From assembly GCA_017517305.1 (NCBI GenBank), contig JAFWZV010000001.1:62001-126000 (forward strand): a stretch of DNA of 64,000 nucleotides, read 5' to 3'. Positions 1-64,000 of this stretch are shown here, in pieces. Under the pieces are notes generated by a model. The model had not been told where the DNA came from. It was given only the letters and a program-made list of their open reading frames with translations, and did no database searches. The stretch is from Lachnospiraceae bacterium (GTDB taxonomy: Bacteria; Bacillota; Clostridia; Lachnospirales; Lachnospiraceae). Position 1 is the first letter of the stretch, and each line of letters starts with the position of its first letter. A program made the translations under genes and the position numbers.

Positions 1-1
1 T

Positions 2-373
2 GTTTGGTTAACTCCATTCCTTCCATTTATCAATGATACAGAGGAAAATCTTAGAGGGTTAATGAATTACTGTATTGAAGCAGGAGTTTATGGTATAATG
101 AACTTTGGAATAGGACTTACTCTTCGTGAGGGTAATAGGGAATATTTCTATAGTCAGTTAGATATGCTTTTTCCGGGGATGAAGGAAAGGTATATTGAAA
201 CCTATGGCGATTCCTATGAGGTGACAAGTCCTAATAATGATAAGCTTATGAAAATCTTTACAAATCTGTGTGAAGAGCATAATATTGTATATGACAAGGA
301 AGAATTACACAGATATATGAGAGAGTATAAGAATAAACAAATTGGAACTCAGATAAGTTTATTTGATTTGTAA
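2..373 (+). CDS. SPL-family radical SAM protein, C-terminal part (gene starts before the window)
   Basis: The reading frame is open from the first bases and runs without a stop into the first internal ATG at 62, so this is the 3' end of a longer gene and not a 103-residue gene. The visible 123 residues match the conserved C-terminal end of spore-photoproduct-lyase-like radical SAM proteins: a PFINDTEEN segment, then GIMNFGIGLTLREGNREYFY, LFPGMKERY and YGDSYEV. The radical SAM CxxxCxxC motif would lie upstream and is not visible, so the substrate cannot be judged. It ends 16 nt before the next gene, which has its own AGGAGG site. Confidence 0.8.
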   Translation, partial: VWLTPFLPFINDTEENLRGLMNYCIEAGVYGIMNFGIGLTLREGNREYFYSQLDMLFPGMKERYIETYGDSYEVTSPNNDKLMKIFTNLCEEHNIVYDKEELHRYMREYKNKQIGTQISLFDL

Positions 374-389
374 ATAAGGAGGAAAGAAT

Positions 390-1367
390 ATGAATTGTCC
401 AGTGTGTGGAACAGATTTAAATGGTAATCAGTTTTGCCCAAATTGTGGGGCAAATATGTCGGCCTTTGAGGGAGTGTCACAGGATAAGGTGATTGTTAAT
501 CAGACACCGGCACAGCAGATGGCAGCAGGGGATGATAGTGTAACCCAGTTGATTCCAGAGAATTATATGAATTCTACAGGAGATGATACAGTAACTCAGC
601 TTATACCTGAAAATTATATGAGTGCTCAGGGAGATGATACTGCAACTGTAATGCTTGATCCAAATCAGGTACAGCAGTACACACCTAATCAGCAACCAAC
701 CTTTGCTCAGACCCCAAGTATGAATCAGGCGACACCGGCTTACGGTTATCAGCCCATTCAACCACAGTTTAATCAGGCTAATTACCAGTCGGGTAGTGGG
801 CAGTCCCAAAGCTTTGGTGTGGTTAAAGCTGTGCCAGTAGCTAGTAAGATAGTTAGCTTATCAAGCTTGATAATTATTGTTGCATTGCTTGTATCCTGCA
901 TAGTGCTTATTACAAAGCCACTGTTTTATATTACTCAGTCCTATGCAGGAGGAGTATTCTCAAAGGAAGAAATAGAAGAAGCAGTAATTAGCCAGGATGA
1001 GGATGACTATGAAGAAGCAAATCAGGCAGCACAGATTTTTGTAGCAATTATAATAGTGTTAGTAATTATAGCTGCGCTTAATGCTTGGTCCTGCTACTTG
1101 CGAATCAGTAAAGGTTGTGTAAAAAGTCCTGTTAATAAAGCAGTTGGAAACTTTGTGTTTTGTTTTTTTGGTGTAGCTGTATTCATAATATTTAAGTCTA
1201 TGATTGATGAGGTTGTTAAAGATGGAATCTATTATGGCTCATATACACCTGATGAGGCAGCTATGTTTAATGTGTACAGCCTAGTGTTTGTTTTAGGTTT
1301 AATAAGTTGTTTAGTTAATATTGTAAATATTATTACATCCGCTACAGCTAAGAATGCCGTAAGATAA
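390..1367 (+). CDS. Zinc-ribbon membrane protein with tandem 17-residue repeats
   Basis: This is a 325-residue protein. Residues 3-19 hold two CPxCG-type knuckles (CPVCG and CPNCG) that form a short zinc ribbon. Residues 47-97 hold two near-identical 17-residue units (GDD-S/T-VTQLIPENYM) and a decayed third. A Gln/Asn/Pro-rich linker follows, then about four hydrophobic segments between residue 150 and the C-terminus. The layout (cytoplasmic ribbon, disordered linker, membrane domain) is common among uncharacterised Firmicutes membrane proteins. AGGAGG at 377-382 fixes the start. It heads a run of small membrane genes before malic enzyme. The function is unknown. Confidence 0.75.
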   Translation: MNCPVCGTDLNGNQFCPNCGANMSAFEGVSQDKVIVNQTPAQQMAAGDDSVTQLIPENYMNSTGDDTVTQLIPENYMSAQGDDTATVMLDPNQVQQYTPNQQPTFAQTPSMNQATPAYGYQPIQPQFNQANYQSGSGQSQSFGVVKAVPVASKIVSLSSLIIIVALLVSCIVLITKPLFYITQSYAGGVFSKEEIEEAVISQDEDDYEEANQAAQIFVAIIIVLVIIAALNAWSCYLRISKGCVKSPVNKAVGNFVFCFFGVAVFIIFKSMIDEVVKDGIYYGSYTPDEAAMFNVYSLVFVLGLISCLVNIVNIITSATAKNAVR

Positions 1368-1391
1368 TTAAAGGGGAAAGGATACATAATT

Positions 1392-2087
1392 ATGGGAAAG
1401 TCAAAGGCGCAGAGAAAGCAGGAAAAGAAAGCTTCTATGCAGGATAATAAAAAGGTACAAGAGCAGGTAGAACCAAAAAAGCAGGAACAAAAACCAGAGG
1501 AGAAAAAACCAGAGGTTAAAGCACCAGAGAAAAAGTCTGTAGGTCCAGAACAGGTTAAGCTTACAATGTATACTTTGATATATATGGTGGTTACCTTTAT
1601 ATCTGGTTGTGTGACAGTTGTGGCCATGGTGGTATATGCAAAACCAATAATCAATGTGCTAAAGGTTACGGTTGGTTCAACTATCAATGATTACTCTTAT
1701 GAAGCAGTTGAACAGGTGCTGTTTGAGGATTATCCGGATATGCCGATTTACGGTTTATATCTTGGAATAGCTTTACTGGTAGCTGCCAGTGCAGTTGTTA
1801 CAGTAATTGGTCTTATCCGTGCAGTGGATGAGTATAATAAGCCAGGTATTGTTACAACAATTCTTGGATTTGTGTTTGCGGTGGGTGCATTTGCTTTATT
1901 TATCTACGCAAATGATTATACAATTGAAAAGATTAGATTGTTGGCAATACCAGAGAATCCACAATTTGGTATATACAAATTATATTTTCCATTCCTAATA
2001 GCAAATATAGTTGGTATGCTTTGCAATATTATCTCAACTATAATTGGATTGGCTAGATGGAAGAAGACTGGAAAGACAAGTAAGTAA
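1392..2087 (+). CDS. Four-TM membrane protein with charged Lys/Glu/Pro-rich N-terminus
   Basis: The first 55 residues of this 231-residue protein are almost entirely Lys, Glu, Gln and Pro (KKPEVKAPEKK-like), so they are probably disordered or coiled and cytoplasmic. Four hydrophobic segments follow, at roughly residues 58-83, 117-142, 150-172 and 192-222. I do not recognise a family. It lies 24 nt after the zinc-ribbon membrane protein and 16 nt before a small coiled protein, so the three probably form one transcript. Its similar size and topology to the membrane half of the upstream gene suggest a related envelope role, but this is inference. Confidence 0.65.
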   Translation: MGKSKAQRKQEKKASMQDNKKVQEQVEPKKQEQKPEEKKPEVKAPEKKSVGPEQVKLTMYTLIYMVVTFISGCVTVVAMVVYAKPIINVLKVTVGSTINDYSYEAVEQVLFEDYPDMPIYGLYLGIALLVAASAVVTVIGLIRAVDEYNKPGIVTTILGFVFAVGAFALFIYANDYTIEKIRLLAIPENPQFGIYKLYFPFLIANIVGMLCNIISTIIGLARWKKTGKTSK

Positions 2088-2103
2088 GAAAGGGGAAAAA
2101 GTT

Positions 2104-2370
2104 ATGGATTTTAAGCAGTTTATGAAGAATGTTAAGAATGAGGCATCTGATGCAGTTGAGGTTACAAAGATTAAAGCTAAGATTTCTAAGGAGAAGACAA
2201 ATGTAAAGGATACCTTCGAGGAAATCGGTAAGCTAATGTATGAGACATACCGCAAGAGTGGTGTAATGCCAGAGGAATACAAGGAGCAGCTTACTAAGGT
2301 TGACCAGGCTAGAGCAAAGATTAATGAGTACAATGCTGAGATTGATAAGGTAAAAATGAGCGACAACTAG
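2104..2370 (+). CDS. Small charged helical protein
   Basis: This is an 88-residue soluble protein rich in Lys, Glu and Ala, predicted to be almost all helix or coiled coil. It has no membrane segment or cysteine. The ATG at 2104 follows GAAAGGGGAAAAAG. A longer in-frame version starting at 2044 would overlap the upstream gene and lacks a better site. Similar short proteins often accompany zinc-ribbon membrane proteins in clostridia, but no function can be assigned. It ends 17 nt before malic enzyme. Confidence 0.65.
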   Translation: MDFKQFMKNVKNEASDAVEVTKIKAKISKEKTNVKDTFEEIGKLMYETYRKSGVMPEEYKEQLTKVDQARAKINEYNAEIDKVKMSDN

Positions 2371-2387
2371 AAACGAGGATATTAAGA

Positions 2388-3557
2388 ATGGACTACAATG
2401 AGCTTAGCTTAAAGATGCATGAGGAGGGACCTGGAAAGCTTCAGGTAAACTCCAGAGTTAAGGTAAAAACCAGAGATGACTTAAGTACAGCATACACACC
2501 AGGTGTAGCAGAACCATGTAGAAAAATCAGAGACAATAAGCAGGATGTTTATAAATATACCTGCAAGGCTAATACTGTTGCAGTTGTGTCTGATGGAACA
2601 GCGGTTTTAGGCTTAGGAGATATTGGACCAGAGGCTGCAATTCCAGTTATGGAGGGAAAGGCAATTTTGTTCAAGGAATTTGCAGGAGTTGATGCATTTC
2701 CAATATGTCTTGATACTAAGGATGTGGATGAAATTGTTGAGACGGTAAAGAGAATTGCACCAGTATTCGGTGGAATTAATTTAGAGGATATATCAGCTCC
2801 AAGATGCTTTGAGATAGAGAGAAGACTTAAGGAAGAGCTTGATATCCCTGTGTTTCATGATGATCAGCATGGTACAGCTATAGTTGTGTCAGCCGGATTA
2901 CTCAATGCGGCTAAGCTTGTAGGTAAGAGCTTTGATAATATTAATGTTGTGATTAATGGTGCAGGTTCTGCAGGAATATCCATATGCAAGCTACTTATGG
3001 AGCTTGGTGTGGGAAATGTAGTACTTGTAGACAAAAATGGTGCCCTTTGTCCTGGAGAGGAGTGGATGAATCCAGCTCAAAGAGAGATGGCATTAGTGAC
3101 CAATAAGAATAAAGAGAGAGGTCCATTGGTTGAGATTATCAAGGGTAAGGATGTTTTTATTGGTGTGTCAGCGCCAGGAGTGGTAACTGCAGACATGGTG
3201 GCATCTATGGCGAAGGATTCCATAGTTTTTGCTATGGCTAACCCAACTCCAGAGATAATGCCAGAGGAAGCCAAGAAGGGAAATGTGCGAGTTATGGCTA
3301 CAGGTCGTTCCGATTACCCTAACCAGATTAACAACGTATTAGTTTTCCCAGGAATATTTAGAGGTGCTTTGGATGTTAGAGCCACTGCAATAACTGATAC
3401 TATGAAGGTGGCAGCAGCTAAGGCTATTGCATCAATTGTATCAGAGGAAGAATTAAGTGAAGAATATATTATACCGGGAGCATTTGATGAAAGAGTTGCT
3501 ATGGCTGTGGCAAAGGCTGTGTCAGATGAGGCTATTAGATTAGGTATAACAAAATAG
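2388..3557 (+). CDS. NAD(P)-dependent malic enzyme
   Basis: This 389-residue enzyme would decarboxylate malate to pyruvate and CO2 with reduction of NAD(P)+, linking the C4 acid pool to pyruvate. The short bacterial malic enzyme form is clear: AYTPGVAEPCRKI near residue 36 (catalytic Tyr region), ISAPRCFEIE and HDDQHGTA in the centre, a Rossmann motif GAGSAGISICKLL near residue 192, and the FAMANPTPEIMPEEA and NNVLVFPGIFRGALD blocks near the C-terminus. The length fits the single-domain family without the phosphotransacetylase extension. The ATG follows ACGAGGATATTAAGA. A hairpin lies directly downstream. Confidence 0.93.
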   Translation: MDYNELSLKMHEEGPGKLQVNSRVKVKTRDDLSTAYTPGVAEPCRKIRDNKQDVYKYTCKANTVAVVSDGTAVLGLGDIGPEAAIPVMEGKAILFKEFAGVDAFPICLDTKDVDEIVETVKRIAPVFGGINLEDISAPRCFEIERRLKEELDIPVFHDDQHGTAIVVSAGLLNAAKLVGKSFDNINVVINGAGSAGISICKLLMELGVGNVVLVDKNGALCPGEEWMNPAQREMALVTNKNKERGPLVEIIKGKDVFIGVSAPGVVTADMVASMAKDSIVFAMANPTPEIMPEEAKKGNVRVMATGRSDYPNQINNVLVFPGIFRGALDVRATAITDTMKVAAAKAIASIVSEEELSEEYIIPGAFDERVAMAVAKAVSDEAIRLGITK

Positions 3558-3570
3558 TTATGTAAACTTG

Positions 3571-3591
3571 CGCCAGAGATGTTCTCTGGCG
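3571..3591 (+). terminator. Stem-loop after malic enzyme
   Basis: A perfect 9-bp inverted repeat with a 3-nt loop (arms 3571-3579 and 3583-3591) sits 14 nt after the stop codon. It has no clear U-tract, so it may protect the 3' end or terminate weakly. Confidence 0.45.
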
Positions 3592-3646
3592 TAACTGCTA
3601 TAATTAGATATATTTTAATTAATAAACCATAGAATGGGGGTTAAGC

Positions 3647-4573
3647 ATGAAAGAGAAACTAGATGCTGTAAAGAATGAAGTTAACAAGGTGGTAAAGGGC
3701 AAGGAATATGTTGTGGAAAAGGTTTTGGCAGCAATGATTGCCGGAGGACATATTCTCATGGAGGATATTCCAGGAGTGGGTAAGACAACCTTGGCTACTA
3801 CATTTGCCAAAAGTATGTCTTTGAATTACAAGAGAGTACAGTTTACGCCGGATGTACTTCCTAGTGATATATTGGGATTTTCTATGTACAATTCCGCAAC
3901 TAAGGAGTTTGAATATAAGGAGGGTGCTGTATTTTGTAATCTGTTTTTAGCGGATGAGATTAATAGAACCTCTCCTAAGACTCAGTCTGCGCTTCTAGAG
4001 GTAATGGAAGAAAACACTGCTACAGTTGATGGTGTAACTAGAAAGCTTCCAGATCCATTTATAGTAATTGCTACAGAGAATCCATATGGTTCATCAGGAA
4101 CTCAGATGCTTCCTGAATCTCAGCTGGATAGATTTATGGTTTGTCTGTCTATGGGATATCCATCCCACCAGGATGCGATAAAAATTTTACAGGGTAATGC
4201 CCTAAGACCTATTGATAATGTCCAGGGAATTCTTACAATGGAGGATTTAAGGGAGCTTAGAGAAAAGACTAATAATATATTTGTGAAGCCAGAAATATAT
4301 GATTACATTGTAACTATTGTAGAAAAAACTAGAGAGCTTGATATTTTTTCGGCTGGTGCAAGTCCAAGAGGTACTATAGCACTTCTTAGAATGGCTAAGG
4401 CTATGGCTATATTAGAGGGAAGAAGCTTTGTGACAGCAGAGGACGTTCAGAAGGTTACTAAGGATACTTTAGGTCATAGAGTTAAGCTAAGTGCGAGAGC
4501 GAAGGCGCAGGGTATTAATATTCCGACAGCTATGAATCAACTATTGACTCAGGTACAACCACCAAGGAATTAA
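3647..4573 (+). CDS. MoxR-family AAA+ ATPase
   Basis: This 308-residue AAA+ ATPase is of the MoxR type, a chaperone-like family usually encoded beside DUF58 proteins. Visible motifs are Walker A GVGKTT near residue 44, Walker B LADEINRTSPKTQSALLE near 102-119, sensor 1 ATENP near 143, and a C-terminal lid region with SPRG. The gene begins at ATG after GGGGG and overlaps the next gene at its stop codon. The three-gene set MoxR, DUF58 and transglutaminase-like membrane protein is a recurrent operon. Its biochemical role is not firmly established; assembly or activation of the membrane partner is the usual proposal. Confidence 0.92.
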   Translation: MKEKLDAVKNEVNKVVKGKEYVVEKVLAAMIAGGHILMEDIPGVGKTTLATTFAKSMSLNYKRVQFTPDVLPSDILGFSMYNSATKEFEYKEGAVFCNLFLADEINRTSPKTQSALLEVMEENTATVDGVTRKLPDPFIVIATENPYGSSGTQMLPESQLDRFMVCLSMGYPSHQDAIKILQGNALRPIDNVQGILTMEDLRELREKTNNIFVKPEIYDYIVTIVEKTRELDIFSAGASPRGTIALLRMAKAMAILEGRSFVTAEDVQKVTKDTLGHRVKLSARAKAQGINIPTAMNQLLTQVQPPRN

Positions 4574-5634
4574 TGTTAATTGGAGATATAATGGAGAATT
4601 TATTCAGAGCAGTAGGATATATTATACTACTGGCGATTAATATAATTGCATATTGGTTTTTACATAGTCATTTTCATTTTATTGTACTGGTTATAATGAT
4701 TTCGGCACCCATATTTTCACTCCTTATGGCGCTACAGCTTAGAAAGCATATACAGTCTAAGGTAGTTAGCAATTGCCTTAAGGGAGAATATGGAATGCAA
4801 AACCAGGAAAGCTTCTTTTTGGTTAAGCTGATTAATAAGACTTTGTGGGCATCCTTGGATGTTAAGCTTACTTTGGAGGTGCAAAATGAATTCTTTGGCA
4901 CTAAGGGAGATTTGGTGTTTTCTGTTCCTATTTATAGCAAAAAAGGATATGAACTTCAGATTCCTATTGTACCAGAGCTGCCGGGAAGACTTTCTGTGAC
5001 TTTAAAGGAGATAAAGATAAAGGATTTAATGGGCTTTTTCTTCTTGAAAAAGAAGATGGAGGAGAAGGGTGAATTGGTGGTTATGCCAGAGCCAATAAAT
5101 CAGGAAATAAGTGATAAGACTTACTATGAGACTGGTATGCTTGAAAGCGAGGAAAGCTCTAAGAAGGGTAATGATTTCTCGGATGTGCAGGAGATAAGAG
5201 AATACATTCCTGGAGATAAGCTTATGAGCATACATTGGAAGCTGTCTGCCAAAAGAGATATTCTTATGGTTAAGGATAGGGTTAGTATGTCTGATAAGCA
5301 ATTGGTGGTATTGCCAGAGCTTTGCAATGCAAATATGTACCAGTTAAATTCTATATTGACAACTACTTATTCTTTGATAAGCACCCTTGTTAAAGACAAG
5401 CTTAATGTGCGACTGATGTATTGGAGTAAGAATCGATTTGAGTATGAGGATATAAGAATAGATTATGTAGAGGCTCTTAATGAAGCTTTCGGAAAAATGT
5501 TTTATGAGGAATGTTATCAGGATATGGGAGAAGCAGCTAGTCATATGCCTTTAGTCCATCCTGAGATGAAATCCTACCTTCATATTAGTGCTGATGGAGG
5601 CAGGGTGAATGTGGTTGTAAGGGAGAACGCTTAG
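4573..5634 (+). CDS. DUF58 domain membrane protein
   Basis: This protein of about 350 residues has two hydrophobic N-terminal segments (roughly residues 12-55) followed by a soluble domain. The DUF58 signature REYIPGDKLMSIHWKLSAKRDILMV lies near residues 208-233; the family is related to von Willebrand A folds. The ATG at 4573 overlaps the MoxR stop. A second in-frame ATG at 4591 has GGAG nine bases upstream and may be the real start. The gene ends overlapping the GTG of the transglutaminase gene by one base, so the three are translationally coupled. Confidence 0.9.
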   Translation: MLIGDIMENLFRAVGYIILLAINIIAYWFLHSHFHFIVLVIMISAPIFSLLMALQLRKHIQSKVVSNCLKGEYGMQNQESFFLVKLINKTLWASLDVKLTLEVQNEFFGTKGDLVFSVPIYSKKGYELQIPIVPELPGRLSVTLKEIKIKDLMGFFFLKKKMEEKGELVVMPEPINQEISDKTYYETGMLESEESSKKGNDFSDVQEIREYIPGDKLMSIHWKLSAKRDILMVKDRVSMSDKQLVVLPELCNANMYQLNSILTTTYSLISTLVKDKLNVRLMYWSKNRFEYEDIRIDYVEALNEAFGKMFYEECYQDMGEAASHMPLVHPEMKSYLHISADGGRVNVVVRENA

Positions 5635-7982
5635 TGGCTAAAAATAGTGACAAGAATACAATTAAAGATATAGAGCTATGTCAGGGCATAAGACTTAGTA
5701 AGAGCACATTTGAAGCTAAGGAAAATCGTTTGCTTACCCTTCTTGTTAAGGGTGTTGTAGTATACCTTTTGTCTATGGGCAGTATTGGATTTTATTTGTC
5801 TGCATTTTCTATAGAGTATAATACTTTTGTGTGTCATGTGGTTGTACTTTTAATGGCTCTTGCGTCAGCTATGCTATATTACCGTTTACTTACGGAGAAT
5901 GTAGGATATCTTATAGTGCTGGCATTGTTTTGTGTGTTGGTATATAAATTTAGAACTTATATTAACAGTGGATTCTATGCCATAGTAAATATTACAACAG
6001 ATGGCGCTGCACAGTATTTTAATATTGATATACAAAGGATTTATGCAGAGCAAATTGAGAATAGATATGTAACTATAACATTTGCAGTGCTATTTATAGG
6101 AGTTGTACTGGATATATTTTTGAATGTATATATATCTAGAAGAATGCAATATGTTACGGTTATTTTCTGTATAATGGGGCTTAATATGGTGCCATTATAT
6201 CTGGTGTTTGAGCCGGATGGAATATACTCCATAATGGTGTTAGGTGGAATTGCATTGGCTTATGTATTTAGATCTGGAAAGCACTACAGTCCACAGGTAT
6301 CCATCAAAAGGGATGATATTAAATATAAGGAAAAAGCTAGAAAACGGAAGAAGAATAAGCCTGTTGAAATATCCTATGTGTATGATGCTAAGGCAATGGT
6401 CAATGCAGGTATTATAGCCCTTGCCTTTGTTGTGGCTTTAGTTCCGGTGGTGAGTGCATTTAAGCCTAAGGATTCATTTAATGTGGGATATCAGGGTAAT
6501 AAATATAAACAGCTTACCATGGCAGCGGTGAGTACTATACTTATGGATGGTCTTACTGGTTTCTTTAGGATGTCAAGAGATGTGGGAGGTCTAGAAAGTG
6601 GAAAACTAGGTCAGGTATCCACTATAAGACTTGATTATCAAACTGACCTTGTGGTGCAGCTTACACCTTATACTCTGGATAGAATATATTTTAAAGGATT
6701 TACTGGAGTTCAGTATAATCCATATGCAAATTCATGGACAAGCATAAAGAATATAAATGGCATCAATGAACAAGAGATATCAGCGGAGGCACAGGCCCTT
6801 AAGGATGAATACTTGGAGGGTTATGAATATTCTGCTCAAGCCATAATCAGAGTAAATAATGTTGAGGATGATGTGATTTATAAACCTTATTATTGCTATT
6901 CATATGAGGAAAATAGACAATTCTTGGATATGCTAATATATCCTAGATTTGAGGAAAGTAAGGTCCTTGTTAATGAAGAATATTATGAAGGTGCACCATA
7001 TTCGGCTGCAGACCTTTATGTTCCTCCAGAGAATATTGAGGCAGTTGAGAGCTTTATAAACCAACTAGATGATCCTCTTAACAATAAGCAGGTGATTCAG
7101 CAGGTTATAGATTATTACCAAGAGAATTACCCTTATACAATTCAACCAGGGAAAACTCCTTATAGGCAGGATTTTGTAAATGATTTCCTTATGGAGAAGA
7201 AAAAGGGATATTGTTCTCATTATGCATCTGCAGCAGTGTTAATATTTAGATATATGGGAATTCCAGCAAGATATGTGGAAGGATATGCAATTGATCTGGA
7301 ACAAATATATAATGCGGAGTTGGTTGAAGGCGCGGAGTACAAGGATTACTACGATGGATATTCCCAGCTAGGTGAGACAGCTCTTATTAGTGTAAATGTT
7401 ACGGATGCAGATGCTCATGCCTGGGTAGAGGTGTACGATCCGGTTAAAGGCTGGTATCCTTTAGAGGTTACTCCATATTCTACAACTACGGAAGAGGAAC
7501 AAGATGACTTTTGGAGTATGTTTGCTGATATGATGGATGACACCGGTAATACAGGTGACGGAGTGGTGGATAACGCTTTAGGAGGCGGTGCAGTTATCAA
7601 CAAGGTGGTGAAAAACACAGTTTATATCTTGGCATTCATATTGTTGCTTGGATTGACAATTATTGTGCTAATTAAGACTTATGTGTGGCTTAGATATATG
7701 CTGATGATTTCTAGGGCGAACCTTAATGATAAGCTTATATATAAATATCAACAGTTTTGTAAGACAAAAAAGAAGAAGGACAAAAGCTTCATAGAAAAAA
7801 TAAATTATAGGCAACAGTTAGAGTATCTAACTGAAAATATTGCCAAAGAGGATTCGGTGGAAGACATAGAAAAATCCCGAGAGAAGACTATTGCAATCTT
7901 AGAGAAAGCTGGCTTCTCCCAGGATATAATATCTCAGGATGAATACGATTATGTAATTAACTGGTGCAAGGAAAATGCATAG
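5634..7982 (+). CDS. Transglutaminase-like membrane protein (TgpA type)
   Basis: This 782-residue protein starts at GTG inside the preceding stop codon (TAGTG). It has about six N-terminal membrane segments, a long extracytoplasmic domain, one further membrane segment near residues 662-685, and a charged cytoplasmic tail. The transglutaminase-like core has Cys527 in KKGYCSHYASAAV and His595 in DADAHAWVEVYD, followed by GWYPLEVTP in which Glu stands at the usual third-residue position. The fold suggests a cysteine protease or transamidase acting outside the membrane. With MoxR and DUF58 it forms a complete three-gene operon. The substrate is unknown. Confidence 0.9.
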   Translation: MAKNSDKNTIKDIELCQGIRLSKSTFEAKENRLLTLLVKGVVVYLLSMGSIGFYLSAFSIEYNTFVCHVVVLLMALASAMLYYRLLTENVGYLIVLALFCVLVYKFRTYINSGFYAIVNITTDGAAQYFNIDIQRIYAEQIENRYVTITFAVLFIGVVLDIFLNVYISRRMQYVTVIFCIMGLNMVPLYLVFEPDGIYSIMVLGGIALAYVFRSGKHYSPQVSIKRDDIKYKEKARKRKKNKPVEISYVYDAKAMVNAGIIALAFVVALVPVVSAFKPKDSFNVGYQGNKYKQLTMAAVSTILMDGLTGFFRMSRDVGGLESGKLGQVSTIRLDYQTDLVVQLTPYTLDRIYFKGFTGVQYNPYANSWTSIKNINGINEQEISAEAQALKDEYLEGYEYSAQAIIRVNNVEDDVIYKPYYCYSYEENRQFLDMLIYPRFEESKVLVNEEYYEGAPYSAADLYVPPENIEAVESFINQLDDPLNNKQVIQQVIDYYQENYPYTIQPGKTPYRQDFVNDFLMEKKKGYCSHYASAAVLIFRYMGIPARYVEGYAIDLEQIYNAELVEGAEYKDYYDGYSQLGETALISVNVTDADAHAWVEVYDPVKGWYPLEVTPYSTTTEEEQDDFWSMFADMMDDTGNTGDGVVDNALGGGAVINKVVKNTVYILAFILLLGLTIIVLIKTYVWLRYMLMISRANLNDKLIYKYQQFCKTKKKKDKSFIEKINYRQQLEYLTENIAKEDSVEDIEKSREKTIAILEKAGFSQDIISQDEYDYVINWCKENA

Positions 7983-7993
7983 TTAAGTGAAAT

Positions 7994-8818
7994 CTAAGGA
8001 TTATTGCTACATGGGAGAATGCCTATTCCATAGATATCTTCACTTGAATACTGATACACATAATAGCTTTCTAGCTGTCCATCAGATGAAATTAGGTCAA
8101 GTATGTATATTTGATCAAAGTTCACATTAGAGAAATCAGTCTCGGGATATACAGAATTTATAACTGTATTCTCCGGGGCTTTTTTCTTTTCCAGTAATTG
8201 AATGTCTTCATCTGAAAATATTGATTTGACGGAAACACTGCTATAGGCTGATATGATTTGGCTAGGCTTGTAGTTAGTATCTGTGGTGTAGGCTCCTACA
8301 ATAACTCCTTTCTCGGTCATATAAACAGTGTGGGTTACAGAGTTATCAAACTTTGTGAAGCTAATTACCCATAGGTAGGCACTGTAGGTATTAAATAGGT
8401 TATCCGTATAGCAATATAGCTTTGCATCCCAAGAACACCAATTGTTATAGTTAGCTGCTGAAGCGTATGGGAAAACACCAATGTTATAGAATGGGTTAAG
8501 GCATCTTCTTGCCATATCTACAGCTTCATTTTCTGTAAGGAAGCCTTGGTCTGTGGAACATTCCACTCCAGTACTTTCCCATACTCCGGATATAAGCTTA
8601 ACTTGCTCTAGGGAAGTTAGGTTGCTAGAGGTATTTCTTGCCATAGCATTTCCGGATTCCACATAGTAGCTTTCAGGTGCAACATATATATGGTTGGTGC
8701 TACTGGCACGTCTATTTTTCAGTAGAAGGTCTGGTATGAAAAAGCTGGCTGTAACGGCAGTGATACAAAGCAAAAGCATACCTAGTACCAGTTTGTTAAT
8801 TCCTTTTTTCTTATTCAT
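7994..8818 (-). CDS. Exported accessory protein of a two-component system
   Basis: This 274-residue protein has an N-terminal membrane anchor (about residues 10-30) and an otherwise soluble extracytoplasmic domain. There is no lipobox. I do not recognise the family. The position is informative: it is the third gene after a response regulator and a sensor kinase, and its ATG lies inside the end of the kinase gene (8-nt overlap, GGAGGAGG upstream). That places it as a possible signal-modulating partner of the kinase, analogous in arrangement to the YycH/YycI proteins of the WalK system, though no sequence similarity is claimed. Confidence 0.7.
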   Translation of the reverse strand: MNKKKGINKLVLGMLLLCITAVTASFFIPDLLLKNRRASSTNHIYVAPESYYVESGNAMARNTSSNLTSLEQVKLISGVWESTGVECSTDQGFLTENEAVDMARRCLNPFYNIGVFPYASAANYNNWCSWDAKLYCYTDNLFNTYSAYLWVISFTKFDNSVTHTVYMTEKGVIVGAYTTDTNYKPSQIISAYSSVSVKSIFSDEDIQLLEKKKAPENTVINSVYPETDFSNVNFDQIYILDLISSDGQLESYYVYQYSSEDIYGIGILPCSNNP

Positions 8819-10247
8819 GACAGGATACCTCCTCCTGATATAATGGAAATGTAATTTTGAATTCAGTACCTTCTCCTAAAATACTATCTACCTGCATTGT
8901 AGCTTGATGAGCGTCAAAGATAAGTGCTGCTAGGGAAAGTCCTAGTCCTGCACCGCCTTCCTTTCTGGAACGAGACTTATCCACCATGTAGAAAGCATCA
9001 CAGATTTTTGTTAGATGCTCCTTGGGAATTCCAACTCCGAAATCCTTTACTGATACAGTGACCTGTGAGTCCTTCATATTGCATGAAAATAAGATTTCAC
9101 TACCATTGGAGGAGGCTTTCCTTGCGTTGTCAATAAGGTTTATAAAGGCTGACTTTAGCAAATCTAAGTCTCCGTTAATGTAACAGCTTTCGCAGTTTAG
9201 GGTGAGCTTTATGCCTTTTGCTTTAAGCAATGGTTCTACGCTTTCTATTACCTCATTCATAAGCTTTTTGATATTTAGTTTCTTAGGTGTAATGCTATGC
9301 TGCTTGGTATATATGAATTCAAAAAGCTTCATTGACATAGCTTCAAGTCTCTGTCCTTCAGAAAAAATGTAGGAGGCAGCCATCATCTGTTGCTCCTTGG
9401 TTAGTTCTCTGGAACGAAGAGTATCAGCATAACCTATAATGGATGTCATAGGTGTCTTCAACTCGTGAGTGAAGTCTGCTACAAACTGCTCCTGACGAGT
9501 TACCATATTCTGTAGCTCCTCCATATGATTTTCTACAGAATCTGCCATATTATTATAAGTGTGGGCTAATTGACCTACCTCGTCTCTTGAGTTGATGGAG
9601 GTCCTGGCAGAATAATCTCCTTGTCCAAAGCTTTCGGAAACCTTTTGAAGCTTCTCCAAAGGCTTAGTAAGTAGAAAACTTAAGATGTACATAAAAACTG
9701 AGCAAAGAACTAATACTATAATAAGTAAAAGCTTATAATAGTCTGACTGTTGCTTCATCATAGTATATATAGAGGTAATATCTCTCTGGTTAATAATGTT
9801 AAGTCTTTTGTCCAGTAAAAGAGTACATGAGCTTACGGAAATGTAGTAGGAGCCATCTCGTTCTACAATGGTGTAATTTTTTTTGCCTACGTCCATTGTA
9901 GTCCACAAAGCCTGGTCGAAGGCATCATTAGAGCTGGAATAAATAATATTATTATTGTATGCCACTAACAAATCCGAATCATTTGCAGAGATGTTAGTAT
10001 ATACATTTTCACCAGCAGCTTCCAGCTTGTCCATAAGAACATTCTGGCTGTATGCGTTGTTGTTCATAATATTAAGTAATTCATATTCGATGCTAGCTTG
10101 GAATAGGTTATTTTCCTCTACAGAGTTTTCTATCTGTTGATTAAGGGCGAGACTGAAATTTTTCTCAATCATTAGATAACCTATAGTGCCTAGACATATA
10201 GAGATTACTATCATATTTATAATTAAAACCTTATACCTAAATTTCAT
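8811..10247 (-). CDS. HAMP-domain sensor histidine kinase
   Basis: This is a 478-residue membrane kinase. TM1 is at about residues 7-27, an extracytoplasmic sensing region at 28-170, TM2 at 172-194, and HAMP at 192-245. HisKA has the phosphoacceptor His261 in ADFTHELKTPMTSI. The ATPase domain shows NLIDNARKAS (N box) and GAGLGLS (G2 box). It probably phosphorylates the response regulator encoded 14 nt upstream. The start follows GGAGAAATTA. The signal sensed is unknown. Confidence 0.93.
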   Translation of the reverse strand: MKFRYKVLIINMIVISICLGTIGYLMIEKNFSLALNQQIENSVEENNLFQASIEYELLNIMNNNAYSQNVLMDKLEAAGENVYTNISANDSDLLVAYNNNIIYSSSNDAFDQALWTTMDVGKKNYTIVERDGSYYISVSSCTLLLDKRLNIINQRDITSIYTMMKQQSDYYKLLLIIVLVLCSVFMYILSFLLTKPLEKLQKVSESFGQGDYSARTSINSRDEVGQLAHTYNNMADSVENHMEELQNMVTRQEQFVADFTHELKTPMTSIIGYADTLRSRELTKEQQMMAASYIFSEGQRLEAMSMKLFEFIYTKQHSITPKKLNIKKLMNEVIESVEPLLKAKGIKLTLNCESCYINGDLDLLKSAFINLIDNARKASSNGSEILFSCNMKDSQVTVSVKDFGVGIPKEHLTKICDAFYMVDKSRSRKEGGAGLGLSLAALIFDAHQATMQVDSILGEGTEFKITFPLYQEEVSCHE

Positions 10248-10261
10248 TAATTTCTCCTATA

Positions 10262-10930
10262 CTAGTTGGTATCCTTTTTGCTTTCTAGTCTATAGCCTAC
10301 TCGATAAACTGTTTTAAGTGCGTGACTAAGGCCCATTTTCTTCCTAAGACGCTGAATATGAAGGTCAAGAGTTCTAGTGTCACCGTAAAAATCATTTTCC
10401 CATATGGTTTCGTAAATATTTTCTCTAAAGAGGGTAATATCAACGTTCCTGATAAGTAGTGCCAATAAGTCAAACTCCTTAGGGGTAAGTTCAACTGTAG
10501 CACCAGATTTGGTGGCAATCTTTGTCTCGGTGTTGATTACAATATCCTCAAATTCTAGAATTGATGAGGCCTTGTTAAATCTTCTTAGGACAACGTTAAC
10601 TCTTGCTAGAAGCTCCACCACCTGAAAAGGCTTTACAATATAGTCCTCAGCACCTTGGGTAAGTCCCTTGACTCTATCCTCTAAGGCACCCTTGGCAGTT
10701 ATGAAAATAACAGGAATGTTAAGGGGTTTTATGTATTCTAGTAATTCATAGCCGTCAACCTTTGGTAGCATTATGTCTAGTAGAACTAAATCGTAGCTAT
10801 GATTTTCCAGAAGATTAGCTGCCTCTAAGCCGTCAAAGGCCTGAGTACACTGATAGTTATTTGCACTAAGATTGATTGCTATTAGGTCAGATATTGGTTT
10901 TTCATCCTCTACAATAAGTATTTTAATCAT
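10262..10930 (-). CDS. OmpR-family response regulator
   Basis: The 222-residue protein has a receiver domain with Asp52 in LLDIMLPKVDGYE, conserved acidic residues VEDE near the N-terminus and Lys in FITAKG. A C-terminal winged helix shows LTPKEFDLLALL and TLDLHIQRLRKKM. It heads the three-gene minus-strand operon, with AGGAGATAAAT before the ATG. Two GATACA repeats 11 bp apart lie just upstream and may be an autoregulatory site. Confidence 0.93.
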   Translation of the reverse strand: MIKILIVEDEKPISDLIAINLSANNYQCTQAFDGLEAANLLENHSYDLVLLDIMLPKVDGYELLEYIKPLNIPVIFITAKGALEDRVKGLTQGAEDYIVKPFQVVELLARVNVVLRRFNKASSILEFEDIVINTETKIATKSGATVELTPKEFDLLALLIRNVDITLFRENIYETIWENDFYGDTRTLDLHIQRLRKKMGLSHALKTVYRVGYRLESKKDTN

Positions 10931-10976
10931 ATTTATCTCCTTGCATATTTATACACATATAATAATATCAGATAAA

Positions 10977-10993
10977 TGTATCCAAAGTGTATC
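10977..10993 (-). promoter_or_regulatory. 11-bp-spaced direct repeat upstream of the response regulator
   Basis: On the minus strand two GATACA hexamers start exactly 11 bp apart inside 11-mers that agree at 9 of 11 positions. OmpR/PhoB-type regulators commonly bind direct repeats with this helical spacing. The repeats lie 47-63 bp before the regulator start, next to a possible -35 region. Autoregulation is inferred. Confidence 0.4.
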
Positions 10994-11027
10994 AAATATG
11001 CAAAAAATACACAAGTTTAATAAGGGT

Positions 11028-11056
11028 TTGATTTATAAATTGTAATATAGTAGAAT
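11028..11056 (+). promoter_or_regulatory. Sigma-A-type promoter for the MurT/GatD-like pair
   Basis: TTGATT at 11028-11033 and TAGAAT at 11051-11056 are separated by 17 bp, about 40 bp before the start of the MurT-like gene. Confidence 0.6.
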
Positions 11057-11094
11057 ACTAAAGGTAGGTTTTGGAAGGATTTGGAGGTTTATTC

Positions 11095-12459
11095 ATGAAA
11101 AGAATACAATTTTTATTCGCCCTTTTGGTGGGTAAGATAATAATGGGATTAACTAAGATAATTCCAGGCGTATCAGGAACAACCTGGCCTGGTGGAATTG
11201 CAAATATATTGATGAAGAGGTTTCCAAAGTATTTTAAATTTGGTGACAATACAAGAATAGTTATGGTTACAGGTACAAGTGGTAAAACAACAACCACAGG
11301 TATGCTGGCTCAGCTTATTAAAAGCTGGGGAAAGACCATATGTACCAATGATATTGGTGCCAACATGGACAGAGGAATTGCAACAACCTTGATTAGAAAC
11401 TCTACCATGGGTGGACGAGTTAAGGCGGATTATGTTGTGTTAGAGGTAGACGAGAGATATCTTCCTATTATGACAAAGCTTATAGCACCACATGTGATTC
11501 TTGTGACAAATGTATTAAAGGATCAATCTCAGCGTAATGGAGAGCCAGGTGTTATTATGACTAAGCTGAAGGCTGCCATAGATGGAGATATGCACCTTAT
11601 ATTAAATGCCCATGAGCCAAATTCGGGTTCTCTTGGCTTTAATAAGGATAGTGTAAGCTATTATGGAGTGGCAGGAGATTCCACAGTGGCTATGGAATCT
11701 ATTGCAACTGATGTTAGTTGCTCTTGCCCTGTGTGTGGTGACTCTATACATTTTGAGTACGAGAACTTATTTAACATAGGAAAATATAGTTGCAAGGGCT
11801 GTGGCTTAAAGAGTGAGGAATCTGCAACAATTATAGCTGCGGATGCTGAGAATACTGCTTTTATCTGTGATGGTACAAGCTACAAGGTAAAATATATAAG
11901 TAAGGACTTTATGTATTGCTATGCTTCACTTATGGCATTTGCAAAGCATGAGGGGATTGATTCGCTCACCATTCAGAAATCTATTAATGATTTTAAAATT
12001 CAGAGTGGTCGTGTGGAGCAGATGAAGGCAGGAGACAAAACAATTAATTATCTTAGAATTAAGCAGGAAACTCCTGTAACTCTTCAAAGTGCTATAGATG
12101 TGGCTACTGCTGATAAGTCAGAGAAAATTGTAGTCTTAGATCTTAGTGAGATAGTAGATTTCAGTCCAAAGTATACAGGTATGTACTATGCCTATGATTG
12201 TAACTTTAGGAAATTTATGGATGGTTCAGTTGTCAAATACATTTGTATGTCTAAGACAGTGTGCTATGATGTAGCTACTAGACTTTACCTAGAGGGTGTG
12301 GACAAGAAGGATATCACAGTGATTCCTACAGATGATTATGATGTGCTACTAGCTGAACTTGAAAAATACGATACAAAGACAGTGTATCTACTTACATGGA
12401 TGCACTCCTACTATAGCTGTCTTGCCAGTATAGAAAAATACCAGAAAAAGGAGGTTTGA
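11095..12459 (+). CDS. murT: MurT-like Mur ligase (divergent lipid II amidation subunit)
   Basis: This 454-residue protein has a Mur-ligase central domain with P-loop GTSGKTTTTGML near residues 60-71. A four-cysteine zinc ribbon (CPVC and CKGC) interrupts the domain near residues 205-230, as in MurT. A C-terminal DUF1727-type domain follows. Family MurT with GatD amidates the Glu of lipid II. Here the conserved C-terminal block that normally reads like DxSWIWDxDFE is replaced by YYAYDCNF, and TYTAM by LTWMHS, so this is a divergent member. The start is ATG 11095 (GGAGG seven bases before), not the upstream TTG at 11071. The next gene overlaps or abuts and encodes the GatD-like partner. Confidence 0.8.
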   Translation: MKRIQFLFALLVGKIIMGLTKIIPGVSGTTWPGGIANILMKRFPKYFKFGDNTRIVMVTGTSGKTTTTGMLAQLIKSWGKTICTNDIGANMDRGIATTLIRNSTMGGRVKADYVVLEVDERYLPIMTKLIAPHVILVTNVLKDQSQRNGEPGVIMTKLKAAIDGDMHLILNAHEPNSGSLGFNKDSVSYYGVAGDSTVAMESIATDVSCSCPVCGDSIHFEYENLFNIGKYSCKGCGLKSEESATIIAADAENTAFICDGTSYKVKYISKDFMYCYASLMAFAKHEGIDSLTIQKSINDFKIQSGRVEQMKAGDKTINYLRIKQETPVTLQSAIDVATADKSEKIVVLDLSEIVDFSPKYTGMYYAYDCNFRKFMDGSVVKYICMSKTVCYDVATRLYLEGVDKKDITVIPTDDYDVLLAELEKYDTKTVYLLTWMHSYYSCLASIEKYQKKEV

Positions 12460-12464
12460 TAGTT

Positions 12465-13244
12465 ATGATGTTGAATATAGCATGGGTTTATCCAGACATA
12501 CTTAACCTTCATGGTGATAGAGGAAATATTATGGCCTTGAGCAAAATAGCAGAAGCTATGGGTATTGAGGCTAATATTACAAAGATAAATTATGGTGATA
12601 CTATAGATTTTGATAATACAGACCTTATTTTTATGGGTGCTGGTCAGCTTAGAGATGTTACTCATGTGGTAAAGAATATGAGTGCTTGGGAAGATAATAT
12701 TAAAGACTATGTTGAAAAGGGTGGATATGTACTAGCTATTGGCTCCACAGGCTGTGTATTAGGTAAGAAGCTTACCATAGAAGGTGGAGATACAGTAGAT
12801 GGACTTGGAGTTCTTGATATAACTGCCAAGGAACTGTGCAGAACTAAGATGCCATATGTAACCAAAGAGGTTTATGGAGACGATATTTGGTGGAACTATA
12901 AGGATATGGAAATTCTTGGTAACCAGATTCAAAGAGTGGATTATACCTTAGGTGATGTTAAGCCACTAGGAGAGGTAATGTATGGATATGGAAATAATCT
13001 GGGTGGACAAGAAGGTGCAAGATATAACAATGTTTTGCTTACTAACACAGTAGGCCCACTTCTTTCATCAAATCCATGGTTTGGTGCAGATTTGTTAAGT
13101 GAAATTATGGAATCTAAGGGAGAAAAGGTATCTACGGATTTGGAGAAACTGGAATTTCTAGATTATGCCAAGGAGGCAGCAGTACTTCGCAAAAAGTTTA
13201 TCAAAGAAAAATTTAAACTACCAGGAATAATTCATAAAGCATAA
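12465..13244 (+). CDS. gatD: GatD-like glutamine amidotransferase with apparently lost catalytic residues
   Basis: This 259-residue protein has the GatD/CobB-CobQ-like class I amidotransferase fold: MLNIAWVYPDILNLHGDRGN at the N-terminus, MGAGQLRD near 57-64, and YGNNLGGQEGARYNN near 169-186. Canonical GatD has a Cys nucleophile in a segment like AICGGYQVLG. This protein reads AIGSTGCVLG at 91-100, placing Gly93 at the nucleophile position. The canonical TYLHGPLL catalytic His is replaced by Val in TNTVGPLL. It may therefore not hydrolyse glutamine. The start ATG 12465 (or 12468) is chosen over TTG 12456 because GGAGG is at 12450-12454. It forms an operon with the MurT-like gene. Confidence 0.78.
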   Translation: MMLNIAWVYPDILNLHGDRGNIMALSKIAEAMGIEANITKINYGDTIDFDNTDLIFMGAGQLRDVTHVVKNMSAWEDNIKDYVEKGGYVLAIGSTGCVLGKKLTIEGGDTVDGLGVLDITAKELCRTKMPYVTKEVYGDDIWWNYKDMEILGNQIQRVDYTLGDVKPLGEVMYGYGNNLGGQEGARYNNVLLTNTVGPLLSSNPWFGADLLSEIMESKGEKVSTDLEKLEFLDYAKEAAVLRKKFIKEKFKLPGIIHKA

Positions 13245-13245
13245 A

Positions 13246-13275
13246 AATACGAGGAGACTATCTCCTCGTATTTTT
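13246..13275 (+). terminator. Rho-independent terminator after the GatD-like gene
   Basis: A 12-bp stem (arms 13246-13257 and 13261-13272) with a 3-nt loop is followed by a T-run. The matching A-run on the left may let it also serve the convergent racemase gene. Confidence 0.85.
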
Positions 13276-13298
13276 GTGTTATGGAAATCAAGTGGGCT

Positions 13299-14339
13299 TC
13301 AGTCTGCTTGATTTATATATTGTTTGTTGATAAATGAACCTGCAAAGGCGGTCATAAGAGCGCCGTATTCTAAGTGGAAGGTTAGCTCGTCACCAGACTT
13401 AAATTCAGGTGCATCTGTTAAGTCTACTACGCATTCGTCAGAGCAACCACCTAAAACCTTTACCCTATTATCCCTAGGAATAATGTGGTCAAGCTGAAGA
13501 TCCTGTTTGCCTATGGCAAGTATACCTCTTCTCATAATATCTCCAGAAGGAGTTTTCTTCTCATAAACCTCTATAATTGGCACATGAAGCGTAAATACAT
13601 CTGTTTCATATCCAGGAATAAAAGTGTTATCGGAAGGGTCTCGGCCTAGCATAATAGCCTCTCCCATTCTAAGCTGATTAAACTCTTCAGGAAAACACCT
13701 TTCATCAGATAAAAGCATTGATACAGAGCTTGAGTTGCCACCAGAAATCACTGGATTAGGGGTGTCATAAAATGGCATAATAAGCTTATGTAGATTAACC
13801 AGGTCCTGCATATTTTTTTCATCAGGTAGGTATCCTAAGAAGCAGTTGTAGTTGGTAGCTATTCCTGTTAGCTTAAGATTTTCACTGGTGTGAACAAAGG
13901 CGGCACAGGAGAGAAGAGTATCTTGTTCCGTATATATAATACCATCTCTCAAATCCCCTAAATCTACCAAGAGGATAATATTATGAGTGACATTAGCTTT
14001 AGCTGCCTCCTTATCCAAAGCCATAATAGTTTTAAGGTCAGTCTGTAAACTGGTATCACAGTGTTTTACTATATCAGGAGCTTCTCCTACAAAGCCAGGT
14101 CTAATAAGGAAACGTTCTTTAGGAGTGTCCATTTTTGCAAAATTATCTAGTCTAGAGTCTGCAATAATTGACACATCGGCTTGATTAAAACAGTCTATAA
14201 TAGGCTGGTCTGAGCAGATGCTTTTAACTACTGGAGCTAGATTTATGGATTTTGCTTTGCATAAATCTAAAGTATGTTGTATATTATATTTCAGTTTGTT
14301 AAGATTTATGGTAATATATACCTTACTGAGTAAATTCAT
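13299..14339 (-). CDS. Alanine/ornithine racemase-family PLP enzyme
   Basis: This 346-residue protein of the alanine racemase fold III family has the expected N-terminus (VYITINLNKLKYNI) and the PLP-lysine region APVVKSICSD near residues 35-45, closer to ornithine-racemase-type proteins than to Alr. It ends with a short C-terminal beta domain. It probably interconverts L- and D-amino acids; the substrate cannot be read from sequence. The start at 14339 is preferred over the 22-residue-longer frame because GGAGAG lies nine bases before it. It converges on the MurT/GatD-like operon, so a shared cell-wall role is plausible but not shown. Confidence 0.75.
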   Translation of the reverse strand: MNLLSKVYITINLNKLKYNIQHTLDLCKAKSINLAPVVKSICSDQPIIDCFNQADVSIIADSRLDNFAKMDTPKERFLIRPGFVGEAPDIVKHCDTSLQTDLKTIMALDKEAAKANVTHNIILLVDLGDLRDGIIYTEQDTLLSCAAFVHTSENLKLTGIATNYNCFLGYLPDEKNMQDLVNLHKLIMPFYDTPNPVISGGNSSSVSMLLSDERCFPEEFNQLRMGEAIMLGRDPSDNTFIPGYETDVFTLHVPIIEVYEKKTPSGDIMRRGILAIGKQDLQLDHIIPRDNRVKVLGGCSDECVVDLTDAPEFKSGDELTFHLEYGALMTAFAGSFINKQYINQAD

Positions 14340-14439
14340 ATTAATACTCTCCATTTGATATGATATAAAAGATACTACAAGATAAGTGAGAAAAATGCAA
14401 GTCATATAGGAGAGAGAAAATTATGATGAGGTGTTTTAA

Positions 14440-15960
14440 ATGCAGGAAAGCAGAGTGTCAAATGCATCTAGAAATTTAGTATTTGGAATGTTTTTGAAGG
14501 GATATCAGATATTGATGCCATTTCTTATGAGAACAGCTATGATGAAATTCATGGGTATGGAATATCTTGGCTTAAATAGCCTGTTTGGTTCTGTACTTTG
14601 GGTTCTTAATTTGGCGGAATTAGGAGTTGGTTCAGCTATGGTTTATAGCATGTACCAGCCTATTATAGATGGAGATAAGAAGGAGATATGCGCGCTTCTT
14701 AATTTGTACAAAAAGTATTATCGAGTTATAGGTGCCGTTATAGCTATAGTAGGACTTATTCTCACACCTTTTATTCCACATTTGATTAAGGGAGATGTTC
14801 CTAGTGATACAAATGTGTATATAGTATATCTTCTTAATCTATTATGTACAGTAATGACATATTGGTTGTTTGCATATAAGAACAGCTTGCTTGTAGCTCA
14901 TCAGAGAAATGATGTGGCCAGCAAGGTTATGCTAGTTACTAATACATTTCAGTATGGTGTGCAGTTTTTAATAGTAATACTGCTTCAGGATTATTATTGG
15001 TATCTTGTGACTGCTATTATAACTCAGGTATGTACTAATATCATTACAGCCAAGATGGCTAGTAAGCTATATCCTGATTATCAACCAGAGGGGCAGCTGC
15101 CTCGAAGTCATGTGGAAAATATTAATGGCAAGATAAAGGATTTGTTTACTTCAAAGCTGGGAAATGTAATTGTATCCTCCTGTGACTCAATTGTAATATC
15201 AGCCTTTTTAGGCCTTACCATTCTTGGAGTATACCAGAATTATTATTATATCCTTACTGCTGTAATGGGTATAGTAAAGGTGGTATTTGACTCCTGTACT
15301 GCGGGAATTGGAAATAGTATATTGGTAGATTCTGAGGAGAAAAACTATAAGGACCTAAAGAAGCTTACCTTTGTTACTGCCTGGCTTACAGGCTTTTGTA
15401 GTGCATGTCTTCTGTGCTTGTTCCAACCATTTATGGAGCTTTGGGCAGGTAAGGAGTCTATGTTTTCTTTTAGTGCAGTGGTTTGCTTCGTGGTATATTT
15501 CTTCGTGGATCAGATGAACCAGCTTCTCCTTACCTACAAGGATGCAGCAGGAATATGGCATGAGGATAGATTTAGACCATTGGTCACAGCATTTACTAAT
15601 CTTATATTGAATATTATTTTAATTCAGTTCTGGGGAGTATATGGAGTGCTTTGGGCAACTGTAATTTCTAAGGTTGCTGTGGGAATGCCATGGCTTTTCT
15701 ACAATCTTTCTACAGTTTTGTTTAAGAGGAATATGAAGAAATACATTATAAGAATGTTGGGCTATGGCATTATTACAGCTATTGTATGTGCAGTAACATA
15801 TTTTGCATGTACAATTGTTACTTCTGGTGGAATTGTGGAGCTTATACTTAAGGCTTTAATGTGTGTAGTAGTGTCCAATCTTTTATTTTTACTTATATTC
15901 TTTAAGACAAAGGAATTTGCAGAAACTAAGAAAATAGTATTAAGAATATTGAAGAGATAA
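14440..15960 (+). CDS. Polysaccharide flippase (Wzx/MVF-type membrane protein)
   Basis: This 506-residue integral membrane protein has about 12-14 hydrophobic segments and the N-terminal pattern RNLVFGMFLKGYQILMPFLMRTAMMKFMGMEYLGLNSLF-like region typical of lipopolysaccharide/teichoic-acid flippases in the MOP superfamily. It probably moves lipid-linked glycans across the membrane. There are no glycosyltransferases next to it. Two minus-strand ones lie 17 kb away, with no evidence of a link. It is followed by a separate promoter for a lipoprotein gene. Confidence 0.85.
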   Translation: MQESRVSNASRNLVFGMFLKGYQILMPFLMRTAMMKFMGMEYLGLNSLFGSVLWVLNLAELGVGSAMVYSMYQPIIDGDKKEICALLNLYKKYYRVIGAVIAIVGLILTPFIPHLIKGDVPSDTNVYIVYLLNLLCTVMTYWLFAYKNSLLVAHQRNDVASKVMLVTNTFQYGVQFLIVILLQDYYWYLVTAIITQVCTNIITAKMASKLYPDYQPEGQLPRSHVENINGKIKDLFTSKLGNVIVSSCDSIVISAFLGLTILGVYQNYYYILTAVMGIVKVVFDSCTAGIGNSILVDSEEKNYKDLKKLTFVTAWLTGFCSACLLCLFQPFMELWAGKESMFSFSAVVCFVVYFFVDQMNQLLLTYKDAAGIWHEDRFRPLVTAFTNLILNIILIQFWGVYGVLWATVISKVAVGMPWLFYNLSTVLFKRNMKKYIIRMLGYGIITAIVCAVTYFACTIVTSGGIVELILKALMCVVVSNLLFLLIFFKTKEFAETKKIVLRILKR

Positions 15961-15986
15961 ATCTTTGGAAATATTTTTAAAGAACA

Positions 15987-16015
15987 TTGAAAGTCTGTGT
16001 CGAATTAAGTATAAT
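15987..16015 (+). promoter_or_regulatory. Sigma-A-type promoter for the lipoprotein gene
   Basis: TTGAAA at 15987-15992 and TATAAT at 16010-16015 are separated by 17 bp. The downstream start codon is about 30 bp away. Confidence 0.7.
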
Positions 16016-16044
16016 TAATATATATTACTTTTTTTGGAGGAATT

Positions 16045-17022
16045 ATGAAGAAGATACGCAGACTTGGCACCCTAATGGTTTCAGTACTGGTGATGATGAC
16101 CCTAGGTGCTTGTAATAAAAATAAAGATGAATTAGTCTTGGTGACTACAGAAAGTACAACAATGACTGAAGCAACAACAGAGGCTTCAACAGAAGAACTG
16201 ATTACAGAGGTTGCCACAGAGGAAGCACAGGGGGCGGAAAATTCTATCTCTTTTGAAGATATGTATGATTGTAATAAGGGAGACACACTTTTGGCTGGTG
16301 GAGAAAGCTATGGTGTAAATACAATATATTATTCTGGAGAAGAGGAGAGCTATTCTGAATATGAGTTTTTAGGCTTTGATAATACAGGTATGTATGCCCA
16401 GGTGTATGAAAATTCTGATGGACGTGTAGAGGTACTGGATGTTGCTAATTCATATTGGTATGTGTTTGAAGAGAATCAGCTATCAGTGTTAATTTATCCT
16501 GAGCCACTTGTTGCAGCTGCAATAATTGATTCTAATCATAACTCTATGATTTTTGGGTTGTCTGGAAGGGAAGACGGTACGGAGGTTGTAGAGAATGTAT
16601 ATAGACGAGAAGGAAAGCTTATAGTTGAGACTGTATACAATGATGCTTCTGGAGAAAACTATATGTTAGAATATACATTGAATGATGATTGGATAGTTGA
16701 GGAATTTTACTGCTATGATAGTAGTAAAAGAAAAATGTCATATTCTTTAGTAACTGCCGGAGATACTTATGAGATACCAGATTTAATTACTGAAGCTCAG
16801 GCAATGGTGGATGGATATAGAACAATAACCTTTACATATGTGAATGAGGATCAGATTGATATGACTTATTATACTCCGTTGAATGTTCCTATTGAGCTTA
16901 GCTTAATGGAATATGTAGCTTACAGTGATCAGGAGTGTACAGTGGAATGGGCTTTGGATGAGCCTGGTGAAGATGGGGTTTACAAGGATGTAACCATATA
17001 TTTGAAGAAAAATGTTGACTAG
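16045..17022 (+). CDS. Lipoprotein of unknown function
   Basis: This 325-residue protein has a positively charged N-terminus, a hydrophobic core and a lipobox LGAC with the acylated Cys near residue 23. A Thr/Glu-rich linker (TTESTTMTEATTEASTEE-like) follows, as in many Lachnospiraceae surface lipoproteins. The rest is acidic and beta-rich with no family I recognise. GGAGG precedes the ATG. It ends 34 nt before a FliD-like gene, with no terminator between them, so they may share a transcript. Confidence 0.75.
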   Translation: MKKIRRLGTLMVSVLVMMTLGACNKNKDELVLVTTESTTMTEATTEASTEELITEVATEEAQGAENSISFEDMYDCNKGDTLLAGGESYGVNTIYYSGEEESYSEYEFLGFDNTGMYAQVYENSDGRVEVLDVANSYWYVFEENQLSVLIYPEPLVAAAIIDSNHNSMIFGLSGREDGTEVVENVYRREGKLIVETVYNDASGENYMLEYTLNDDWIVEEFYCYDSSKRKMSYSLVTAGDTYEIPDLITEAQAMVDGYRTITFTYVNEDQIDMTYYTPLNVPIELSLMEYVAYSDQECTVEWALDEPGEDGVYKDVTIYLKKNVD

Positions 17023-17056
17023 TGTGTTAATGTAGTACCAAGGAAGGAGAATGATT

Positions 17057-17746
17057 ATGAGCTTTTTAAATGTATCAAATACCTACGATTATATGAATAA
17101 CTTTTTTGGAGCATCAGCTACAAATGGCTCATCTGGAGCAAATAATTTCTTAGGCGATTATTATGCTGTACAGAATGGTTCGTATTATAAGTTGGCAAAG
17201 AACTTTTATGCTAAGGCTGCTGCAGAGGAGAAGATTAGCGACTCGGTTGATGAAAAAAGTGTGGAGCTTGTGAAATCAGGGGCTGAGGAAGCTATAAACT
17301 CTTTAAACAAGCTTATGGATGAGGGATTGTTTGAAAAGGGCGAATCTGATGATAAGGATGCAATTCTTGATAAGCTTAATTCATTTGTAAAGGATTATAA
17401 TGCCATGATTAATAATGCAGGTGAGATGGATGGGGAGAATTCCCTTAAAGCTGGTGTAAGATTAGTTGACCAGATGAAGGTATATAAATCTGCATTGTCT
17501 AGAATAGGCGTAAGTATTGAGAGTGATAATACACTAAAGGTTGATGAGGATGCATTTAAGGAATCAGATATTTCAGATGTAAAGAATCTGTTTACAGGTA
17601 ATGTGTCTATGGCTAAGAATATTCAGTCAAAGCTTTTGCAGGTGTATTCATCTGCTAATATGGATCTTAAATCTACAGACGGACTTTATTCAGCACAGGC
17701 GATTAAGAATGTTACTCTTGGAAGCATGTTTGACAGTATAACCTAG
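17057..17746 (+). CDS. Short FliD-like protein (C-terminal domain only)
   Basis: This 229-residue protein resembles the C-terminal half of the flagellar cap protein FliD: LDKLNSFVKDYNAMIN near residues 95-113, KVYKSALSRIGVSIESDNTLKVDEDAF around 138-170, then VKNLFTG. The FliD N-terminal domain and a signal peptide are both missing. Full FliD is usually over 400 residues. No flagellar gene (fliS, flaG, fliC) is nearby. The ATG 17057 has AAGGAG seven bases before it; ATG 17051 is too close. It may be an exported cap-like or adaptor protein, or a remnant, but the frame is intact. Confidence 0.65.
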   Translation: MSFLNVSNTYDYMNNFFGASATNGSSGANNFLGDYYAVQNGSYYKLAKNFYAKAAAEEKISDSVDEKSVELVKSGAEEAINSLNKLMDEGLFEKGESDDKDAILDKLNSFVKDYNAMINNAGEMDGENSLKAGVRLVDQMKVYKSALSRIGVSIESDNTLKVDEDAFKESDISDVKNLFTGNVSMAKNIQSKLLQVYSSANMDLKSTDGLYSAQAIKNVTLGSMFDSIT

Positions 17747-17759
17747 GCTTTGTATAATT

Positions 17760-17790
17760 AATGGGACTCTTGATGGGTCCCATTTGTTTT
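17760..17790 (+). terminator. Terminator between the FliD-like gene and the pseudouridine synthase gene
   Basis: An 8-bp stem (17760-17767 with 17777-17784) has a 9-nt loop and is followed by TGTTTT. It lies directly after the FliD-like stop codon. Confidence 0.6.
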
Positions 17791-17804
17791 GTGGAGGGGA
17801 AAAT

Positions 17805-18524
17805 ATGTCTCTTATTAGACTTGATAAATTCTTAGCTGACGCAGGTCAGGGTACTCGGTCAGAGGTGAAAATAAAATTAAAGCAGTGTAGAGTTAGGGTA
17901 AATGATGAAGTGGTAAAAAAACCGGAGATTAAAATCAATCCTGATACGGATAAGGTTAGTATTGATGGAAAAGAACTTGTATTTGAGGAATTTCAATATT
18001 ATATGCTTAATAAACCTGCTGGCGTAGTGTCTGCCACTAAGGATGATAGAGATAAGACGGTTATAGAATTAATAGGAGAAGATAAGAGAAGAGATTTGTT
18101 CCCTGTTGGAAGACTAGATAAGGATACGGAGGGACTGCTTATTATTACTAATGATGGTGCGCTGGCTAATAGCTTACTTGCTCCTGGGAAACATGTTGAT
18201 AAATGTTATTTTGCTAGAATAGATGGTAGGGTAACGGAAGATACAGTGAAAAGCTTTGAAAATGGCTTGGATATAGGCGACGAGAAGCTTACTGCCCCAG
18301 CTACTCTTATTATAGAAGAAAGTGGAGAGGAAAGCCTTGTTAGGATTATAATTACTGAGGGGAGATATCATCAGGTTAAGAGGATGTTTGAAGCTGTGGG
18401 AATGAAGGTTACATATTTAAAAAGGCTTAGTATGGGTAGCCTTTGTCTTGATTCTAGCTTAGGAATAGGTGAATATAGAAAACTAACAGAGCACGAACTT
18501 GATTTGCTCAAGAAAAGCAAGTGA
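17805..18524 (+). CDS. rsuA: RsuA/RluB-family pseudouridine synthase
   Basis: This 239-residue enzyme isomerises uridine in rRNA. It has an N-terminal S4 RNA-binding domain (RLDKFLADAGQGTRSEVKIKLKQCRVRVN) and a catalytic domain with the family motif GRLDKDTEGLLIITNDG around the catalytic Asp. The C-terminal motif ITEGRYHQVKRMFEAVG is also present. The pattern fits 16S U516-type RsuA better than RluB, but specificity cannot be certain. ATG 17805 with GGAGGGG upstream is the start; the TTG at 17784 is inside the preceding terminator. Confidence 0.9.
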   Translation: MSLIRLDKFLADAGQGTRSEVKIKLKQCRVRVNDEVVKKPEIKINPDTDKVSIDGKELVFEEFQYYMLNKPAGVVSATKDDRDKTVIELIGEDKRRDLFPVGRLDKDTEGLLIITNDGALANSLLAPGKHVDKCYFARIDGRVTEDTVKSFENGLDIGDEKLTAPATLIIEESGEESLVRIIITEGRYHQVKRMFEAVGMKVTYLKRLSMGSLCLDSSLGIGEYRKLTEHELDLLKKSK

Positions 18525-18540
18525 ATATAATAAAAGCAAT

Positions 18541-18591
18541 ATAAAAGACAGTAAGTCATCTGCTATAAGCAGTTGGTTTACTGTCTTTTAT
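18541..18591. terminator. Bidirectional terminator between convergent genes
   Basis: Long arms 18541-18554 and 18578-18591 pair perfectly over 14 bp, with an inner CTGC/GCAG stem. Runs of A and T lie at either end. It serves both the pseudouridine synthase gene and the minus-strand FliD-like gene, whose stop codon it overlaps. Confidence 0.8.
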
Positions 18592-19853
18592 GCATAATTG
18601 TTATACATAAGTCCGCTGTATAGGGACTGAGTATAGGTGTTGTTAAGCTTGTTGGAAGCGTTAGGGTAAGAAACTATAGTTTTGTTTACATAGGCTATAG
18701 GATCTAACACTAATCTATTGGTTGCGTTCTCAATGTCTGTAGCTATGGTAGCGTTAGTGGTGAAGAATTCAGTAAATTCTCCGCTGGCAAGACTTTGTGT
18801 TACTTTCTCAGAATCTATAGAAAGCTTGCCGTCATCTAAGGTTGTGATACCAATACTCTCCATATTAGCTTTGTACTTTGATAAAACACCAGCTATATCT
18901 GTGCTTAGGCTTCTGGTTCCTATCTGAGATGGTGAGTTGGACGAAATATCTATAAGTCCGTTGTAGGCTGAGGTAAAGCTCTCTAATTGCTCTAATGCCT
19001 TCTTAGGATCAGAGGTCAGTCCAACCTTTACAGGACCTTGTGTGGTCTTGTGGAAATCTAACTCTATAGCCTGATTGATGGATATGTGGTTAGAGCTTGA
19101 TATATGCTGGTCGCCATTGATTGAAAAGCTAGAGTTGCTTGGCATAGACCTAACGTTATTAAGCTCAAAAACATTAACCAAATTCTGACCTGCTCCTTCA
19201 GGAACAAAGCTAAAGTGTAATCCGTCATCAGTGGCTGGCTTACCTGTTTCAGCTGATGTAAGCATAATAGCAGTGTTGTCGCCGTCTTTTATAAGAGAGG
19301 CATTAACACCGATATTTCTGTTGTTAATGTAGTTAACTAACTTGCTCTGAACATCAGCATTGGAATCACCTTTGTTGACAGTGATGCCAAAATGTGCGCT
19401 AGTGCTAAGTGTTTCTAATGTAAAGCGATGCTCTTTAGGTACCAGTGAGAATTCGTTGGACTTTACGTACTTGCTTACATTAACCTGCTCGGTGGCCAAG
19501 GTATCAATTTGGATATCTAAGCTTTCTGGAATATTGGCAGCACCTGGCTTTTTAAGTGAGCCTGATACTGATGAATTGTCAGAGGAAGAAAAGGCTTTCT
19601 TGGAGTATATATCATCCTCTGGATTTCCAAAGCTTTGAATGCTATACCTAAGTGAAAGAGCAGACTCCTTAATATTAATGATTTGCTCCTGTTTGCTATC
19701 GGATAGGGAAAGCATATAAAGAGGCGATGATTTATTATATTGCGCCATCTTAGTATAAATTGCCTTAAGCTCGGAGGACTTATGGGTAGTTGTACGTTTT
19801 TTAGGAACAGTATTAGCGCCTAAATGATTGTAAATATTACTATTAACCTTCAT
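18588..19853 (-). CDS. FliD-like (flagellar cap-type) orphan protein
   Basis: This 421-residue protein has FliD-like features: IQIDTLATEQVNVSKYV near residues 110-126 (FliD N-terminal motif), a domain with FGITVNKGDSNADVQSKLVNYIN and NIGVNASLIKDGDNTAIML, a SFSINGDQ segment, and a C-terminal block ALEQLESFTSAYNGLIDI followed by SIGITTLDDGKLSIDSEKV. The first 100 residues are Ser/Lys-rich and not FliD-like. There is no signal peptide, as for proteins exported by the flagellar apparatus. GGAGG precedes the ATG. No flagellar operon is visible. It shares its C-terminal fold with the short FliD-like gene 840 bp away on the other strand. Confidence 0.65.
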   Translation of the reverse strand: MKVNSNIYNHLGANTVPKKRTTTHKSSELKAIYTKMAQYNKSSPLYMLSLSDSKQEQIINIKESALSLRYSIQSFGNPEDDIYSKKAFSSSDNSSVSGSLKKPGAANIPESLDIQIDTLATEQVNVSKYVKSNEFSLVPKEHRFTLETLSTSAHFGITVNKGDSNADVQSKLVNYINNRNIGVNASLIKDGDNTAIMLTSAETGKPATDDGLHFSFVPEGAGQNLVNVFELNNVRSMPSNSSFSINGDQHISSSNHISINQAIELDFHKTTQGPVKVGLTSDPKKALEQLESFTSAYNGLIDISSNSPSQIGTRSLSTDIAGVLSKYKANMESIGITTLDDGKLSIDSEKVTQSLASGEFTEFFTTNATIATDIENATNRLVLDPIAYVNKTIVSYPNASNKLNNTYTQSLYSGLMYNNYA

Positions 19854-20194
19854 AAAATTCCTCCTTCCTTGGATTTGTGATAATTTCCTTATTTGTTTGC
19901 CTAGTTTCCCAGTGTTATTCTTATAGTTATTTTAATTATATTATAGTTTTTTACTATAGTCTATAAAAAAATAGTATATAAATTCAACAAAATTTTTCTT
20001 CTATTATAATGCAATTAATACAAATAAATGGTATAATGCCAATGAAATGTGGTGAAAAAATGAAGAAAGTCAAATAAAATAGCTATATTTTGCTTGACTT
20101 ATCTAAAGGCTTTTGGTATTCTATACCTTGCGATGGAAGAAGGTCTTTTTTTTATGCCTTAAAATCAGTAAAATAAAAATGGAGGTGGATAGTT
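19854..20194. other. AT-rich intergenic region between divergent transcripts
   Basis: This 341-bp region holds the ribosome binding site and presumed promoter of the minus-strand FliD-like gene (with an ACTATAGT/ACTATAAT inverted repeat near 19938-19960). It also holds the promoter and leader of the rpmG-secE-nusG operon. No coding frame or RNA gene is recognised in it. I looked for a sigma-28-type promoter for the FliD-like gene and did not find a convincing one. Confidence 0.5.
20094..20122 (+). promoter_or_regulatory. Promoter of the rpmG-secE-nusG-rplKA operon
   Basis: TTGACT at 20094-20099 and TATTCT at 20117-20122 are 17 bp apart. About 65 bp of leader follow, including ACCTT/AAGGT arms and a run of eight T (20147-20154), which could act as a weak attenuator. 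Confidence 0.55.
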
Positions 20195-20344
20195 GTGCGT
20201 GTTAAGATAACATTGGCGTGTCAGGATTGTAAACAGCGTAATTACAATATGACAAAGGATAAGAAAACGCATCCAGACAGAATGGAAACTAAGAAGTATT
20301 GTAAGTTCTGTAAGGCGCATACAAATCATAAGGAAACAAAGTAG
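20195..20344 (+). CDS. rpmG: 50S ribosomal protein L33 (zinc type)
   Basis: This 49-residue protein is bL33: [18 protein letters not shown], then [28 protein letters not shown]. Two CxxC pairs mark the zinc-binding form. It starts at GTG with GGAGGTGG upstream. It is the first gene of the usual rpmG-secE-nusG order. Confidence 0.95.
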
Positions 20345-20392
20345 TCGGCATTGTTTAGGTTCTCTTATTAGGGAACGAGAAGGAGTAAGAAT

Positions 20393-20599
20393 ATGTCAAA
20401 GGATAATAAGACATCATCACCTTCTTTAAAGAGAAGCTGGTTTCAGGAACTCAAAGCAGAGTTTGCTAAGATAACTTGGCCAACTAAGAATGCTTTGGCG
20501 AAGAAGTCTGCAGTTGCATTAATAGTATCTATCGTAGTAGGACTTATTATTGCAGGAGTAGATATATTACTGAAATATGGCTTAAGCTTTATTATTTAG
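20393..20599 (+). CDS. secE: Preprotein translocase subunit SecE
   Basis: This 68-residue protein has the SecE pattern: an amphipathic region WFQELKAEFAKITWPTKNALAKKS followed by a single C-terminal membrane segment (residues 42-66). It clamps SecY in the SecYEG channel. The single-TM form is usual for Firmicutes. It lies between rpmG and nusG, as in most bacteria. AAGGAG precedes the ATG. Confidence 0.96.
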   Translation: MSKDNKTSSPSLKRSWFQELKAEFAKITWPTKNALAKKSAVALIVSIVVGLIIAGVDILLKYGLSFII

Positions 20600-20615
20600 T
20601 AAGGTAGGTGAGAAT

Positions 20616-21206
20616 ATGTCAGAGATTCTAGAAAATGATGCTACTAATAGCGAAGCTACTGGGGTGAATGAAGCACCACAGGGTGAGGCTAGATGGTATG
20701 TAGCTCATACCTACTCAGGTTATGAGAACAAGGTTAAGACTGATATTGAGAATACCATTAGAAACAGAAAGCTTCAGGAGCAGATTCTTGAGGTTGCAGT
20801 GCCTGTACAAGAGGTTGTAGAGACAAAGAGCAACGGAACTAAGAAGACTGTTCAAAGAAAGCTGTTTCCGGGATATGTGCTTATTAACATGTATATGAAT
20901 GATGTTACTTGGTACGTGGTTCGTAATACACGTGGAGTAACAGGCTTCGTTGGTCCAGAGTCAAAGCCAGTTCCCCTAACAGAAGCAGAGATGCGCAATA
21001 TGGGAATTAATGTTGACAAACCAGTTATAGCTTCAATTGATGCAAAGGTAGGAGAAGTGATAAAGGTTATTACCGGAGCATGGGAAGGAAGCTTTGGTGA
21101 GATTAAGGCAATCAACGACAGTAAGCAGACAGTTACAATCGAGGTAGATATTTTCGGACGTGCTACTTCTGTAGAGATTGGTTTCACAGATATTCAGAAG
21201 ATGTAA
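20616..21206 (+). CDS. nusG: Transcription termination/antitermination factor NusG
   Basis: This 196-residue protein has a 25-residue acidic N-terminal extension. The NGN domain follows (RWYVAHTYSGYENKVKTDIE, then KLFPGYVLINMYMNDVTWYVVRNTRGVTGFVG), with a C-terminal KOW domain (GEVIKVITGAWEGSFGEIKAIND). It binds RNA polymerase and links transcription with translation or Rho. It follows secE by 16 nt with AGGTGAG upstream. Confidence 0.97.
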   Translation: MSEILENDATNSEATGVNEAPQGEARWYVAHTYSGYENKVKTDIENTIRNRKLQEQILEVAVPVQEVVETKSNGTKKTVQRKLFPGYVLINMYMNDVTWYVVRNTRGVTGFVGPESKPVPLTEAEMRNMGINVDKPVIASIDAKVGEVIKVITGAWEGSFGEIKAINDSKQTVTIEVDIFGRATSVEIGFTDIQKM

Positions 21207-21212
21207 GTTTAA

Positions 21213-21239
21213 GTGGAAGGGTATCCCCCGTTATACCAC
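21213..21239 (+). promoter_or_regulatory. L1-binding leader element before rplK
   Basis: The 27-nt element starts GTGGAAGGG and ends TTATACCAC, with the ends pairing GTGG/CCAC and an inner GGG/CCC stem. It resembles the L1-stalk base of 23S rRNA (GUGGGAGG...AAUACCAC). L1 repression of its own operon through such a mimic is known in other bacteria. A near copy lies before rplA. Confidence 0.6.
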
Positions 21240-21263
21240 AATATTTTTAGGAGGTACGCTATA

Positions 21264-21689
21264 ATGGCGAAAAAAGTAGAAGGATATATTAAATTACAGA
21301 TACCTGCAGGAAAGGCAACTCCTGCACCACCAGTTGGTCCAGCACTTGGACAGCACGGTGTAAACATTGTACAGTTCACAAAGGAATTTAACGCAAGAAC
21401 TGCTGATCAGGGAGATATGATTATCCCAGTTGTTATCACAGTTTATGCAGATAAGAGCTTTAGCTTTGTAACTAAGACTCCACCAGCAGCAGTATTACTT
21501 AAGAAGGCGTGCGGTCTTAAGAGTGGTTCTGCAGTACCTAACAAGACAAAGGTTGCAAAGATTTCTAAGGCAAAGCTCCAGGAGATCGCTGAGCTTAAGA
21601 TGCCAGACTTAAATGCAGCTTCACTTGAGGCAGCTATGAGCATGATCGCTGGAACAGCTCGTTCAATGGGAATCACAGTTGAGGACTAA
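21264..21689 (+). CDS. rplK: 50S ribosomal protein L11
   Basis: This 141-residue protein is uL11: [40 protein letters not shown] at the N-terminus and the RNA-binding C-terminal domain ending in [17 protein letters not shown] 21264 follows AGGAGG; a 17-residue longer frame from 21213 would run through the L1-type leader element and is rejected. Confidence 0.97.
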
Positions 21690-21716
21690 TTTAACATTGA
21701 ATATGAAGATTAGATA

Positions 21717-21744
21717 GTGGGAGGGTCGCTCCCGATAATACCAC
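21717..21744 (+). promoter_or_regulatory. L1-binding element in the rplK-rplA intergenic region
   Basis: The 28-nt element begins GTGGGAGGG and ends GATAATACCAC. Outer GTGG/CCAC and inner GGGAG/CTCCC arms pair around a short loop. The similarity to the L1 stalk of 23S rRNA is closer here than in the rplK leader copy. It directly precedes the rplA ribosome binding site. Confidence 0.65.
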
Positions 21745-21758
21745 AGGAGGTTTTTATA

Positions 21759-22448
21759 ATGAAAAAAGGTAAAAGATATTCAGAGGCTGCAAAGCTTATT
21801 GAAAAGACAAATTTATATGACTTAGAAGAGGCTGTTACTTTAGTTAAGAAGTCAGCTAGCGCAAAGTTCGATGAGACAATTGAGGCTCATCTTAGACTTG
21901 GTGTTGACGGTCGTCACGCAGATCAGCAGGTTCGTGGTGCAGTAGTACTTCCTCACGGAACTGGTAAGACTGTTAAGGTTTTAGTATTTGCTAAGGGAGA
22001 TAAGGTTGATGAGGCTTTAGCTGCTGGAGCAGATTACGCTGGTGGTGATGAGTTAGTACCAAAGATCCAGAACGATGGTTGGTTAGATTTTGACGTAGTT
22101 GTTGCTACACCAGATATGATGGGTGTTGTTGGTCGTTTAGGACGTGTACTTGGACCAAAGGGCTTAATGCCAAACCCTAAGGCTGGTACTGTAACAATGG
22201 ACGTTACTAAGGCTGTTAACGATATTAAGGCTGGTAAGATTGAGTACAGACTTGATAAGTCAAACATTATCCATGTGCCAATAGGAAAGGCTTCTTTCTC
22301 AGAGGAGCAGTTAACAGACAACTTCCAGACATTAATAGAGGCAGTTATCAAGGCTAAGCCTTCAGCAGCTAAGGGTCAGTACCTTAAGAGCGTAGTAATC
22401 GCTTCAACTATGGGTCCTGGTGTAAAGCTTAACACTGCTAAGTACTAG
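21759..22448 (+). CDS. rplA: 50S ribosomal protein L1
   Basis: This 229-residue protein is uL1: [22 protein letters not shown] at the N-terminus, [22 protein letters not shown] in the middle, and the conserved [22 protein letters not shown] at the C-terminus. AGGAGG precedes ATG 21759. In many Firmicutes rplJ and rplL follow; here a strong terminator comes immediately after rplA and an unrelated ACP cassette follows. Confidence 0.97.
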
Positions 22449-22472
22449 AATTAGATAAATGCACTAATAAAG

Positions 22473-22510
22473 TGAGCCTGTCACAGCAATGTGGCAGGCT
22501 TATTATTTTT
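22473..22510 (+). terminator. Terminator after rplA
   Basis: The stem GCCTG...CAGGC with CACA/TGTG inside encloses a GCAA tetraloop and is followed by TTATTATTTTT. It closes the ribosomal protein operon. Confidence 0.85.
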
Positions 22511-22531
22511 GTGCATAATGTATGAACAAAC

Positions 22532-22560
22532 TTGATTTTTATATATAAACATAGTAAAAT
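22532..22560 (+). promoter_or_regulatory. Promoter of the ACP cassette
   Basis: TTGATT at 22532-22537 and TAAAAT at 22555-22560 are 17 bp apart, 37 bp before the ACP start codon. Confidence 0.6.
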
Positions 22561-22596
22561 ATTATTTGATTGAAAAATCTACAGGAGGTATATGTT

Positions 22597-22839
22597 ATGG
22601 ATAAGGACCAGATAACTAAAAAGCTTGAAGAAATTATACTTGAAGAGATGCCAGAGCTTGATAGCGTGAATATGAATGCATCTATGGTTAATGAGTACGG
22701 TATTAATTCAGTATCATTAATAAGATTGATTGTTGCTGCAGAGCAGAAGTTTGATGTTGAGTTTGATGACTATGAGTTAGATCTTAGCGCTTATGATACA
22801 TTTGCAGATCTTGTAGCTACAGTGGCAGAGAAAATATAG
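22597..22839 (+). CDS. Acyl/peptidyl carrier protein
   Basis: This 80-residue acidic helical protein has the carrier-protein fold. The phosphopantetheine attachment motif, normally DSL, reads GINSVSLI here, with Ser38 as the expected attachment residue. AGGAGG precedes ATG 22597. The protein is not in a fatty acid gene context. It is followed 20 nt later by a BtrH-like gene, and an Sfp-type phosphopantetheinyl transferase gene lies downstream, so it is probably a dedicated carrier for a special acyl or aminoacyl group. Confidence 0.88.
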   Translation: MDKDQITKKLEEIILEEMPELDSVNMNASMVNEYGINSVSLIRLIVAAEQKFDVEFDDYELDLSAYDTFADLVATVAEKI

Positions 22840-22859
22840 GAATCAGGAGGGGTTTTAAA

Positions 22860-23915
22860 ATGGCAGACGTAAAAAAGTTACCTTTAGCTAAGCCACTCAT
22901 CACATCATGGCAGTGGCATGCATCACTTTTCTCAATTCTTTCAGATGATGAGAATGCAAAAAAATGGATTTATAGTAATTACATACAGCTTCGTTGTTAT
23001 GATATCGAGGAGAGATGGACAGGGGATACTATTCTTCTTACAGATATGATGCCAGGAAGCAGCTCACTTAAGCAGTGTCCATACCTTATGTTCTCTATGA
23101 TGACTAAGGCACAGATTGAGAGCTACTGTGGTAACATTATTGACTTTATTATTAAGACTATTGATCTTGGCGGATATGTATACGGTGTATTCGATGAGGC
23201 TAAGATTCTTTGTAACGCAGAGGTAGATTATAAGTTCCCTCATGAGCTTTTTATCTACGGTTACGATAGAGATAAGGAGGAGTTCAACGTAGGTGACTTC
23301 ACCTTCACAGATAAGTATTCACATAACAGAGTATCATTCTCAGATGTTGAGAGAGGATACGAGGTTATAACAGAGCAGGATGACCATATCTTCAAGGATG
23401 ACTACAAGGGTGGTAGAGGACTCTATGTAATTATGAAGAATACAGATGTACCTCTTTATGACCTTGATATTGAGCTTATTAAGGAAAACCTTAAGGAGTA
23501 CTTAAACTCTATAGATTCAAAGAATCATTTCCGTATGATGAGAAATAGATTCAACGATACTACATTTGGTATTAAGGTATATGACAGAGTGTTAGCTCAG
23601 ATTGATAAGCAGCTTCATAAGGCTGAGCCTGATTTCGATATCAGAGCTTTACATGTTATGTATGACCATAAGGTTCTTATGCTTGAGAGAATTAAGTACC
23701 TTATGAATAACGGTGCATTAAAGTACAACCAGCAGACTATCGACGAGTATGCAACAGTTGTTACTAATATGCTTGCAGCTAGAAATCTTCTTCTTAAGAT
23801 TTCTATAACTGGAAACATTGAGTCATCAAGCAGATTTAAGACTTACCTTGATGCAGCTAAGGAGAAGGAGATTGGTATTCTCTTCAAGGTATTAGCTGAG
23901 TTAGAGGAGAAGTAA
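22860..23915 (+). CDS. BtrH-like protein, candidate ACP-dependent acyltransferase
   Basis: This 351-residue soluble protein shows the block FPHELFIYGYDRDKEEFNVGDF near residues 124-145. It resembles the His-containing strand of papain-like domains in the BtrH/butirosin-H family (H...GYD...f...D). Candidate nucleophile cysteines are Cys46 (LRCYD) and others, but I cannot place the nucleophile confidently. BtrH transfers an acyl group from an ACP to an amine acceptor. The C-terminal third is helical. Codon use (many TTC, TAC, AAC, AAG, GAG) resembles the ribosomal protein genes, suggesting high expression. It is co-directional with the ACP gene and followed by a strong terminator. Confidence 0.6.
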   Translation: MADVKKLPLAKPLITSWQWHASLFSILSDDENAKKWIYSNYIQLRCYDIEERWTGDTILLTDMMPGSSSLKQCPYLMFSMMTKAQIESYCGNIIDFIIKTIDLGGYVYGVFDEAKILCNAEVDYKFPHELFIYGYDRDKEEFNVGDFTFTDKYSHNRVSFSDVERGYEVITEQDDHIFKDDYKGGRGLYVIMKNTDVPLYDLDIELIKENLKEYLNSIDSKNHFRMMRNRFNDTTFGIKVYDRVLAQIDKQLHKAEPDFDIRALHVMYDHKVLMLERIKYLMNNGALKYNQQTIDEYATVVTNMLAARNLLLKISITGNIESSSRFKTYLDAAKEKEIGILFKVLAELEEK

Positions 23916-23941
23916 GAATTAGTTAATACTTAATATAATAT

Positions 23942-23985
23942 AAGACTTCGTACTGATTATGGGTACGAAGTCTTTTGATTTTTAT
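23942..23985 (+). terminator. Terminator after the BtrH-like gene
   Basis: Arms 23942-23953 and 23963-23974 pair perfectly over 12 bp with a 9-nt loop, followed by TTGATTTTTAT. It separates the ACP pair from the phosphopantetheinyl transferase gene. Confidence 0.85.
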
Positions 23986-24050
23986 CTTGTTTATAACGGC
24001 CACCTGTGATAACTTTATGTTGGAATCGTATTTTGTGTAGGAGAAAAAAT

Positions 24051-24725
24051 GTGAGTGCTAAAAATATAAATGTAGTTATAAAGAAAATAAATTGGCAGAA
24101 GCTTGAAGAGGAATTTCAAAGCCTTAATTCTAAGCTTTATCCAGCTCGTAAGCTTGGGGTGGAAAAATTAAAAAATCAAAGAGCTAAGTTGGCGTCAATG
24201 GCTACTGGTTTGTTGTTGCAGGATATAGTGAAAAATGAATTAGGCATAAAACCTGAGAACTTAGTTATAGGTAAGGGAGAATATGGAAAACCTTATGTTG
24301 AGGGACATCCAGAATTTAATTTTAACATATCACATTCAGGAAATATGGTTGTAGTTGCTTATGGTGACTCTCCAGTTGGAATAGATGTGGAAGGTATAAG
24401 ATACCGTGAGAATGATTTAAAGGTGGCAAAAAGGTGTTTTATGCCGGAGGAGTATGCATTTATCACTAGTGAAGAATTTGACGTGGATTTGGAGGGAATA
24501 AGCCACTCTGTAGAAGAAAAATTTTTTATGGTGTGGACTATGAAGGAGGCTTATCTTAAGTATAAGGGGACTGGAATTAGTGTTTCGATGAAATCCTTTC
24601 AGGTAAACCCCTATGAAGGTGTAGTGGTAGGAGAGAAGCTTAGCTGTCAGACACTAATTATTGACGAGTACGTATATGCTGTATGTGTGGATGAGAATGT
24701 GGAGATTAATATGAATTTCCAGTAG
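24051..24725 (+). CDS. Sfp-type 4'-phosphopantetheinyl transferase
   Basis: This 224-residue enzyme transfers phosphopantetheine from CoA to a carrier-protein serine. The family motifs are present: KPYVEGHPEFNFNISHSG near 80-97, VGIDVEGI with Asp112 and Glu114, and FFMVWTMKEAYLKYKGTG near 159-174 (Lys165, Glu166). It begins at GTG 24051, with AGGAG seven bases before; the frame extends upstream to GTG 24006 but that lacks a site. Its position right after an ACP gene suggests that ACP is its target. Codon use is ordinary, unlike the two genes before it. Confidence 0.9.
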   Translation: MSAKNINVVIKKINWQKLEEEFQSLNSKLYPARKLGVEKLKNQRAKLASMATGLLLQDIVKNELGIKPENLVIGKGEYGKPYVEGHPEFNFNISHSGNMVVVAYGDSPVGIDVEGIRYRENDLKVAKRCFMPEEYAFITSEEFDVDLEGISHSVEEKFFMVWTMKEAYLKYKGTGISVSMKSFQVNPYEGVVVGEKLSCQTLIIDEYVYAVCVDENVEINMNFQ

Positions 24726-24769
24726 AAAAAAGCGTACTAGTATAATAGGAAATTCTCTTCTTAAAGCCC

Positions 24770-24798
24770 TTGACAAAGAAAAGTATATATTGTACAAT
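24770..24798 (+). promoter_or_regulatory. Promoter of tRNA-Arg
   Basis: TTGACA at 24770-24775 and TACAAT at 24793-24798 are 17 bp apart, 45 bp before the tRNA. Confidence 0.75.
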
Positions 24799-24843
24799 TA
24801 CCACTGTTGTGAAGTGGTTTTTGCTTTGCTAATTAAATAGCAT

Positions 24844-24917
24844 GCGGCAGTAGCTCAGCTGGATAGAGCACTTGGCTACGGACCAAGGTGTCGGGAGTTC
24901 GAATCTTCTCTGCCGCA
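24844..24917 (+). tRNA. tRNA-Arg (ACG)
   Basis: The 74-nt cloverleaf has a 7-bp acceptor stem GCGGCAG/CTGCCGC, D arm GCTC/GAGC, and anticodon stem CTTGG/CCAAG with loop CTACGGA. The anticodon is therefore ACG (read as inosine, CGN codons). The T arm GGGAG-TTCGAAT-CTTCT contains G-U pairs. The discriminator base is A. CCA is not encoded. Confidence 0.95.
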
Positions 24918-24922
24918 TAATT

Positions 24923-24959
24923 AAGAGGACTATCTGATGGTATCAGGTAGTCCTCTTTT
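24923..24959 (+). terminator. Terminator of tRNA-Arg
   Basis: An AAGAGGACTA...TAGTCCTCTT stem with further internal pairing is followed by TTTTC. Confidence 0.85.
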
Positions 24960-24988
24960 CGTATATAATTTAATCTTAAATAATGTTG

Positions 24989-25026
24989 GAAAAAACTTAA
25001 GGCAACCTACTTTCGTAGATTGCCTT
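24989..25026 (-). terminator. Terminator of tRNA-Gln
   Basis: On the minus strand a 12-bp stem (25015-25026 with 24999-25010) with a GAAA loop is followed by AAGTTTTTTCC. Confidence 0.85.
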
Positions 25027-25033
25027 ATATCAG

Positions 25034-25105
25034 CTGGGCTACAAGGATTCGAACCTTGAGATGCTGGAGTCAGAGTCCAGTGCCTTACCATTTGGCGATA
25101 GCCCA
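25034..25105 (-). tRNA. tRNA-Gln (CTG)
   Basis: The 72-nt minus-strand cloverleaf has acceptor stem TGGGCTA/TAGCCCA with discriminator G. The anticodon arm is CTGGA-CTCTGAC-TCCAG, giving anticodon CTG, and the T arm CAAGG-TTCGAAT-CCTTG. The U1-A72 start and G73 are typical of bacterial tRNA-Gln. Confidence 0.94.
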
Positions 25106-25121
25106 TCACTCACAAGAATGT

Positions 25122-25150
25122 ATTATAATAGAGAGTTCCAAAAAATGCAA
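25122..25150 (-). promoter_or_regulatory. Promoter of tRNA-Gln
   Basis: On the minus strand TTGCAT (25145-25150) and TATAAT (25122-25127) are 17 bp apart, 16 bp before the tRNA. Confidence 0.75.
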
Positions 25151-25282
25151 GTACTTTTTTGAAAAAATTTCAAAATCCTCTATACATCTTTGTATTGGCT
25201 ACATTTTCCTGAATAGTATCCGTAAATAATATCAAATATATACTTAGAAAAGATAAATAATTTTAAATTTTATGAATATAGT

Positions 25283-25311
25283 TTGACAAAGCTAGCGTTA
25301 TGGTTTAGAAT
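25283..25311 (+). promoter_or_regulatory. Promoter upstream of a 117-residue orphan gene
   Basis: Consensus TTGACA at 25283-25288 and TAGAAT at 25306-25311 are 17 bp apart, so the small downstream gene is probably well transcribed. Confidence 0.75.
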
Positions 25312-25348
25312 TTCACGTGTTACAAACATTTACGGAGGGGTTATAAAG

Positions 25349-25702
25349 ATGAACGTTATATATGTAGTTCCTTGGGCTATATGTGAAACAGACAGTATAT
25401 ATGTGAAGAAGGTTAATAGTGATACTGTTCCTGCTCCTGAGAAGGGTGCTACAGTTGATGATTGGTGCATCAGGAATGTGATTCCTAATCCTGATAGAAG
25501 AAGTAAGGATGTGTATGCAGTTATAGATGTCTATAATGGTTACAAGGAAAACCTTAATGAGAAGGGTATGTCAGTATTTTCACTCAGTAACTCTGTGGAG
25601 AGATTAGAGGAGTGTGGATATGTAAAGGCATCAGACGCAGAGACAGAACATATTAGAAAAAAGGTTTTAAAATTAGATAAGGCTACTAAGAAGGCTAAAT
25701 AG
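25349..25702 (+). CDS. Conserved-looking 117-residue protein of unknown function
   Basis: I do not recognise this protein. It is soluble, with an N-terminal strand MNVIYVVPWAIC, an invariant-looking WCIRN segment near residue 40, and a Lys-rich C-terminus. It has no signal peptide or membrane segment. ATG 25349 follows GGAGGGG; a longer frame from 25283 would begin inside the -35 box and is rejected. It stands alone between a consensus promoter and a strong terminator, which suggests independent and fairly high expression. Confidence 0.7.
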   Translation: MNVIYVVPWAICETDSIYVKKVNSDTVPAPEKGATVDDWCIRNVIPNPDRRSKDVYAVIDVYNGYKENLNEKGMSVFSLSNSVERLEECGYVKASDAETEHIRKKVLKLDKATKKAK

Positions 25703-25707
25703 TTATA

Positions 25708-25740
25708 AAGACCACTTTAGAGTGGTCTTAAGTTTTATTT
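25708..25740 (+). terminator. Terminator of the 117-residue gene
   Basis: A 9-bp stem (25708-25716 with 25721-25729) with TTAG loop is followed by AAGTTTTATTTT. Confidence 0.85.
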
Positions 25741-25779
25741 TATGCTTGTGGAGAGAACAAGAGAAAGAGAGGACGGAGT

Positions 25780-26685
25780 ATGATAGAATTTGGTAAATGG
25801 AATACCTTAAAGGTTATTCGCTCAAAAGATTTTGGAGTGTACGTGGGTGAGGATAATACCCCAGCAAATGAGTGCATTTTGCTTCCTAGAAAACAGGTGC
25901 CAGAAGGGGTAAAGGCTGGTGCTACAATTGATGTATTTATTTATAGGGATTCTCAGGATAGACCTATAGCTACAGTTAATCAGCCACTTATTACTTTGGG
26001 AGAGATAAAGAAGCTTAGAGTGAAAAATGTAAGTAATATCGGTGCATTTATGGACTGGGGCTTAGAGAAGGACATATTACTTCCTTTTAAGGAGCAAACT
26101 GCAAAGGTTGAAGAGGGTAAGGAATATCTTGTTAGAATGTACGCTGACAAGTCTGACAGACTTTGCGTAAGTATGAAGCTTTACTCGCATTTGCTTCCTG
26201 CAGAGGGAATAAATAAGGGTGACCATGTAACAGGAACAGTATATGAGTTTAAGAAGAATTTAGGTGCATTTGTGGCTATAGATGATAAGTATCTAGGCTT
26301 GATTCACGAGAGTGAGCTCTATAATAAGGTTTATGTTGGAGATGTGGTTAATGCCAGGGTGGTAACAGTTAGAGAAGATGGCAAGGTTGACTTATCTTTA
26401 AGAGATGAGGCTTATGTGCAGATAGATCAGGACAGTGCTATGGTCTATGACATAATTAAGAGCTATAAAGGTGTTTTGCCATTTAATGATAAGGCGGACC
26501 CAGAACTGATTAAGAAAGAATTTGGACTTAGCAAGAATGCATTTAAGAGAGCAGTTGGTAGACTCTTAAAGGATGGTAAAATAAATATTACGGATAAAAC
26601 CATTGAGATAGTTCAGGTTGAAAAGAAAAAGAGCACTGCGAGAAAGTCAGACAGAAAGCTTGAAAGAATGAAAGGAGATATGTAA
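25780..26685 (+). CDS. cvfB: S1-like RNA-binding protein CvfB
   Basis: This 301-residue protein matches CvfB/YitL: an N-terminal S1-like domain (GKWNTLKVIRSKDFGVYVG), a LLPRKQVP motif, S1 domains near residues 68-130 (VKNVSNIGAFMDWGLEKDILLPF) and 145-210, and a C-terminal winged helix (GLSKNAFKRAVGRLLKDGKI). The family binds RNA and affects virulence gene and transcript stability in staphylococci. The stop codon overlaps the ATG of ridA (TAATG), so the pair is translationally coupled. Confidence 0.92.
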   Translation: MIEFGKWNTLKVIRSKDFGVYVGEDNTPANECILLPRKQVPEGVKAGATIDVFIYRDSQDRPIATVNQPLITLGEIKKLRVKNVSNIGAFMDWGLEKDILLPFKEQTAKVEEGKEYLVRMYADKSDRLCVSMKLYSHLLPAEGINKGDHVTGTVYEFKKNLGAFVAIDDKYLGLIHESELYNKVYVGDVVNARVVTVREDGKVDLSLRDEAYVQIDQDSAMVYDIIKSYKGVLPFNDKADPELIKKEFGLSKNAFKRAVGRLLKDGKINITDKTIEIVQVEKKKSTARKSDRKLERMKGDM

Positions 26686-27071
26686 TGAACAAGACAATTA
26701 TTTCTACAGATAAGGCACCTGCAGCAATTGGACCATATTCACAGGCTATCGCTGTGGGAGATATGATATTCACATCAGGTGTAATTCCAATTATTCCTGA
26801 GACAGGTGAGCTTGAGACAGGAGATATTAAGGCTCAGGCTAATCAGGCTATTGGCAATCTTATTAATCTTCTTGAGGCGGCTGGTTCTAATGCTGACTCA
26901 GTGGTTAAGACTACAGTTTTCATCAAGGATATGAATGATTTTGCTGCTGTAAATGAAGTGTACGCTACATATTTTACTGATAATTACCCAGCACGTTCAT
27001 GTGTTGAGGTTGCAAGACTTCCAAAGGATGTGCTTATTGAAATTGAGGCCGTAGCCTTGAAGGCAAACTAG
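26685..27071 (+). CDS. ridA: RidA-family enamine/imine deaminase
   Basis: This 128-residue protein is of the Rid family, which hydrolyses reactive 2-aminoacrylate and related enamines. Visible motifs are PAAIGPYSQAI near the N-terminus, TSGVIPI, and PARSCVEVARLPKDVLIEIEAVA with the catalytic Arg. The ATG overlaps the cvfB stop. The nearby ilvE fits metabolism of branched-chain keto acids, the classic context of RidA. Confidence 0.95.
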   Translation: MNKTIISTDKAPAAIGPYSQAIAVGDMIFTSGVIPIIPETGELETGDIKAQANQAIGNLINLLEAAGSNADSVVKTTVFIKDMNDFAAVNEVYATYFTDNYPARSCVEVARLPKDVLIEIEAVALKAN

Positions 27072-27072
27072 T

Positions 27073-27354
27073 ATGAGCAAAGAAATTATTATTCTGCTAA
27101 TAGCGTTTTTGGCTGTGTATAATCTGGTGGTTTTTTGCATATATGGCTACGATAAGCGCTGTGCAATAAAGGATAAATGGAGAGTTCCAGAGAAGGTTCT
27201 TATAGGTCTTGCGTTTTTGGGCGGTTCTGTAGGTGCCTATCTTGGGATGAGTATATTTAGACATAAGACGAAACATACAAAGTTTACTGTGTTGGTTCCG
27301 TTAGCATTATTAATACATTTAGTCATAGCTGTGTGGCTAATTGTGGGTAGATAA
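27073..27354 (+). CDS. DUF1294 membrane protein
   Basis: This 93-residue membrane protein has three hydrophobic segments and the DUF1294 signature YGYDKRCAIKDKWRVPEKVLIGLAFLGGSVGAYLGM and FRHKTKHTKF. The function is unknown. It starts one base after the ridA stop codon and so belongs to the cvfB-ridA transcript. Confidence 0.88.
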   Translation: MSKEIIILLIAFLAVYNLVVFCIYGYDKRCAIKDKWRVPEKVLIGLAFLGGSVGAYLGMSIFRHKTKHTKFTVLVPLALLIHLVIAVWLIVGR

Positions 27355-27425
27355 AAGCTGTGAACAGTGTTAGGTTTACATAATGCTAAGAATAAAAAAT
27401 GCTTTAAAATGATATACATTTTTTC

Positions 27426-27453
27426 TTGCATATTCTTCCACGAGTGGTAAAAT
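27426..27453 (+). promoter_or_regulatory. Promoter of ilvE
   Basis: TTGCAT at 27426-27431 and TAAAAT at 27448-27453 are 16 bp apart. No T-box or leader peptide is seen in the short leader of about 35 nt. Confidence 0.5.
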
Positions 27454-27491
27454 GGGTGTATGTGACAATCTACGGAAAGAAGGTTTTAGTT

Positions 27492-28517
27492 ATGAGCAAG
27501 AATATTGATTGGTCAAATCTTGGATTTGGCTACATTAAGACAGAGAACAGATTTGTATCTAATTACAAGGATGGAGCATGGGATGAGGGCGCTATCACAA
27601 CTGATGATATGGTAGTTATCAGCGAGTGTGCAGGTGTTCTTCAGTATGCACAGACTTGTTTTGAGGGCCTTAAGGCTTATAGAACAGAGGATGGTAAGGT
27701 TGTATGCTTCCGTCCTGACTTAAATGCAAGCAGAATGGTGGATTCATGTGAGAGACTTGAGATGCCAACATTCCCAGAGGACAAGTTTGTAGAGGCAGTT
27801 GAAAAGGTTGTTCAGGCTAATTTAGATTATGTTCCACCATATGGCTCAGGAGCAACTCTTTATATTAGACCATATATGTTTGGCTCAAACCCTGTTATCG
27901 GTGTTAAGCCAGCTGATGAGTATCAGTTCAGAATTTTCGTTACACCAGTAGGCCCTTACTTTAAGGGTGGTGCAAAGCCTATTACTATCAGAGTATCAGA
28001 TTTCGATAGAGCAGCACCACATGGTTCAGGACATATTAAGGCTGGACTTAACTATGCAATGAGCTTACATGCAATCGTTGATGCTCATAACAAGGGCTAT
28101 GCTGAAAACTTATATCTTGATCCAGCAACTAGAACTAAGGTTGAGGAAACTGGTGGAGCTAACTTTATCTTCATCACAAAGGATGGAAAGCTTGTAACTC
28201 CTAAGTCAGATAGTATTCTTCCATCTATTACAAGACGCTCACTTATGTATGTAGCTGAGCACTATCTTGGTATGGAGGTTGAGCACAGAGAGGTTTATCT
28301 TGATGAGCTTAAGGACTTTGCTGAGTGTGGTCTCTGTGGTACAGCAGCAGTTATTTCACCTGTTGGAAAGATTGATGATCATGGTACAGAGATTTGCTTC
28401 CCAAGTGGTATGGAGGAGATGGGTCCTGTAACTAAGAAGTTATATGATACATTAACTGGAATCCAGATGGGACGTATCGAGGCACCAGAAGGATGGATTA
28501 AGGTTATCGCTGAGTAA
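27492..28517 (+). CDS. ilvE: Branched-chain amino acid aminotransferase
   Basis: This 341-residue class IV PLP aminotransferase transfers amino groups between branched-chain amino acids and 2-oxoglutarate. Motifs include AQTCFEGLKAYR, LYIRPYMFG, the Lys-containing GSGHIKAGLNYAMS (PLP Schiff base lysine), EETGGANFIFI and ECGLCGTAAVISPVG. The length is that of the long (eukaryote-like/Bacteroidetes-like) IlvE form. ATG 27492 is chosen; a 22-residue extension upstream runs through the promoter. Confidence 0.95.
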   Translation: MSKNIDWSNLGFGYIKTENRFVSNYKDGAWDEGAITTDDMVVISECAGVLQYAQTCFEGLKAYRTEDGKVVCFRPDLNASRMVDSCERLEMPTFPEDKFVEAVEKVVQANLDYVPPYGSGATLYIRPYMFGSNPVIGVKPADEYQFRIFVTPVGPYFKGGAKPITIRVSDFDRAAPHGSGHIKAGLNYAMSLHAIVDAHNKGYAENLYLDPATRTKVEETGGANFIFITKDGKLVTPKSDSILPSITRRSLMYVAEHYLGMEVEHREVYLDELKDFAECGLCGTAAVISPVGKIDDHGTEICFPSGMEEMGPVTKKLYDTLTGIQMGRIEAPEGWIKVIAE

Positions 28518-28536
28518 AAAAGGTTAAAAAGATTAT

Positions 28537-28568
28537 GGCGTCTCGCTTTTGTGGGGCGCCTTTGTTGT
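28537..28568 (+). terminator. Terminator after ilvE
   Basis: A 10-bp stem including G-U pairs (28537-28546 with 28551-28560), TTTT loop, then TTTGTTG. Confidence 0.65.
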
Positions 28569-28598
28569 ATGTGCACCTCGGTGCAAGGAGGTTATGTT

Positions 28599-29075
28599 AT
28601 GAAGAAGACAGAAAAAACAAATGTAATGCGTTTGTTAGAGCAAAAGAAGATTGACTACAAAAGCTATGACTATACTGATACAGGAGTGATAAGTGGTGCA
28701 GAGGTTGCCGAGGCTTTGGGACAAAATCCAGACCAGGTATATAAGACTCTGGTGACTCAGGGGGCTACTAAGAATTATTATGTATTCCTAGTACCTGTGC
28801 TTAAGGAGCTTAATCTTAAAGCCGGAGCAAAGGCAGTGGGAGAAAAAAGTATTGCCATGATAAAGTCTAAGGAGCTGCTACCACTTACAGGATACATTCA
28901 TGGCGGATGTTCTCCTATAGGTATGAAGAAGCAGTTTAAGACGGTTATAGATGCCTCAGTTACAAATTTTGAAACTATATTCTTCAGCGCAGGAAAGATA
29001 GGCTATCAGGTAGAGGTTGCAGTGAAGGATATTGAGAAAATAGTTAGATATGAGCTTTCGGACATTGCGGAGTAA
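28599..29075 (+). CDS. ybaK: Cys-tRNA(Pro) deacylase YbaK/EbsC
   Basis: This 158-residue protein is a free-standing editing domain that clears Cys-tRNA(Pro). Motifs: AEALGQNPDQVYKTLVTQG with the catalytic-site Lys, YYVFLVPVLKELNLKAGAKAVG, and GYIHGGCSPIGMKKQFKT. AAGGAGG precedes ATG 28599; the upstream extension lies in the ilvE terminator area. Confidence 0.94.
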   Translation: MKKTEKTNVMRLLEQKKIDYKSYDYTDTGVISGAEVAEALGQNPDQVYKTLVTQGATKNYYVFLVPVLKELNLKAGAKAVGEKSIAMIKSKELLPLTGYIHGGCSPIGMKKQFKTVIDASVTNFETIFFSAGKIGYQVEVAVKDIEKIVRYELSDIAE

Positions 29076-29130
29076 AAGAAGGCTATGGATATACTTAATT
29101 CTGTAAAGCTAAAGTAAAAGTTAAAATAGG

Positions 29131-29165
29131 GTTGGCTGGAGAAATCCAGTCAGCTTATTTTATTT
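29131..29165 (+). terminator. Terminator after ybaK
   Basis: A 10-bp stem with GAAA tetraloop (29131-29140 with 29145-29154) is followed by TTATTTTATTT. Confidence 0.8.
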
Positions 29166-29168
29166 ATG

Positions 29169-29197
29169 TTGACAGATATATATCCAAGTGCTATATT
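29169..29197 (+). promoter_or_regulatory. Promoter of the metal efflux operon
   Basis: TTGACA at 29169-29174 and TATATT at 29192-29197 are 17 bp apart, directly before an ArsR-type operator. Confidence 0.75.
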
Positions 29198-29200
29198 AAA

Positions 29201-29220
29201 CATATGAACAATCATTCATA
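29201..29220 (+). promoter_or_regulatory. ArsR/SmtB-type operator
   Basis: The 20-bp imperfect palindrome CATATGAACAATCATTCATA overlaps the expected transcription start. It matches the known ATATGAACA-type half sites bound by zinc/cadmium-sensing ArsR proteins. Repression by the product of the next gene is inferred. Confidence 0.7.
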
Positions 29221-29243
29221 CAATAAAGTTAAGGAGGTTTCTT

Positions 29244-29612
29244 ATGGCAGAGAAGGATAATAAGCATGAACATTGTTGCTTGGAGCAGCATAATCATAAA
29301 GAGCTAATTGAATCTGTTAGTATGGATATGCCTGAGGAAGAGGTGCTTTATGATTTAGCAGAGCTATTTAAGGTGTTTGGCGATACTACCAGAATTAAGA
29401 TATTATATACTCTCTTTGAATCAGAGATGTGTGTATGTGATATAGCAGAGGTTCTTAATATGACGCAATCAGCTATATCTCATCAGTTAAAGGTTTTAAA
29501 GCAGGCTAAGCTTGTTAAGAATAGAAGAGATGGAAAGCAGATTATTTACTCTCTAGACGATGGACATATTGCAAATATTATAACTATGGGAATAGAACAT
29601 ATTATGGAGTAG
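29244..29612 (+). CDS. ArsR/SmtB-family metal-sensing repressor
   Basis: This 122-residue winged-helix repressor has HTH NMTQSAISHQLKVLKQAKLV. Two possible metal sites are visible. The alpha-3 type is the ESEMCVCDIAE cysteine pair, with N-terminal His/Cys residues (HEHCC). The alpha-5 type is DGH, ten residues, then HxxE at the C-terminus (DxHx10HxxE). Having both types is as in zinc/cadmium sensors such as ZiaR and CadC. It precedes an HMA protein and a P1B-ATPase, so it is the probable Zn/Cd-responsive repressor of this operon. Confidence 0.92.
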   Translation: MAEKDNKHEHCCLEQHNHKELIESVSMDMPEEEVLYDLAELFKVFGDTTRIKILYTLFESEMCVCDIAEVLNMTQSAISHQLKVLKQAKLVKNRRDGKQIIYSLDDGHIANIITMGIEHIME

Positions 29613-29690
29613 TTAGATTAAATAAGATGCAATATTAGCAAAACATACAGTGCTAATATAAATAAATTATTAAAATGGAGGAATAAGACT

Positions 29691-29909
29691 ATGAAGAAGA
29701 GATTTGATATGGAAGATTTAGATTGTGCAAACTGCGCAGCAAAGATGGAGGAGGCTATTAAGAAGATTGAAGGTGTTATAGATGCAAATGTTAGCTTTAT
29801 GGCACAGAAGCTTACTATCGAGGCAGAGGAAACAGACTTTGACAAGATTATGAAGCAGGTTGTTAAGGCAGTTAAGAAGGTTGATTCAGACTGTGAGGTA
29901 GTTCTTTAA
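29691..29909 (+). CDS. Free-standing HMA metal-binding protein
   Basis: This 72-residue protein is a single ferredoxin-like heavy-metal-associated domain with the binding motif DCANCAAKME at residues 11-20. It looks like the N-terminal domain normally fused to a zinc/cadmium ATPase, here as a separate gene. It ends three bases before the ATPase gene, which lacks such a domain. Metal delivery to the ATPase is the likely role. Confidence 0.9.
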   Translation: MKKRFDMEDLDCANCAAKMEEAIKKIEGVIDANVSFMAQKLTIEAEETDFDKIMKQVVKAVKKVDSDCEVVL

Positions 29910-29911
29910 AG

Positions 29912-31819
29912 ATGAACAAAAAACAGAAACGACAATTAAAGAAGATAATCATAGCATTGGTACTTCTTGTAGTTATGGTCATTATCCACAAGCTGGTAAT
30001 TGATAAGTTGTCGCTAGGAAATGTATTATCTAGAGTAATACTTACAGCTATGTATCTTGTACCATATTTGATAATTGGCGGAAAGGTACTTGCTAAGGCT
30101 GGACGAAACATTTTAAATGGTCAGGTATTTGACGAAAATTTCCTTATGGCTTTAGCTACAATCGGTGCATTTATATTAGGTGAGTATACTGAGGCGGCAG
30201 CGGTTATGCTGTTTTATCAGGTGGGAGAATTATTCGAGAATATTGCTGTAAATAAATCTAGAACTGCGGTGACAGCTTTAGTAGGTCTTAGACCAGATTA
30301 CGCTAATATAGAGCAGGACGGAGAACTTGTAAAGGTTGATCCTAGTGACGTCACAGTTGGAAGTGAGATAATTATACTTCCGGGAGAGAAGGTTCCTGTG
30401 GATGGTGTGGTTGTGGCAGGTGAAAGCCTTGTAAACACTGCCGCATTAACAGGAGAGTCGGTTCCTAGAGGAATTAAGGTTGGTGATACTGTACTTAGCG
30501 GTTGCATCAATGAGGGTGGAAAGCTTACTCTTAAGACCACAAAGAACTTTGAGGATTCCACCGTTGCTAAGATACTTGATATGGTGGAGAATGCAAGCTC
30601 TAGAAAATCCAAGTCAGAAAGCTTTATTACAAGGTTTGCAAAGTATTACACACCGTTAGTTGTTATTGCAGCTTTAATAGTTGCATTTGTTCCACCGATT
30701 ATACTTCAGGACAGCTTTGCAAAATGGATTAGCAGAGCCCTAATATTCCTGGTAATATCTTGTCCATGTGCTTTGGTTATATCAGTGCCACTTGGCTTTT
30801 TTGGAGGAATAGGAGCAGCGTCAAAGCTGGGAATTCTTGTAAAGGGTAGCAACTACCTGGAGGCTATGGCAGAGGTTGATACTATTGTATTTGATAAGAC
30901 GGGAACATTGACTGAAGGTGTATTCAAGGTTCAGGATATAGTGTGCAAGGGCTCTTGTAATCAGGATGAGTTACTTAAGCTTGCAGCCTATGCAGAGTGC
31001 TATTCAAACCATCCTATAGCCAAATCTATAGAGAGTGCATACATTTCGTCGGGAAATGCTATTGACAAGGAACAGATAGAGAATGTTAAGGAGATATCTG
31101 GAAAGGGAGTTAGCATTAGACTAGGTGGATTAACTATATATGCAGGCAATAAGAAGCTTATGGCAGATATAGAGGTTGGTTTTGAGGAAAACAATGAGAC
31201 TAGCGGTACAGTGGTTTATGTGGCTAGAGACAAGGAATACTTAGGATATTTAGTTATCTCTGATGTTATTAAACAGGATGCCCCAAGTGCCATTAGCAAG
31301 CTTCATAGCGAAGGAATTAAGAATACAGTTATGCTTACAGGAGATAGGACAAAAACTGCTTCTTACGTGGCATGTGAGCTTGGGATAAAAACTGTTTATA
31401 GTGAGCTTCTTCCTGGAGATAAACTGGGTAAGCTTGAAGAACTTATTGCTTCTAAAGGAGAGAGTAAGAAACGCGGAAAGGTTGCTTTTGTAGGTGACGG
31501 AATTAATGATGCACCAGCTTTAACAAGAGCAGATATAGGAATTGCTATGGGAGCATTGGGACAGGACGCAGCTATTGAGGCAGCAGACATAGTTCTTATG
31601 GATGACAATATTAATAAGCTTGCTACAGTAAGAAATATTGGTGGCAAAACCCTAGCTATTGTAAGACAAAACATAGTGTTTGCTCTTGGGGTTAAATTCC
31701 TAGTTATGATACTTGGAATCTTCGGTATAGCAAATATGTGGCTTGCGGTATTCGCTGACGTTGGCGTTGCAGTAATCGCAATACTTAATTCTATGAGGAT
31801 GCTAAAGTATAGGGAGTAA
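29912..31819 (+). CDS. Zn/Cd/Pb-type P1B-ATPase
   Basis: This 635-residue pump exports soft divalent metals. It has the phosphatase motif TGES at 180-183, the intramembrane CPC at 284-286 (SCPCALVISVPLG), phosphorylated Asp328 in DKTGTLTEG, an HP dipeptide in SNHPIAKSI, and GDGINDAPALTRADIGIAMG. The C-terminal membrane helices lead to a Lys-containing NxxFALGVKF region typical of ZntA/CadA rather than CopA. It has no N-terminal HMA domain; the domain is encoded by the gene just upstream. It is coupled to that gene with no clear Shine-Dalgarno of its own. Confidence 0.94.
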   Translation: MNKKQKRQLKKIIIALVLLVVMVIIHKLVIDKLSLGNVLSRVILTAMYLVPYLIIGGKVLAKAGRNILNGQVFDENFLMALATIGAFILGEYTEAAAVMLFYQVGELFENIAVNKSRTAVTALVGLRPDYANIEQDGELVKVDPSDVTVGSEIIILPGEKVPVDGVVVAGESLVNTAALTGESVPRGIKVGDTVLSGCINEGGKLTLKTTKNFEDSTVAKILDMVENASSRKSKSESFITRFAKYYTPLVVIAALIVAFVPPIILQDSFAKWISRALIFLVISCPCALVISVPLGFFGGIGAASKLGILVKGSNYLEAMAEVDTIVFDKTGTLTEGVFKVQDIVCKGSCNQDELLKLAAYAECYSNHPIAKSIESAYISSGNAIDKEQIENVKEISGKGVSIRLGGLTIYAGNKKLMADIEVGFEENNETSGTVVYVARDKEYLGYLVISDVIKQDAPSAISKLHSEGIKNTVMLTGDRTKTASYVACELGIKTVYSELLPGDKLGKLEELIASKGESKKRGKVAFVGDGINDAPALTRADIGIAMGALGQDAAIEAADIVLMDDNINKLATVRNIGGKTLAIVRQNIVFALGVKFLVMILGIFGIANMWLAVFADVGVAVIAILNSMRMLKYRE

Positions 31820-31823
31820 ATAA

Positions 31824-32267
31824 ATGGATGAAATGTATTTTAAGATAATGGGAATTCAAACAAGGATGCAGAAGAATACAAAAATGTCAAAGGCCATGAA
31901 AGCCATAGCTGTACTTGGTGTATTTTGTAGCTTTTGCTTTGGGATTGGAGCATCTAGCTTTCCAGATGACCAGCATTCGGAACCAAAGATTGTATGGGTG
32001 TTATCCATTATAGCTTTGGTGGTACTTTTTATTGAGGATGTAAATTACATTAAGAAAAATAAAGCTTTCGAATTTGAGATATACAGATTAGAGGTTCAGG
32101 ATTTAAAGGACAAAAAAGAAATAGCTGAAATTGTAGGGGAAATACCATCGGATTATATTTTAAACAAGGAGATTGATAAGCCTAAGGAAGATGTAAAACT
32201 GCCTACAATTTATTACAGTGTTCTGCTTGTGGTAGATGTTATAATAGGAATTCTAATGATTTTATGA
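31824..32267 (+). CDS. Three-TM protein of the metal efflux operon
   Basis: I do not recognise this 147-residue membrane protein. Hydrophobic segments lie at about residues 24-45, 56-74 and 126-147, with a charged cytoplasmic middle. It starts 4 nt after the ATPase stop and ends before a strong terminator, so it belongs to the metal efflux transcript. A role in metal resistance is suggested only by position. Confidence 0.65.
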   Translation: MDEMYFKIMGIQTRMQKNTKMSKAMKAIAVLGVFCSFCFGIGASSFPDDQHSEPKIVWVLSIIALVVLFIEDVNYIKKNKAFEFEIYRLEVQDLKDKKEIAEIVGEIPSDYILNKEIDKPKEDVKLPTIYYSVLLVVDVIIGILMIL

Positions 32268-32291
32268 AAAAGTTTGAATGTTTAGAGAAAG

Positions 32292-32326
32292 AAACGCATC
32301 AATATAATTAAGTTGATGCGTTTTTT
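32292..32326 (+). terminator. Terminator of the metal efflux operon
   Basis: An 11-bp perfect stem AAACGCATCAA/TTGATGCGTTT with a 10-nt loop is followed by a T-run. Confidence 0.9.
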
Positions 32327-32399
32327 GTAGGTTAAGGGTGTATAATGATATAATTTTTATAAATAATAACATTAAATGAAAGAAAAATAATTAAGAATG

Positions 32400-32428
32400 T
32401 TGCAAAATGCTTCAAACTGATATAAAAT
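32400..32428 (+). promoter_or_regulatory. Promoter of the toxin-antitoxin module
   Basis: TTGCAA at 32400-32405 and TAAAAT at 32423-32428 are 17 bp apart, 22 bp before the antitoxin start. Confidence 0.6.
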
Positions 32429-32450
32429 AGAGAAAAAGGAGGTGTAGAAT

Positions 32451-32753
32451 ATGATTACTGTAAGCTTAAGATTTGAAGAAGATATGAAGAAGGAATTAGA
32501 TGAGATGTGTGAGGAGATGGGTATGAATCTTACCACATTTTTTATGATTTATGCCAAAAAAGCTCTTCGAGATAGAAGAATACCATTTGATATTGTTGCC
32601 CCAGCTAGAGAAAAAACTGATAAGAAAGTGTTTGAGAGGGAGATGGATGATAGTGCCATAGATAAATTACTAGAGGAATTTGTTATGCCATCAGAACGAG
32701 GTAATAGGGTGGAAGAATATATGGAGGAAATGCGTGGAAATGACAGAATATAA
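32451..32753 (+). CDS. RelB/DinJ-family antitoxin
   Basis: The first 45 residues of this 100-residue protein are a ribbon-helix-helix DNA-binding domain of RelB/DinJ type (ITVSLRFEEDMKKELDEMCEEMGMNLTTFFMIYAKKAL, then RRIPFDI). The acidic C-terminal half would wrap the toxin. AAGGAGG precedes the ATG. The next gene encodes a PIN-domain protein and overlaps this one by 14 nt. RelB/DinJ antitoxins usually pair with RelE/YafQ RNases, so this is an unusual pairing. Confidence 0.85.
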   Translation: MITVSLRFEEDMKKELDEMCEEMGMNLTTFFMIYAKKALRDRRIPFDIVAPAREKTDKKVFEREMDDSAIDKLLEEFVMPSERGNRVEEYMEEMRGNDRI

Positions 32754-33153
32754 AAGAGCATTTTGTGATACAGCTATTTTTATATATTATTTGGATAAGA
32801 ATGAGCAATTCTTTGATAAAACAAAAAAACTATTTGCGGATTCATTAAGAGAAGGTTTAGAAATAGTTACTTCCACAATTACATATGAAGAGTATTGCGT
32901 TTTGCCATACAGAGATGGAGATAGAATAAGAATTACTAATTTTAACAGGTTTATTAATATATTAAAGATAAAGATTTTTGATATATCAATAGATATTGCA
33001 AATATGGCAGCAATAATACGTGCTAAGTATCCGGGTATAAAGAGCATGGATGCGTTGCAACTAGCCACAGCAATAGTTTCTGAATGTGATGTATTTTATA
33101 CTAATGACAAGCAATTGCTGCAGATAGAGGAGCTTAATGTGGTGGTGTTATAA
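32740..33153 (+). CDS. PIN-domain ribonuclease toxin
   Basis: This 137-residue protein has the PIN pattern: FCDTAIFIYYLD (first Asp) near residues 8-19, TYEEY with Glu, IKSMDALQLATAI with the third acid, and FYTND with the fourth near the C-terminus. All four acidic positions appear present, so the RNase should be active. ATG 32740 lies inside the antitoxin gene; the 20-residue longer frame is rejected. It ends in a terminator that overlaps its stop codon. Confidence 0.87.
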   Translation: MTEYKRAFCDTAIFIYYLDKNEQFFDKTKKLFADSLREGLEIVTSTITYEEYCVLPYRDGDRIRITNFNRFINILKIKIFDISIDIANMAAIIRAKYPGIKSMDALQLATAIVSECDVFYTNDKQLLQIEELNVVVL

Positions 33154-33182
33154 AAAGAGATACATTAGTATCTCTTTTTTAT
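33153..33182 (+). terminator. Terminator after the toxin gene
   Basis: An 8-bp stem AGAGATAC/GTATCTCT at 33156-33163 and 33168-33175 is followed by TTTTT; A-runs before it make it symmetrical, serving the convergent glycosyltransferase gene as well. Confidence 0.8.
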
Positions 33183-34111
33183 AAGTGATTAGTGAAAAAT
33201 AGAAGTCTAAATACTAAGTTATCACTTTTACTTTGTCTATATAGATATTTTCCTGACATTCCTCTGATTCGCTGCTTAAAGGAATTTCTGTATTCTGTAA
33301 TTACGTCTAACTGTATCCTTTTCTTTTCGGGAATTTCGTAAATATTTCCAAATGCAATTGCCTGCTTAGACACATGTCCCTTGTTTGTTTTGCTTTGAGA
33401 TAATCTGCGCTTTATAATTCCAAGCTTTGAAGTGGAAGCACCAAGTACATTGTCCTTGTGCTGTCTATATTTATAATATGGGTGATTATCATGGATAACC
33501 TTGCCGAAGCAACTGGCAATTAAGTATAACCACCAGTCGTGCATATAACAGTCACAAGGAGCATCCATTCTAACCATCCCTAAGAGGGTAGAGTTAAAAA
33601 CTGTACCACCACCACGTGCAATATTCTCGATTAGAGCATTGCCGAAACCAGGCTTCTTAACTGGAAATGTGGTTGCCTCGGAGTTGGTTGTATTTTTAAT
33701 TTTACCTGAAGCATTCAAATTCTCATCTGTAATATCCGCCTCGCAACAGTAAAGTAGAGGCTTATTATCCTTGTTATCTAGCTTAGATAGCTTGCTACAA
33801 GCTACAGTGAGCTTGTTTTCGTACCAGTAATCGTCCTGATCTGCTAATGCGTAGTAATTGTAACCCATATCTGCCTCTTTGAATAATTCAAAGAAGGATT
33901 TACATGCACCAATATTAGTGCCCTTAATAAGCTTAATATCTGAATTGTTTGAACAATATTCCTGAATAATATCAATAGTAGAATCTGTAGAACCATCGTC
34001 TCTAATTAAGACACTTACCTCTACATCCTTTTGTGCCAATATACTATCTAGCTGCTCTTTTATGTACTTTTCTCCGTTATAGGTTGATAATAAAACCTGA
34101 ACTCTATACAT
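33179..34111 (-). CDS. Family 2 glycosyltransferase
   Basis: This 310-residue GT-A enzyme has VQVLLSTYNGEKYIKEQLDSIL at the N-terminus, DDGSTD near 37-42, and ALADQDDYW near 90-98 (the DQDD form common in rhamnosyltransferase-like members). An acceptor region follows (NALIENIARGGGTVFN, MHDWWLYLIAS). It adds a sugar to a cell-surface glycan; donor and acceptor are unknown. GGAG precedes the ATG. It follows the GT4 gene on the same strand with a hairpin between. Confidence 0.9.
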   Translation of the reverse strand: MYRVQVLLSTYNGEKYIKEQLDSILAQKDVEVSVLIRDDGSTDSTIDIIQEYCSNNSDIKLIKGTNIGACKSFFELFKEADMGYNYYALADQDDYWYENKLTVACSKLSKLDNKDNKPLLYCCEADITDENLNASGKIKNTTNSEATTFPVKKPGFGNALIENIARGGGTVFNSTLLGMVRMDAPCDCYMHDWWLYLIASCFGKVIHDNHPYYKYRQHKDNVLGASTSKLGIIKRRLSQSKTNKGHVSKQAIAFGNIYEIPEKKRIQLDVITEYRNSFKQRIRGMSGKYLYRQSKSDNLVFRLLFFTNHL

Positions 34112-34125
34112 AATGTACTCCTAGC

Positions 34126-34163
34126 ATTAAAACGCTGCCACACAGCTTCCGTTATGTGGCAAC
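34126..34163 (-). terminator. Hairpin between two glycosyltransferase genes
   Basis: Read on the minus strand, a 10-bp stem (with G-U pairs) at 34154-34163 and 34134-34143 is followed by GTTTTAA. It may partly terminate after the GT4 gene. Confidence 0.55.
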
Positions 34164-34169
34164 CGTAAT

Positions 34170-35357
34170 TTATTCCTGGTTTGAAAGTAGCAAACTCTCA
34201 TATATTTCTGTCATTCTGTCATGAACCAGCTCTATATCGAAATATTTCCTGCAGTTTGCCTTATTTACTTCGCCAAGCTTCTCACATTCCTTCTCATTTT
34301 TAAGAAGATGGTTAAGCTTATTGGTAAAGCCTTGTATATCATCTATAGGCACTAGATAATCCTCACTCTTAGAATCCTTGTCTGGAGCAAGTAAATCTCT
34401 ATTGCCTCGAATGTCAGAAGCAATAATAGGAAGGCCTGCTGCCATAGCCTGCATAATGGCCACAGGAAGTCCCTCCTGATAGCTGGTAAATAAAAATATA
34501 TCTGCAATCTTGCAAATCTCTAATATATCTGTTCTATATCCTGCGAATATAACCTTGTCCTTAATTCCAAGCTCCTTGCTAAGCTCTCTAAGCTTTTTTA
34601 GCTCCTTGCCTCTACCGCAGATAAGAAGCACTGCATCTTCATTTTCGGCTGCTGCAAAAGCATTGATAGTGGCAGATACATTTTTTCTAGGAATAAGCTC
34701 CGCCATAGTCATAACAATCTTCTTGCCCTTAGGAATTTTTAGCTCCTTACACTTTTCCTTTTTGTCCACAGGAAGCATGCTTATAGCTGTGGTATCAACA
34801 CCTACTCCTGGAACATACTCCACATGAGTTTTCTTAAATTTCTTGGAAGCAGTTTTATAATCCTCCTGATTAAGAGTTATAAGGCAGTCCGTACACTTAG
34901 ATAGGGACTTTTCTATATTGTAGTATATAAGATAATTCTTAAAAGCTGCACCCTTAAAGAAATGGAAGCCATGAACAAAATAAATCACCTTAGTGCCGTC
35001 CTTCTTTCGAAAGCTTTTGGCTGCAAGTCTTCCTGCTACACCTCCAAAAGGCGTTTGAGTGTGGACTAGGGCACAAGGGTTTTCCTTAAGATAATTCTTA
35101 ATCATATTAACGGACTTGAACATTTTTGTGAGCTGGGTAACCCTTCTCGGAATAGGAAGATGTATAGTATCAATTCCTTTTGCCTCAAGCTCCTTTTTAA
35201 AATCAGAGATTTTCTCTCTGGTGCTGGAGTTTCCGTCCTTAAAATTGGCCGCCACAGTAATTTGACATCCCATGCTTTGAAGGATATCGATGTTATCTCT
35301 ATTAAAATGGTCAATCATAGATGCTGAATTAGCTATCAGCATAACTCGCTTAGACAT
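34170..35357 (-). CDS. Family 4 glycosyltransferase
   Basis: This 395-residue GT-B enzyme has MSKRVMLIANSASMIDHFNRDNI at the N-terminus and HTQTPFGGVAGRLAAK and FVHGFHFFKGAAF in the acceptor domain. The C-terminal nucleotide-sugar site has KKIVMTMAELIPRKNV, GRG, SYQEGLPVAIMQAMAAGLPIIAS. The pattern resembles EpsF/CapM-type surface-polysaccharide enzymes. AGGAGG precedes the ATG. With the adjacent GT2 gene it forms a short minus-strand pair without other glycan genes. Confidence 0.92.
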   Translation of the reverse strand: MSKRVMLIANSASMIDHFNRDNIDILQSMGCQITVAANFKDGNSSTREKISDFKKELEAKGIDTIHLPIPRRVTQLTKMFKSVNMIKNYLKENPCALVHTQTPFGGVAGRLAAKSFRKKDGTKVIYFVHGFHFFKGAAFKNYLIYYNIEKSLSKCTDCLITLNQEDYKTASKKFKKTHVEYVPGVGVDTTAISMLPVDKKEKCKELKIPKGKKIVMTMAELIPRKNVSATINAFAAAENEDAVLLICGRGKELKKLRELSKELGIKDKVIFAGYRTDILEICKIADIFLFTSYQEGLPVAIMQAMAAGLPIIASDIRGNRDLLAPDKDSKSEDYLVPIDDIQGFTNKLNHLLKNEKECEKLGEVNKANCRKYFDIELVHDRMTEIYESLLLSNQE

Positions 35358-35559
35358 AGAAACCTCCTACAGTAACCTTTGTGGCTGATTATACTATATT
35401 TTGTGTGGTAAGACAAATGTTTATTCTGATAAAAAACTGCACAAAAATGACCCATGAATTTTTAAAAGGTTTGTGGCTTTGGTGTGTTTTCAAATTCCTA
35501 AAACTAGATTATAATTATAAGGTATTTTTACTTATGATATTTATTGGAGATAATGATAT

Positions 35560-37371
35560 ATGAAATTTGCACACATATCAGACCTTCACTTAGGACGTAA
35601 GCTGGACCAGGGTTCGCCTTGGGAGAAGAAAACTGCCAACGTTTTATTTGATGCATTTGTCAATTTAATAGATATTGCGGAAGCTGACAAGTTGGATTTC
35701 TTGTTTATTACAGGAGATTTATTCGACCATATTCCAACTGTGGACGAGATTAGCAAGGTGGATATGCAGTTAATGCGTCTTACTAATACATACATAATTT
35801 ACGTAACAGGAGAGGCGGATTATCTTAGTAAGAATTCACCACTTTGGACTTATAAATTCCGTTCTAACACATTTCTTATGAATGGAGAGGAATTTAATAA
35901 TTGTGTGCCTGAAAGCAGAATGCCTGTTAGAAATTCTTATGCAGAGGGCATAGCTGATTCCTTGTATTTTGAAAAATACAATCTGGATATATATGGGATA
36001 TGTCAATATAGTGAGATAAATAAGCGAAATGATTTGGATTATGTCTATGCTCACAATACAAACAGGAAGAATATATTGTTAGCCCATGGTGGAGATAAGA
36101 ATGTGTCTCCCTTTGCTCTAGATGATTTGTCTACCAAAAAGTTTGATTATATTGGTATGGGTCACTCACATAATTTTAGATGCAAGAAGGAATATAATTT
36201 TTACTATCCCGGAGCCTTAGAGCCACTTGGTCCTGAGGATGTTGGTGAGCATGGTTACATAAAGGGGTATATGGATAATAGCATAAATAGTGTAAAATTT
36301 GTTCCTACCTCCCAGAGAAGGTACAAGACTCTTGAGGTTGAGGCAGATGATACAATGACTAATACAGCGCTGAATTCATACCTTATGTCTTTGTGTTCTA
36401 AGGACAAACATTGTATTTACACCATCATAATTAAGAGAAGTAAAAGCTGTTATTTGGATTTTGATATTAGCTTGGTTAAGGAAAAATATAAGATTCTTTC
36501 TGTGGAGGGAGAATCTGCAGATGGAGCAGACTTTAAGAAGCTGGAGAAGCTTAATGCCAATAATCTCCTAGGCAAGAATCTAAAGCGAATAAGAGAGTCA
36601 AAATCTCCGAATGCAAATGCAGCCTTTGCGGCTTACGCTCATGCTATGTCCAAGGCTCTTTGGGGGGATGATGAGGATTTGGATATTGAAGATAGAGTTG
36701 CAGACATGTCTCAGGTTGTTATGGCTAATAAGCAGATTGTTGAAAGCAAAAAGCAGGAGATAGGTGTGCTTAAAAAGCATATGAATAATTTGGCTGACCA
36801 ACATAGTAAGCTGTCTAACAAGCTGGAAAAATATCCTGATCAGACAGGAAATCTTAATAAGATTCGTGAAAAAATTCGAGAAATAGAATATGAAGCCAAT
36901 ACTATTTCCTTCAAGGACCAGCAGGTGGATAAGATATATAGCAGAAGAAGACTGGGCTTTGTTCTTCTTGTGGATACACCTATAGCTCTGGCTTTAGCAT
37001 ATATGCTGACCATTGGAGTTATATTTGCTGTTGTATTCCGAGATGTAGATGGTTGGATAAGCAAGACCTTAGTTTGTGTAGGGCTATTTGCAGTGTTTAA
37101 TCTGATAGGCTTGGTAATATATAACAAAACCAAAAAGCAAAGAAATAAGTGGTTTGGAACACCTATTCCTCAGGAGGAGCATATTAAGAATAAGAATATG
37201 CTTAAGGCTTTAGATATCAAATTAGATGCATGCCTTTCTAAGGAAACTGAATATAAAGAGAAACAAAAAATATATCTGCAGCTTTCTAAGGAAAAAGAGG
37301 AGCTACAGAGGAAGATGAATGCTCTGGAGGCCAAATACAAAGAAGCTGTACTTGTTTCAGGTGAATTGTAA
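35560..37371 (+). CDS. SbcD/YhaO-like metallophosphoesterase with altered catalytic motif and membrane hairpin
   Basis: The N-terminal 250 residues are an SbcD-type calcineurin-like phosphoesterase: HISDLHLG at 5-12 (Asp8, His10), TGDLFDH at 51-57, LLAHGG with His176, and GMGHSHNF with His202 and His204. The GNHD motif that should follow GDLFD reads GEAD at 84-87, so the metal-binding Asn and catalytic His are missing. Residues 388-460 are coiled coil, two membrane segments lie at about 466-492 and 503-522, and coiled coil resumes to the end. No SbcC/YhaN partner is adjacent. It may be a membrane-anchored pseudo-nuclease. Confidence 0.75.
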   Translation: MKFAHISDLHLGRKLDQGSPWEKKTANVLFDAFVNLIDIAEADKLDFLFITGDLFDHIPTVDEISKVDMQLMRLTNTYIIYVTGEADYLSKNSPLWTYKFRSNTFLMNGEEFNNCVPESRMPVRNSYAEGIADSLYFEKYNLDIYGICQYSEINKRNDLDYVYAHNTNRKNILLAHGGDKNVSPFALDDLSTKKFDYIGMGHSHNFRCKKEYNFYYPGALEPLGPEDVGEHGYIKGYMDNSINSVKFVPTSQRRYKTLEVEADDTMTNTALNSYLMSLCSKDKHCIYTIIIKRSKSCYLDFDISLVKEKYKILSVEGESADGADFKKLEKLNANNLLGKNLKRIRESKSPNANAAFAAYAHAMSKALWGDDEDLDIEDRVADMSQVVMANKQIVESKKQEIGVLKKHMNNLADQHSKLSNKLEKYPDQTGNLNKIREKIREIEYEANTISFKDQQVDKIYSRRRLGFVLLVDTPIALALAYMLTIGVIFAVVFRDVDGWISKTLVCVGLFAVFNLIGLVIYNKTKKQRNKWFGTPIPQEEHIKNKNMLKALDIKLDACLSKETEYKEKQKIYLQLSKEKEELQRKMNALEAKYKEAVLVSGEL

Positions 37372-37401
37372 TTATTTGATAAAGGAAATTAAAGGTATAA
37401 A

Positions 37402-38829
37402 ATGCTAGAAGATATGAACGAGAATAAGGATAAAGAAATACAAGAAAAAGGAGCGCCAGCAACGGAAAACTTTAAGGAAAATAAAATGGGTACCATGCCT
37501 GTAAATCAGTTGCTATTAAGAATGTCTGTTCCTATGATGCTTTCTATGCTGGTTCAGGCCTTGTACAACATTGTGGATAGTATATTTGTTGCAAAGATAA
37601 GTGAGGATGCTCTTACTGCTGTATCTCTTGCTTTCCCTATGCAAACTCTTATGATTGCATTAGGAGGGGGTATGGGCGTTGGTGTCAATGCCTTGCTTTC
37701 TAAAGCCTTGGGCGAAAAGGATTATGAAAGAGTTAATTCAGCTGCAAAAAACGGCATTTTTCTCGCTGGTATTAATGCTATAATCTTTTTAGTGGTGGGA
37801 CTTACTGTGGTAAGACCATTCTATGAGGTTCAGACTGATAATCAGGATATTATAAACTATGGAGTGGATTATCTCACTATTGTATGCTGTTGCTCCTTTG
37901 GAATATATTGTCAGTTTATATTCGAGAGATTGCTTCAGTCTACTGGTAAGACTACATTTGCTATGGTAACACAGCTTATTGGAGCAGTTACAAACCTTAT
38001 TTTGGATCCAATATTTATCTTTGGATATTTTGGCATACCTAAGATGGGTGTTGCAGGAGCAGCTATCGCCACTGTTATAGGTCAGGTGTTTGCAGGAATT
38101 GCGGCAATTATTATAAATGTAAAGTTTAATGATGAAATAAAGCTTGATTTCAAGGGCTTTGTACCATCAGGACATATTATTGGCAAAATATACTCGGTTG
38201 GTGTACCATCCATAATTATGCAGTCTATAGGCTCCATAATGACCTATGGTATGAATCAGATTCTTATGGTATTTTCTTCAACTGCCACAGCTGTGTTTGG
38301 TGTATATTTTAAGCTTCAAAGCTTTATATTTATGCCAGTATTTGGTCTTAATAATGGTATGGTGCCTATTATCGCCTTTAACTATGGAGCCCAGAATAGG
38401 GAGAGACTAGTTAAAACTATGAAGCTTAGTATGGTGTACGCCATAAGTCTTATGTGTTTAGGAACGCTGATTTTTAATCTGATTCCAGAGAAGCTGCTTA
38501 TGCTCTTTGAGGCATCGGAGCAGATGCTTTCCATGGGTGTACCAGCCCTTAGGATTATAAGCTTACATTTTCTTCTGGCGGGTTTTTGTATAATTGGAGG
38601 CTCCGTGTTCCAGGCTCTTGGAAGGGCAGTGTACAGTATGATTAACTCTATTTGCAGACAGATAGTGGTTTTACTGCCTGCAGCATGGCTTTTGTCAAAG
38701 CTTGGAAATGTTAACTATGTATGGTTTGCATTTCCTATAGCAGAGCTGATGTCTCTTACTATGACATCAATATTTATGGTTAAGATAAACAGAGAAATAA
38801 TCAGCAAAATTGGTGATAAAACCTGTTAA
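37402..38829 (+). CDS. MATE-family efflux transporter
   Basis: This 475-residue protein has twelve predicted membrane segments and the MATE pattern: MGTMPVNQLLLRMSVPMMLSMLVQALYNIVDSIFVAKISEDALTAVSLAFP, and the second-half repeat VYSVGVPSIIMQSIGSIMTYGMNQIL. It probably exports drugs or organic cations using Na+ or H+. The first 25 residues are an acidic cytoplasmic extension. It follows the SbcD-like gene by 30 nt with no terminator. Confidence 0.93.
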   Translation: MLEDMNENKDKEIQEKGAPATENFKENKMGTMPVNQLLLRMSVPMMLSMLVQALYNIVDSIFVAKISEDALTAVSLAFPMQTLMIALGGGMGVGVNALLSKALGEKDYERVNSAAKNGIFLAGINAIIFLVVGLTVVRPFYEVQTDNQDIINYGVDYLTIVCCCSFGIYCQFIFERLLQSTGKTTFAMVTQLIGAVTNLILDPIFIFGYFGIPKMGVAGAAIATVIGQVFAGIAAIIINVKFNDEIKLDFKGFVPSGHIIGKIYSVGVPSIIMQSIGSIMTYGMNQILMVFSSTATAVFGVYFKLQSFIFMPVFGLNNGMVPIIAFNYGAQNRERLVKTMKLSMVYAISLMCLGTLIFNLIPEKLLMLFEASEQMLSMGVPALRIISLHFLLAGFCIIGGSVFQALGRAVYSMINSICRQIVVLLPAAWLLSKLGNVNYVWFAFPIAELMSLTMTSIFMVKINREIISKIGDKTC

Positions 38830-38834
38830 TATGC

Positions 38835-38863
38835 TTGATATAATATTTTTAAAATGTTATTAT
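38835..38863 (+). promoter_or_regulatory. Promoter of the DUF1846 gene
   Basis: TTGATA at 38835-38840 and TATTAT at 38858-38863 are 17 bp apart. About 78 nt of leader follow, without a recognised riboswitch. Confidence 0.5.
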
Positions 38864-38941
38864 AATGCAGTGAGTTAACGGTATAAGTTGCTCACATTAA
38901 TTGCTTGTAGGAAAATATTTTGAGGACAGGAAGTTAAGAAT

Positions 38942-40417
38942 ATGAAGATAGGATTTGACAATGACAAATATTTAAAAATTCAATCAGAATACATTAAGGA
39001 GAGAATCGATAAGTTTGGTGATAAGCTATACTTAGAGTTTGGTGGTAAGCTTTTTGATGATTTTCATGCATCTAGAGTTTTGCCTGGCTTTGCACCAGAC
39101 AGTAAGCTTAAGATGCTCCTTAATTTGGCGGATCACGCAGAGGTTGTTATTGTCATCGGCGCAGACGCTATAGAGAGGAATAAGCAGCGTGAGGATCTCG
39201 GAATAACCTATGATAAGGATGTAATAAGACTTATTGAAGAGTATAGAGCTTGCGGACTTTACGTGGGAAGTGTAGTGGTAACTATGTTCTCAGGTCAGCC
39301 AGCTGCAACTGCATTTAAGGAGAAGCTGGAGAAGAGAGGAATAAAGGTTTACAGACATTATTCCATAGAGGGATATCCTACCAATGTACCTCTCATCGTA
39401 AGTGATGATGGTTTTGGCAAGAATGATTATATTGAAACTGAGAGACCTCTTGTGGTGGTAACCGCACCAGGACCAGGTAGTGGAAAGATGGCTACCTGTC
39501 TATCTCAGCTTTATCAGGATAACCAGCGTGGAATTAAGTCTGGATATGCAAAGTTTGAGACATTCCCTGTTTGGAATCTTCCTCTTAAGCATCCTGTTAA
39601 CTTAGCTTATGAGGCTGCAACAGCTGATTTGAATGATATTAATATGATTGACCCATATCATCTTGAGGCATATGGTGAGACTACAGTTAATTATAACAGA
39701 GATATAGAGATATTCCCTGTGCTTAATGCTATATTCGAGAAAATCTATGGAGAGAATCCATACAAGTCACCTACAGATATGGGTGTGAATATGGTTGGTA
39801 ATTGTATCATAGATGAGGATGTGGTTTGTGAGGCATCCCGCATGGAGATAATAAGAAGATATTATAGATATCTAAACAGCATGGCATTAGGTGATGATGT
39901 TGAAAGTGAAATCTATAAGATTGAGCTTCTTATGAAGAATGCAAAGATTACTACTGATGACCGTAAGGTTACAGTGGCAGCTAAGGAGAGAGCGGAACGT
40001 CTTGGAGTGCCTACTGCAGCTATTGAGCTGGAGGATGGAACTATCATTACCTCTAAGACCAGTGAACTTCTTGGAGCTTCCTCAGCACTTATACTTAATG
40101 CTCTTAAGCACTTAGGTGGCTTAGAGGATGATGCTCATCTTGTAGCTCCTAACGCATTTGAGCCTATCCAGGAGTTAAAGACAGATTATCTAGGTGCTAA
40201 GAATCCTAGACTTCACTCAGATGAGGTTCTTATCGCTCTTGCATTATCAGCGCTTGATGACCCTAGAGCCAAGGTTGCTATGGAACAGCTCTCAAAGCTT
40301 AAGGGATGTCAGGTTCATACCTCAGATATGCTTTCTGACGTAGACATCAAGACCTTTAAGAAACTGGGAGTTGACCTTACAAGTGAGCCAGTTATGACCA
40401 ATCTCAAAGAAAAGTAG
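38942..40417 (+). CDS. DUF1846 family protein
   Basis: This 491-residue protein matches the DUF1846 family along its whole length: KIGFDNDKYLKIQSEYIKERI, LEFGGKLFDDFHASRVLPGF, VTAPGPGSGKMATCLSQLYQD (a P-loop-like GPGSGKMA) and SPTDMGVNMVGNCIIDDE-like segment. Family members are widespread in Firmicutes and their biochemical activity is not established to my knowledge. It stands alone, with a promoter upstream and a 25-bp inverted repeat downstream. The P-loop-like segment suggests nucleotide binding, but this is inference. Confidence 0.92.
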   Translation: MKIGFDNDKYLKIQSEYIKERIDKFGDKLYLEFGGKLFDDFHASRVLPGFAPDSKLKMLLNLADHAEVVIVIGADAIERNKQREDLGITYDKDVIRLIEEYRACGLYVGSVVVTMFSGQPAATAFKEKLEKRGIKVYRHYSIEGYPTNVPLIVSDDGFGKNDYIETERPLVVVTAPGPGSGKMATCLSQLYQDNQRGIKSGYAKFETFPVWNLPLKHPVNLAYEAATADLNDINMIDPYHLEAYGETTVNYNRDIEIFPVLNAIFEKIYGENPYKSPTDMGVNMVGNCIIDEDVVCEASRMEIIRRYYRYLNSMALGDDVESEIYKIELLMKNAKITTDDRKVTVAAKERAERLGVPTAAIELEDGTIITSKTSELLGASSALILNALKHLGGLEDDAHLVAPNAFEPIQELKTDYLGAKNPRLHSDEVLIALALSALDDPRAKVAMEQLSKLKGCQVHTSDMLSDVDIKTFKKLGVDLTSEPVMTNLKEK

Positions 40418-40435
40418 ATAACACCACGAAGGTGG

Positions 40436-40486
40436 TTGAAAAGCTGACAGACCCTAGCATAATGCTAGGGTCTGTCAGCTTTTCAA
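40436..40486. terminator. Perfect 25-bp inverted repeat between convergent genes
   Basis: Arms 40436-40460 and 40462-40486 are perfectly complementary around one central base. It lies between the convergent DUF1846 and cotJC genes. It is much longer than other terminators here and lacks a clear T-run, so it is a probable bidirectional terminator, cruciform or RNase-processed hairpin. Confidence 0.7.
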
Positions 40487-40507
40487 GTAATAGCTATAGA
40501 AAAAGGG

Positions 40508-41143
40508 CTATTTGTTGCACTTGTTCATGTCGACGCATGGGGCTACTGTATCGAAGCCTGGATTGAAGGCGTAGAAATTCTTCTCGTCAAGCTTATCCTG
40601 GACAAGGCGTAAGCACTCTCCGAAACGCTGGAAGTGTACGATTTCTCTGGCACGGAGGAACTTTAAAGGTTCATAAACGTCAGGATAGTCCTTGCAGAGA
40701 CGGAGAAGATTATCGTAGGTAGTACGTGCCTTTTGCTCTGCTGCAAGGTCCTCATAGAGATCGGTAATGATGTCACCCTTGCTCTGGAATTCACAGGCAT
40801 TAAAAGGTACACCCCCTGCAGCCTGTGGCCAGATACCTGTAGTATGGTCTACATAGTATTTGTCAAAGCCAGAAGCCTTAATCTCTTCCATAGAAAGATT
40901 CTTTGTAAGCTGATATACAATTGTTCCCACAATCTCTAAATGGCCTAATTCTTCAGTTCCGATATCTGTGAGAGTAGCCATTACCTCCTTATATGGAGCT
41001 GCAAATCTCTGAGAGAGATATCTCATAGAGGCGCCTAGCTCACCGTCAGGACCACCATATTGACTGATTATGGCCTGAGCAAGCTTTGCATTTGTTTCCT
41101 TAATATTTACAGGGCATTGAAGTCTTTTTTCATATACAAACAT
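40508..41143 (-). CDS. cotJC: Spore coat protein CotJC (manganese-catalase fold)
   Basis: This 211-residue protein is of the manganese catalase/CotJC family: CPVNIKETNAKLAQAIISQYGGPDGELGASMRYLSQRF, then DIGTEELGHLEIVGTIVYQLT with the Glu/His metal ligands, and REIVHFQRFGECL near the C-terminus. It is a coat protein of endospores and may disproportionate peroxide. The ATG at 41143 overlaps the cotJB stop (TAATG). A 10-residue longer start lies in cotJB. Confidence 0.93.
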   Translation of the reverse strand: MFVYEKRLQCPVNIKETNAKLAQAIISQYGGPDGELGASMRYLSQRFAAPYKEVMATLTDIGTEELGHLEIVGTIVYQLTKNLSMEEIKASGFDKYYVDHTTGIWPQAAGGVPFNACEFQSKGDIITDLYEDLAAEQKARTTYDNLLRLCKDYPDVYEPLKFLRAREIVHFQRFGECLRLVQDKLDEKNFYAFNPGFDTVAPCVDMNKCNK

Positions 41144-41406
41144 TAGCGTCCACACTCTCCTTCCCATGGCCAAGGTTTATTAACCCAGTCCCAATAATTG
41201 TCAACATTTACATCGTATTTGCAGATAGGTCCATACATTTTTGTGTATGTTTCCACTGCTTCTTTTCTGATTTCTTTGTAGTAGTTATACTTATCTAATG
41301 CCTGCTGACAGTTAGGGTGAGTGTTTAAGAACAAAGCAATGTCATCTATCATGAATGACACCTGATTGATATAACAAAATAATTCTGATTTTCCCATATG
41401 ATTCAT
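41143..41406 (-). CDS. cotJB: Spore coat protein CotJB
   Basis: This 87-residue protein matches CotJB: LFCYINQVSFMIDDIALFLNTHPNCQQALDKYNYYKEIRKEAVETYTKMYGPI and the Trp-rich tail YWDWVNKPWPWEGECGR. It lies between cotJA and cotJC with gene overlaps, as in Bacillus and clostridia. GGGGGA lies 9-14 bases before the ATG. Confidence 0.93.
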   Translation of the reverse strand: MNHMGKSELFCYINQVSFMIDDIALFLNTHPNCQQALDKYNYYKEIRKEAVETYTKMYGPICKYDVNVDNYWDWVNKPWPWEGECGR

Positions 41407-41775
41407 TTACATCTTCCCCCTTGCACCACAGAATATAAAGTTTAACTCTGGAAAGATAGTACCCTGACAGAGAGCAGTCTCTAAATCGTAGAGATCGCTC
41501 CACTCTTGAACAGGCACATATCCCATGCCTAATGTCATATGTCTCATATGGTGATTGTCATCCTTGCAATCACAGCTGTTATCATTTAAGATTGGCATAG
41601 CTTCCATGCATTGATGAGGCTTTAGCTGGTGATTATGCTGAACGTGCTGATTGCTCATTGGTCTGTTGTTCATAGACATCTGTCTGTTATAATTGTTCAT
41701 CTGTCTATTTTGGTTGCAACGGTCATTCATATTGCAATTATATGGATTTCGTCCGCTTGCTTTATATGTGTCCAA
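41407..41775 (-). CDS. cotJA: Spore coat-associated protein CotJA with Asn/Met/His-rich extension
   Basis: The last 45 residues match CotJA (MTLGMGYVPVQEWSDLYDLETALCQGTIFPELNFIF). The first 75 residues are an unusual low-complexity segment rich in Asn, Met, His, Gln and Arg (NRQMNNYNRQMSMNNRP-like). The gene starts at TTG 41775 with GGAGG eight bases upstream. It heads the cotJABC operon, which would normally be expressed in the mother cell during sporulation; I could not confirm a sigma-E or sigma-K promoter. Confidence 0.85.
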   Translation of the reverse strand: MDTYKASGRNPYNCNMNDRCNQNRQMNNYNRQMSMNNRPMSNQHVQHNHQLKPHQCMEAMPILNDNSCDCKDDNHHMRHMTLGMGYVPVQEWSDLYDLETALCQGTIFPELNFIFCGARGKM

Positions 41776-41983
41776 ATCAATTACCTCCTGATTTTAAATA
41801 ATGTGATATTAAATGCACATTATCTTTGAATATATTTTTATAATATGTGGTTAGTGAGTTAAATGTTACAAAACTAACTGGGCAAATATGGTATCCAAGT
41901 GGATTGTTATGAAAAAATGGTTCGCGTATAATATTATGGGAGAAAAATACATTAATAGAACACTTCGAATAGGAGACAAGAAT

Positions 41984-42460
41984 ATGGAAGAAAAGAAGAA
42001 AAGTAAAGTTGGATTGTTAATTGCTGTTATTTTAGTTATTGCGGTGGCAGCAGTGGTTGTGATTTTTGTTTTACCAAAGGGTGGAGCTGGTACACCGGAG
42101 GAGGCAGCCCAAAAGGTAGTGGAGGCTATTGCAGATGGCAATGATGAGAAAATAGCCGATGCATATCACTCTAAGGTAGAGCCTGTGGAATCTATGATAT
42201 CACTATATGGATTCTATGATATAGATGAAAGTTCCATTATTGCTAAGGAGACAACAAAAAGAACAACTACAACAGAAGGCATGAAGGATAATTACGGTAT
42301 AAATTGTTCAGACGCTAAAGTAATGGAGGTTTCCTTTGATGCAACATATATGGGAACTACAGAAGCATATATTACGTATGTGAGTGTAGCAAAGGTAGGT
42401 GGTAATTGGTTCGCAGTAATGGTGGATGCACCTATGCCAGTAAGATTATTAAATAACTAG
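41984..42460 (+). CDS. Membrane-anchored small protein, NTF2-like domain candidate
   Basis: This 158-residue protein has a Lys-rich start, a membrane anchor at residues 10-30 and an extracytoplasmic domain starting TPEEAAQKVVEAIADGNDEKIADAY. That pattern is like lipoprotein-associated DUF4878/NTF2-like domains, but is only suggestive. ATG 41984 with AGGAGA is chosen; the frame is open upstream to 41888 without a site. Confidence 0.65.
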   Translation: MEEKKKSKVGLLIAVILVIAVAAVVVIFVLPKGGAGTPEEAAQKVVEAIADGNDEKIADAYHSKVEPVESMISLYGFYDIDESSIIAKETTKRTTTTEGMKDNYGINCSDAKVMEVSFDATYMGTTEAYITYVSVAKVGGNWFAVMVDAPMPVRLLNN

Positions 42461-42538
42461 AAAAAGATGTATTTTTCTCCGTAAAAAGAGTATAATCAAT
42501 AATATTATTTTAAACGTATTATTGAGGTAATGTAGACA

Positions 42539-43456
42539 GTGAATGAGTTAATTAAGGTTGGAGAAAGAACATATTATATTTCCGGTCCATTTCATGTGGG
42601 AGTGTATGATTTGGGAACAAAGAGTGAAGCTGGTTTGCAACAGGTTTGTCTCATAGATTCCGGAGTGGATTCAACAGTTGCAAGAGTCATAGACAAGCGT
42701 ATGATGGAGGCTGGATTTTGTGTAAAAATGATTATTAACACTCATTATCATGCGGACCATACAGGAGGAAATGATTATTTTAAGAAAAAGTATGATTGTC
42801 CCATTTACTCCACTAAGATGAATGCGGCACTTATATCAAATTATGATATATGTCCGGCCATAGTGTGGGGGGCTAAGCCTATTGATGAGATAATGAATAA
42901 CTATTTTTATGCAACTCCAACAGAGGCTTTAGATATAGATGATATCACATTGCCAGAAGGGTTGGAGCTGATTGAGTTAAATGGTCACAGTCTATCCCAG
43001 ATAGGTGTTAGAACCTCGGATGATGTGCTGTTCTTAGGAGATGTAGTGATAAGTAAAGAAACCATAGATAAGCATCCCCTTACTTACATTTACGATCCTG
43101 AGGTGCAACTGAAAACTCTAGAAGCCTTGAAAAAGGTAAAGGCATCACTATACGTTCCATATCACGCTGAGCCAGTGAAGAAAATTAGGTTCTTATGTGA
43201 TTACAATATAAAGTGTATGGAGGATAACATAGCTTTGATAAAAGAGATATGCAGTGAACCACGTCATCTGGATGAAATCATAAGCATGTTTTACAACAGA
43301 CGTGGATTAAAGCTGAGCCTGTATAAGTATGCGGTGGAGGGCGGTATAATACGAACCTATCTCACCTACCTTTACAATAAGGGTGAGCTTACTGTGACAA
43401 ACGAGAATAATTATATAAAATGGGAAAATAAAAAAGATGTGAGAGATGGAATGTAA
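42539..43456 (+). CDS. MBL-fold metallo-hydrolase
   Basis: This 305-residue protein has the metallo-beta-lactamase fold with metal ligands in NTHYHADHTGG (His69, His71, Asp73, His74). Further His residues lie in NGHSLSQIGV and PYHAEP, and FLGDVVISKE supplies the bridging Asp. The C-terminal 80 residues look like a winged-helix segment, as in some hydrolases of the YqgX/glyoxalase-II-like group. The substrate is unknown. It begins at GTG; GAGG lies 11 bases before. Confidence 0.87.
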   Translation: MNELIKVGERTYYISGPFHVGVYDLGTKSEAGLQQVCLIDSGVDSTVARVIDKRMMEAGFCVKMIINTHYHADHTGGNDYFKKKYDCPIYSTKMNAALISNYDICPAIVWGAKPIDEIMNNYFYATPTEALDIDDITLPEGLELIELNGHSLSQIGVRTSDDVLFLGDVVISKETIDKHPLTYIYDPEVQLKTLEALKKVKASLYVPYHAEPVKKIRFLCDYNIKCMEDNIALIKEICSEPRHLDEIISMFYNRRGLKLSLYKYAVEGGIIRTYLTYLYNKGELTVTNENNYIKWENKKDVRDGM

Positions 43457-43476
43457 ACCATCTCTCACATCTTTTT
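43431..43476. terminator. Bidirectional terminator
   Basis: A 19-bp perfect stem (43431-43449 and 43458-43476) overlaps the end of the MBL gene and ends in T-runs on both strands, 7 bp from the end of the convergent metY. Confidence 0.9.
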
Positions 43477-43483
43477 ATCTGTT

Positions 43484-44755
43484 TTATTCCATAGCAGCCT
43501 TTAAAGCCTTATCAAGGTCTGAAAGGATATCATCTATATTCTCAAGTCCTACAGAGAAACGAACAAGTCCGGCACCAATACCAGCTGCTACAAGCTGCTC
43601 ATCTGTTAACTGACGATGAGTCTCACTGGCTGGGTGAAGTACACAGGTACGAATGTCTGCTACATGAACCTCGTTTGAAGCAAGGTCAAGAGCATCCATA
43701 AACTTAGCTGCTGCTGGTCTACCACCCTTGATGTTGAAGGAGATAACTCCGCTAGCATTGCCGTTTAAGTACTTCTTACAAAGCTCATAGTTTTCATCAG
43801 ATTCAAGTCCTGGATAAGTAACACTTTCTACTGCAGGTGAATCCTTGAGGTACTTTGCAACTGTCAGAGCGTTTTCACAGTATTGCTTCATACGAACTGC
43901 TAATGTCTCAAGTCCCATATTAAGCAGGAATGCTGAGTGAGCTGCAGGATAAACACCGAAGTCTCTCATAAGTTGCATTCTAGCCTTAATGATGTATGCC
44001 ATATTGCCATACTGCTTAGTGTATGATATTCCATGGTATGACTCGTCTGGCTCTACAAGCTCAGGGAACTTGCCATTTGTCCAGTCAAACTTACCGCTAT
44101 CAACTATAACACCACCAACCTGGACAGCGTGTCCGTCCATATACTTGCTGGTTGAGTGGATAACGATATCTGCGCCAAAATCTATAGGTTTACATAATAT
44201 GGGTGTTGCGAATGTGTTATCAACAATAAGTGGAACCTGCATTTCGTGTGCAATGTTTGCAAATCTTTCAATATCGAAAACCTTAAGGGCAGGGTTTGCA
44301 ATAGTCTCACCGAATACTGCCTTGGTATTCTCCTTAAAAGCTGCCTTAATTTCTTCATCTGACCATGAAGCGTCTACATAGATACACTCGATACCCATTT
44401 TCTTAAATGTGTATGAGAAAAGGTTGATAGTACCACCATAAATCTGTGGAACGCTGATAAAGCTATCTCCAGCCTGACAGATATTAAGGATAGAAAGAAG
44501 TGAAGCTGCCTGTCCTGATGAAGTACACATAGCTCCAACACCACCCTCCAGTGCTGCAATCTTTTCCTCAACAGCCATAACTGTTGGATTACCAAATCGT
44601 GAATAGCAAAGTCCCTTAGTAGGGTCATCAAATATAGCTGCAACCTCAGCGGCAGAATCATACACATATGTAGTACTCTGAACTATAGGAAGAACACGTG
44701 GCTCTCCGTTCTTAGGTGTATAACCTGCGTGAAGGCATTTAGTTTCGTCTTTCAT
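43484..44755 (-). CDS. metY: O-acetylhomoserine sulfhydrylase
   Basis: This 423-residue PLP enzyme makes homocysteine (or cysteine) from O-acetylhomoserine and sulfide. Visible features are TKCLHAGYTPKNGEPRVLPIVQSTTY, YSRFGNPTVMAVEEKIAALEGG, VDNTFATPILCKPIDFGADIVIHSTSKYMDGH with the PLP lysine, and VRFSVGLENIDDILSDLDKAL. It is longer than cystathionine gamma-synthase and fits MetY. AGGAGG precedes the ATG. The 200 bp upstream show no S-box: I found no K-turn-like or GACTGGCCC element. Confidence 0.94.
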   Translation of the reverse strand: MKDETKCLHAGYTPKNGEPRVLPIVQSTTYVYDSAAEVAAIFDDPTKGLCYSRFGNPTVMAVEEKIAALEGGVGAMCTSSGQAASLLSILNICQAGDSFISVPQIYGGTINLFSYTFKKMGIECIYVDASWSDEEIKAAFKENTKAVFGETIANPALKVFDIERFANIAHEMQVPLIVDNTFATPILCKPIDFGADIVIHSTSKYMDGHAVQVGGVIVDSGKFDWTNGKFPELVEPDESYHGISYTKQYGNMAYIIKARMQLMRDFGVYPAAHSAFLLNMGLETLAVRMKQYCENALTVAKYLKDSPAVESVTYPGLESDENYELCKKYLNGNASGVISFNIKGGRPAAAKFMDALDLASNEVHVADIRTCVLHPASETHRQLTDEQLVAAGIGAGLVRFSVGLENIDDILSDLDKALKAAME

Positions 44756-44959
44756 TATATATACCTCCTTATGGCAAATGTGCCTTTGTTATCATATTTG
44801 CTATTATATAATTACAAGATTAAAATGGCAATGAAAAATATAACTAATCTTTTTAAAATATATGGTAGAAAAAAGTAGAAAAAACACAAAAAGGGTTTTT
44901 TATGTTTTTATAATATGATATAATACGAGTTAGTTATAAATCTTGACGGAGGTATGTTT

Positions 44960-46651
44960 ATGAAGAGAAAAATAATGGCAATGATGCTTATTCCAATTAC
45001 TGTGTTGGGTGTGGTTGTTTTTATTCTTCTGAATACAATTGTGAAGAATACAATGAAGGAAGATATTGAGCTTAAGCTTAAGAGTGTAGTTGTTGCGTTT
45101 TCGGAAACATATGAGCAGTATGATGGTGAATATGTTATGGATGAGAATGGTGTTGTTTGGAAGGGAGATTATAATATAACTGAATCCGAACATATGTTAA
45201 TTAATATTAAGGAACATTCTAAGATTGATGTTACATTTTGTTATGGACCTACAAGAATAGTAACTTCTATTACAGATGATAACGGTAATCCTATAATAGG
45301 TACAGATGTTTCAGAGTCAGTTTCTAAGCAGGTTCTTGGTGAAGGCAAGTCCGTATTTGTGAAGGATATTGAGATAAATGGAATAAAGTATTATGGATAT
45401 TATACACCTGTATATCAGACAGGTACAAAGAATGTTATAGGTATGTATTTCTCTGGAGCACCTATGAAACAAGAGGATAAAGCATTTAAAGCAGTTATGA
45501 ATTCAGTGAGAAATGTAATTATAATTATTGCAATTCTTTGTGTAATAATTGCACCGTTTATTGCCACTTCTATGAGTAATGCAGTAACTGCTGGAACTAG
45601 AGCAGTTAAGTCGGTTGCGTCAGGTGATCTTAATGTAGAGATTGAGCAAAAGTATCTTAACAGAAAAGATGTTATTGGTGATTTATGTAGGGCTGTAGAT
45701 GGTATGAAGGGTGAGCTGAGGCTTATTATTGGTGAGATTAATAATCATACCCAAACACTTTTGACATCAGCTGGAACTCTTGATAGTAATGCTCAGACAA
45801 CACTTACAACTGTAGATAGTGTTGACAGAGCAGTAAATGATATTGCAGAGGGTGCTAACTCTCAAGCAAAGGACGCAATAAAGGCAACAGAAAGTGTATC
45901 AGTGATGGGAGATATGCTTGAAGCTACTAATATGGAGATAGAGAAGCTCACAGATAATACTAGACTTATGAAGGAATCTAGTGAGCGTGCAACAAAGTCC
46001 TTAACAGAACTGATGAAGATTAATAATGAGGTTATGAGTGCTATTGAGCAGATTTATGAGCAGACCAACAGAACTAACGAGTCTTCACAGAAAATTAAAG
46101 GGGCAACTGATATGATCAGTAATATTGCGGATGAGACGAATCTTCTTTCACTGAACGCATCTATTGAGGCTGCTAGAGCAGGCGAGCAGGGTAGAGGATT
46201 TGCGGTAGTTGCTAATGAGATACAGCACCTTGCAGAGCAGACTGGTGAAACTACAGATTCCATAGCACATATGGTTGGTGAGTTGATCACAGATTCTGAT
46301 ATGGCTGTAGAAACTATGCAGATGGTTAAGAGTATTGTTGAAGAACAAAGTAGAAATGTTGAAGAAACTCAGCAGATAGTTGAAATGGTAATAGAAGCCA
46401 TCGAGGTTTCAGTACGTGCTATAGCATCTATCGAGAAACAGAGTGTACAACTTAATGAAGCTAAAGACCAGATTATTGATGTAGTAGAAAATCTTTCAGC
46501 AATTGCTGAGGAGAACGCAGCAAGTACAGAAGAAACATCGGCTGCTACAGCTGAGGTTGCAAGTAGCTTTGGAGAGGTTACTGAAGCGGCAGAAACAGTT
46601 AAGAATGTTGCAGATGGAATTGCTGAAACTGTAGGAATTTTCAAAATATAG
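44960..46651 (+). CDS. Methyl-accepting chemotaxis protein
   Basis: This 563-residue chemoreceptor has TM1 at about residues 4-25, an extracytoplasmic sensor domain to about 185 (single-Cache-like: [20 protein letters not shown] and [23 protein letters not shown]), TM2, HAMP and a methyl-accepting helical hairpin. The hairpin tip reads [30 protein letters not shown], the CheA/CheW-binding region. GGAGG lies seven bases before ATG 44960. It is the only clear chemotaxis gene here and fits a motile organism. Confidence 0.94.
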
Positions 46652-46669
46652 AATAAAATATAATTATAA

Positions 46670-46712
46670 AATGAAGCAATCGCAAATAATTGTTTGATTG
46701 CTTCATTTTTTG
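46670..46712 (+). terminator. Terminator after the chemoreceptor gene
   Basis: A 12-bp stem (46670-46681 with 46696-46707) with a 14-nt loop is followed by TTTTTTG. Confidence 0.85.
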
Positions 46713-46713
46713 C

Positions 46714-46742
46714 TTGATTTTGGAGAATTAATATGATACTAT
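46714..46742 (+). promoter_or_regulatory. Promoter of the rpsF-ssb-rpsR operon
   Basis: TTGATT at 46714-46719 and TACTAT at 46737-46742 are 17 bp apart. Confidence 0.5.
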
Positions 46743-46772
46743 CTAACTCTGTGATATATTTTTATATTCCTT

Positions 46773-46794
46773 GCTTCTGGCATAGACCAGAGGC
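46773..46794 (+). promoter_or_regulatory. Leader hairpin before rpsF
   Basis: An 8-bp stem (46773-46780 with 46787-46794) with a 6-nt loop lies in the leader of rpsF, with further CCTT/AAGG pairing around it that would reach the ribosome binding site. S6:S18-controlled leaders are known in many bacteria; assignment to that class is only a possibility. Confidence 0.35.
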
Positions 46795-46821
46795 CATTAG
46801 ACCATAAGGAGGTGCAATAAC

Positions 46822-47112
46822 ATGAACAAGTATGAATTAGCGTTAGTTGTTAGTACAAAGATCGATGACGATGCTAGAGCAGCGGCTGTTGATAAGGCTA
46901 AGAGCATTATCGAGAAGGCTGGCGGTACTGTTACTAATGTTGACGACTGGGGTAAGAAGAGATTAGCTTACGAAATCCAGAAGATGAAGGAAGGCTACTA
47001 CTACTTCATTCAGTTCGACGGTGACGCAGAGTGTCCAGCTAAGATTGAAGCTAAAGTTCGTATTATGGAATCTGTTATCAGATATCTTTGTGTTAGACAG
47101 GACGCAGAGTAA
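46822..47112 (+). CDS. rpsF: 30S ribosomal protein S6
   Basis: This 96-residue protein is bS6: MNKYELALVVSTKIDDDARAAAVDKAKSII, DDWGKKRLAYEIQKMKEGYYYFIQFDGD and ESVIRYLCVRQD. AAGGAGG precedes the ATG. It is followed by ssb and rpsR in the usual order. Confidence 0.97.
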   Translation: MNKYELALVVSTKIDDDARAAAVDKAKSIIEKAGGTVTNVDDWGKKRLAYEIQKMKEGYYYFIQFDGDAECPAKIEAKVRIMESVIRYLCVRQDAE

Positions 47113-47133
47113 GATCGATAAGGAGGAATTCCA

Positions 47134-47589
47134 ATGAACAAAGTAATTTTAATGGGTCGTTTGACTCGTGATCCTGATATTAGATATTCACAAGGCGCAG
47201 AGCCTTTAGCAGTTGCTAGATATACATTGGCTGTAGACAGACGTTTCACCAGACGTGACGGAAGCAGTAACGAGCAGACAGCAGATTTTATCTCTTGTGT
47301 TGCTTTTGGAAAGAATGGTGAGTTTGCTGAGAAATACCTTAAGCAGGGTACTAAGATACTTGTAACAGGTAGAATTCAGACAGGTAGCTATACTAATAAG
47401 GATGGAAACAAGGTTTATACAACAGAGGTTGTTGTAGAGGACCATGAGTTTGCAGAGAGCAAGGCTGCAGCATCAGGCAACGGCGGTGGCGGTTATCAGG
47501 CGGCTGATAGACCAGCACCAGAGAGTGCAAGTGCAGAGGGATTCATGAGTATTCCAGATAATATGGAGAACGATTTACCATTTAAGTAA
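47134..47589 (+). CDS. ssb: Single-stranded DNA-binding protein
   Basis: This 151-residue protein has an OB fold (NKVILMGRLTRDPDIRYSQG, RYTLAVDRRF, DFISCVAFGKNGEFAEKYLKQGTKILVTGRIQTGSYTNKDG). A Gly/Ala-rich linker leads to the C-terminal tip ENDLPFK, which recruits repair and replication partners; the Phe is penultimate, followed by Lys rather than terminal as usual. AAGGAGG precedes the ATG. It lies between rpsF and rpsR. Confidence 0.97.
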   Translation: MNKVILMGRLTRDPDIRYSQGAEPLAVARYTLAVDRRFTRRDGSSNEQTADFISCVAFGKNGEFAEKYLKQGTKILVTGRIQTGSYTNKDGNKVYTTEVVVEDHEFAESKAAASGNGGGGYQAADRPAPESASAEGFMSIPDNMENDLPFK

Positions 47590-47621
47590 CATTAGAGTTA
47601 GAATGTTAGGAGGTAAATATC

Positions 47622-47894
47622 ATGGCTTTTAATAAGACAGAGAAGAGCGCTTCAGCAGACGCTCCTATGAAGAGAAGACCAATTCGTAGAAGAAAAAAGG
47701 TTTGTGTTTTCTGTGCAGAGAAGAACGCTGTTATAGATTATAAGGATGTTGCTAAGCTTAGAAAGTACATCTCAGAGAGAGGTAAGATTCTTCCTAGAAG
47801 AATTACTGGAAACTGTGCTAAGCATCAGAGAGCTTTAACAGTAGCTGTTAAGAGAGCAAGACACGTAAGCTTAATGCCATACGTAGTAGACTAA
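47622..47894 (+). CDS. rpsR: 30S ribosomal protein S18 (zinc type)
   Basis: This 90-residue protein is bS18: [67 protein letters not shown]. The CxxC plus GNC marks the zinc-binding paralogue. AGGAGG precedes the ATG. It closes the operon. Confidence 0.97.
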
Positions 47895-47903
47895 TGAATT
47901 TCG

Positions 47904-47938
47904 ACCCTTCGGAAGTAAATACTCCGAAGGGTTTTTTG
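47904..47938 (+). terminator. Terminator after rpsR
   Basis: A 10-bp stem ACCCTTCGGA/TCCGAAGGGT with a 9-nt loop is followed by TTTTTTG. Confidence 0.92.
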
Positions 47939-47997
47939 TCGTTATTTGATGGATGTAGTAATAAAAACTACATCATAAAGTTTTTATGAAGATTATC

Positions 47998-48026
47998 TTG
48001 AAAAATATTCCTTTACAGTATATAAT
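47998..48026 (+). promoter_or_regulatory. Strong promoter in the rpsR downstream gap
   Basis: TTGAAA at 47998-48003 and consensus TATAAT at 48021-48026 are exactly 17 bp apart. The expected transcription start is near 48033. Confidence 0.75.
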
Positions 48027-48032
48027 TTTATA

Positions 48033-48090
48033 AGGTAGAAGGAATATACTAAAGAGTTGTTATATCCTAAGTGTATAGCAACTCTTTTTG
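48033..48090 (+). ncRNA. Candidate small RNA or attenuated leader
   Basis: From the expected start near 48033 the sequence runs about 20 nt into a long hairpin (AAAGAGTTG at 48051 pairing with CAACTCTTT at 48079) that ends in a T-run. The transcript would be about 55 nt. It could be an independent small RNA, or an attenuated leader for the gene at 48160, which has no other clear promoter. Confidence 0.45.
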
Positions 48091-48159
48091 GTTGAGAATT
48101 AATATAATAACATAAAGAGTATATAGTGATTAGAGATTATATATGCTTTCGGAGAGATT

Positions 48160-49461
48160 ATGTCAGATAAAAAGAATAGACAATTATATAGTAGAAAAGA
48201 ATTACGATGGGATAAGCTTGATAATACAGCCAATTTATTCCCTGTCATAGTAAGTGAAAGCGTTAGCAACGTATACAGATTGTCAGTTACCCTTAAGGAG
48301 GATATAGACCCAGAACTGCTTCAAAAGGCTCTTAACAGAGTATTGCCTTATTTTGATGTGTTTAAGATGAAGCTTAAGAAGGGAATGTTTTGGTATTATT
48401 TTGAGACAAATAGAAAGCCTACCCCAAAGGTAATGCCTGAAAACACATACCCTTGTATGTATATAAATCCGTATACCAACAATGAATATTTATTCAGGGT
48501 GACATATTTTGAGAAGAGAATTAATCTGGAAGTATTCCATGTGCTTACAGATGGTAGCGGTGCCCTTACCTTTATTAAGGAGCTTACTTACCAGTATTTA
48601 AGATACAAATACCCTGAGCTTAAGAAGCTTAATAACAATGTGCTTCAGGCAGAAACCTCTCTTGATAGTGAGGATAGCTACGTTAAAAACTATAAGAAGA
48701 GCGCTAAGAAGGGGTATAAAACTGAAAAAGCAGTAATTATTAAGGGCGAGAAGCTACCTGTTAATAATTTTGGTATAATACATGGTTATCTAAAGGTGGA
48801 TGAGCTGAAGACTATTTCGAAAAAGTATGGACTTACTATTAATCAGCTTTTGGTTGGTACCTTTATATGGTCTGTGTATAAGGAATACTTAAAATGTATG
48901 CCAACAGATAGACCTATAAGCGCTTGTGTACCGGTAAATCTTAGGCCATATTTTAATTCTGATACAACAAAGAATTTCTTTGCTGTGGTATCAGCGATAT
49001 TTAAGCCAACAAAGGAAAACTACACCTATCAGGAGGTGTTGCAAATTGTTAAGGAAAGCTTGGATAAACAGATAACCAGAGAGAATTTAGAGAAGTTATT
49101 TTCATACAATGTGTCCAATGAAAAGAATTGGGTGCTTAGAGTTGTACCGCTGTTTATAAAAAATATAGCTATGAAGATTGTATATAAGACATCGGCTAGA
49201 GCAAATACCACTACTATTACTAATATTGGTCTTATAAAGCTGGCCGATGAATTCAAGGACTATGTAGATAAGTTTCATGTGGTGCTTTCTATGTCCAAGG
49301 GTCAGAACATTAAAGGAGGAGTGTGTTCCTATGGAGATACTCTGGTGTTTACCTTTAGCTCTGCCATAAGAGAAAATTTTGTGCAAAAGGAGTTCTTTAG
49401 ACGACTTGCTTCTGAGGGAGCTAACATATCTATAGAAAGTAATGGAGTATATTATGACTAA
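48160..49461 (+). CDS. Condensation/alcohol-acetyltransferase-like protein
   Basis: This 433-residue soluble protein has the chloramphenicol-acetyltransferase/condensation fold pattern with the motif HVLTDG (His127, Asp131, Gly132), the HxxxD catalytic signature. Upstream is YRLSVTLKEDIDPELLQKALNRVLPYFDVFK, typical of the alcohol acetyltransferase-like family. It would move an acyl group onto an alcohol or amine. It overlaps the next gene by 8 nt and an esterase follows, giving an acyl-transfer/hydrolysis set. GGAGAG precedes the ATG. Confidence 0.83.
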   Translation: MSDKKNRQLYSRKELRWDKLDNTANLFPVIVSESVSNVYRLSVTLKEDIDPELLQKALNRVLPYFDVFKMKLKKGMFWYYFETNRKPTPKVMPENTYPCMYINPYTNNEYLFRVTYFEKRINLEVFHVLTDGSGALTFIKELTYQYLRYKYPELKKLNNNVLQAETSLDSEDSYVKNYKKSAKKGYKTEKAVIIKGEKLPVNNFGIIHGYLKVDELKTISKKYGLTINQLLVGTFIWSVYKEYLKCMPTDRPISACVPVNLRPYFNSDTTKNFFAVVSAIFKPTKENYTYQEVLQIVKESLDKQITRENLEKLFSYNVSNEKNWVLRVVPLFIKNIAMKIVYKTSARANTTTITNIGLIKLADEFKDYVDKFHVVLSMSKGQNIKGGVCSYGDTLVFTFSSAIRENFVQKEFFRRLASEGANISIESNGVYYD

Positions 49462-50188
49462 ATGTAACAGATGCAACATTGAAATATTGGATGATGCCTT
49501 GGTGTGCCCTCTTTGTAGAGGAGTATTGCAGAGAAATCAAGATGAAGATATGCGTGCACAGCAGGACATTGATGAGGATGATATTGGAATGGATGAGATA
49601 GAGATGTATAAGTCTAAGTCTCGTATGTATCCAGATGTAAATCCTGCCATGAAGAAGATAAAGCTGGTGATTAAGATATTTATCTTCTTATCAATAGTTG
49701 TAGAAGGCGTGTTGATTTTGATTAACTATATTACCTACAATGGGGTAAAATGGTCTCTAATATGTGGAGCAGCATTGGTGTATCTATGCTTTACCATATG
49801 TTATTCATTTCAGAAAAATTCTGGACACAAATCAAAGATGTTTGCACAGATGGTGGGAGCCATAATTTTGGTTATTTTGATAGATATGGCTTTAGGTTAT
49901 ACAGGATGGTCATTGAATTATGTTACACCTATAGCTATAATGGTTTTTGATGTGACCATATTAGTTATTATGATAATTAACTCGGCGAATTGGCAAAATT
50001 ATATTCTGCTTCAGGTGGCTATGCTGATTGTAAGTGTAATTTTTGGAATACTTGCAGCAGTAGGTGTGGTTACATGGCCTTTGCTTACCATAATAGCGGC
50101 TATGGTATCAGCTATTATCCTAATTGCAACAGTAGTGTTTGGAGACAAGACAGCGGTTACAGAATTATCACGTAGATTTAGAGTATAA
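49454..50188 (+). CDS. Zinc-ribbon membrane protein (DUF6320-like)
   Basis: This 244-residue protein has an N-terminal zinc ribbon (CNRC and CPLC at residues 4-22), an acidic linker, then six hydrophobic segments. The layout and neighbours fit a family annotated DUF6320, which I recall being encoded between an alcohol-acetyltransferase-like protein and an alpha/beta hydrolase; I cannot verify this here. ATG 49454 has GGAG six bases before and overlaps the preceding stop. Confidence 0.78.
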   Translation: MTKCNRCNIEILDDALVCPLCRGVLQRNQDEDMRAQQDIDEDDIGMDEIEMYKSKSRMYPDVNPAMKKIKLVIKIFIFLSIVVEGVLILINYITYNGVKWSLICGAALVYLCFTICYSFQKNSGHKSKMFAQMVGAIILVILIDMALGYTGWSLNYVTPIAIMVFDVTILVIMIINSANWQNYILLQVAMLIVSVIFGILAAVGVVTWPLLTIIAAMVSAIILIATVVFGDKTAVTELSRRFRV

Positions 50189-50205
50189 ATCCTTAGGGGA
50201 AAAGT

Positions 50206-51111
50206 ATGAGTGAAGATATAAGATTAAGTCATAGAGGAAAAATTATTAAAGAGCTGGTAGGGCTTTTTAATAAGAATGAAAATTTAAGAAATAAATTTTC
50301 AGCAGGAGGTGAAAATCCTATAGCTGAAAAGGAATATAAGTACTCTGATAGCTATGAGGTTGAATATATTCAGCTACAAAGCTGTAAAGCAGAGCTTATT
50401 AAACCTATAGAAAATCCTTCTAACTGGTTGATAATTCAGCTTCATGGTGGTGGTTATGTGGGAGGCTTAAAAAATTCCTATAGAAATCTATCTACACTTT
50501 ATTCTGAGGCTGGAAATGGTGCGGCAGTGTTATCTGTAGATTACAGATTAGCTCCAGAGAATGTATTTCCTGCTGCCTTAGAGGATGCTTTGTCGGCATA
50601 TGAATGGGCTATTGGCAGGGGATATACGGAAGAAAATATAATTCTAGCAGGTGATTCAGCAGGAGGTGGACTGGGCTTAAGCTTGTGCCACTATCTTAAA
50701 GCTGAGGGAATAGAGCTACCTAAGGCAGTGATAGTTATGTCTCCATGGACAGATTTGACAGGAAGTGGAGCTTCTTACAAGGATAACGTGGAGATTGATC
50801 CTGTATTTGGAAGCAGGCCAGAGGTGGTTATAGGAAGTAGCTATGTGGGTGATGATAGAGCTGATAATCCTTATATTTCTCCTATGTTTGGAGATTTTAC
50901 AGATTTTCCTAAGCTGCTCATTCAAGTAGGAACTGAAGAGATGCTGCTATCTGATTCTCAAACGGTAAGGGATAAGGCTGTGGCAGCAGGTGTTGATGTT
51001 AGATATTCTGAATATAAGGGAATGTTCCATGTGTTTCAGATGGCTGGTAAACTGATTCCGGAGTCTAAGCGAGCCTGGGAGGAAATAAAGTCTTTTATAG
51101 ATGAACTATAA
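50206..51111 (+). CDS. Alpha/beta hydrolase (HSL-type acetyl esterase)
   Basis: This 301-residue protein is of the hormone-sensitive-lipase family: oxyanion-hole motif HGGGYVGG at 80-87, nucleophile elbow GDSAGG with Ser151, an acid region VGTEEMLLSD, and the His in GMFHVFQM. VDYRLAPEN near 111-119 is typical. It would hydrolyse short-chain esters. It is the third gene of the acyltransferase cassette, 17 nt after the membrane protein. Confidence 0.93.
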   Translation: MSEDIRLSHRGKIIKELVGLFNKNENLRNKFSAGGENPIAEKEYKYSDSYEVEYIQLQSCKAELIKPIENPSNWLIIQLHGGGYVGGLKNSYRNLSTLYSEAGNGAAVLSVDYRLAPENVFPAALEDALSAYEWAIGRGYTEENIILAGDSAGGGLGLSLCHYLKAEGIELPKAVIVMSPWTDLTGSGASYKDNVEIDPVFGSRPEVVIGSSYVGDDRADNPYISPMFGDFTDFPKLLIQVGTEEMLLSDSQTVRDKAVAAGVDVRYSEYKGMFHVFQMAGKLIPESKRAWEEIKSFIDEL

Positions 51112-51202
51112 ATATCTGTTGGTGATGATATGGGTCATTGACAGATATTTTTTTGTTGTGGTAGTATAAAGGATATAGGTCACACTTATGAGGAGGAAGA
51201 TG

Positions 51203-51742
51203 ATGGACGGAAATAATCAAAACAATCAGTATAATCAGGGACAGTATGGTGGAAATCAGTATTATGGTGGACAGCCTAATATGAATCAGTACAATCAGGG
51301 ACAGCCACAGATGGGGTACCAGAATTATCAGCAGCCTATGGCAGGTGGAATGAATACATATCAATATGCGCCTGCTCCTATATCCAAGAAGGAGTTTTAT
51401 AAGAAATATGCTGATAAGGGTTCAAAGGGAAATATTCAGGGAGCAGCAATTTTATTATATTTTAGCTTCGCGCTTAATTTCTTTGTGAACTTTATTAGTT
51501 ATGGTAATACAGCTATATTAATTGACTGTATAATTATATTAACTACAGCTCTTTGCATACATATTCTCTACAGCAGAATTGCTGCTATTATAGCTTTAGT
51601 ATACAGTATTGTAAATGTAATTATGTACCTTTCCATACTTGGAAAGCCAGGTGGATGGCTTATACTTGTGGCAGGTATATGTGCTGTTATAGGAACCTTT
51701 AAGCTTGAATCAGAGTATAAGCAGCATACAGGAATAAGATAA
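51203..51742 (+). CDS. Membrane protein with Gln/Asn/Gly/Tyr-rich N-terminus
   Basis: The first 60 residues of this 179-residue protein are low-complexity NNQYNQGQYGG-like repeats (prion-like composition). Residues 75-170 form three or four membrane segments. I do not recognise a family. ATG 51203 follows AGGAGG by six bases. Similar N-termini lie on many Lachnospiraceae membrane proteins; here it stands alone with a terminator behind it. Confidence 0.7.
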   Translation: MDGNNQNNQYNQGQYGGNQYYGGQPNMNQYNQGQPQMGYQNYQQPMAGGMNTYQYAPAPISKKEFYKKYADKGSKGNIQGAAILLYFSFALNFFVNFISYGNTAILIDCIIILTTALCIHILYSRIAAIIALVYSIVNVIMYLSILGKPGGWLILVAGICAVIGTFKLESEYKQHTGIR

Positions 51743-51760
51743 TAGATAGAGTGATTTGTT

Positions 51761-51795
51761 CAGGTCGTCACGTAAGTGGCGGCCTGTTGCATTTG
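51761..51795 (+). terminator. Terminator after the Gln/Asn-rich protein gene
   Basis: An 11-bp stem with G-U pairs (51761-51771 with 51776-51786), GTAA loop, is followed by the T-poor TTGCATTTGT. Confidence 0.6.
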
Positions 51796-51815
51796 TATAG
51801 GAAATAAAGTATCAT

Positions 51816-51855
51816 CTTAAAGAAATCTTAAAAATTTAGGGGATTTTTTCTTAAA
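51816..51855 (+). promoter_or_regulatory. 11-bp-spaced CTTAAA direct repeats before a response regulator
   Basis: CTTAAA occurs at 51816-51821, 51827-51832 and 51850-51855. The first two start 11 bp apart; the third is 23 bp after the second, about two helical turns. Such repeats are typical OmpR-family binding sites and lie just before the regulator gene. Confidence 0.5.
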
Positions 51856-51893
51856 AATATATTTTGCATAATCTATGTCAGGAGGTAGGAGAA

Positions 51894-52586
51894 ATGTACA
51901 ACATACTAATATGTGATGATGAAAAGGATATTGTGGAAGCTCTTAATATTTACCTTACCAGTGAGGGCTACAAAATCTTTAAGGCCTATAATGGCAGTGA
52001 GGCGTTAGGTGTTATTGAAAAAGAAGAGATACATTTGGTGCTTATGGATATTATGATGCCGGTTATGGATGGAATAACTGCTATGTCCAAGCTTCGTGAG
52101 AAAAGCAATTTGCCAGTAATTCTTCTAACTGCCAAGGGTGAGGACACTGACAAAATCCTAGGACTTAATGTGGGAGCTGACGATTATGTGACAAAGCCAT
52201 TTAATCCGGTGGAGCTTATAGCCAGAGTAAAGGCACAGCTAAGACGCTATATGACTTTAGGTGGAAGCAACACCACTGAGAAAAAGGATGTGTATATGGT
52301 AAGTGGAATTATCTTAGATGATAAGTCCAAGCAGGTGGTAGTAGATGGGGAAGAAGTAAGTCTTACACCTACAGAGTACTATATACTAAAGCTTTTTATG
52401 GAGAATCCTGGTAAGGTGTATTCCCCAAAGGATATCTATAAAGAGGTGTGGAAGGATATTCCACTGGGGTCTGAGGGTACTGTGGCAGTACATATTAGAC
52501 ATTTGCGAGAAAAGATTGAGATTAACCCTTCTGAACCAAGACACCTTAAGGTGGTTTGGGGACAGGGATACAAGATGGAGGAATGA
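51894..52586 (+). CDS. OmpR-family response regulator
   Basis: This 230-residue protein has a receiver domain with Asp52 in LMDIMMPVMDGI, acidic pocket CDDEKD, and LLTAKG with Lys. The winged helix ends VAVHIRHLREKIEINPSEPRHLKVVWGQGYKMEE, a VanR-like tail. AGGAGGTAGGAGAA precedes ATG 51894. The next gene encodes the matching kinase; the two are 5 nt apart. Confidence 0.94.
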   Translation: MYNILICDDEKDIVEALNIYLTSEGYKIFKAYNGSEALGVIEKEEIHLVLMDIMMPVMDGITAMSKLREKSNLPVILLTAKGEDTDKILGLNVGADDYVTKPFNPVELIARVKAQLRRYMTLGGSNTTEKKDVYMVSGIILDDKSKQVVVDGEEVSLTPTEYYILKLFMENPGKVYSPKDIYKEVWKDIPLGSEGTVAVHIRHLREKIEINPSEPRHLKVVWGQGYKMEE

Positions 52587-52591
52587 TTATT

Positions 52592-55366
52592 ATGAAGAAA
52601 TTAAGGGAGAGCGGACTGCTAAAATTTATAGCAGGAATAACACTTGGGTTAGGATTAATAGCTGGCATAGTGTCCGGTATATTTGCTGTGGGGGCAGTAA
52701 GCGAGGATTACTATGGAGCAGGTGGTAAGGAAAGACTTAAGGAAAGCATTATAGAAGAGATTGCCTGGTTTTATAATAGCCACGCCATGCATTATGTAGA
52801 GCATAAATTAAATGCAGAAAACTATGATGAATATGAGTGGGATGAGAAGTTCTATGAAGACTTATTTTCAGAGGAAAATACTAACTATATGTTCAACATC
52901 ACCACACCTGAGGGCAAGGAGCTTCTGTCTAACTACTATGTAGATGATGTGCAGTATAAGGGACAGATAGAAACTAATATTAGTGTGGAGCAGGAACAGG
53001 AGGTTATCTCCTGCCAGATTAATGTGACAGATATAGTGAGACCTGTAGAATATGCTGACCTTCCGGACTATGCAAAGGAGCAGTATGATGAGGGTGAATG
53101 GTATTATTACAGTATACCTAACGCTGTGGAGTATTATGATGGAGATGTGGTAGGGTATGTAGATGACAGCCAGCCAGATAGTACAAGTGTGACTGTTGAT
53201 ATGTCGGATGTGACAGCGGTTACAGTGAATACTGTAGAGATGCCAGATGCAACAGAGGTTGCAGTGGATGCAGCAGGTAGTGTGGTGAATGACCCTATGA
53301 TTCCTACAACAGCAGTTGAAACTACAGAGGTTACAGTGGATGCCACTACGGAGATAGCACCGGAAGAGATAATTGGCACAGATAATCCGCTAGAGCCAGC
53401 AGGGATTTCAAACGGCTTGGAAATATATAAGGATTCAGATGGTGTGTATTATTATATAGATGAATATGGTGTATTGCAGAACCTTATAAGTGAGGAATAC
53501 TACACCGAGGGCGAGCTTGCTGTAGAGGAAGCCATGGAGCAGTATGAGGCTGAAGAAAATAAGAACAGAATCATCTGCGCATACAGACATCCTATTAATT
53601 TAAATAATTTATATGTATATGGTAATGGAAATGATATTTATATAAATATTGATAATACAATAGATTACAGACTGGCAGACAGTTCCAAGTATCAATTTGT
53701 ATATGATAATCTTATGAATAAAACCAAGGATTATGATTATGTATATAGAGCTAACTGGGATTATGATATAGCGACCGGTACCTACACAGAAACCTATGAT
53801 TGTGGCAATTATCAGGATATCATTTTAACCTACTATGTAAAGTTAGAGCTTTCGGCCTACGACCATTTTGCCATGTCCTACAGACTTAAGTATATGACTC
53901 AGATATATGATGCAGCACTTCCTGTATTTGTAGTGTGCTGTGTGATTATTCTTATAACCTTTGCTTACCTTGTGTGGGCAGCAGGGCATAAGAAGAATGT
54001 GGAAGGAATAGCAGTAAGTGGATTTGATAAGATACCATATGATGTGGTTTTGGCGGTATATGGCATAGCCGCATTGTTCGGATTATTCCTAATTGCAGAA
54101 AATGGCTACAGCCTAAGGTCTATGCTGGTTCTTTCTATACCACTTTGTATAGTTGTAATGCTGTTCCCTGTACTTCTTAACACAACAGCCGTAAGATTTA
54201 AGGTGGGAAGCGTGCTTAAGAACACAGTAACTGTAAAGGTGCTAAAGTGGATATGGAAATGTGTTAAGAAGCTTTTTGGTCAGTGTAAATCAATATTTGG
54301 TTACCTGAGAGAGAATATGAATATTGTCTGGAAATGGGTTCTTGGCTTTGTGGCACTTGGTATATTTGAATTCTTTTTATGCATGGCATTCTCAGATATG
54401 GAATCAGTGGTTATGCTGATGATGTTAGACTTCCTAATCATTGGCGCAGTTCTTGTAATAGCAGCTATTAACATGAACAAGCTTAAGGAAGGAGCGAAGA
54501 AGATTGCAGCAGGAAATGTAGGCTACAAGCTTGACACAGACCATATGCTTTGGGAGTTTAAAAAGCATGGAGAAACCCTAAATAGTATCAATGATGGAAT
54601 ATCTGTGGCAGTAAATGAGCGTCTTAAGAGCGAGCATATGCAGACAGAGCTTATAACAAATGTTACTCACGACATTAAGACACCACTTACATCAATAATT
54701 AGCTATGTAGACCTGCTTTCTAAGGAAGAGCTTAACAATGAAAAGGCTGATGAGTATGTTGAGGTATTGTCCAGACAGTCAGAGAGACTTAAGAAGCTTA
54801 TAGAGGATCTTATAGAGGCATCCAAGGCTACAACCGGTAATCTTAAGGTGGAGTTCTCAGATGTAGATGTAAAGGTGCTCTTGGAGCAGTCCCTAGGAGA
54901 GTTTTCTGATAAGCTTTTAGCTAAGGGACTTAAGCCGGTGGTAAATTTCCACACTGATGATACAGTTGTAAGAGCTGACGGTAAGCATCTGTGGAGAGTG
55001 TTTGATAATCTTATCAATAACATTTCTAAGTATGCACAAGACAACACTAGAGTCTACGTGGATGTGGAGAGAGTTACAACAGATGAGACCATTGATGGAA
55101 TGACCTTGGATGATATAGTGAAGAATAGCTACGCAGGTAACAGTGCGGAAGTATTAAAGGTATCCTTCAAGAATATTTCTAAGGAGGAGCTTAATATCTC
55201 TGGTGAGGAGCTTATGCAGCGATTTGTTCGTGGAGATAAGTCCAGAAATACTGAGGGTAACGGTTTGGGACTTTCTATAGCCAAAAGCCTGATGAAGCTT
55301 CAGGATGGAGACTTAGAAATTATAGTTGATGGAGATTTGTTTAAGGTGGTTCTTATACTGAAGTAA
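52592..55366 (+). CDS. Large sensor histidine kinase with multi-TM domain
   Basis: This 924-residue protein is unusually long for a kinase. TM1 is at residues 10-35. An extracytoplasmic domain runs to about 440 and includes an acidic Thr/Val-rich insert (191-266) made of repeated VTVD/VAVD/TTEVTV-like pieces. Four or more further membrane segments lie between 445 and 640. HisKA has His693 in TNVTHDIKTPLTSI, and the ATPase domain has NLINNISKYA and GNGLGLSIAKSL. It pairs with the response regulator upstream. The sensed signal is unknown. ATG 52592 is preferred; ATG 52583 is too close to GGAGG. Confidence 0.9.
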   Translation: MKKLRESGLLKFIAGITLGLGLIAGIVSGIFAVGAVSEDYYGAGGKERLKESIIEEIAWFYNSHAMHYVEHKLNAENYDEYEWDEKFYEDLFSEENTNYMFNITTPEGKELLSNYYVDDVQYKGQIETNISVEQEQEVISCQINVTDIVRPVEYADLPDYAKEQYDEGEWYYYSIPNAVEYYDGDVVGYVDDSQPDSTSVTVDMSDVTAVTVNTVEMPDATEVAVDAAGSVVNDPMIPTTAVETTEVTVDATTEIAPEEIIGTDNPLEPAGISNGLEIYKDSDGVYYYIDEYGVLQNLISEEYYTEGELAVEEAMEQYEAEENKNRIICAYRHPINLNNLYVYGNGNDIYINIDNTIDYRLADSSKYQFVYDNLMNKTKDYDYVYRANWDYDIATGTYTETYDCGNYQDIILTYYVKLELSAYDHFAMSYRLKYMTQIYDAALPVFVVCCVIILITFAYLVWAAGHKKNVEGIAVSGFDKIPYDVVLAVYGIAALFGLFLIAENGYSLRSMLVLSIPLCIVVMLFPVLLNTTAVRFKVGSVLKNTVTVKVLKWIWKCVKKLFGQCKSIFGYLRENMNIVWKWVLGFVALGIFEFFLCMAFSDMESVVMLMMLDFLIIGAVLVIAAINMNKLKEGAKKIAAGNVGYKLDTDHMLWEFKKHGETLNSINDGISVAVNERLKSEHMQTELITNVTHDIKTPLTSIISYVDLLSKEELNNEKADEYVEVLSRQSERLKKLIEDLIEASKATTGNLKVEFSDVDVKVLLEQSLGEFSDKLLAKGLKPVVNFHTDDTVVRADGKHLWRVFDNLINNISKYAQDNTRVYVDVERVTTDETIDGMTLDDIVKNSYAGNSAEVLKVSFKNISKEELNISGEELMQRFVRGDKSRNTEGNGLGLSIAKSLMKLQDGDLEIIVDGDLFKVVLILK

Positions 55367-55383
55367 ATATTTGGGTATAATAT

Positions 55384-55416
55384 AGGCAGGTTGTCAATTA
55401 AGATGACCTGTCTTTT
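55384..55416 (+). terminator. Terminator after the large kinase gene
   Basis: A 12-bp stem including G-U pairs around a 6-nt loop is followed by TTTTGTT. Confidence 0.65.
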
Positions 55417-55452
55417 GTTATGTTAAATCTAAGTAAAATAAGTAAAATCTAG

Positions 55453-55482
55453 TTGACGGCAGATTATTATATCTTGTATTAT
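55453..55482 (+). promoter_or_regulatory. Promoter of the Na/Pi symporter gene
   Basis: TTGACG at 55453-55458 and TATTAT at 55477-55482 are 18 bp apart. I looked for a pho-box-like repeat and saw none that was convincing. Confidence 0.5.
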
Positions 55483-55545
55483 GAGTGATGTAGGTCAATT
55501 TTTGACAGTATTACTTTTTGGAAGAATAAGGAGATTATTATTCGT

Positions 55546-57324
55546 ATGGAACAGAGCTTTGATATCTTTAATGTGCTGTCTATGATAGGTGGATTATCTT
55601 TATTCCTTTACGGAATGAATGTTATGGGTGATGCCCTTTCTAAGATGGCAGGAGGTAAGCTTGAGCGTGTGTTAGAGAAGCTTACTACTAATAAGCTTAT
55701 GGCTGTTTTGCTTGGAGCAGGTGTTACTGCAGTTATTCAGTCCTCATCTGCTACCACGGTTATGGTTGTCGGTTTCGTAAACTCCGGTATTATGAAGCTT
55801 AAGCAGGCAGTAGGAATTATAATGGGTGCTAATATCGGTACCACCATAACCTCTTGGATACTTAGTTTGAGTGGCTTGAGTGGAGATAGCTTATTTATTA
55901 AGCTTCTTAAGCCTACATCATTCACACCGATTTTGGCCCTTATAGGTGTTATACTTCTCATATTTATGAAGAGTGAGAAGAAGCATGATATAGGAACCAT
56001 ACTGCTTGGCTTTGCGGTTCTTATGTTTGGTATGGACGCCATGAGTAGTGCAGTTAAGCCATTGGCTGAGGTTGATGCATTCACTAATATTCTGATTATG
56101 TTTGAAAACCCTATACTTGGTATGATAGCAGGTCTTGTGCTTACAGCTATTATTCAGTCTTCATCTGCATCAGTGGGTATATTGCAGGCACTTTGTGTGA
56201 CCGGTAAAATTACTTATGCCAATGCTATTCCGATTATCATGGGACAGAATATTGGTACATGTATAACAGCTGTATTATCATCAGTTGGTGCCAGCAAGGA
56301 TGCTAAGCGTGCGTCAGCAGTACACCTTTACTTTAACGTGATTGGTACTACTATATTTATGGCAGTGTTCTATCTTATCAATGCTATAGTTCCATGGCCA
56401 TTTATAGATGATGTGGCAGGGGCAGCAGGAATAGCGGTTGTTCATACAGTATTTAATGTTCTTGCAACACTTGTGCTTCTTCCTATGTCTAATCTTCTTG
56501 AGACTCTTGCGGTTAAGACTATTAAGGATAAGGCAGGAGAGGAAGAGGAAGAGCAGGATGCAGTACTTTCACTTCTGGATTACAGATTCTTAGACCAGCC
56601 GGGTATAGCTATAGCTCAAAGTCACAAGGTTGCTATGGAGATGGCTCGTATGTCAAGAGATGCAGTACTTGAAGCGGCTTCACTTATAGGTAATTATGAC
56701 GAGGAAAAAGCCAGTCATGTAAGATATATTGAGGATAAGGTTGATGTTTATGAGGATGTATTAAGCGCCTATCTTTTAAAGCTCAGTGGTAGAGATGTAT
56801 CTCAGGAGGATAATAGAATCCTGTCTACTCTGCTTCACTCTGTAGGAGATATAGAGCGTATATCAGACCTTTCAGTGGATGTTTTACTTGGAGTTGAGCG
56901 TATGCATAAGAAGGAACAGGCATTTTCCAAGAAGGCCATGGAGGAGCTTAATGTGTACGGCAGAGCTCTTAAGGATATTTTGGACCTTACAGTATCTGCT
57001 CTGGAAAATAGTGACAGAGATAAAGCTATTTTGGTTCAGCCTATGGAGGACCTTATTGATACCATGAATAAGGAGCTTAAAAAGCGCCATGTTAAGAGAC
57101 TTAAGAAGGGTAAATGTACAGTTGAGCTTGGAATGAGCTTGTCAGATATTACAGATACCTACGAGAGAATTTCAGACCACTGTTCAAATGTGGCGGTATG
57201 TATAGTTCAGGGTGATGATGAAGAGTTCGAGGCTCACGACTATCGTAAGCAGCAGAAGGCGGATGAGGAAGCTTGGTTTGCTAAGAAGTACGAGGAGTTT
57301 GAGGCTGAGTACGCATTGCCATAA
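55546..57324 (+). CDS. Na+/phosphate symporter with PhoU-like domain
   Basis: This 592-residue protein has two inverted QSSSAT/QSSSAS repeats (AVIQSSSATTVMVVGFVNSG near 63-82 and AIIQSSSASVGILQAL near 202-217), the signature of the NptA/Na-Pi cotransporter II family, with eight or so membrane segments. The C-terminal 200 residues are a PhoU-like helical bundle (KVAMEMARMSRDAVLEA, LLHSVGDIERISDLS, ITDTYERISDHCSNVA). It takes up phosphate with sodium, probably gated by the PhoU-like domain. AAGGAG lies 12 bases before ATG. Confidence 0.94.
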   Translation: MEQSFDIFNVLSMIGGLSLFLYGMNVMGDALSKMAGGKLERVLEKLTTNKLMAVLLGAGVTAVIQSSSATTVMVVGFVNSGIMKLKQAVGIIMGANIGTTITSWILSLSGLSGDSLFIKLLKPTSFTPILALIGVILLIFMKSEKKHDIGTILLGFAVLMFGMDAMSSAVKPLAEVDAFTNILIMFENPILGMIAGLVLTAIIQSSSASVGILQALCVTGKITYANAIPIIMGQNIGTCITAVLSSVGASKDAKRASAVHLYFNVIGTTIFMAVFYLINAIVPWPFIDDVAGAAGIAVVHTVFNVLATLVLLPMSNLLETLAVKTIKDKAGEEEEEQDAVLSLLDYRFLDQPGIAIAQSHKVAMEMARMSRDAVLEAASLIGNYDEEKASHVRYIEDKVDVYEDVLSAYLLKLSGRDVSQEDNRILSTLLHSVGDIERISDLSVDVLLGVERMHKKEQAFSKKAMEELNVYGRALKDILDLTVSALENSDRDKAILVQPMEDLIDTMNKELKKRHVKRLKKGKCTVELGMSLSDITDTYERISDHCSNVAVCIVQGDDEEFEAHDYRKQQKADEEAWFAKKYEEFEAEYALP

Positions 57325-57336
57325 TATGTGAATTTT

Positions 57337-57377
57337 AATAGCTTGGAAAGATATGACTTTCCAAGCTATTTGTTTAT
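57337..57377 (+). terminator. Terminator after the Na/Pi symporter gene
   Basis: A 14-bp perfect stem (57337-57350 with 57357-57370) with a 6-nt loop is followed by TGTTT. Confidence 0.8.
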
Positions 57378-57400
57378 ATAGTAATACTAGGAGGTAATAT

Positions 57401-57784
57401 ATGGAATTATTACAATATTTTAAAAGCTTGTTAGATGAGGATAAAGCACCTGTAGTAATATGTGACTTGAACCATACAATAATATATATGAATCCATCAG
57501 CCTGCAAACATTATAACAGGTTTGGCGGAGATAAGCTTTTGGGAGGCAATCTTTTAGATTGTCATAATGACAAATCCTGTGAGATGATTATAAAAATTCT
57601 AGAATGGTTTAGAGAGAGTAGGTCAAACAATAGAATTTATACTTATAGAAATGATAAGGAAAACAAGGATGTGTATGTTATAGCCTTGCGAGATGAACAG
57701 GGTGAACTTATTGGGTATTACGAAAAGCATGAGTACAGAAGTATTGAAACAAGTAAACTATATGATTTTAATACTTTTTTGTAA
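57401..57784 (+). CDS. PAS-domain protein
   Basis: This 127-residue protein is a single PAS domain: DKAPVVICDLNHTIIYMNPSACKHYNRFGGDKLLGGNLLDCHN, then RIYTYRNDKENKDVYVIALRDEQGELIGYYE. It resembles the PAS_4/PAS-like N-terminal domains of signalling proteins, but no output domain follows. It may bind a small ligand or haem. AGGAGG precedes the ATG. Confidence 0.85.
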   Translation: MELLQYFKSLLDEDKAPVVICDLNHTIIYMNPSACKHYNRFGGDKLLGGNLLDCHNDKSCEMIIKILEWFRESRSNNRIYTYRNDKENKDVYVIALRDEQGELIGYYEKHEYRSIETSKLYDFNTFL

Positions 57785-57796
57785 AAATGTAGATAC

Positions 57797-57831
57797 AAGG
57801 GCAGTCTGAAAAAAATACGGACTGTCTTTTT
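57797..57831 (+). terminator. Terminator after the PAS protein gene
   Basis: Arms at 57797-57808 and 57818-57829 pair over about 11 bp with some G-U pairs; a T-run follows. Confidence 0.7.
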
Positions 57832-57942
57832 GTTATGAAAACTTATATTATGTGGGTAAAAAAATTGATTTTACTGGAAATTATTATGTGTTATAATATA
57901 GTTCGATTATTAAAGCATTATGACATATATAGGAGAAAATAG

Positions 57943-58911
57943 ATGATAAACATATCCATAATATACGGGGTTGTTGCAGTAATATCACTTTTGCTTGCAA
58001 TATCCTACTGTGTATTTATTCGTAAAAAGGAAATATGGTTGGTATGGTTGTATTTTTCAGTGTTTATTGCCAATCTGGGTTATTTTGCCCTGTCTATATC
58101 TAAGACCTTAGAGGAAGCCTTGCTAGCAAACAGGATTGCATACTTGGGATGTGTGTTTTTGCCACTTTTTATGTTGGTTATTATTGGAAAGACTTGCAAC
58201 ACTTCATTGCCTAAAATTACCACAATCGCTTGTGTAATTATAAGTTGTATTGTTTTTCTAATAGCTGCCAGTCCGGGATATACAGATTGGTATTATAAGG
58301 AGGTAACCTTCACAGTAGTAGAAGGCGGAGCTAAGCTACAGAAGGTGTATGGACCTCTGCATAATCTATATTATGTGTATTTGTTTGCGTATTTTGCAGC
58401 AATGATAGGCTTAATAATATATGCTATGAGTAAGAAAAAAATCACATCCTACAAGCAAGGAGGGTTGCTTACTGTTGTAGTTATGTTGAATATATTGATA
58501 TGGTTTGTGGAGCAGCTGGTTAATTGGGATTTTGAGTTTTTGTCAGTGTCCTATATTGCTAGTGAATTATTGTTGCTTTTACTTTATGGCATGATACAGG
58601 ATTATGAGCTTGCTATGGGGACAAGGTTCGATAAAAGTGCAACAATGGTCAGCGAACTAGAAGACAATGCTGCTGATAATAGTGAAGATAAAATGGAGAC
58701 CGAGCCTGAATTTAATCCTTACGAATTAGGCAAGCTATCAGACAGAGAGAAGGATGTCCTTAAGCTTTTGTATGCAGGGAAGAAGAGAAAGGAAATTGCG
58801 GAGGAGCTTTTTATCTCAGATAATACAGTTAAGAAGCATATATCTAGTATGTTTTCCAAGCTTCAGGTTAGTAGCAGGGAAGAGCTTTTCTCCAAATTAC
58901 AGATTAAATAA
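57943..58911 (+). CDS. LuxR-family regulator with seven-TM sensor domain
   Basis: The first 225 residues of this 322-residue protein form seven membrane segments, similar to the 7TM N-terminal module of some histidine kinases (HisKA_7TM-like). Residues 255-322 are a LuxR winged HTH: LSDREKDVLKLLYAGKKRKEIAEELFISDNTVKKHISSMFSKLQVSSREEL. It is a one-component membrane-bound regulator. The lipoprotein gene that follows is a probable target. GGAGAAAATAG precedes the ATG. Confidence 0.9.
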   Translation: MINISIIYGVVAVISLLLAISYCVFIRKKEIWLVWLYFSVFIANLGYFALSISKTLEEALLANRIAYLGCVFLPLFMLVIIGKTCNTSLPKITTIACVIISCIVFLIAASPGYTDWYYKEVTFTVVEGGAKLQKVYGPLHNLYYVYLFAYFAAMIGLIIYAMSKKKITSYKQGGLLTVVVMLNILIWFVEQLVNWDFEFLSVSYIASELLLLLLYGMIQDYELAMGTRFDKSATMVSELEDNAADNSEDKMETEPEFNPYELGKLSDREKDVLKLLYAGKKRKEIAEELFISDNTVKKHISSMFSKLQVSSREELFSKLQIK

Positions 58912-58913
58912 AA

Positions 58914-58951
58914 GTACCCATTATATTACCCATAAATAGGGTGAATGGGTA
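58914..58951 (+). terminator. Hairpin after the LuxR-type gene
   Basis: Outer TACCCATT/AATGGGTA and inner ACCC/GGGT arms form a stem. No T-run follows, so termination here is uncertain. Confidence 0.45.
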
Positions 58952-58961
58952 TCGACAAAAA

Positions 58962-58990
58962 GTACCATATGTGAGAAAATATTATGGTAC
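58962..58990 (+). promoter_or_regulatory. Inverted repeat upstream of the lipoprotein gene
   Basis: GTACCATA at 58962-58969 and TATGGTAC at 58983-58990 form a perfect 8-bp inverted repeat with a 13-bp gap, 38 bp before the start codon. It could be a binding site for the neighbouring 7TM-LuxR regulator. Confidence 0.4.
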
Positions 58991-59027
58991 ATTTTATGCT
59001 TAAATATAATACGAGGAGGAAAAAGGT

Positions 59028-60383
59028 ATGAAAAAAGCTTTAGTGTTGTTACTTACTGCAGTTATGATGGTATGTATGCTAACAGGCTGTGGCAAGGACA
59101 AGGAGAAGGATTCTTCCAAAGAGGCAACAACCCAGGAGGAAAAAGCCGGCTTAGAAAAGGGGTACTGGGTAGCAGATAAAATAATTATGGAGGGAACAGA
59201 ATTTTCCGGTCAGGATTTAGTTGATATTTTCGGTCCTAAGGAAAATGTTATGTCTCTTGCATTTTCAGAGGGAAAGGTGGATGGTGTAGTTTTTGATGAC
59301 TATATATCTGCCACCTACACTGGAACCATAGATAATTTTACAATTGATATGGATGGAGAAGCGTTAAAGGGTAAGAGCACAGGTAAGGATACCATAGAGC
59401 TTAGTCTTGGTGATGGCTCCTCATTTACTCTTGTTAATCAGGAGGAGATGCCAGCCCCTATAGCAAACAATCCATGGAAGACCTATAAGGTTGATTTTAC
59501 AGCAGAGGAAAGCTGTGCCATGAGTAACTTTATGGCAGAGGGCAAATACTATATTGAGGATGATGTTATATATGGTTTGTCACACAGTGTATCCAATGAT
59601 GGTACATTTGCTGCAACACCTTTTTCTATGAAGGGTGATTTTCCAGAGTTTGAAGAGCCTGTTAGCTTAGATGACAGAGGCGTGGCTTACTATATCACTA
59701 AGCATGAGGATTATCTGTACTATATTCTTAATTATACTGAGGTTTGTCGTGTGCATACTGATGGTACTGGTAGAGAGACTTTGTATTCGGGAGATTGTGG
59801 TTATCTTCAGGTTCACGAAGGAAAGCTTTATTTTACAGATTCAAACAGCCATTTTGTGTCAGCAGATTTAGATGGCAAGAATGTAGTTGAGCTTGTGGAG
59901 AAGGAGGTTTATTATCCATATTTTATAGCCACTGACTGGATAATATTCCAGGATGATGCAGATGATGAGGCGCTACATTTGTATAATGTGGGACTTAAGA
60001 CAGAGCTTAATATAACCTATGAGCCATCCTATACACCGATTATTAGTGGAAAATATCTGTATTATTTAAGCTACTCTGAGGAAGGGTATATGTTGAACCA
60101 GGTGGATATGAGTGATCCAGAGATGTTTACATTTGATATGGCAGATGGTATTATTGCTGACTATATATATCTAATAGATGGTGAAGAAATCTATACATTT
60201 AATAATAATCATGTAGCATTGGCTGATTGGAAGACTCTTGCTGATGCTGGTGATGAATACACATGTGTTGACTTGTATGTTTCTAAGGATTTTAAAATTT
60301 ATCATAATATCGATGACCAGGGCTTGATAAGTGGTAAGTATCTTTTCAACAAGAACACATCTGGATCAACATCATTTAAATAA
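59028..60383 (+). CDS. DUF5050-like surface lipoprotein
   Basis: This 451-residue protein has a lipobox LTGC with Cys near residue 21 and a Lys/Glu-rich linker. The first half has an uncharacterised domain; the second half has DUF5050-like beta-propeller repeats (YYITKHEDYLYYILNYTEVCRVHTDGTGRETLYSG, KLYFTDSNSHFVSADLDGKNVVELV). AGGAGG precedes the ATG. The function is unknown; DUF5050 repeats usually occur on cell-surface proteins. Confidence 0.82.
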   Translation: MKKALVLLLTAVMMVCMLTGCGKDKEKDSSKEATTQEEKAGLEKGYWVADKIIMEGTEFSGQDLVDIFGPKENVMSLAFSEGKVDGVVFDDYISATYTGTIDNFTIDMDGEALKGKSTGKDTIELSLGDGSSFTLVNQEEMPAPIANNPWKTYKVDFTAEESCAMSNFMAEGKYYIEDDVIYGLSHSVSNDGTFAATPFSMKGDFPEFEEPVSLDDRGVAYYITKHEDYLYYILNYTEVCRVHTDGTGRETLYSGDCGYLQVHEGKLYFTDSNSHFVSADLDGKNVVELVEKEVYYPYFIATDWIIFQDDADDEALHLYNVGLKTELNITYEPSYTPIISGKYLYYLSYSEEGYMLNQVDMSDPEMFTFDMADGIIADYIYLIDGEEIYTFNNNHVALADWKTLADAGDEYTCVDLYVSKDFKIYHNIDDQGLISGKYLFNKNTSGSTSFK

Positions 60384-60428
60384 GCTATTTTATCTACACA
60401 CAGTGTAGGAGGAAAATAGAGGGGGTTA

Positions 60429-60463
60429 GTAGCCGGAGGAGGAATCTTTCGGCTACATTTTTT
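60429..60463 (+). terminator. Terminator after the DUF5050-like gene
   Basis: A 7-bp stem GTAGCCG/CGGCTAC with a 14-nt loop is followed by ATTTTTTG. Confidence 0.75.
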
Positions 60464-60537
60464 GTGTTATAATTTGAGTTATGTCAACTGATGCTTGAAA
60501 ATACAATAAAAATATATCGAAAAACGATAAAAATGTA

Positions 60538-60566
60538 TTGACAAACAGAAATGACTGGTATAATAT
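60538..60566 (+). promoter_or_regulatory. Promoter of the DUF2975/XRE/DUF4173 cassette
   Basis: TTGACA at 60538-60543 is followed by TATAATAT; the best -10 is TAATAT at 60561-60566 (17 bp). A leader of about 100 nt follows, with TACACTTGG/TCTAAGTGTA arms at 60627 and 60651 before the ribosome binding site; it could sequester nothing obvious. Confidence 0.55.
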
Positions 60567-60674
60567 ACCCTCAACAGGTAAGATTTTACAGTCTTGCTGA
60601 TATGCGTATATCAAGATTAGATGTACACTTGGTTGTTGGTTTAGTCAATCTAAGTGTAGGAATGGAGGAACAAG

Positions 60675-61148
60675 ATGTTAAAGATACCAAGTAAACTTTC
60701 AATCACAATTTCAATTGCAGTGTCGGTGACATTCTTTGCACTGTGCATAGGTCTTGGATTTTATATGCCGGAGTTTGCAGATCTTATGATTCAGGCAGTA
60801 AATGATTTGGGCATAACCAAGGTGGAGGGCAGTGATGAAAATATCATCTTAGGACTTGCCTATGTGGCCCTGGTGTTTATTACACTGATAGATATTCTTC
60901 TCTTTATGCTTCTTATGAAGGTTAAAGCAGGAAAGGTATTTACAGCAGAAAGTGTTGGTCTTATAAGGGGAATCTCCTGGGGATGCTACTTAGTAGCAGG
61001 AGTGTTCTGTGGTCTGGCAGCATATTTTACATTTGTAGCTCTTTTGGTGGCCTTTGTGGCAGCATTCTTAGGACTTTGTCTAAGAGTGGTGAAGAATGTA
61101 ATCGAGGAAGCTACAGAGATTAAGGCTGAGAATGATATGACAGTATAA
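60675..61148 (+). CDS. DUF2975 membrane protein
   Basis: This 157-residue membrane protein has four segments and the DUF2975 pattern: FTAESVGLIRGISWGCYLVAGVFC near residues 95-119. It is followed 18 nt later by a small XRE regulator; the DUF2975-HTH pair (YoaS/YozG in Bacillus) is recurrent, and the HTH protein is thought to regulate the pair. GGAGG precedes ATG. Confidence 0.88.
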   Translation: MLKIPSKLSITISIAVSVTFFALCIGLGFYMPEFADLMIQAVNDLGITKVEGSDENIILGLAYVALVFITLIDILLFMLLMKVKAGKVFTAESVGLIRGISWGCYLVAGVFCGLAAYFTFVALLVAFVAAFLGLCLRVVKNVIEEATEIKAENDMTV

Positions 61149-61166
61149 AAGCGATGGAGGGATAAT

Positions 61167-61391
61167 ATGATAGTGATTAATTTGGATGTTATGATGGCAA
61201 AGCGCAAGATGTCCCTAAATGAGCTTTCCGAGAAGGTGGGAATTACACTTGCCAATCTGTCTATCTTAAAGAACAACAAAGCCAAGGCCATAAGGCTTTC
61301 CACCTTGGATGCAATCTGCAAGGCTTTAGATTGTGAGGTGGCGGATATCTTAGAGTATCGTGAGGGCGATGGGGACGCTGAGGATGAGTAG
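61167..61391 (+). CDS. XRE-family small DNA-binding regulator (YozG-like)
   Basis: This 74-residue protein is almost entirely a Cro/CI HTH: VINLDVMMAKRKMSLNELSEKVGITLANLSILKNNKAKAIRLSTLDAICKALDCEVADILEY. The acidic tail is short. It follows the DUF2975 gene and is the likely regulator of this cassette. Confidence 0.92.
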   Translation: MIVINLDVMMAKRKMSLNELSEKVGITLANLSILKNNKAKAIRLSTLDAICKALDCEVADILEYREGDGDAEDE

Positions 61392-61432
61392 TGGAAAAGG
61401 GTAGTTGAAAAAATATGAAAGGGGATTTCACT

Positions 61433-61867
61433 ATGGAGGAAATGGTTAAGAAAAAAAGTATAAAGAAGAAAATATTAGTGGTGTTAGGTGTGTTGCTAAT
61501 AATATTGGTTGCGTTGTTTATCTGGGTTTGGGCATCCTTAAAGCATTATATGGAAACAAATACCTGGGCCACAATTTGGATAACAGGAACAGTTGAAGCT
61601 GATACTGTAGATGCAATTGATGAAAGCAGAGAGTTTTTAAAGGGAGACACCTATCGGTTGCATAGTACGAAGATAACCATAGGCGATATAACTCATGAAG
61701 GTGAGACAAAGCTTTACTTTGATCCGGCAGTCGTAAATGTTGACACTGGGGAAACAATTGGGTCGGTGGTTATAGATAAGAACAAAGGTATTAACATCAA
61801 GGAGGTTTGCACTAATGGGGAGAGTGCAAGTTGGCAACTTAGGGTGACAGGTAATAAATATAGATAA
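61433..61867 (+). CDS. Single-pass membrane protein
   Basis: This 144-residue protein has a Lys-rich start, a membrane anchor at about residues 14-36 and an extracytoplasmic beta-rich domain. No family is recognised. ATG 61433 follows AGGGG by 8 bases; ATG 61415 has no site. It lies between the XRE gene and the DUF4173 gene. Confidence 0.6.
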   Translation: MEEMVKKKSIKKKILVVLGVLLIILVALFIWVWASLKHYMETNTWATIWITGTVEADTVDAIDESREFLKGDTYRLHSTKITIGDITHEGETKLYFDPAVVNVDTGETIGSVVIDKNKGINIKEVCTNGESASWQLRVTGNKYR

Positions 61868-61930
61868 TAATACAATAACAGGTCTGTGGGGATGGACTTG
61901 AAGAAGAAATATTAACGCGGAGGAATGATT

Positions 61931-63712
61931 ATGAAGGAGATAATGAACAACCAAGGGGAAATTATGAATAATAATCAGCAGGAAGCTGGGGTCGTGAATA
62001 GTACTGCTGGTATGACAAATGGATATAATAGTGATGGTGAAAATATTGTTATGGATGGTACATCAGTAGCTGCTTTGCAGGATACACCGGTAAATCCTGC
62101 ATTGGATGCTTTTTATAATATGCCATCCTACGCTGAAATTAATCCATATGTTGTGGAGGAGAAGAAAAGGGAATACACTGGCATAGAAAGTGCGTTTGCC
62201 TGGGTAAGCTTTATCTTTGGATATATGTTTTGTAAGGCATTTCCCGCACATGTAAATTCTTTTGGGGCATTTTTGCTAGTAATCTTTGCATTTGCCACAA
62301 CAACAGTTGTGCTTAAGGTTAAGAATACCAGGATAGGTATAATACCAACTCTTGCTGGGGTGTCAGCTCTTATAGTTTCAACAACACTTGTACTTAGCTC
62401 TAATACTATGCTACAATCTCTGGCAAATGCATATGCTATGGTTACATATTGCTATTACATATATGCAGCCCAGGGCAATTCTACCAAGAAGGGATTTACT
62501 GATTTTATAGTTATAGATTATTACAAGGCACTTTTTGTAGCTCCATTTATTAAACTTGGAAGTATGCTACAGGGGATGTTCTCTGGCAGAACTAAGAAAA
62601 GCGGAGATGTTCTAGGTAAGCTAATTAAGGGAGGTCTCATAGCATTTATTCCAACTATTTTGGTGTGTGGTCTTTTGTCCTATGACAGAGGATTTTACAG
62701 AATTATAGAGAATATGGGAAGCTACATAGATATGGATGCAGGAAATGTGTTCTCTAATATCTGGCAGCTTGGCCTTGGAATAATTGTGGGTCAGTATGTA
62801 TTTAGATTATTCTTGGCATCAAGTGATAGGGCAGTAGAGGCTACAAATGAGGAAGAGTGTGTTACAAAAATAAAAAGCATACAGAAGGCTCATGTGATTA
62901 CAACTCTTACGGCAGTGTTGCCTATAATATTTATATATGTGATATTCTTTATATCTCAGTGGGGATACTACATGTCTGCATTTTCCGGCAAGCTCCCAGA
63001 AGGACTAAGCTACGCAGAATACGCTAGAGAGGGCTTTTTCCAGCTTTGTATGGTGTCCTTTATTAATATGATTATCATAGTGTTTGTACAGCTTTTTATG
63101 AATGTGGAAAAACCTGTGGTTGCAAAGATAAAGGTTGGAATTGTAATCACCTATGCAATATGCACCCTTATTCTTATTGCAACTGCTATCTCCAAGATGT
63201 CTCTTTACATTGAGTCCTATGGACTTACACAGAAGAGAGTGTACTCCAGCTGGCTTATGATAGTTTTGGCCTTACTTTTTGTGGTGGCAGTGGTAAAGCA
63301 GTTTGTTAAAAAGCTTAATGCAGTTGCATTGTCGTGTGCAGTGGTTGTGGTAATGTTTGCAGGTCTTGCGCTGTCAAATGTGGATGGACAAATCGCCAGA
63401 TACAATGTAGATAGATATTTGGAGGGTAGCCTTGAAACCGTGGATGTTTGGGCTATGAGAGACTTAGGAGATGCAGCAGTGCCGGAGATGGTTAGATTAA
63501 TAGATGAGCTTAAGGCAAGGGGAGTTACAGACCCAGCTCATAGATACTCGGAGGAATATGACTTATATTCAAGAACCTTAGGTGTGCTGGAGGAAGTGGT
63601 TCTAGATTATATAAATGATGATAGACAGATAATGACTTATACAATTCCTTATCTTAGAGCGAAGGATGCTTTGGAAGATAGGGGAATAAAGAGTTTATTT
63701 TATGAGTGGTAG
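61931..63712 (+). CDS. DUF4173/DUF4153-like polytopic membrane protein
   Basis: This 593-residue protein has an Asn/Gly-rich cytoplasmic start (residues 1-70), about ten or more membrane segments, and a soluble C-terminal part. The signature LSYAEYAREGFFQLCMVSFINM near residues 357-378 and YGLTQKRVYSSWLM near 431-444 fit DUF4173 (a DUF4153 relative). It follows DUF2975 and XRE genes, a common neighbourhood. ATG 61931 follows GGAGG by seven bases. The function is unknown. Confidence 0.82.
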   Translation: MKEIMNNQGEIMNNNQQEAGVVNSTAGMTNGYNSDGENIVMDGTSVAALQDTPVNPALDAFYNMPSYAEINPYVVEEKKREYTGIESAFAWVSFIFGYMFCKAFPAHVNSFGAFLLVIFAFATTTVVLKVKNTRIGIIPTLAGVSALIVSTTLVLSSNTMLQSLANAYAMVTYCYYIYAAQGNSTKKGFTDFIVIDYYKALFVAPFIKLGSMLQGMFSGRTKKSGDVLGKLIKGGLIAFIPTILVCGLLSYDRGFYRIIENMGSYIDMDAGNVFSNIWQLGLGIIVGQYVFRLFLASSDRAVEATNEEECVTKIKSIQKAHVITTLTAVLPIIFIYVIFFISQWGYYMSAFSGKLPEGLSYAEYAREGFFQLCMVSFINMIIIVFVQLFMNVEKPVVAKIKVGIVITYAICTLILIATAISKMSLYIESYGLTQKRVYSSWLMIVLALLFVVAVVKQFVKKLNAVALSCAVVVVMFAGLALSNVDGQIARYNVDRYLEGSLETVDVWAMRDLGDAAVPEMVRLIDELKARGVTDPAHRYSEEYDLYSRTLGVLEEVVLDYINDDRQIMTYTIPYLRAKDALEDRGIKSLFYEW

Positions 63713-63721
63713 GTAATAAGA

Positions 63722-63756
63722 AAGGTATGCAAGCTTGGATTGCATACCTTTTTTAT
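63722..63756 (+). terminator. Terminator after the DUF4173 gene
   Basis: A 10-bp stem AAGGTATGCA/TGCATACCTT with a 9-nt loop is followed by TTTT. Confidence 0.9.
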
Positions 63757-63775
63757 GGATTCTGTAAAAAACCTA

Positions 63776-63804
63776 TTGACAACTGTGTGTATATGGTGTA
63801 TATA
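63776..63804 (+). promoter_or_regulatory. Promoter of the ABC transporter gene
   Basis: TTGACA at 63776-63781 and TATATA at 63799-63804 are 17 bp apart. The -10 box lies inside the palindromic operator. Confidence 0.7.
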
Positions 63805-63815
63805 TCTATATACAC
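63796..63815 (+). promoter_or_regulatory. Palindromic GntR/YtrA-type operator
   Basis: GTGTATATATCTATATACAC is a perfect 9-bp inverted repeat with a 2-bp centre, overlapping the -10 box. It resembles operators of YtrA-subfamily GntR repressors that control ABC transporters. No gntR gene is visible before it; it could follow the ATPase gene outside the window. Confidence 0.6.
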
Positions 63816-63838
63816 AGTTGATGCACGGAGGTGAGATG

Positions 63839-64000
63839 ATGCTACTACAATTAAAGGACATTAGTAAGAGTTTGGGGAAATTCCGTATAAAGGACATATC
63901 AGTAGAGCTTCCTGAAGGATATATAATGGGCCTCATAGGTCCTAACGGCTCAGGAAAAACCTCACTTATTCATATAATACTTGGTCTCTATAAGGCAAAT
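63839..64000 (+). CDS. ABC transporter ATP-binding protein, N-terminal part (runs past the window)
   Basis: The open frame gives MLLQLKDISKSLGKFRIKDISVELPEGYIMGLIGPNGSGKTSLIHIILGLYKAN and is cut off by the window end. Walker A GPNGSGKTS is clear. ATG 63839 follows GGAGG by seven bases; ATG 63836 is too close. The operator and promoter before it suggest a regulated efflux-type ABC transporter, such as the YtrB group, but this cannot be decided from 54 residues. Confidence 0.85.
   Translation, partial: MLLQLKDISKSLGKFRIKDISVELPEGYIMGLIGPNGSGKTSLIHIILGLYKAN

Follow-up and report, generated by a model that had tools for sequence, protein, structure and literature searches.

What purpose is served by an acyl carrier protein (ACP) gene, a gene for a 351-amino-acid (aa) BtrH-like protein, and an Sfp-type phosphopantetheinyl transferase (PPTase) gene that lie together in a Lachnospiraceae genome? 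An initial annotation treated the three as a single acylation cassette, supplied with a PPTase of its own and with a BtrH-type transferase that uses a Cys-His dyad. The window analyzed here is the whole stretch of 64,000 nucleotides, taken from a genome of 2.72 Mb that is 98.66% complete, and the three open reading frames (ORFs) exist on its forward strand where that annotation placed them. The ACP gene (22597..22839) encodes 80 residues that match PF00550 (E 4.9e-8, above the family cut-off), including a predicted phosphopantetheine attachment residue, Ser38 (codon 22708-22710), that is present in 81/81 orthologs. The 351-aa gene (22860..23915) follows, and further downstream are the PPTase gene (24051..24725; PF01648, E 2.4e-14), whose ORF opens at 24006 and whose start is uncertain (24006 or 24051), and a tRNA-Arg gene (24843-24918). 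Genes resembling secE, nusG, rplK, and rplA, named by eye, lie upstream of the ACP gene. The rplK-rplA genes (21213-22448) end at a terminator-like site, and no rplJ-rplL come next among the ORFs viewed by eye. Three terminator-like sites were found at the locus, compared to a mean of 0.9 in shuffled sequences. One hairpin lies between rplA and the ACP gene (22471..22504, + strand) and another between the 351-aa gene and the PPTase gene (23942..23974, + strand). In the relatives' loci, of which 79/80 had enough downstream sequence, such a site occurs within 150 bp 3′ of the 351-aa gene in 49/79, compared to 7/79 shuffled controls. Since the two hairpins enclose only the ACP and 351-aa genes, these form a two-gene unit, and the PPTase gene is a neighbor outside it; the grouping of all three is not upheld. 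No ligase, nonribosomal peptide synthetase (NRPS), or fatty-acid genes were seen when the ORFs at 17000-32000 were read by eye, in agreement with the initial annotation.

The loci of relatives were drawn from GTDB genomes (80 kept among 87 confirmed), and the ACP gene lies directly upstream of the 351-aa gene in 80/80 of them, with a gap of 21 to 54 bp. Chance grouping of the two genes is ruled out by this count, as is the occurrence in a single strain that had been named as a refutation of the cassette. Within the genus (37 genomes), orthologs of the 351-aa protein were called at E<1e-100 with the window's genome included, leaving out a G020 match at E 9.7e-4. Both genes are present in 31 genomes, neither in 5 (G002, G020, G022, G027, and G029), and the ACP gene alone, at a contig edge, in 1. 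ACP orthologs (E<=2.2e-26) were found in the same 31 genomes plus G012, where the gene occupies contig bases 77-316 on the minus strand, so that the next gene would run off the contig end. Completeness is 99% for the pair-less G027 and 64 to 87% for G002, G020, G022, and G029; in G002 a single, weak ACP match was recorded (E 9.6e-4). Because the genus genomes and the 80 loci share members, the two pairing counts are not independent. The pair is jointly present and jointly absent within the genus and is inherited together in some gut and rumen bacteria; one of the loci, L067, is from Eubacterium ruminantium ATCC 17233. At the genomic level, the claim of a dedicated carrier protein is thus borne out, both by the 80 loci and by this joint presence and absence. 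Orthologs of the 351-aa protein occur in 9/299 genomes of the family, nearly one per genus (matches at E<1e-190). In a class-wide set, 17/343 genomes have some match to the protein, and beyond two genomes of its own genus the sole near-ortholog is in G428 (E 1.8e-115). Conserved flanking genes beyond the ACP were sought and none was constant across the loci; a PPTase, NifJ-like and glycosyltransferase-like genes, and a fatty-acid-type cluster, named by eye, were found repeatedly, but each in just some of the loci. An origin in phages or plasmids was rejected: neither phages nor a viral-contig scan gave a match, and the only plasmid relatives of the 351-aa protein are two distant ones from Paenibacillus.

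The PPTase, previously taken to be dedicated to the pair, is the sole PF01648 match in its genome. Exactly one such match is present in 32/37 genus genomes and none in 5/37, and G002, G020, and G027 retain the PPTase without the pair. The gene lies within 2.5 kb downstream of the pair in 43/80 loci, some of the other 37 ending too early to tell. Among the 29 genus genomes with both pair and PPTase, it is close by in 20 and distant in 9, being more than 3.5 kb off or on another contig in G003, G009, G014, G018, G021, G028, G031, G034, and G036. PPTase sequences from 43 loci have a median identity of 36.7% to the window copy, compared to 70.4% (80 loci) for the 351-aa protein. Because the PPTase is the only PF01648 match per genome, is kept without the pair, is often distant, and evolves faster, we read it as the general PPTase; it is not dedicated to the pair. 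The co-occurrence check proposed for the three genes therefore gives a divided result: the association is strict for the ACP and the 351-aa protein, but the PPTase, the genus's only one, follows a terminator and is often located elsewhere. A PF01648 search of the genome and the 37 genus genomes revealed no PPTase besides the general one that is kept with the cluster. In the window's genome and the genus genomes, the single PF01648 PPTase is not accompanied by a separate AcpS match. The adjoining position of the general PPTase is a trap for annotation.

Codon adaptation was calculated with nusG, rplK, and rplA as the reference. The 351-aa gene scores 0.821, second among the 66 window ORFs of at least 75 aa and after an ORF at 0.861 that we take to be rpsR. 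The ACP gene scores 0.710, next to 0.708 for nusG, itself in the reference, and the PPTase gene an ordinary 0.527. Scores were also obtained for the 43/80 other loci that contain nusG, rplK, and rplA plus a minimum of three further ORFs; the median there is 0.70 for the 351-aa gene, 0.59 for the ACP, 0.51 for the PPTase (29 loci), and 0.54 for the remaining ORFs. The 351-aa gene outscores 374/405 of the other ORFs in these loci and all of them in 24/43, though it is not on top everywhere (in L098 it stands above just 4/9 other ORFs). The ribosomal-protein-like codon use previously noted for the first two genes is thus confirmed, and the abundance it was said to suggest fits the bias here and in most of the 43 loci; both genes are probably abundantly expressed, as judged from codon use. 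Median identity to the window copy is 53.8% (80 loci) for the ACP, with 67.2% (45) for NusG and 85.2% (53) for RplA as comparisons. Across 53 loci, the distances of both proteins track those of RplA (Mantel r 0.77 for the 351-aa protein and 0.78 for the ACP; 0/999 permutations as high), which matches the expectation for vertical descent.

Structure prediction, proposed earlier as a check, yielded a BtrH-type fold rather than an unrelated one. The predicted models of the 351-aa protein match CcbD, AziU3, and CtaG along the whole length, consistent with a papain-like BtrH-type fold with a helical C-terminal domain. The H...GYD block claimed for the protein is also present (FPHELFIYGYD, residues 126-136). 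This block and the superfamily are shared with BtrH of butirosin synthesis (PF14399), as is a putative partner ACP. Unlike BtrH, however, the 351-aa protein has no match to PF14399 (BtrH_N) at E<=1 and no Cys, and no ligase or aminoglycoside genes were seen. Among its distant Cys-less relatives, 4/8 of those scanned match the second half of PF14399, but too weakly (E 0.004 to 0.044) to reach the cut-off. Kinship to AziU3 in both fold and sequence was found: AziU3 is the best PDB sequence match to the mixed profile A5 (E 7.5e-4), tops the Foldseek list for the first model (1.2e-5), and is the second family by Z for the second model (17.2). AziU3 acts with AziU2 in azinomycin synthesis, where it forms an aziridine, and uses an amino-carrier protein. 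The 351-aa protein might likewise carry out a reaction within a carrier-bound substrate instead of an acyl transfer, but CcbD and CtaG fit equally well, the Cys-less profile alone does not recover AziU3 at E<=10, and no substrate-making genes were seen nearby. We consider such chemistry improbable.

The residues of the active site were compared with a set of 13 Cys-type relatives chosen by eye (12 from the 25 PF14399 matches listed and one other). Cys29 is present in 13/13 of these by selection; the unselected residues His132, Asp114, and Asp150 are present in 13/13, 12/13, and 12/13. In a global profile alignment, Gln18 of the 351-aa protein (codon 22911..22913) falls on C29 of L185, the place of the catalytic Cys in BtrH-type enzymes, and His128 (codon 23241..23243) aligns with H132 of L185 as the counterpart of the catalytic His. 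The conserved Asp112 (codon 23193..23195) is read as the counterpart of D114 in the Cys-type set. In papain-like enzymes the catalytic Cys sits where helix 1 begins; this helix spans residues 19 to 27 in the second model, which puts residue 18 at this usual place. No Cys occurs there in any of 81 orthologs (the 80 loci and the window; Gln in 79, Thr in 2) or 43 distant relatives (mostly Leu, 13; Pro, 8; Gln, 7; Thr, 4), the latter being the 43/46 members with the key columns aligned. The predicted Cys-His dyad is therefore missing its Cys. The His is kept, in 81/81 orthologs and 37/43 distant relatives. Asp112 is likewise present in 81/81 orthologs, with D in 36 and N in 7 of the distant relatives; Asp146 is present in 81/81 orthologs but is D in 14 and G in 21 of the distant relatives. 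In the orthologs, these three residues and runs such as ITSWQWHA and PGSSS show little or no variation. In a tree of 51 chosen rows, one branch parts the Cys-less from the Cys-type proteins (support 93/93, found in 90% of bootstrap trees), although many branches are long and this branch is not at star level. These alignments mark the 351-aa protein as belonging to a known fold but having lost its nucleophilic Cys.

The ping-pong transfer of BtrH-type enzymes cannot be assumed for a protein without the catalytic Cys. It could survive if another Cys had become the acyl acceptor, and Cys46 and Cys73 are both present in 81/81 orthologs and in L224, the nearest ortholog outside the family. Cys46, however, is predicted to lie in a strand (residues 43 to 50) and Cys73 in a loop region modeled with moderate confidence (block mean pLDDT 68), neither at the start of helix 1. 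Among the distant relatives, Cys46 is found in 5/43 and Cys73 in 15/43, so that neither is general, and a displaced nucleophile appears quite improbable. The missing Cys also bears on the three-gene cassette. The fold and the ACP pairing speak for it, as does the PPTase, which is within 2.5 kb in 43 of the loci and adjoins the pair in 20/29 genus genomes that have both. Yet there is no catalytic Cys, and the genome has no PPTase but this one, which persists in three pair-less genomes, is separated from the pair by a terminator-like site, and diverges far faster than the 351-aa protein. The cassette is contradicted on two of its three points and is very hard to sustain.

How might a protein of this fold act without the Cys? 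A guide is CcbD, which is reported to have a Cys-His-Glu triad and a ping-pong mechanism: the acyl group is put on the Cys, and the acceptor amine, activated by the His and Glu, then attacks (PMC12945683). In the same account, Asp114 and His131 contact the acceptor and C-terminal arginines bind the carrier protein (PMC12945683). CcbD and LmbD are lincosamide condensing enzymes, and where CcbD has Cys, the 351-aa protein has Gln. For CtaG of closthioamide synthesis, the variants given in entry titles are at Cys11, His128, and Asp144, which we read as its catalytic triad; compared to the triads of CtaG and CcbD, the 351-aa protein lacks the Cys, with His128 and Asp146 kept in all orthologs. The 351-aa protein thus likely retains counterparts of the acceptor side of CcbD and drops the Cys.

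We tentatively favor a two-gene housekeeping module, in which a dedicated ACP serves a Cys-less enzyme of the CcbD/CtaG/AziU3/BtrH fold that acts directly on the tethered group. The general PPTase would arm the ACP, which would carry an acyl or aminoacyl group. The 351-aa protein, presumably catalytic, would recognize the ACP in its holo or acylated form in the way that CcbD does its own carrier protein, and no covalent acyl-enzyme would arise as it acts on the tethered group. Most likely, an amine (or hydroxyl) would attack the phosphopantetheine thioester directly, with His128 as the base and Asp112 holding the acceptor. Such a direct, Cys-free mechanism would be chemically sufficient because the thioester is already activated, and NRPS condensation domains employ direct attack on a phosphopantetheine thioester. 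Several observations count against this model: the missing carrier-type neighbor in about half of the distant relatives and in L224, the variability of Asp146 in the wider family, the invariance of Cys46 and Cys73 in the orthologs, and a codon bias that does not lead in every locus.

The loss of a nucleophile often means the loss of catalysis, and the 351-aa protein could instead be a pseudoenzyme: bound stoichiometrically to the holo- or acyl-ACP, it would hold, protect, or sense the ACP and pass it to enzymes encoded elsewhere. The absence of the catalytic Cys from all 81 orthologs and 43 distant relatives would agree with such a role, as would the codon bias, which suggests that both genes are highly expressed, as the parts of a stoichiometric complex would be, and the lack of any ligase, NRPS, or tailoring gene seen alongside by eye. 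The near-invariance of Asp112, His128, Asp146, ITSWQWHA, and PGSSS, however, exceeds the apparent needs of a binding surface, and we regard a noncatalytic partner as unlikely, if reasonable.

A loading enzyme for the favored two-gene module was sought in the window's genome (G000), which has six AMP-binding and four PP-binding matches. The C20 ligase was rejected as the loader: at E<=1e-60 and with the same draw settings as the ortholog search, in which not every genome is named, it matches 8/299 family genomes, namely, G000 and seven without an ortholog of the 351-aa protein, and the eight other ortholog-bearing family genomes are not among the matches. The ligase adjoining the C11 ACP sits among genes of sugar-nucleotide type, as named by eye.

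To our knowledge, the fold members of known function (BtrH, CcbD/LmbD, CtaG, and AziU3) all serve antibiotic pathways. CcbD, for one, belongs to an antibiotic cluster. The Cys-less member described here evolves slowly, is probably abundant, is tied to one ACP, and is passed on much like rplA, suggesting a little-known use of a carrier protein in ordinary metabolism. The pair also offers a way to test whether condensation by a papain-like fold can proceed without an acyl-enzyme. We found no description of a Cys-less BtrH-like protein in the literature searched, which mostly omitted subscription papers. In its fullest form, the proposal is a carrier system of primary metabolism in gut and rumen Lachnospiraceae, forming bonds on an ACP with a Cys-free papain fold, at a ribosomal-protein-like level and from an unrecognised acyl source; this is possible but doubtful. 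An acetone-induced protein of Desulfotomaculum, annotated as BtrH (PMC8084838), may be another hint of carrier-protein use in ordinary metabolism.

The wider Cys-less family is less uniform in its surroundings. Among 39 distant members with flanking sequence, 19 lie within 6 kb of, or are fused to, an ACP, an adenylating enzyme, or a PPTase (12/39 are near an ACP), and 20 have no carrier-type neighbor, with some flanks being short. These counts use home-made profiles, and members sharing one locus were counted separately; because the profiles were partly built from L111-L114, those four count partly by construction. L224 keeps the ITSWQWHA motif with no ACP adjoining, and the best ACPs in its genome are 25 to 28% identical to the window ACP. 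Since 20/39, L224 included, lack a carrier-type neighbor, partnership with an ACP holds strictly for the window's group but not for the whole family. L113 and L114 place a Cys-less member in ligase-ACP clusters, and the Paenibacillus plasmid members have an NRPS neighbor in one case and a ligase/ACP/P450 cluster.

Several other arrangements were observed in passing. L226, L228, L234, and others (family f47, genus g359) come from genomes with several Cys-less BtrH-like paralogs each, some of which have no carrier-protein gene found nearby and adjoin glycoside-hydrolase-like genes, as named by eye. In L194 (G126:C22:99000-114000) and L196 (G158:C4:1500-17500), a Cys-less BtrH-like gene is accompanied by a PP-binding ACP, a radical SAM protein, a subtilase-like protein, which in L194 is fused to a DUF1611 domain, and ABC transporters (the transporters of both loci and the subtilase of L196 being named by eye); both look like a carrier-protein-linked radical SAM cluster. 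L198 (G158:C6:32000-47000) contains, in a row, a radical SAM protein with a SPASM-like end, a BtrH_N protein, a C39-like ABC exporter (named by eye), a PLP decarboxylase, and a Cys-less BtrH-like gene. In L112 (G085:C1:4257000-4273000; 3375-14631), an NRPS has a Cys-less BtrH-like C-terminal domain and lies near a ligase, an ACP, a Cys-type BtrH-like protein, and a PPTase, so that both kinds of the protein occur in one cluster.
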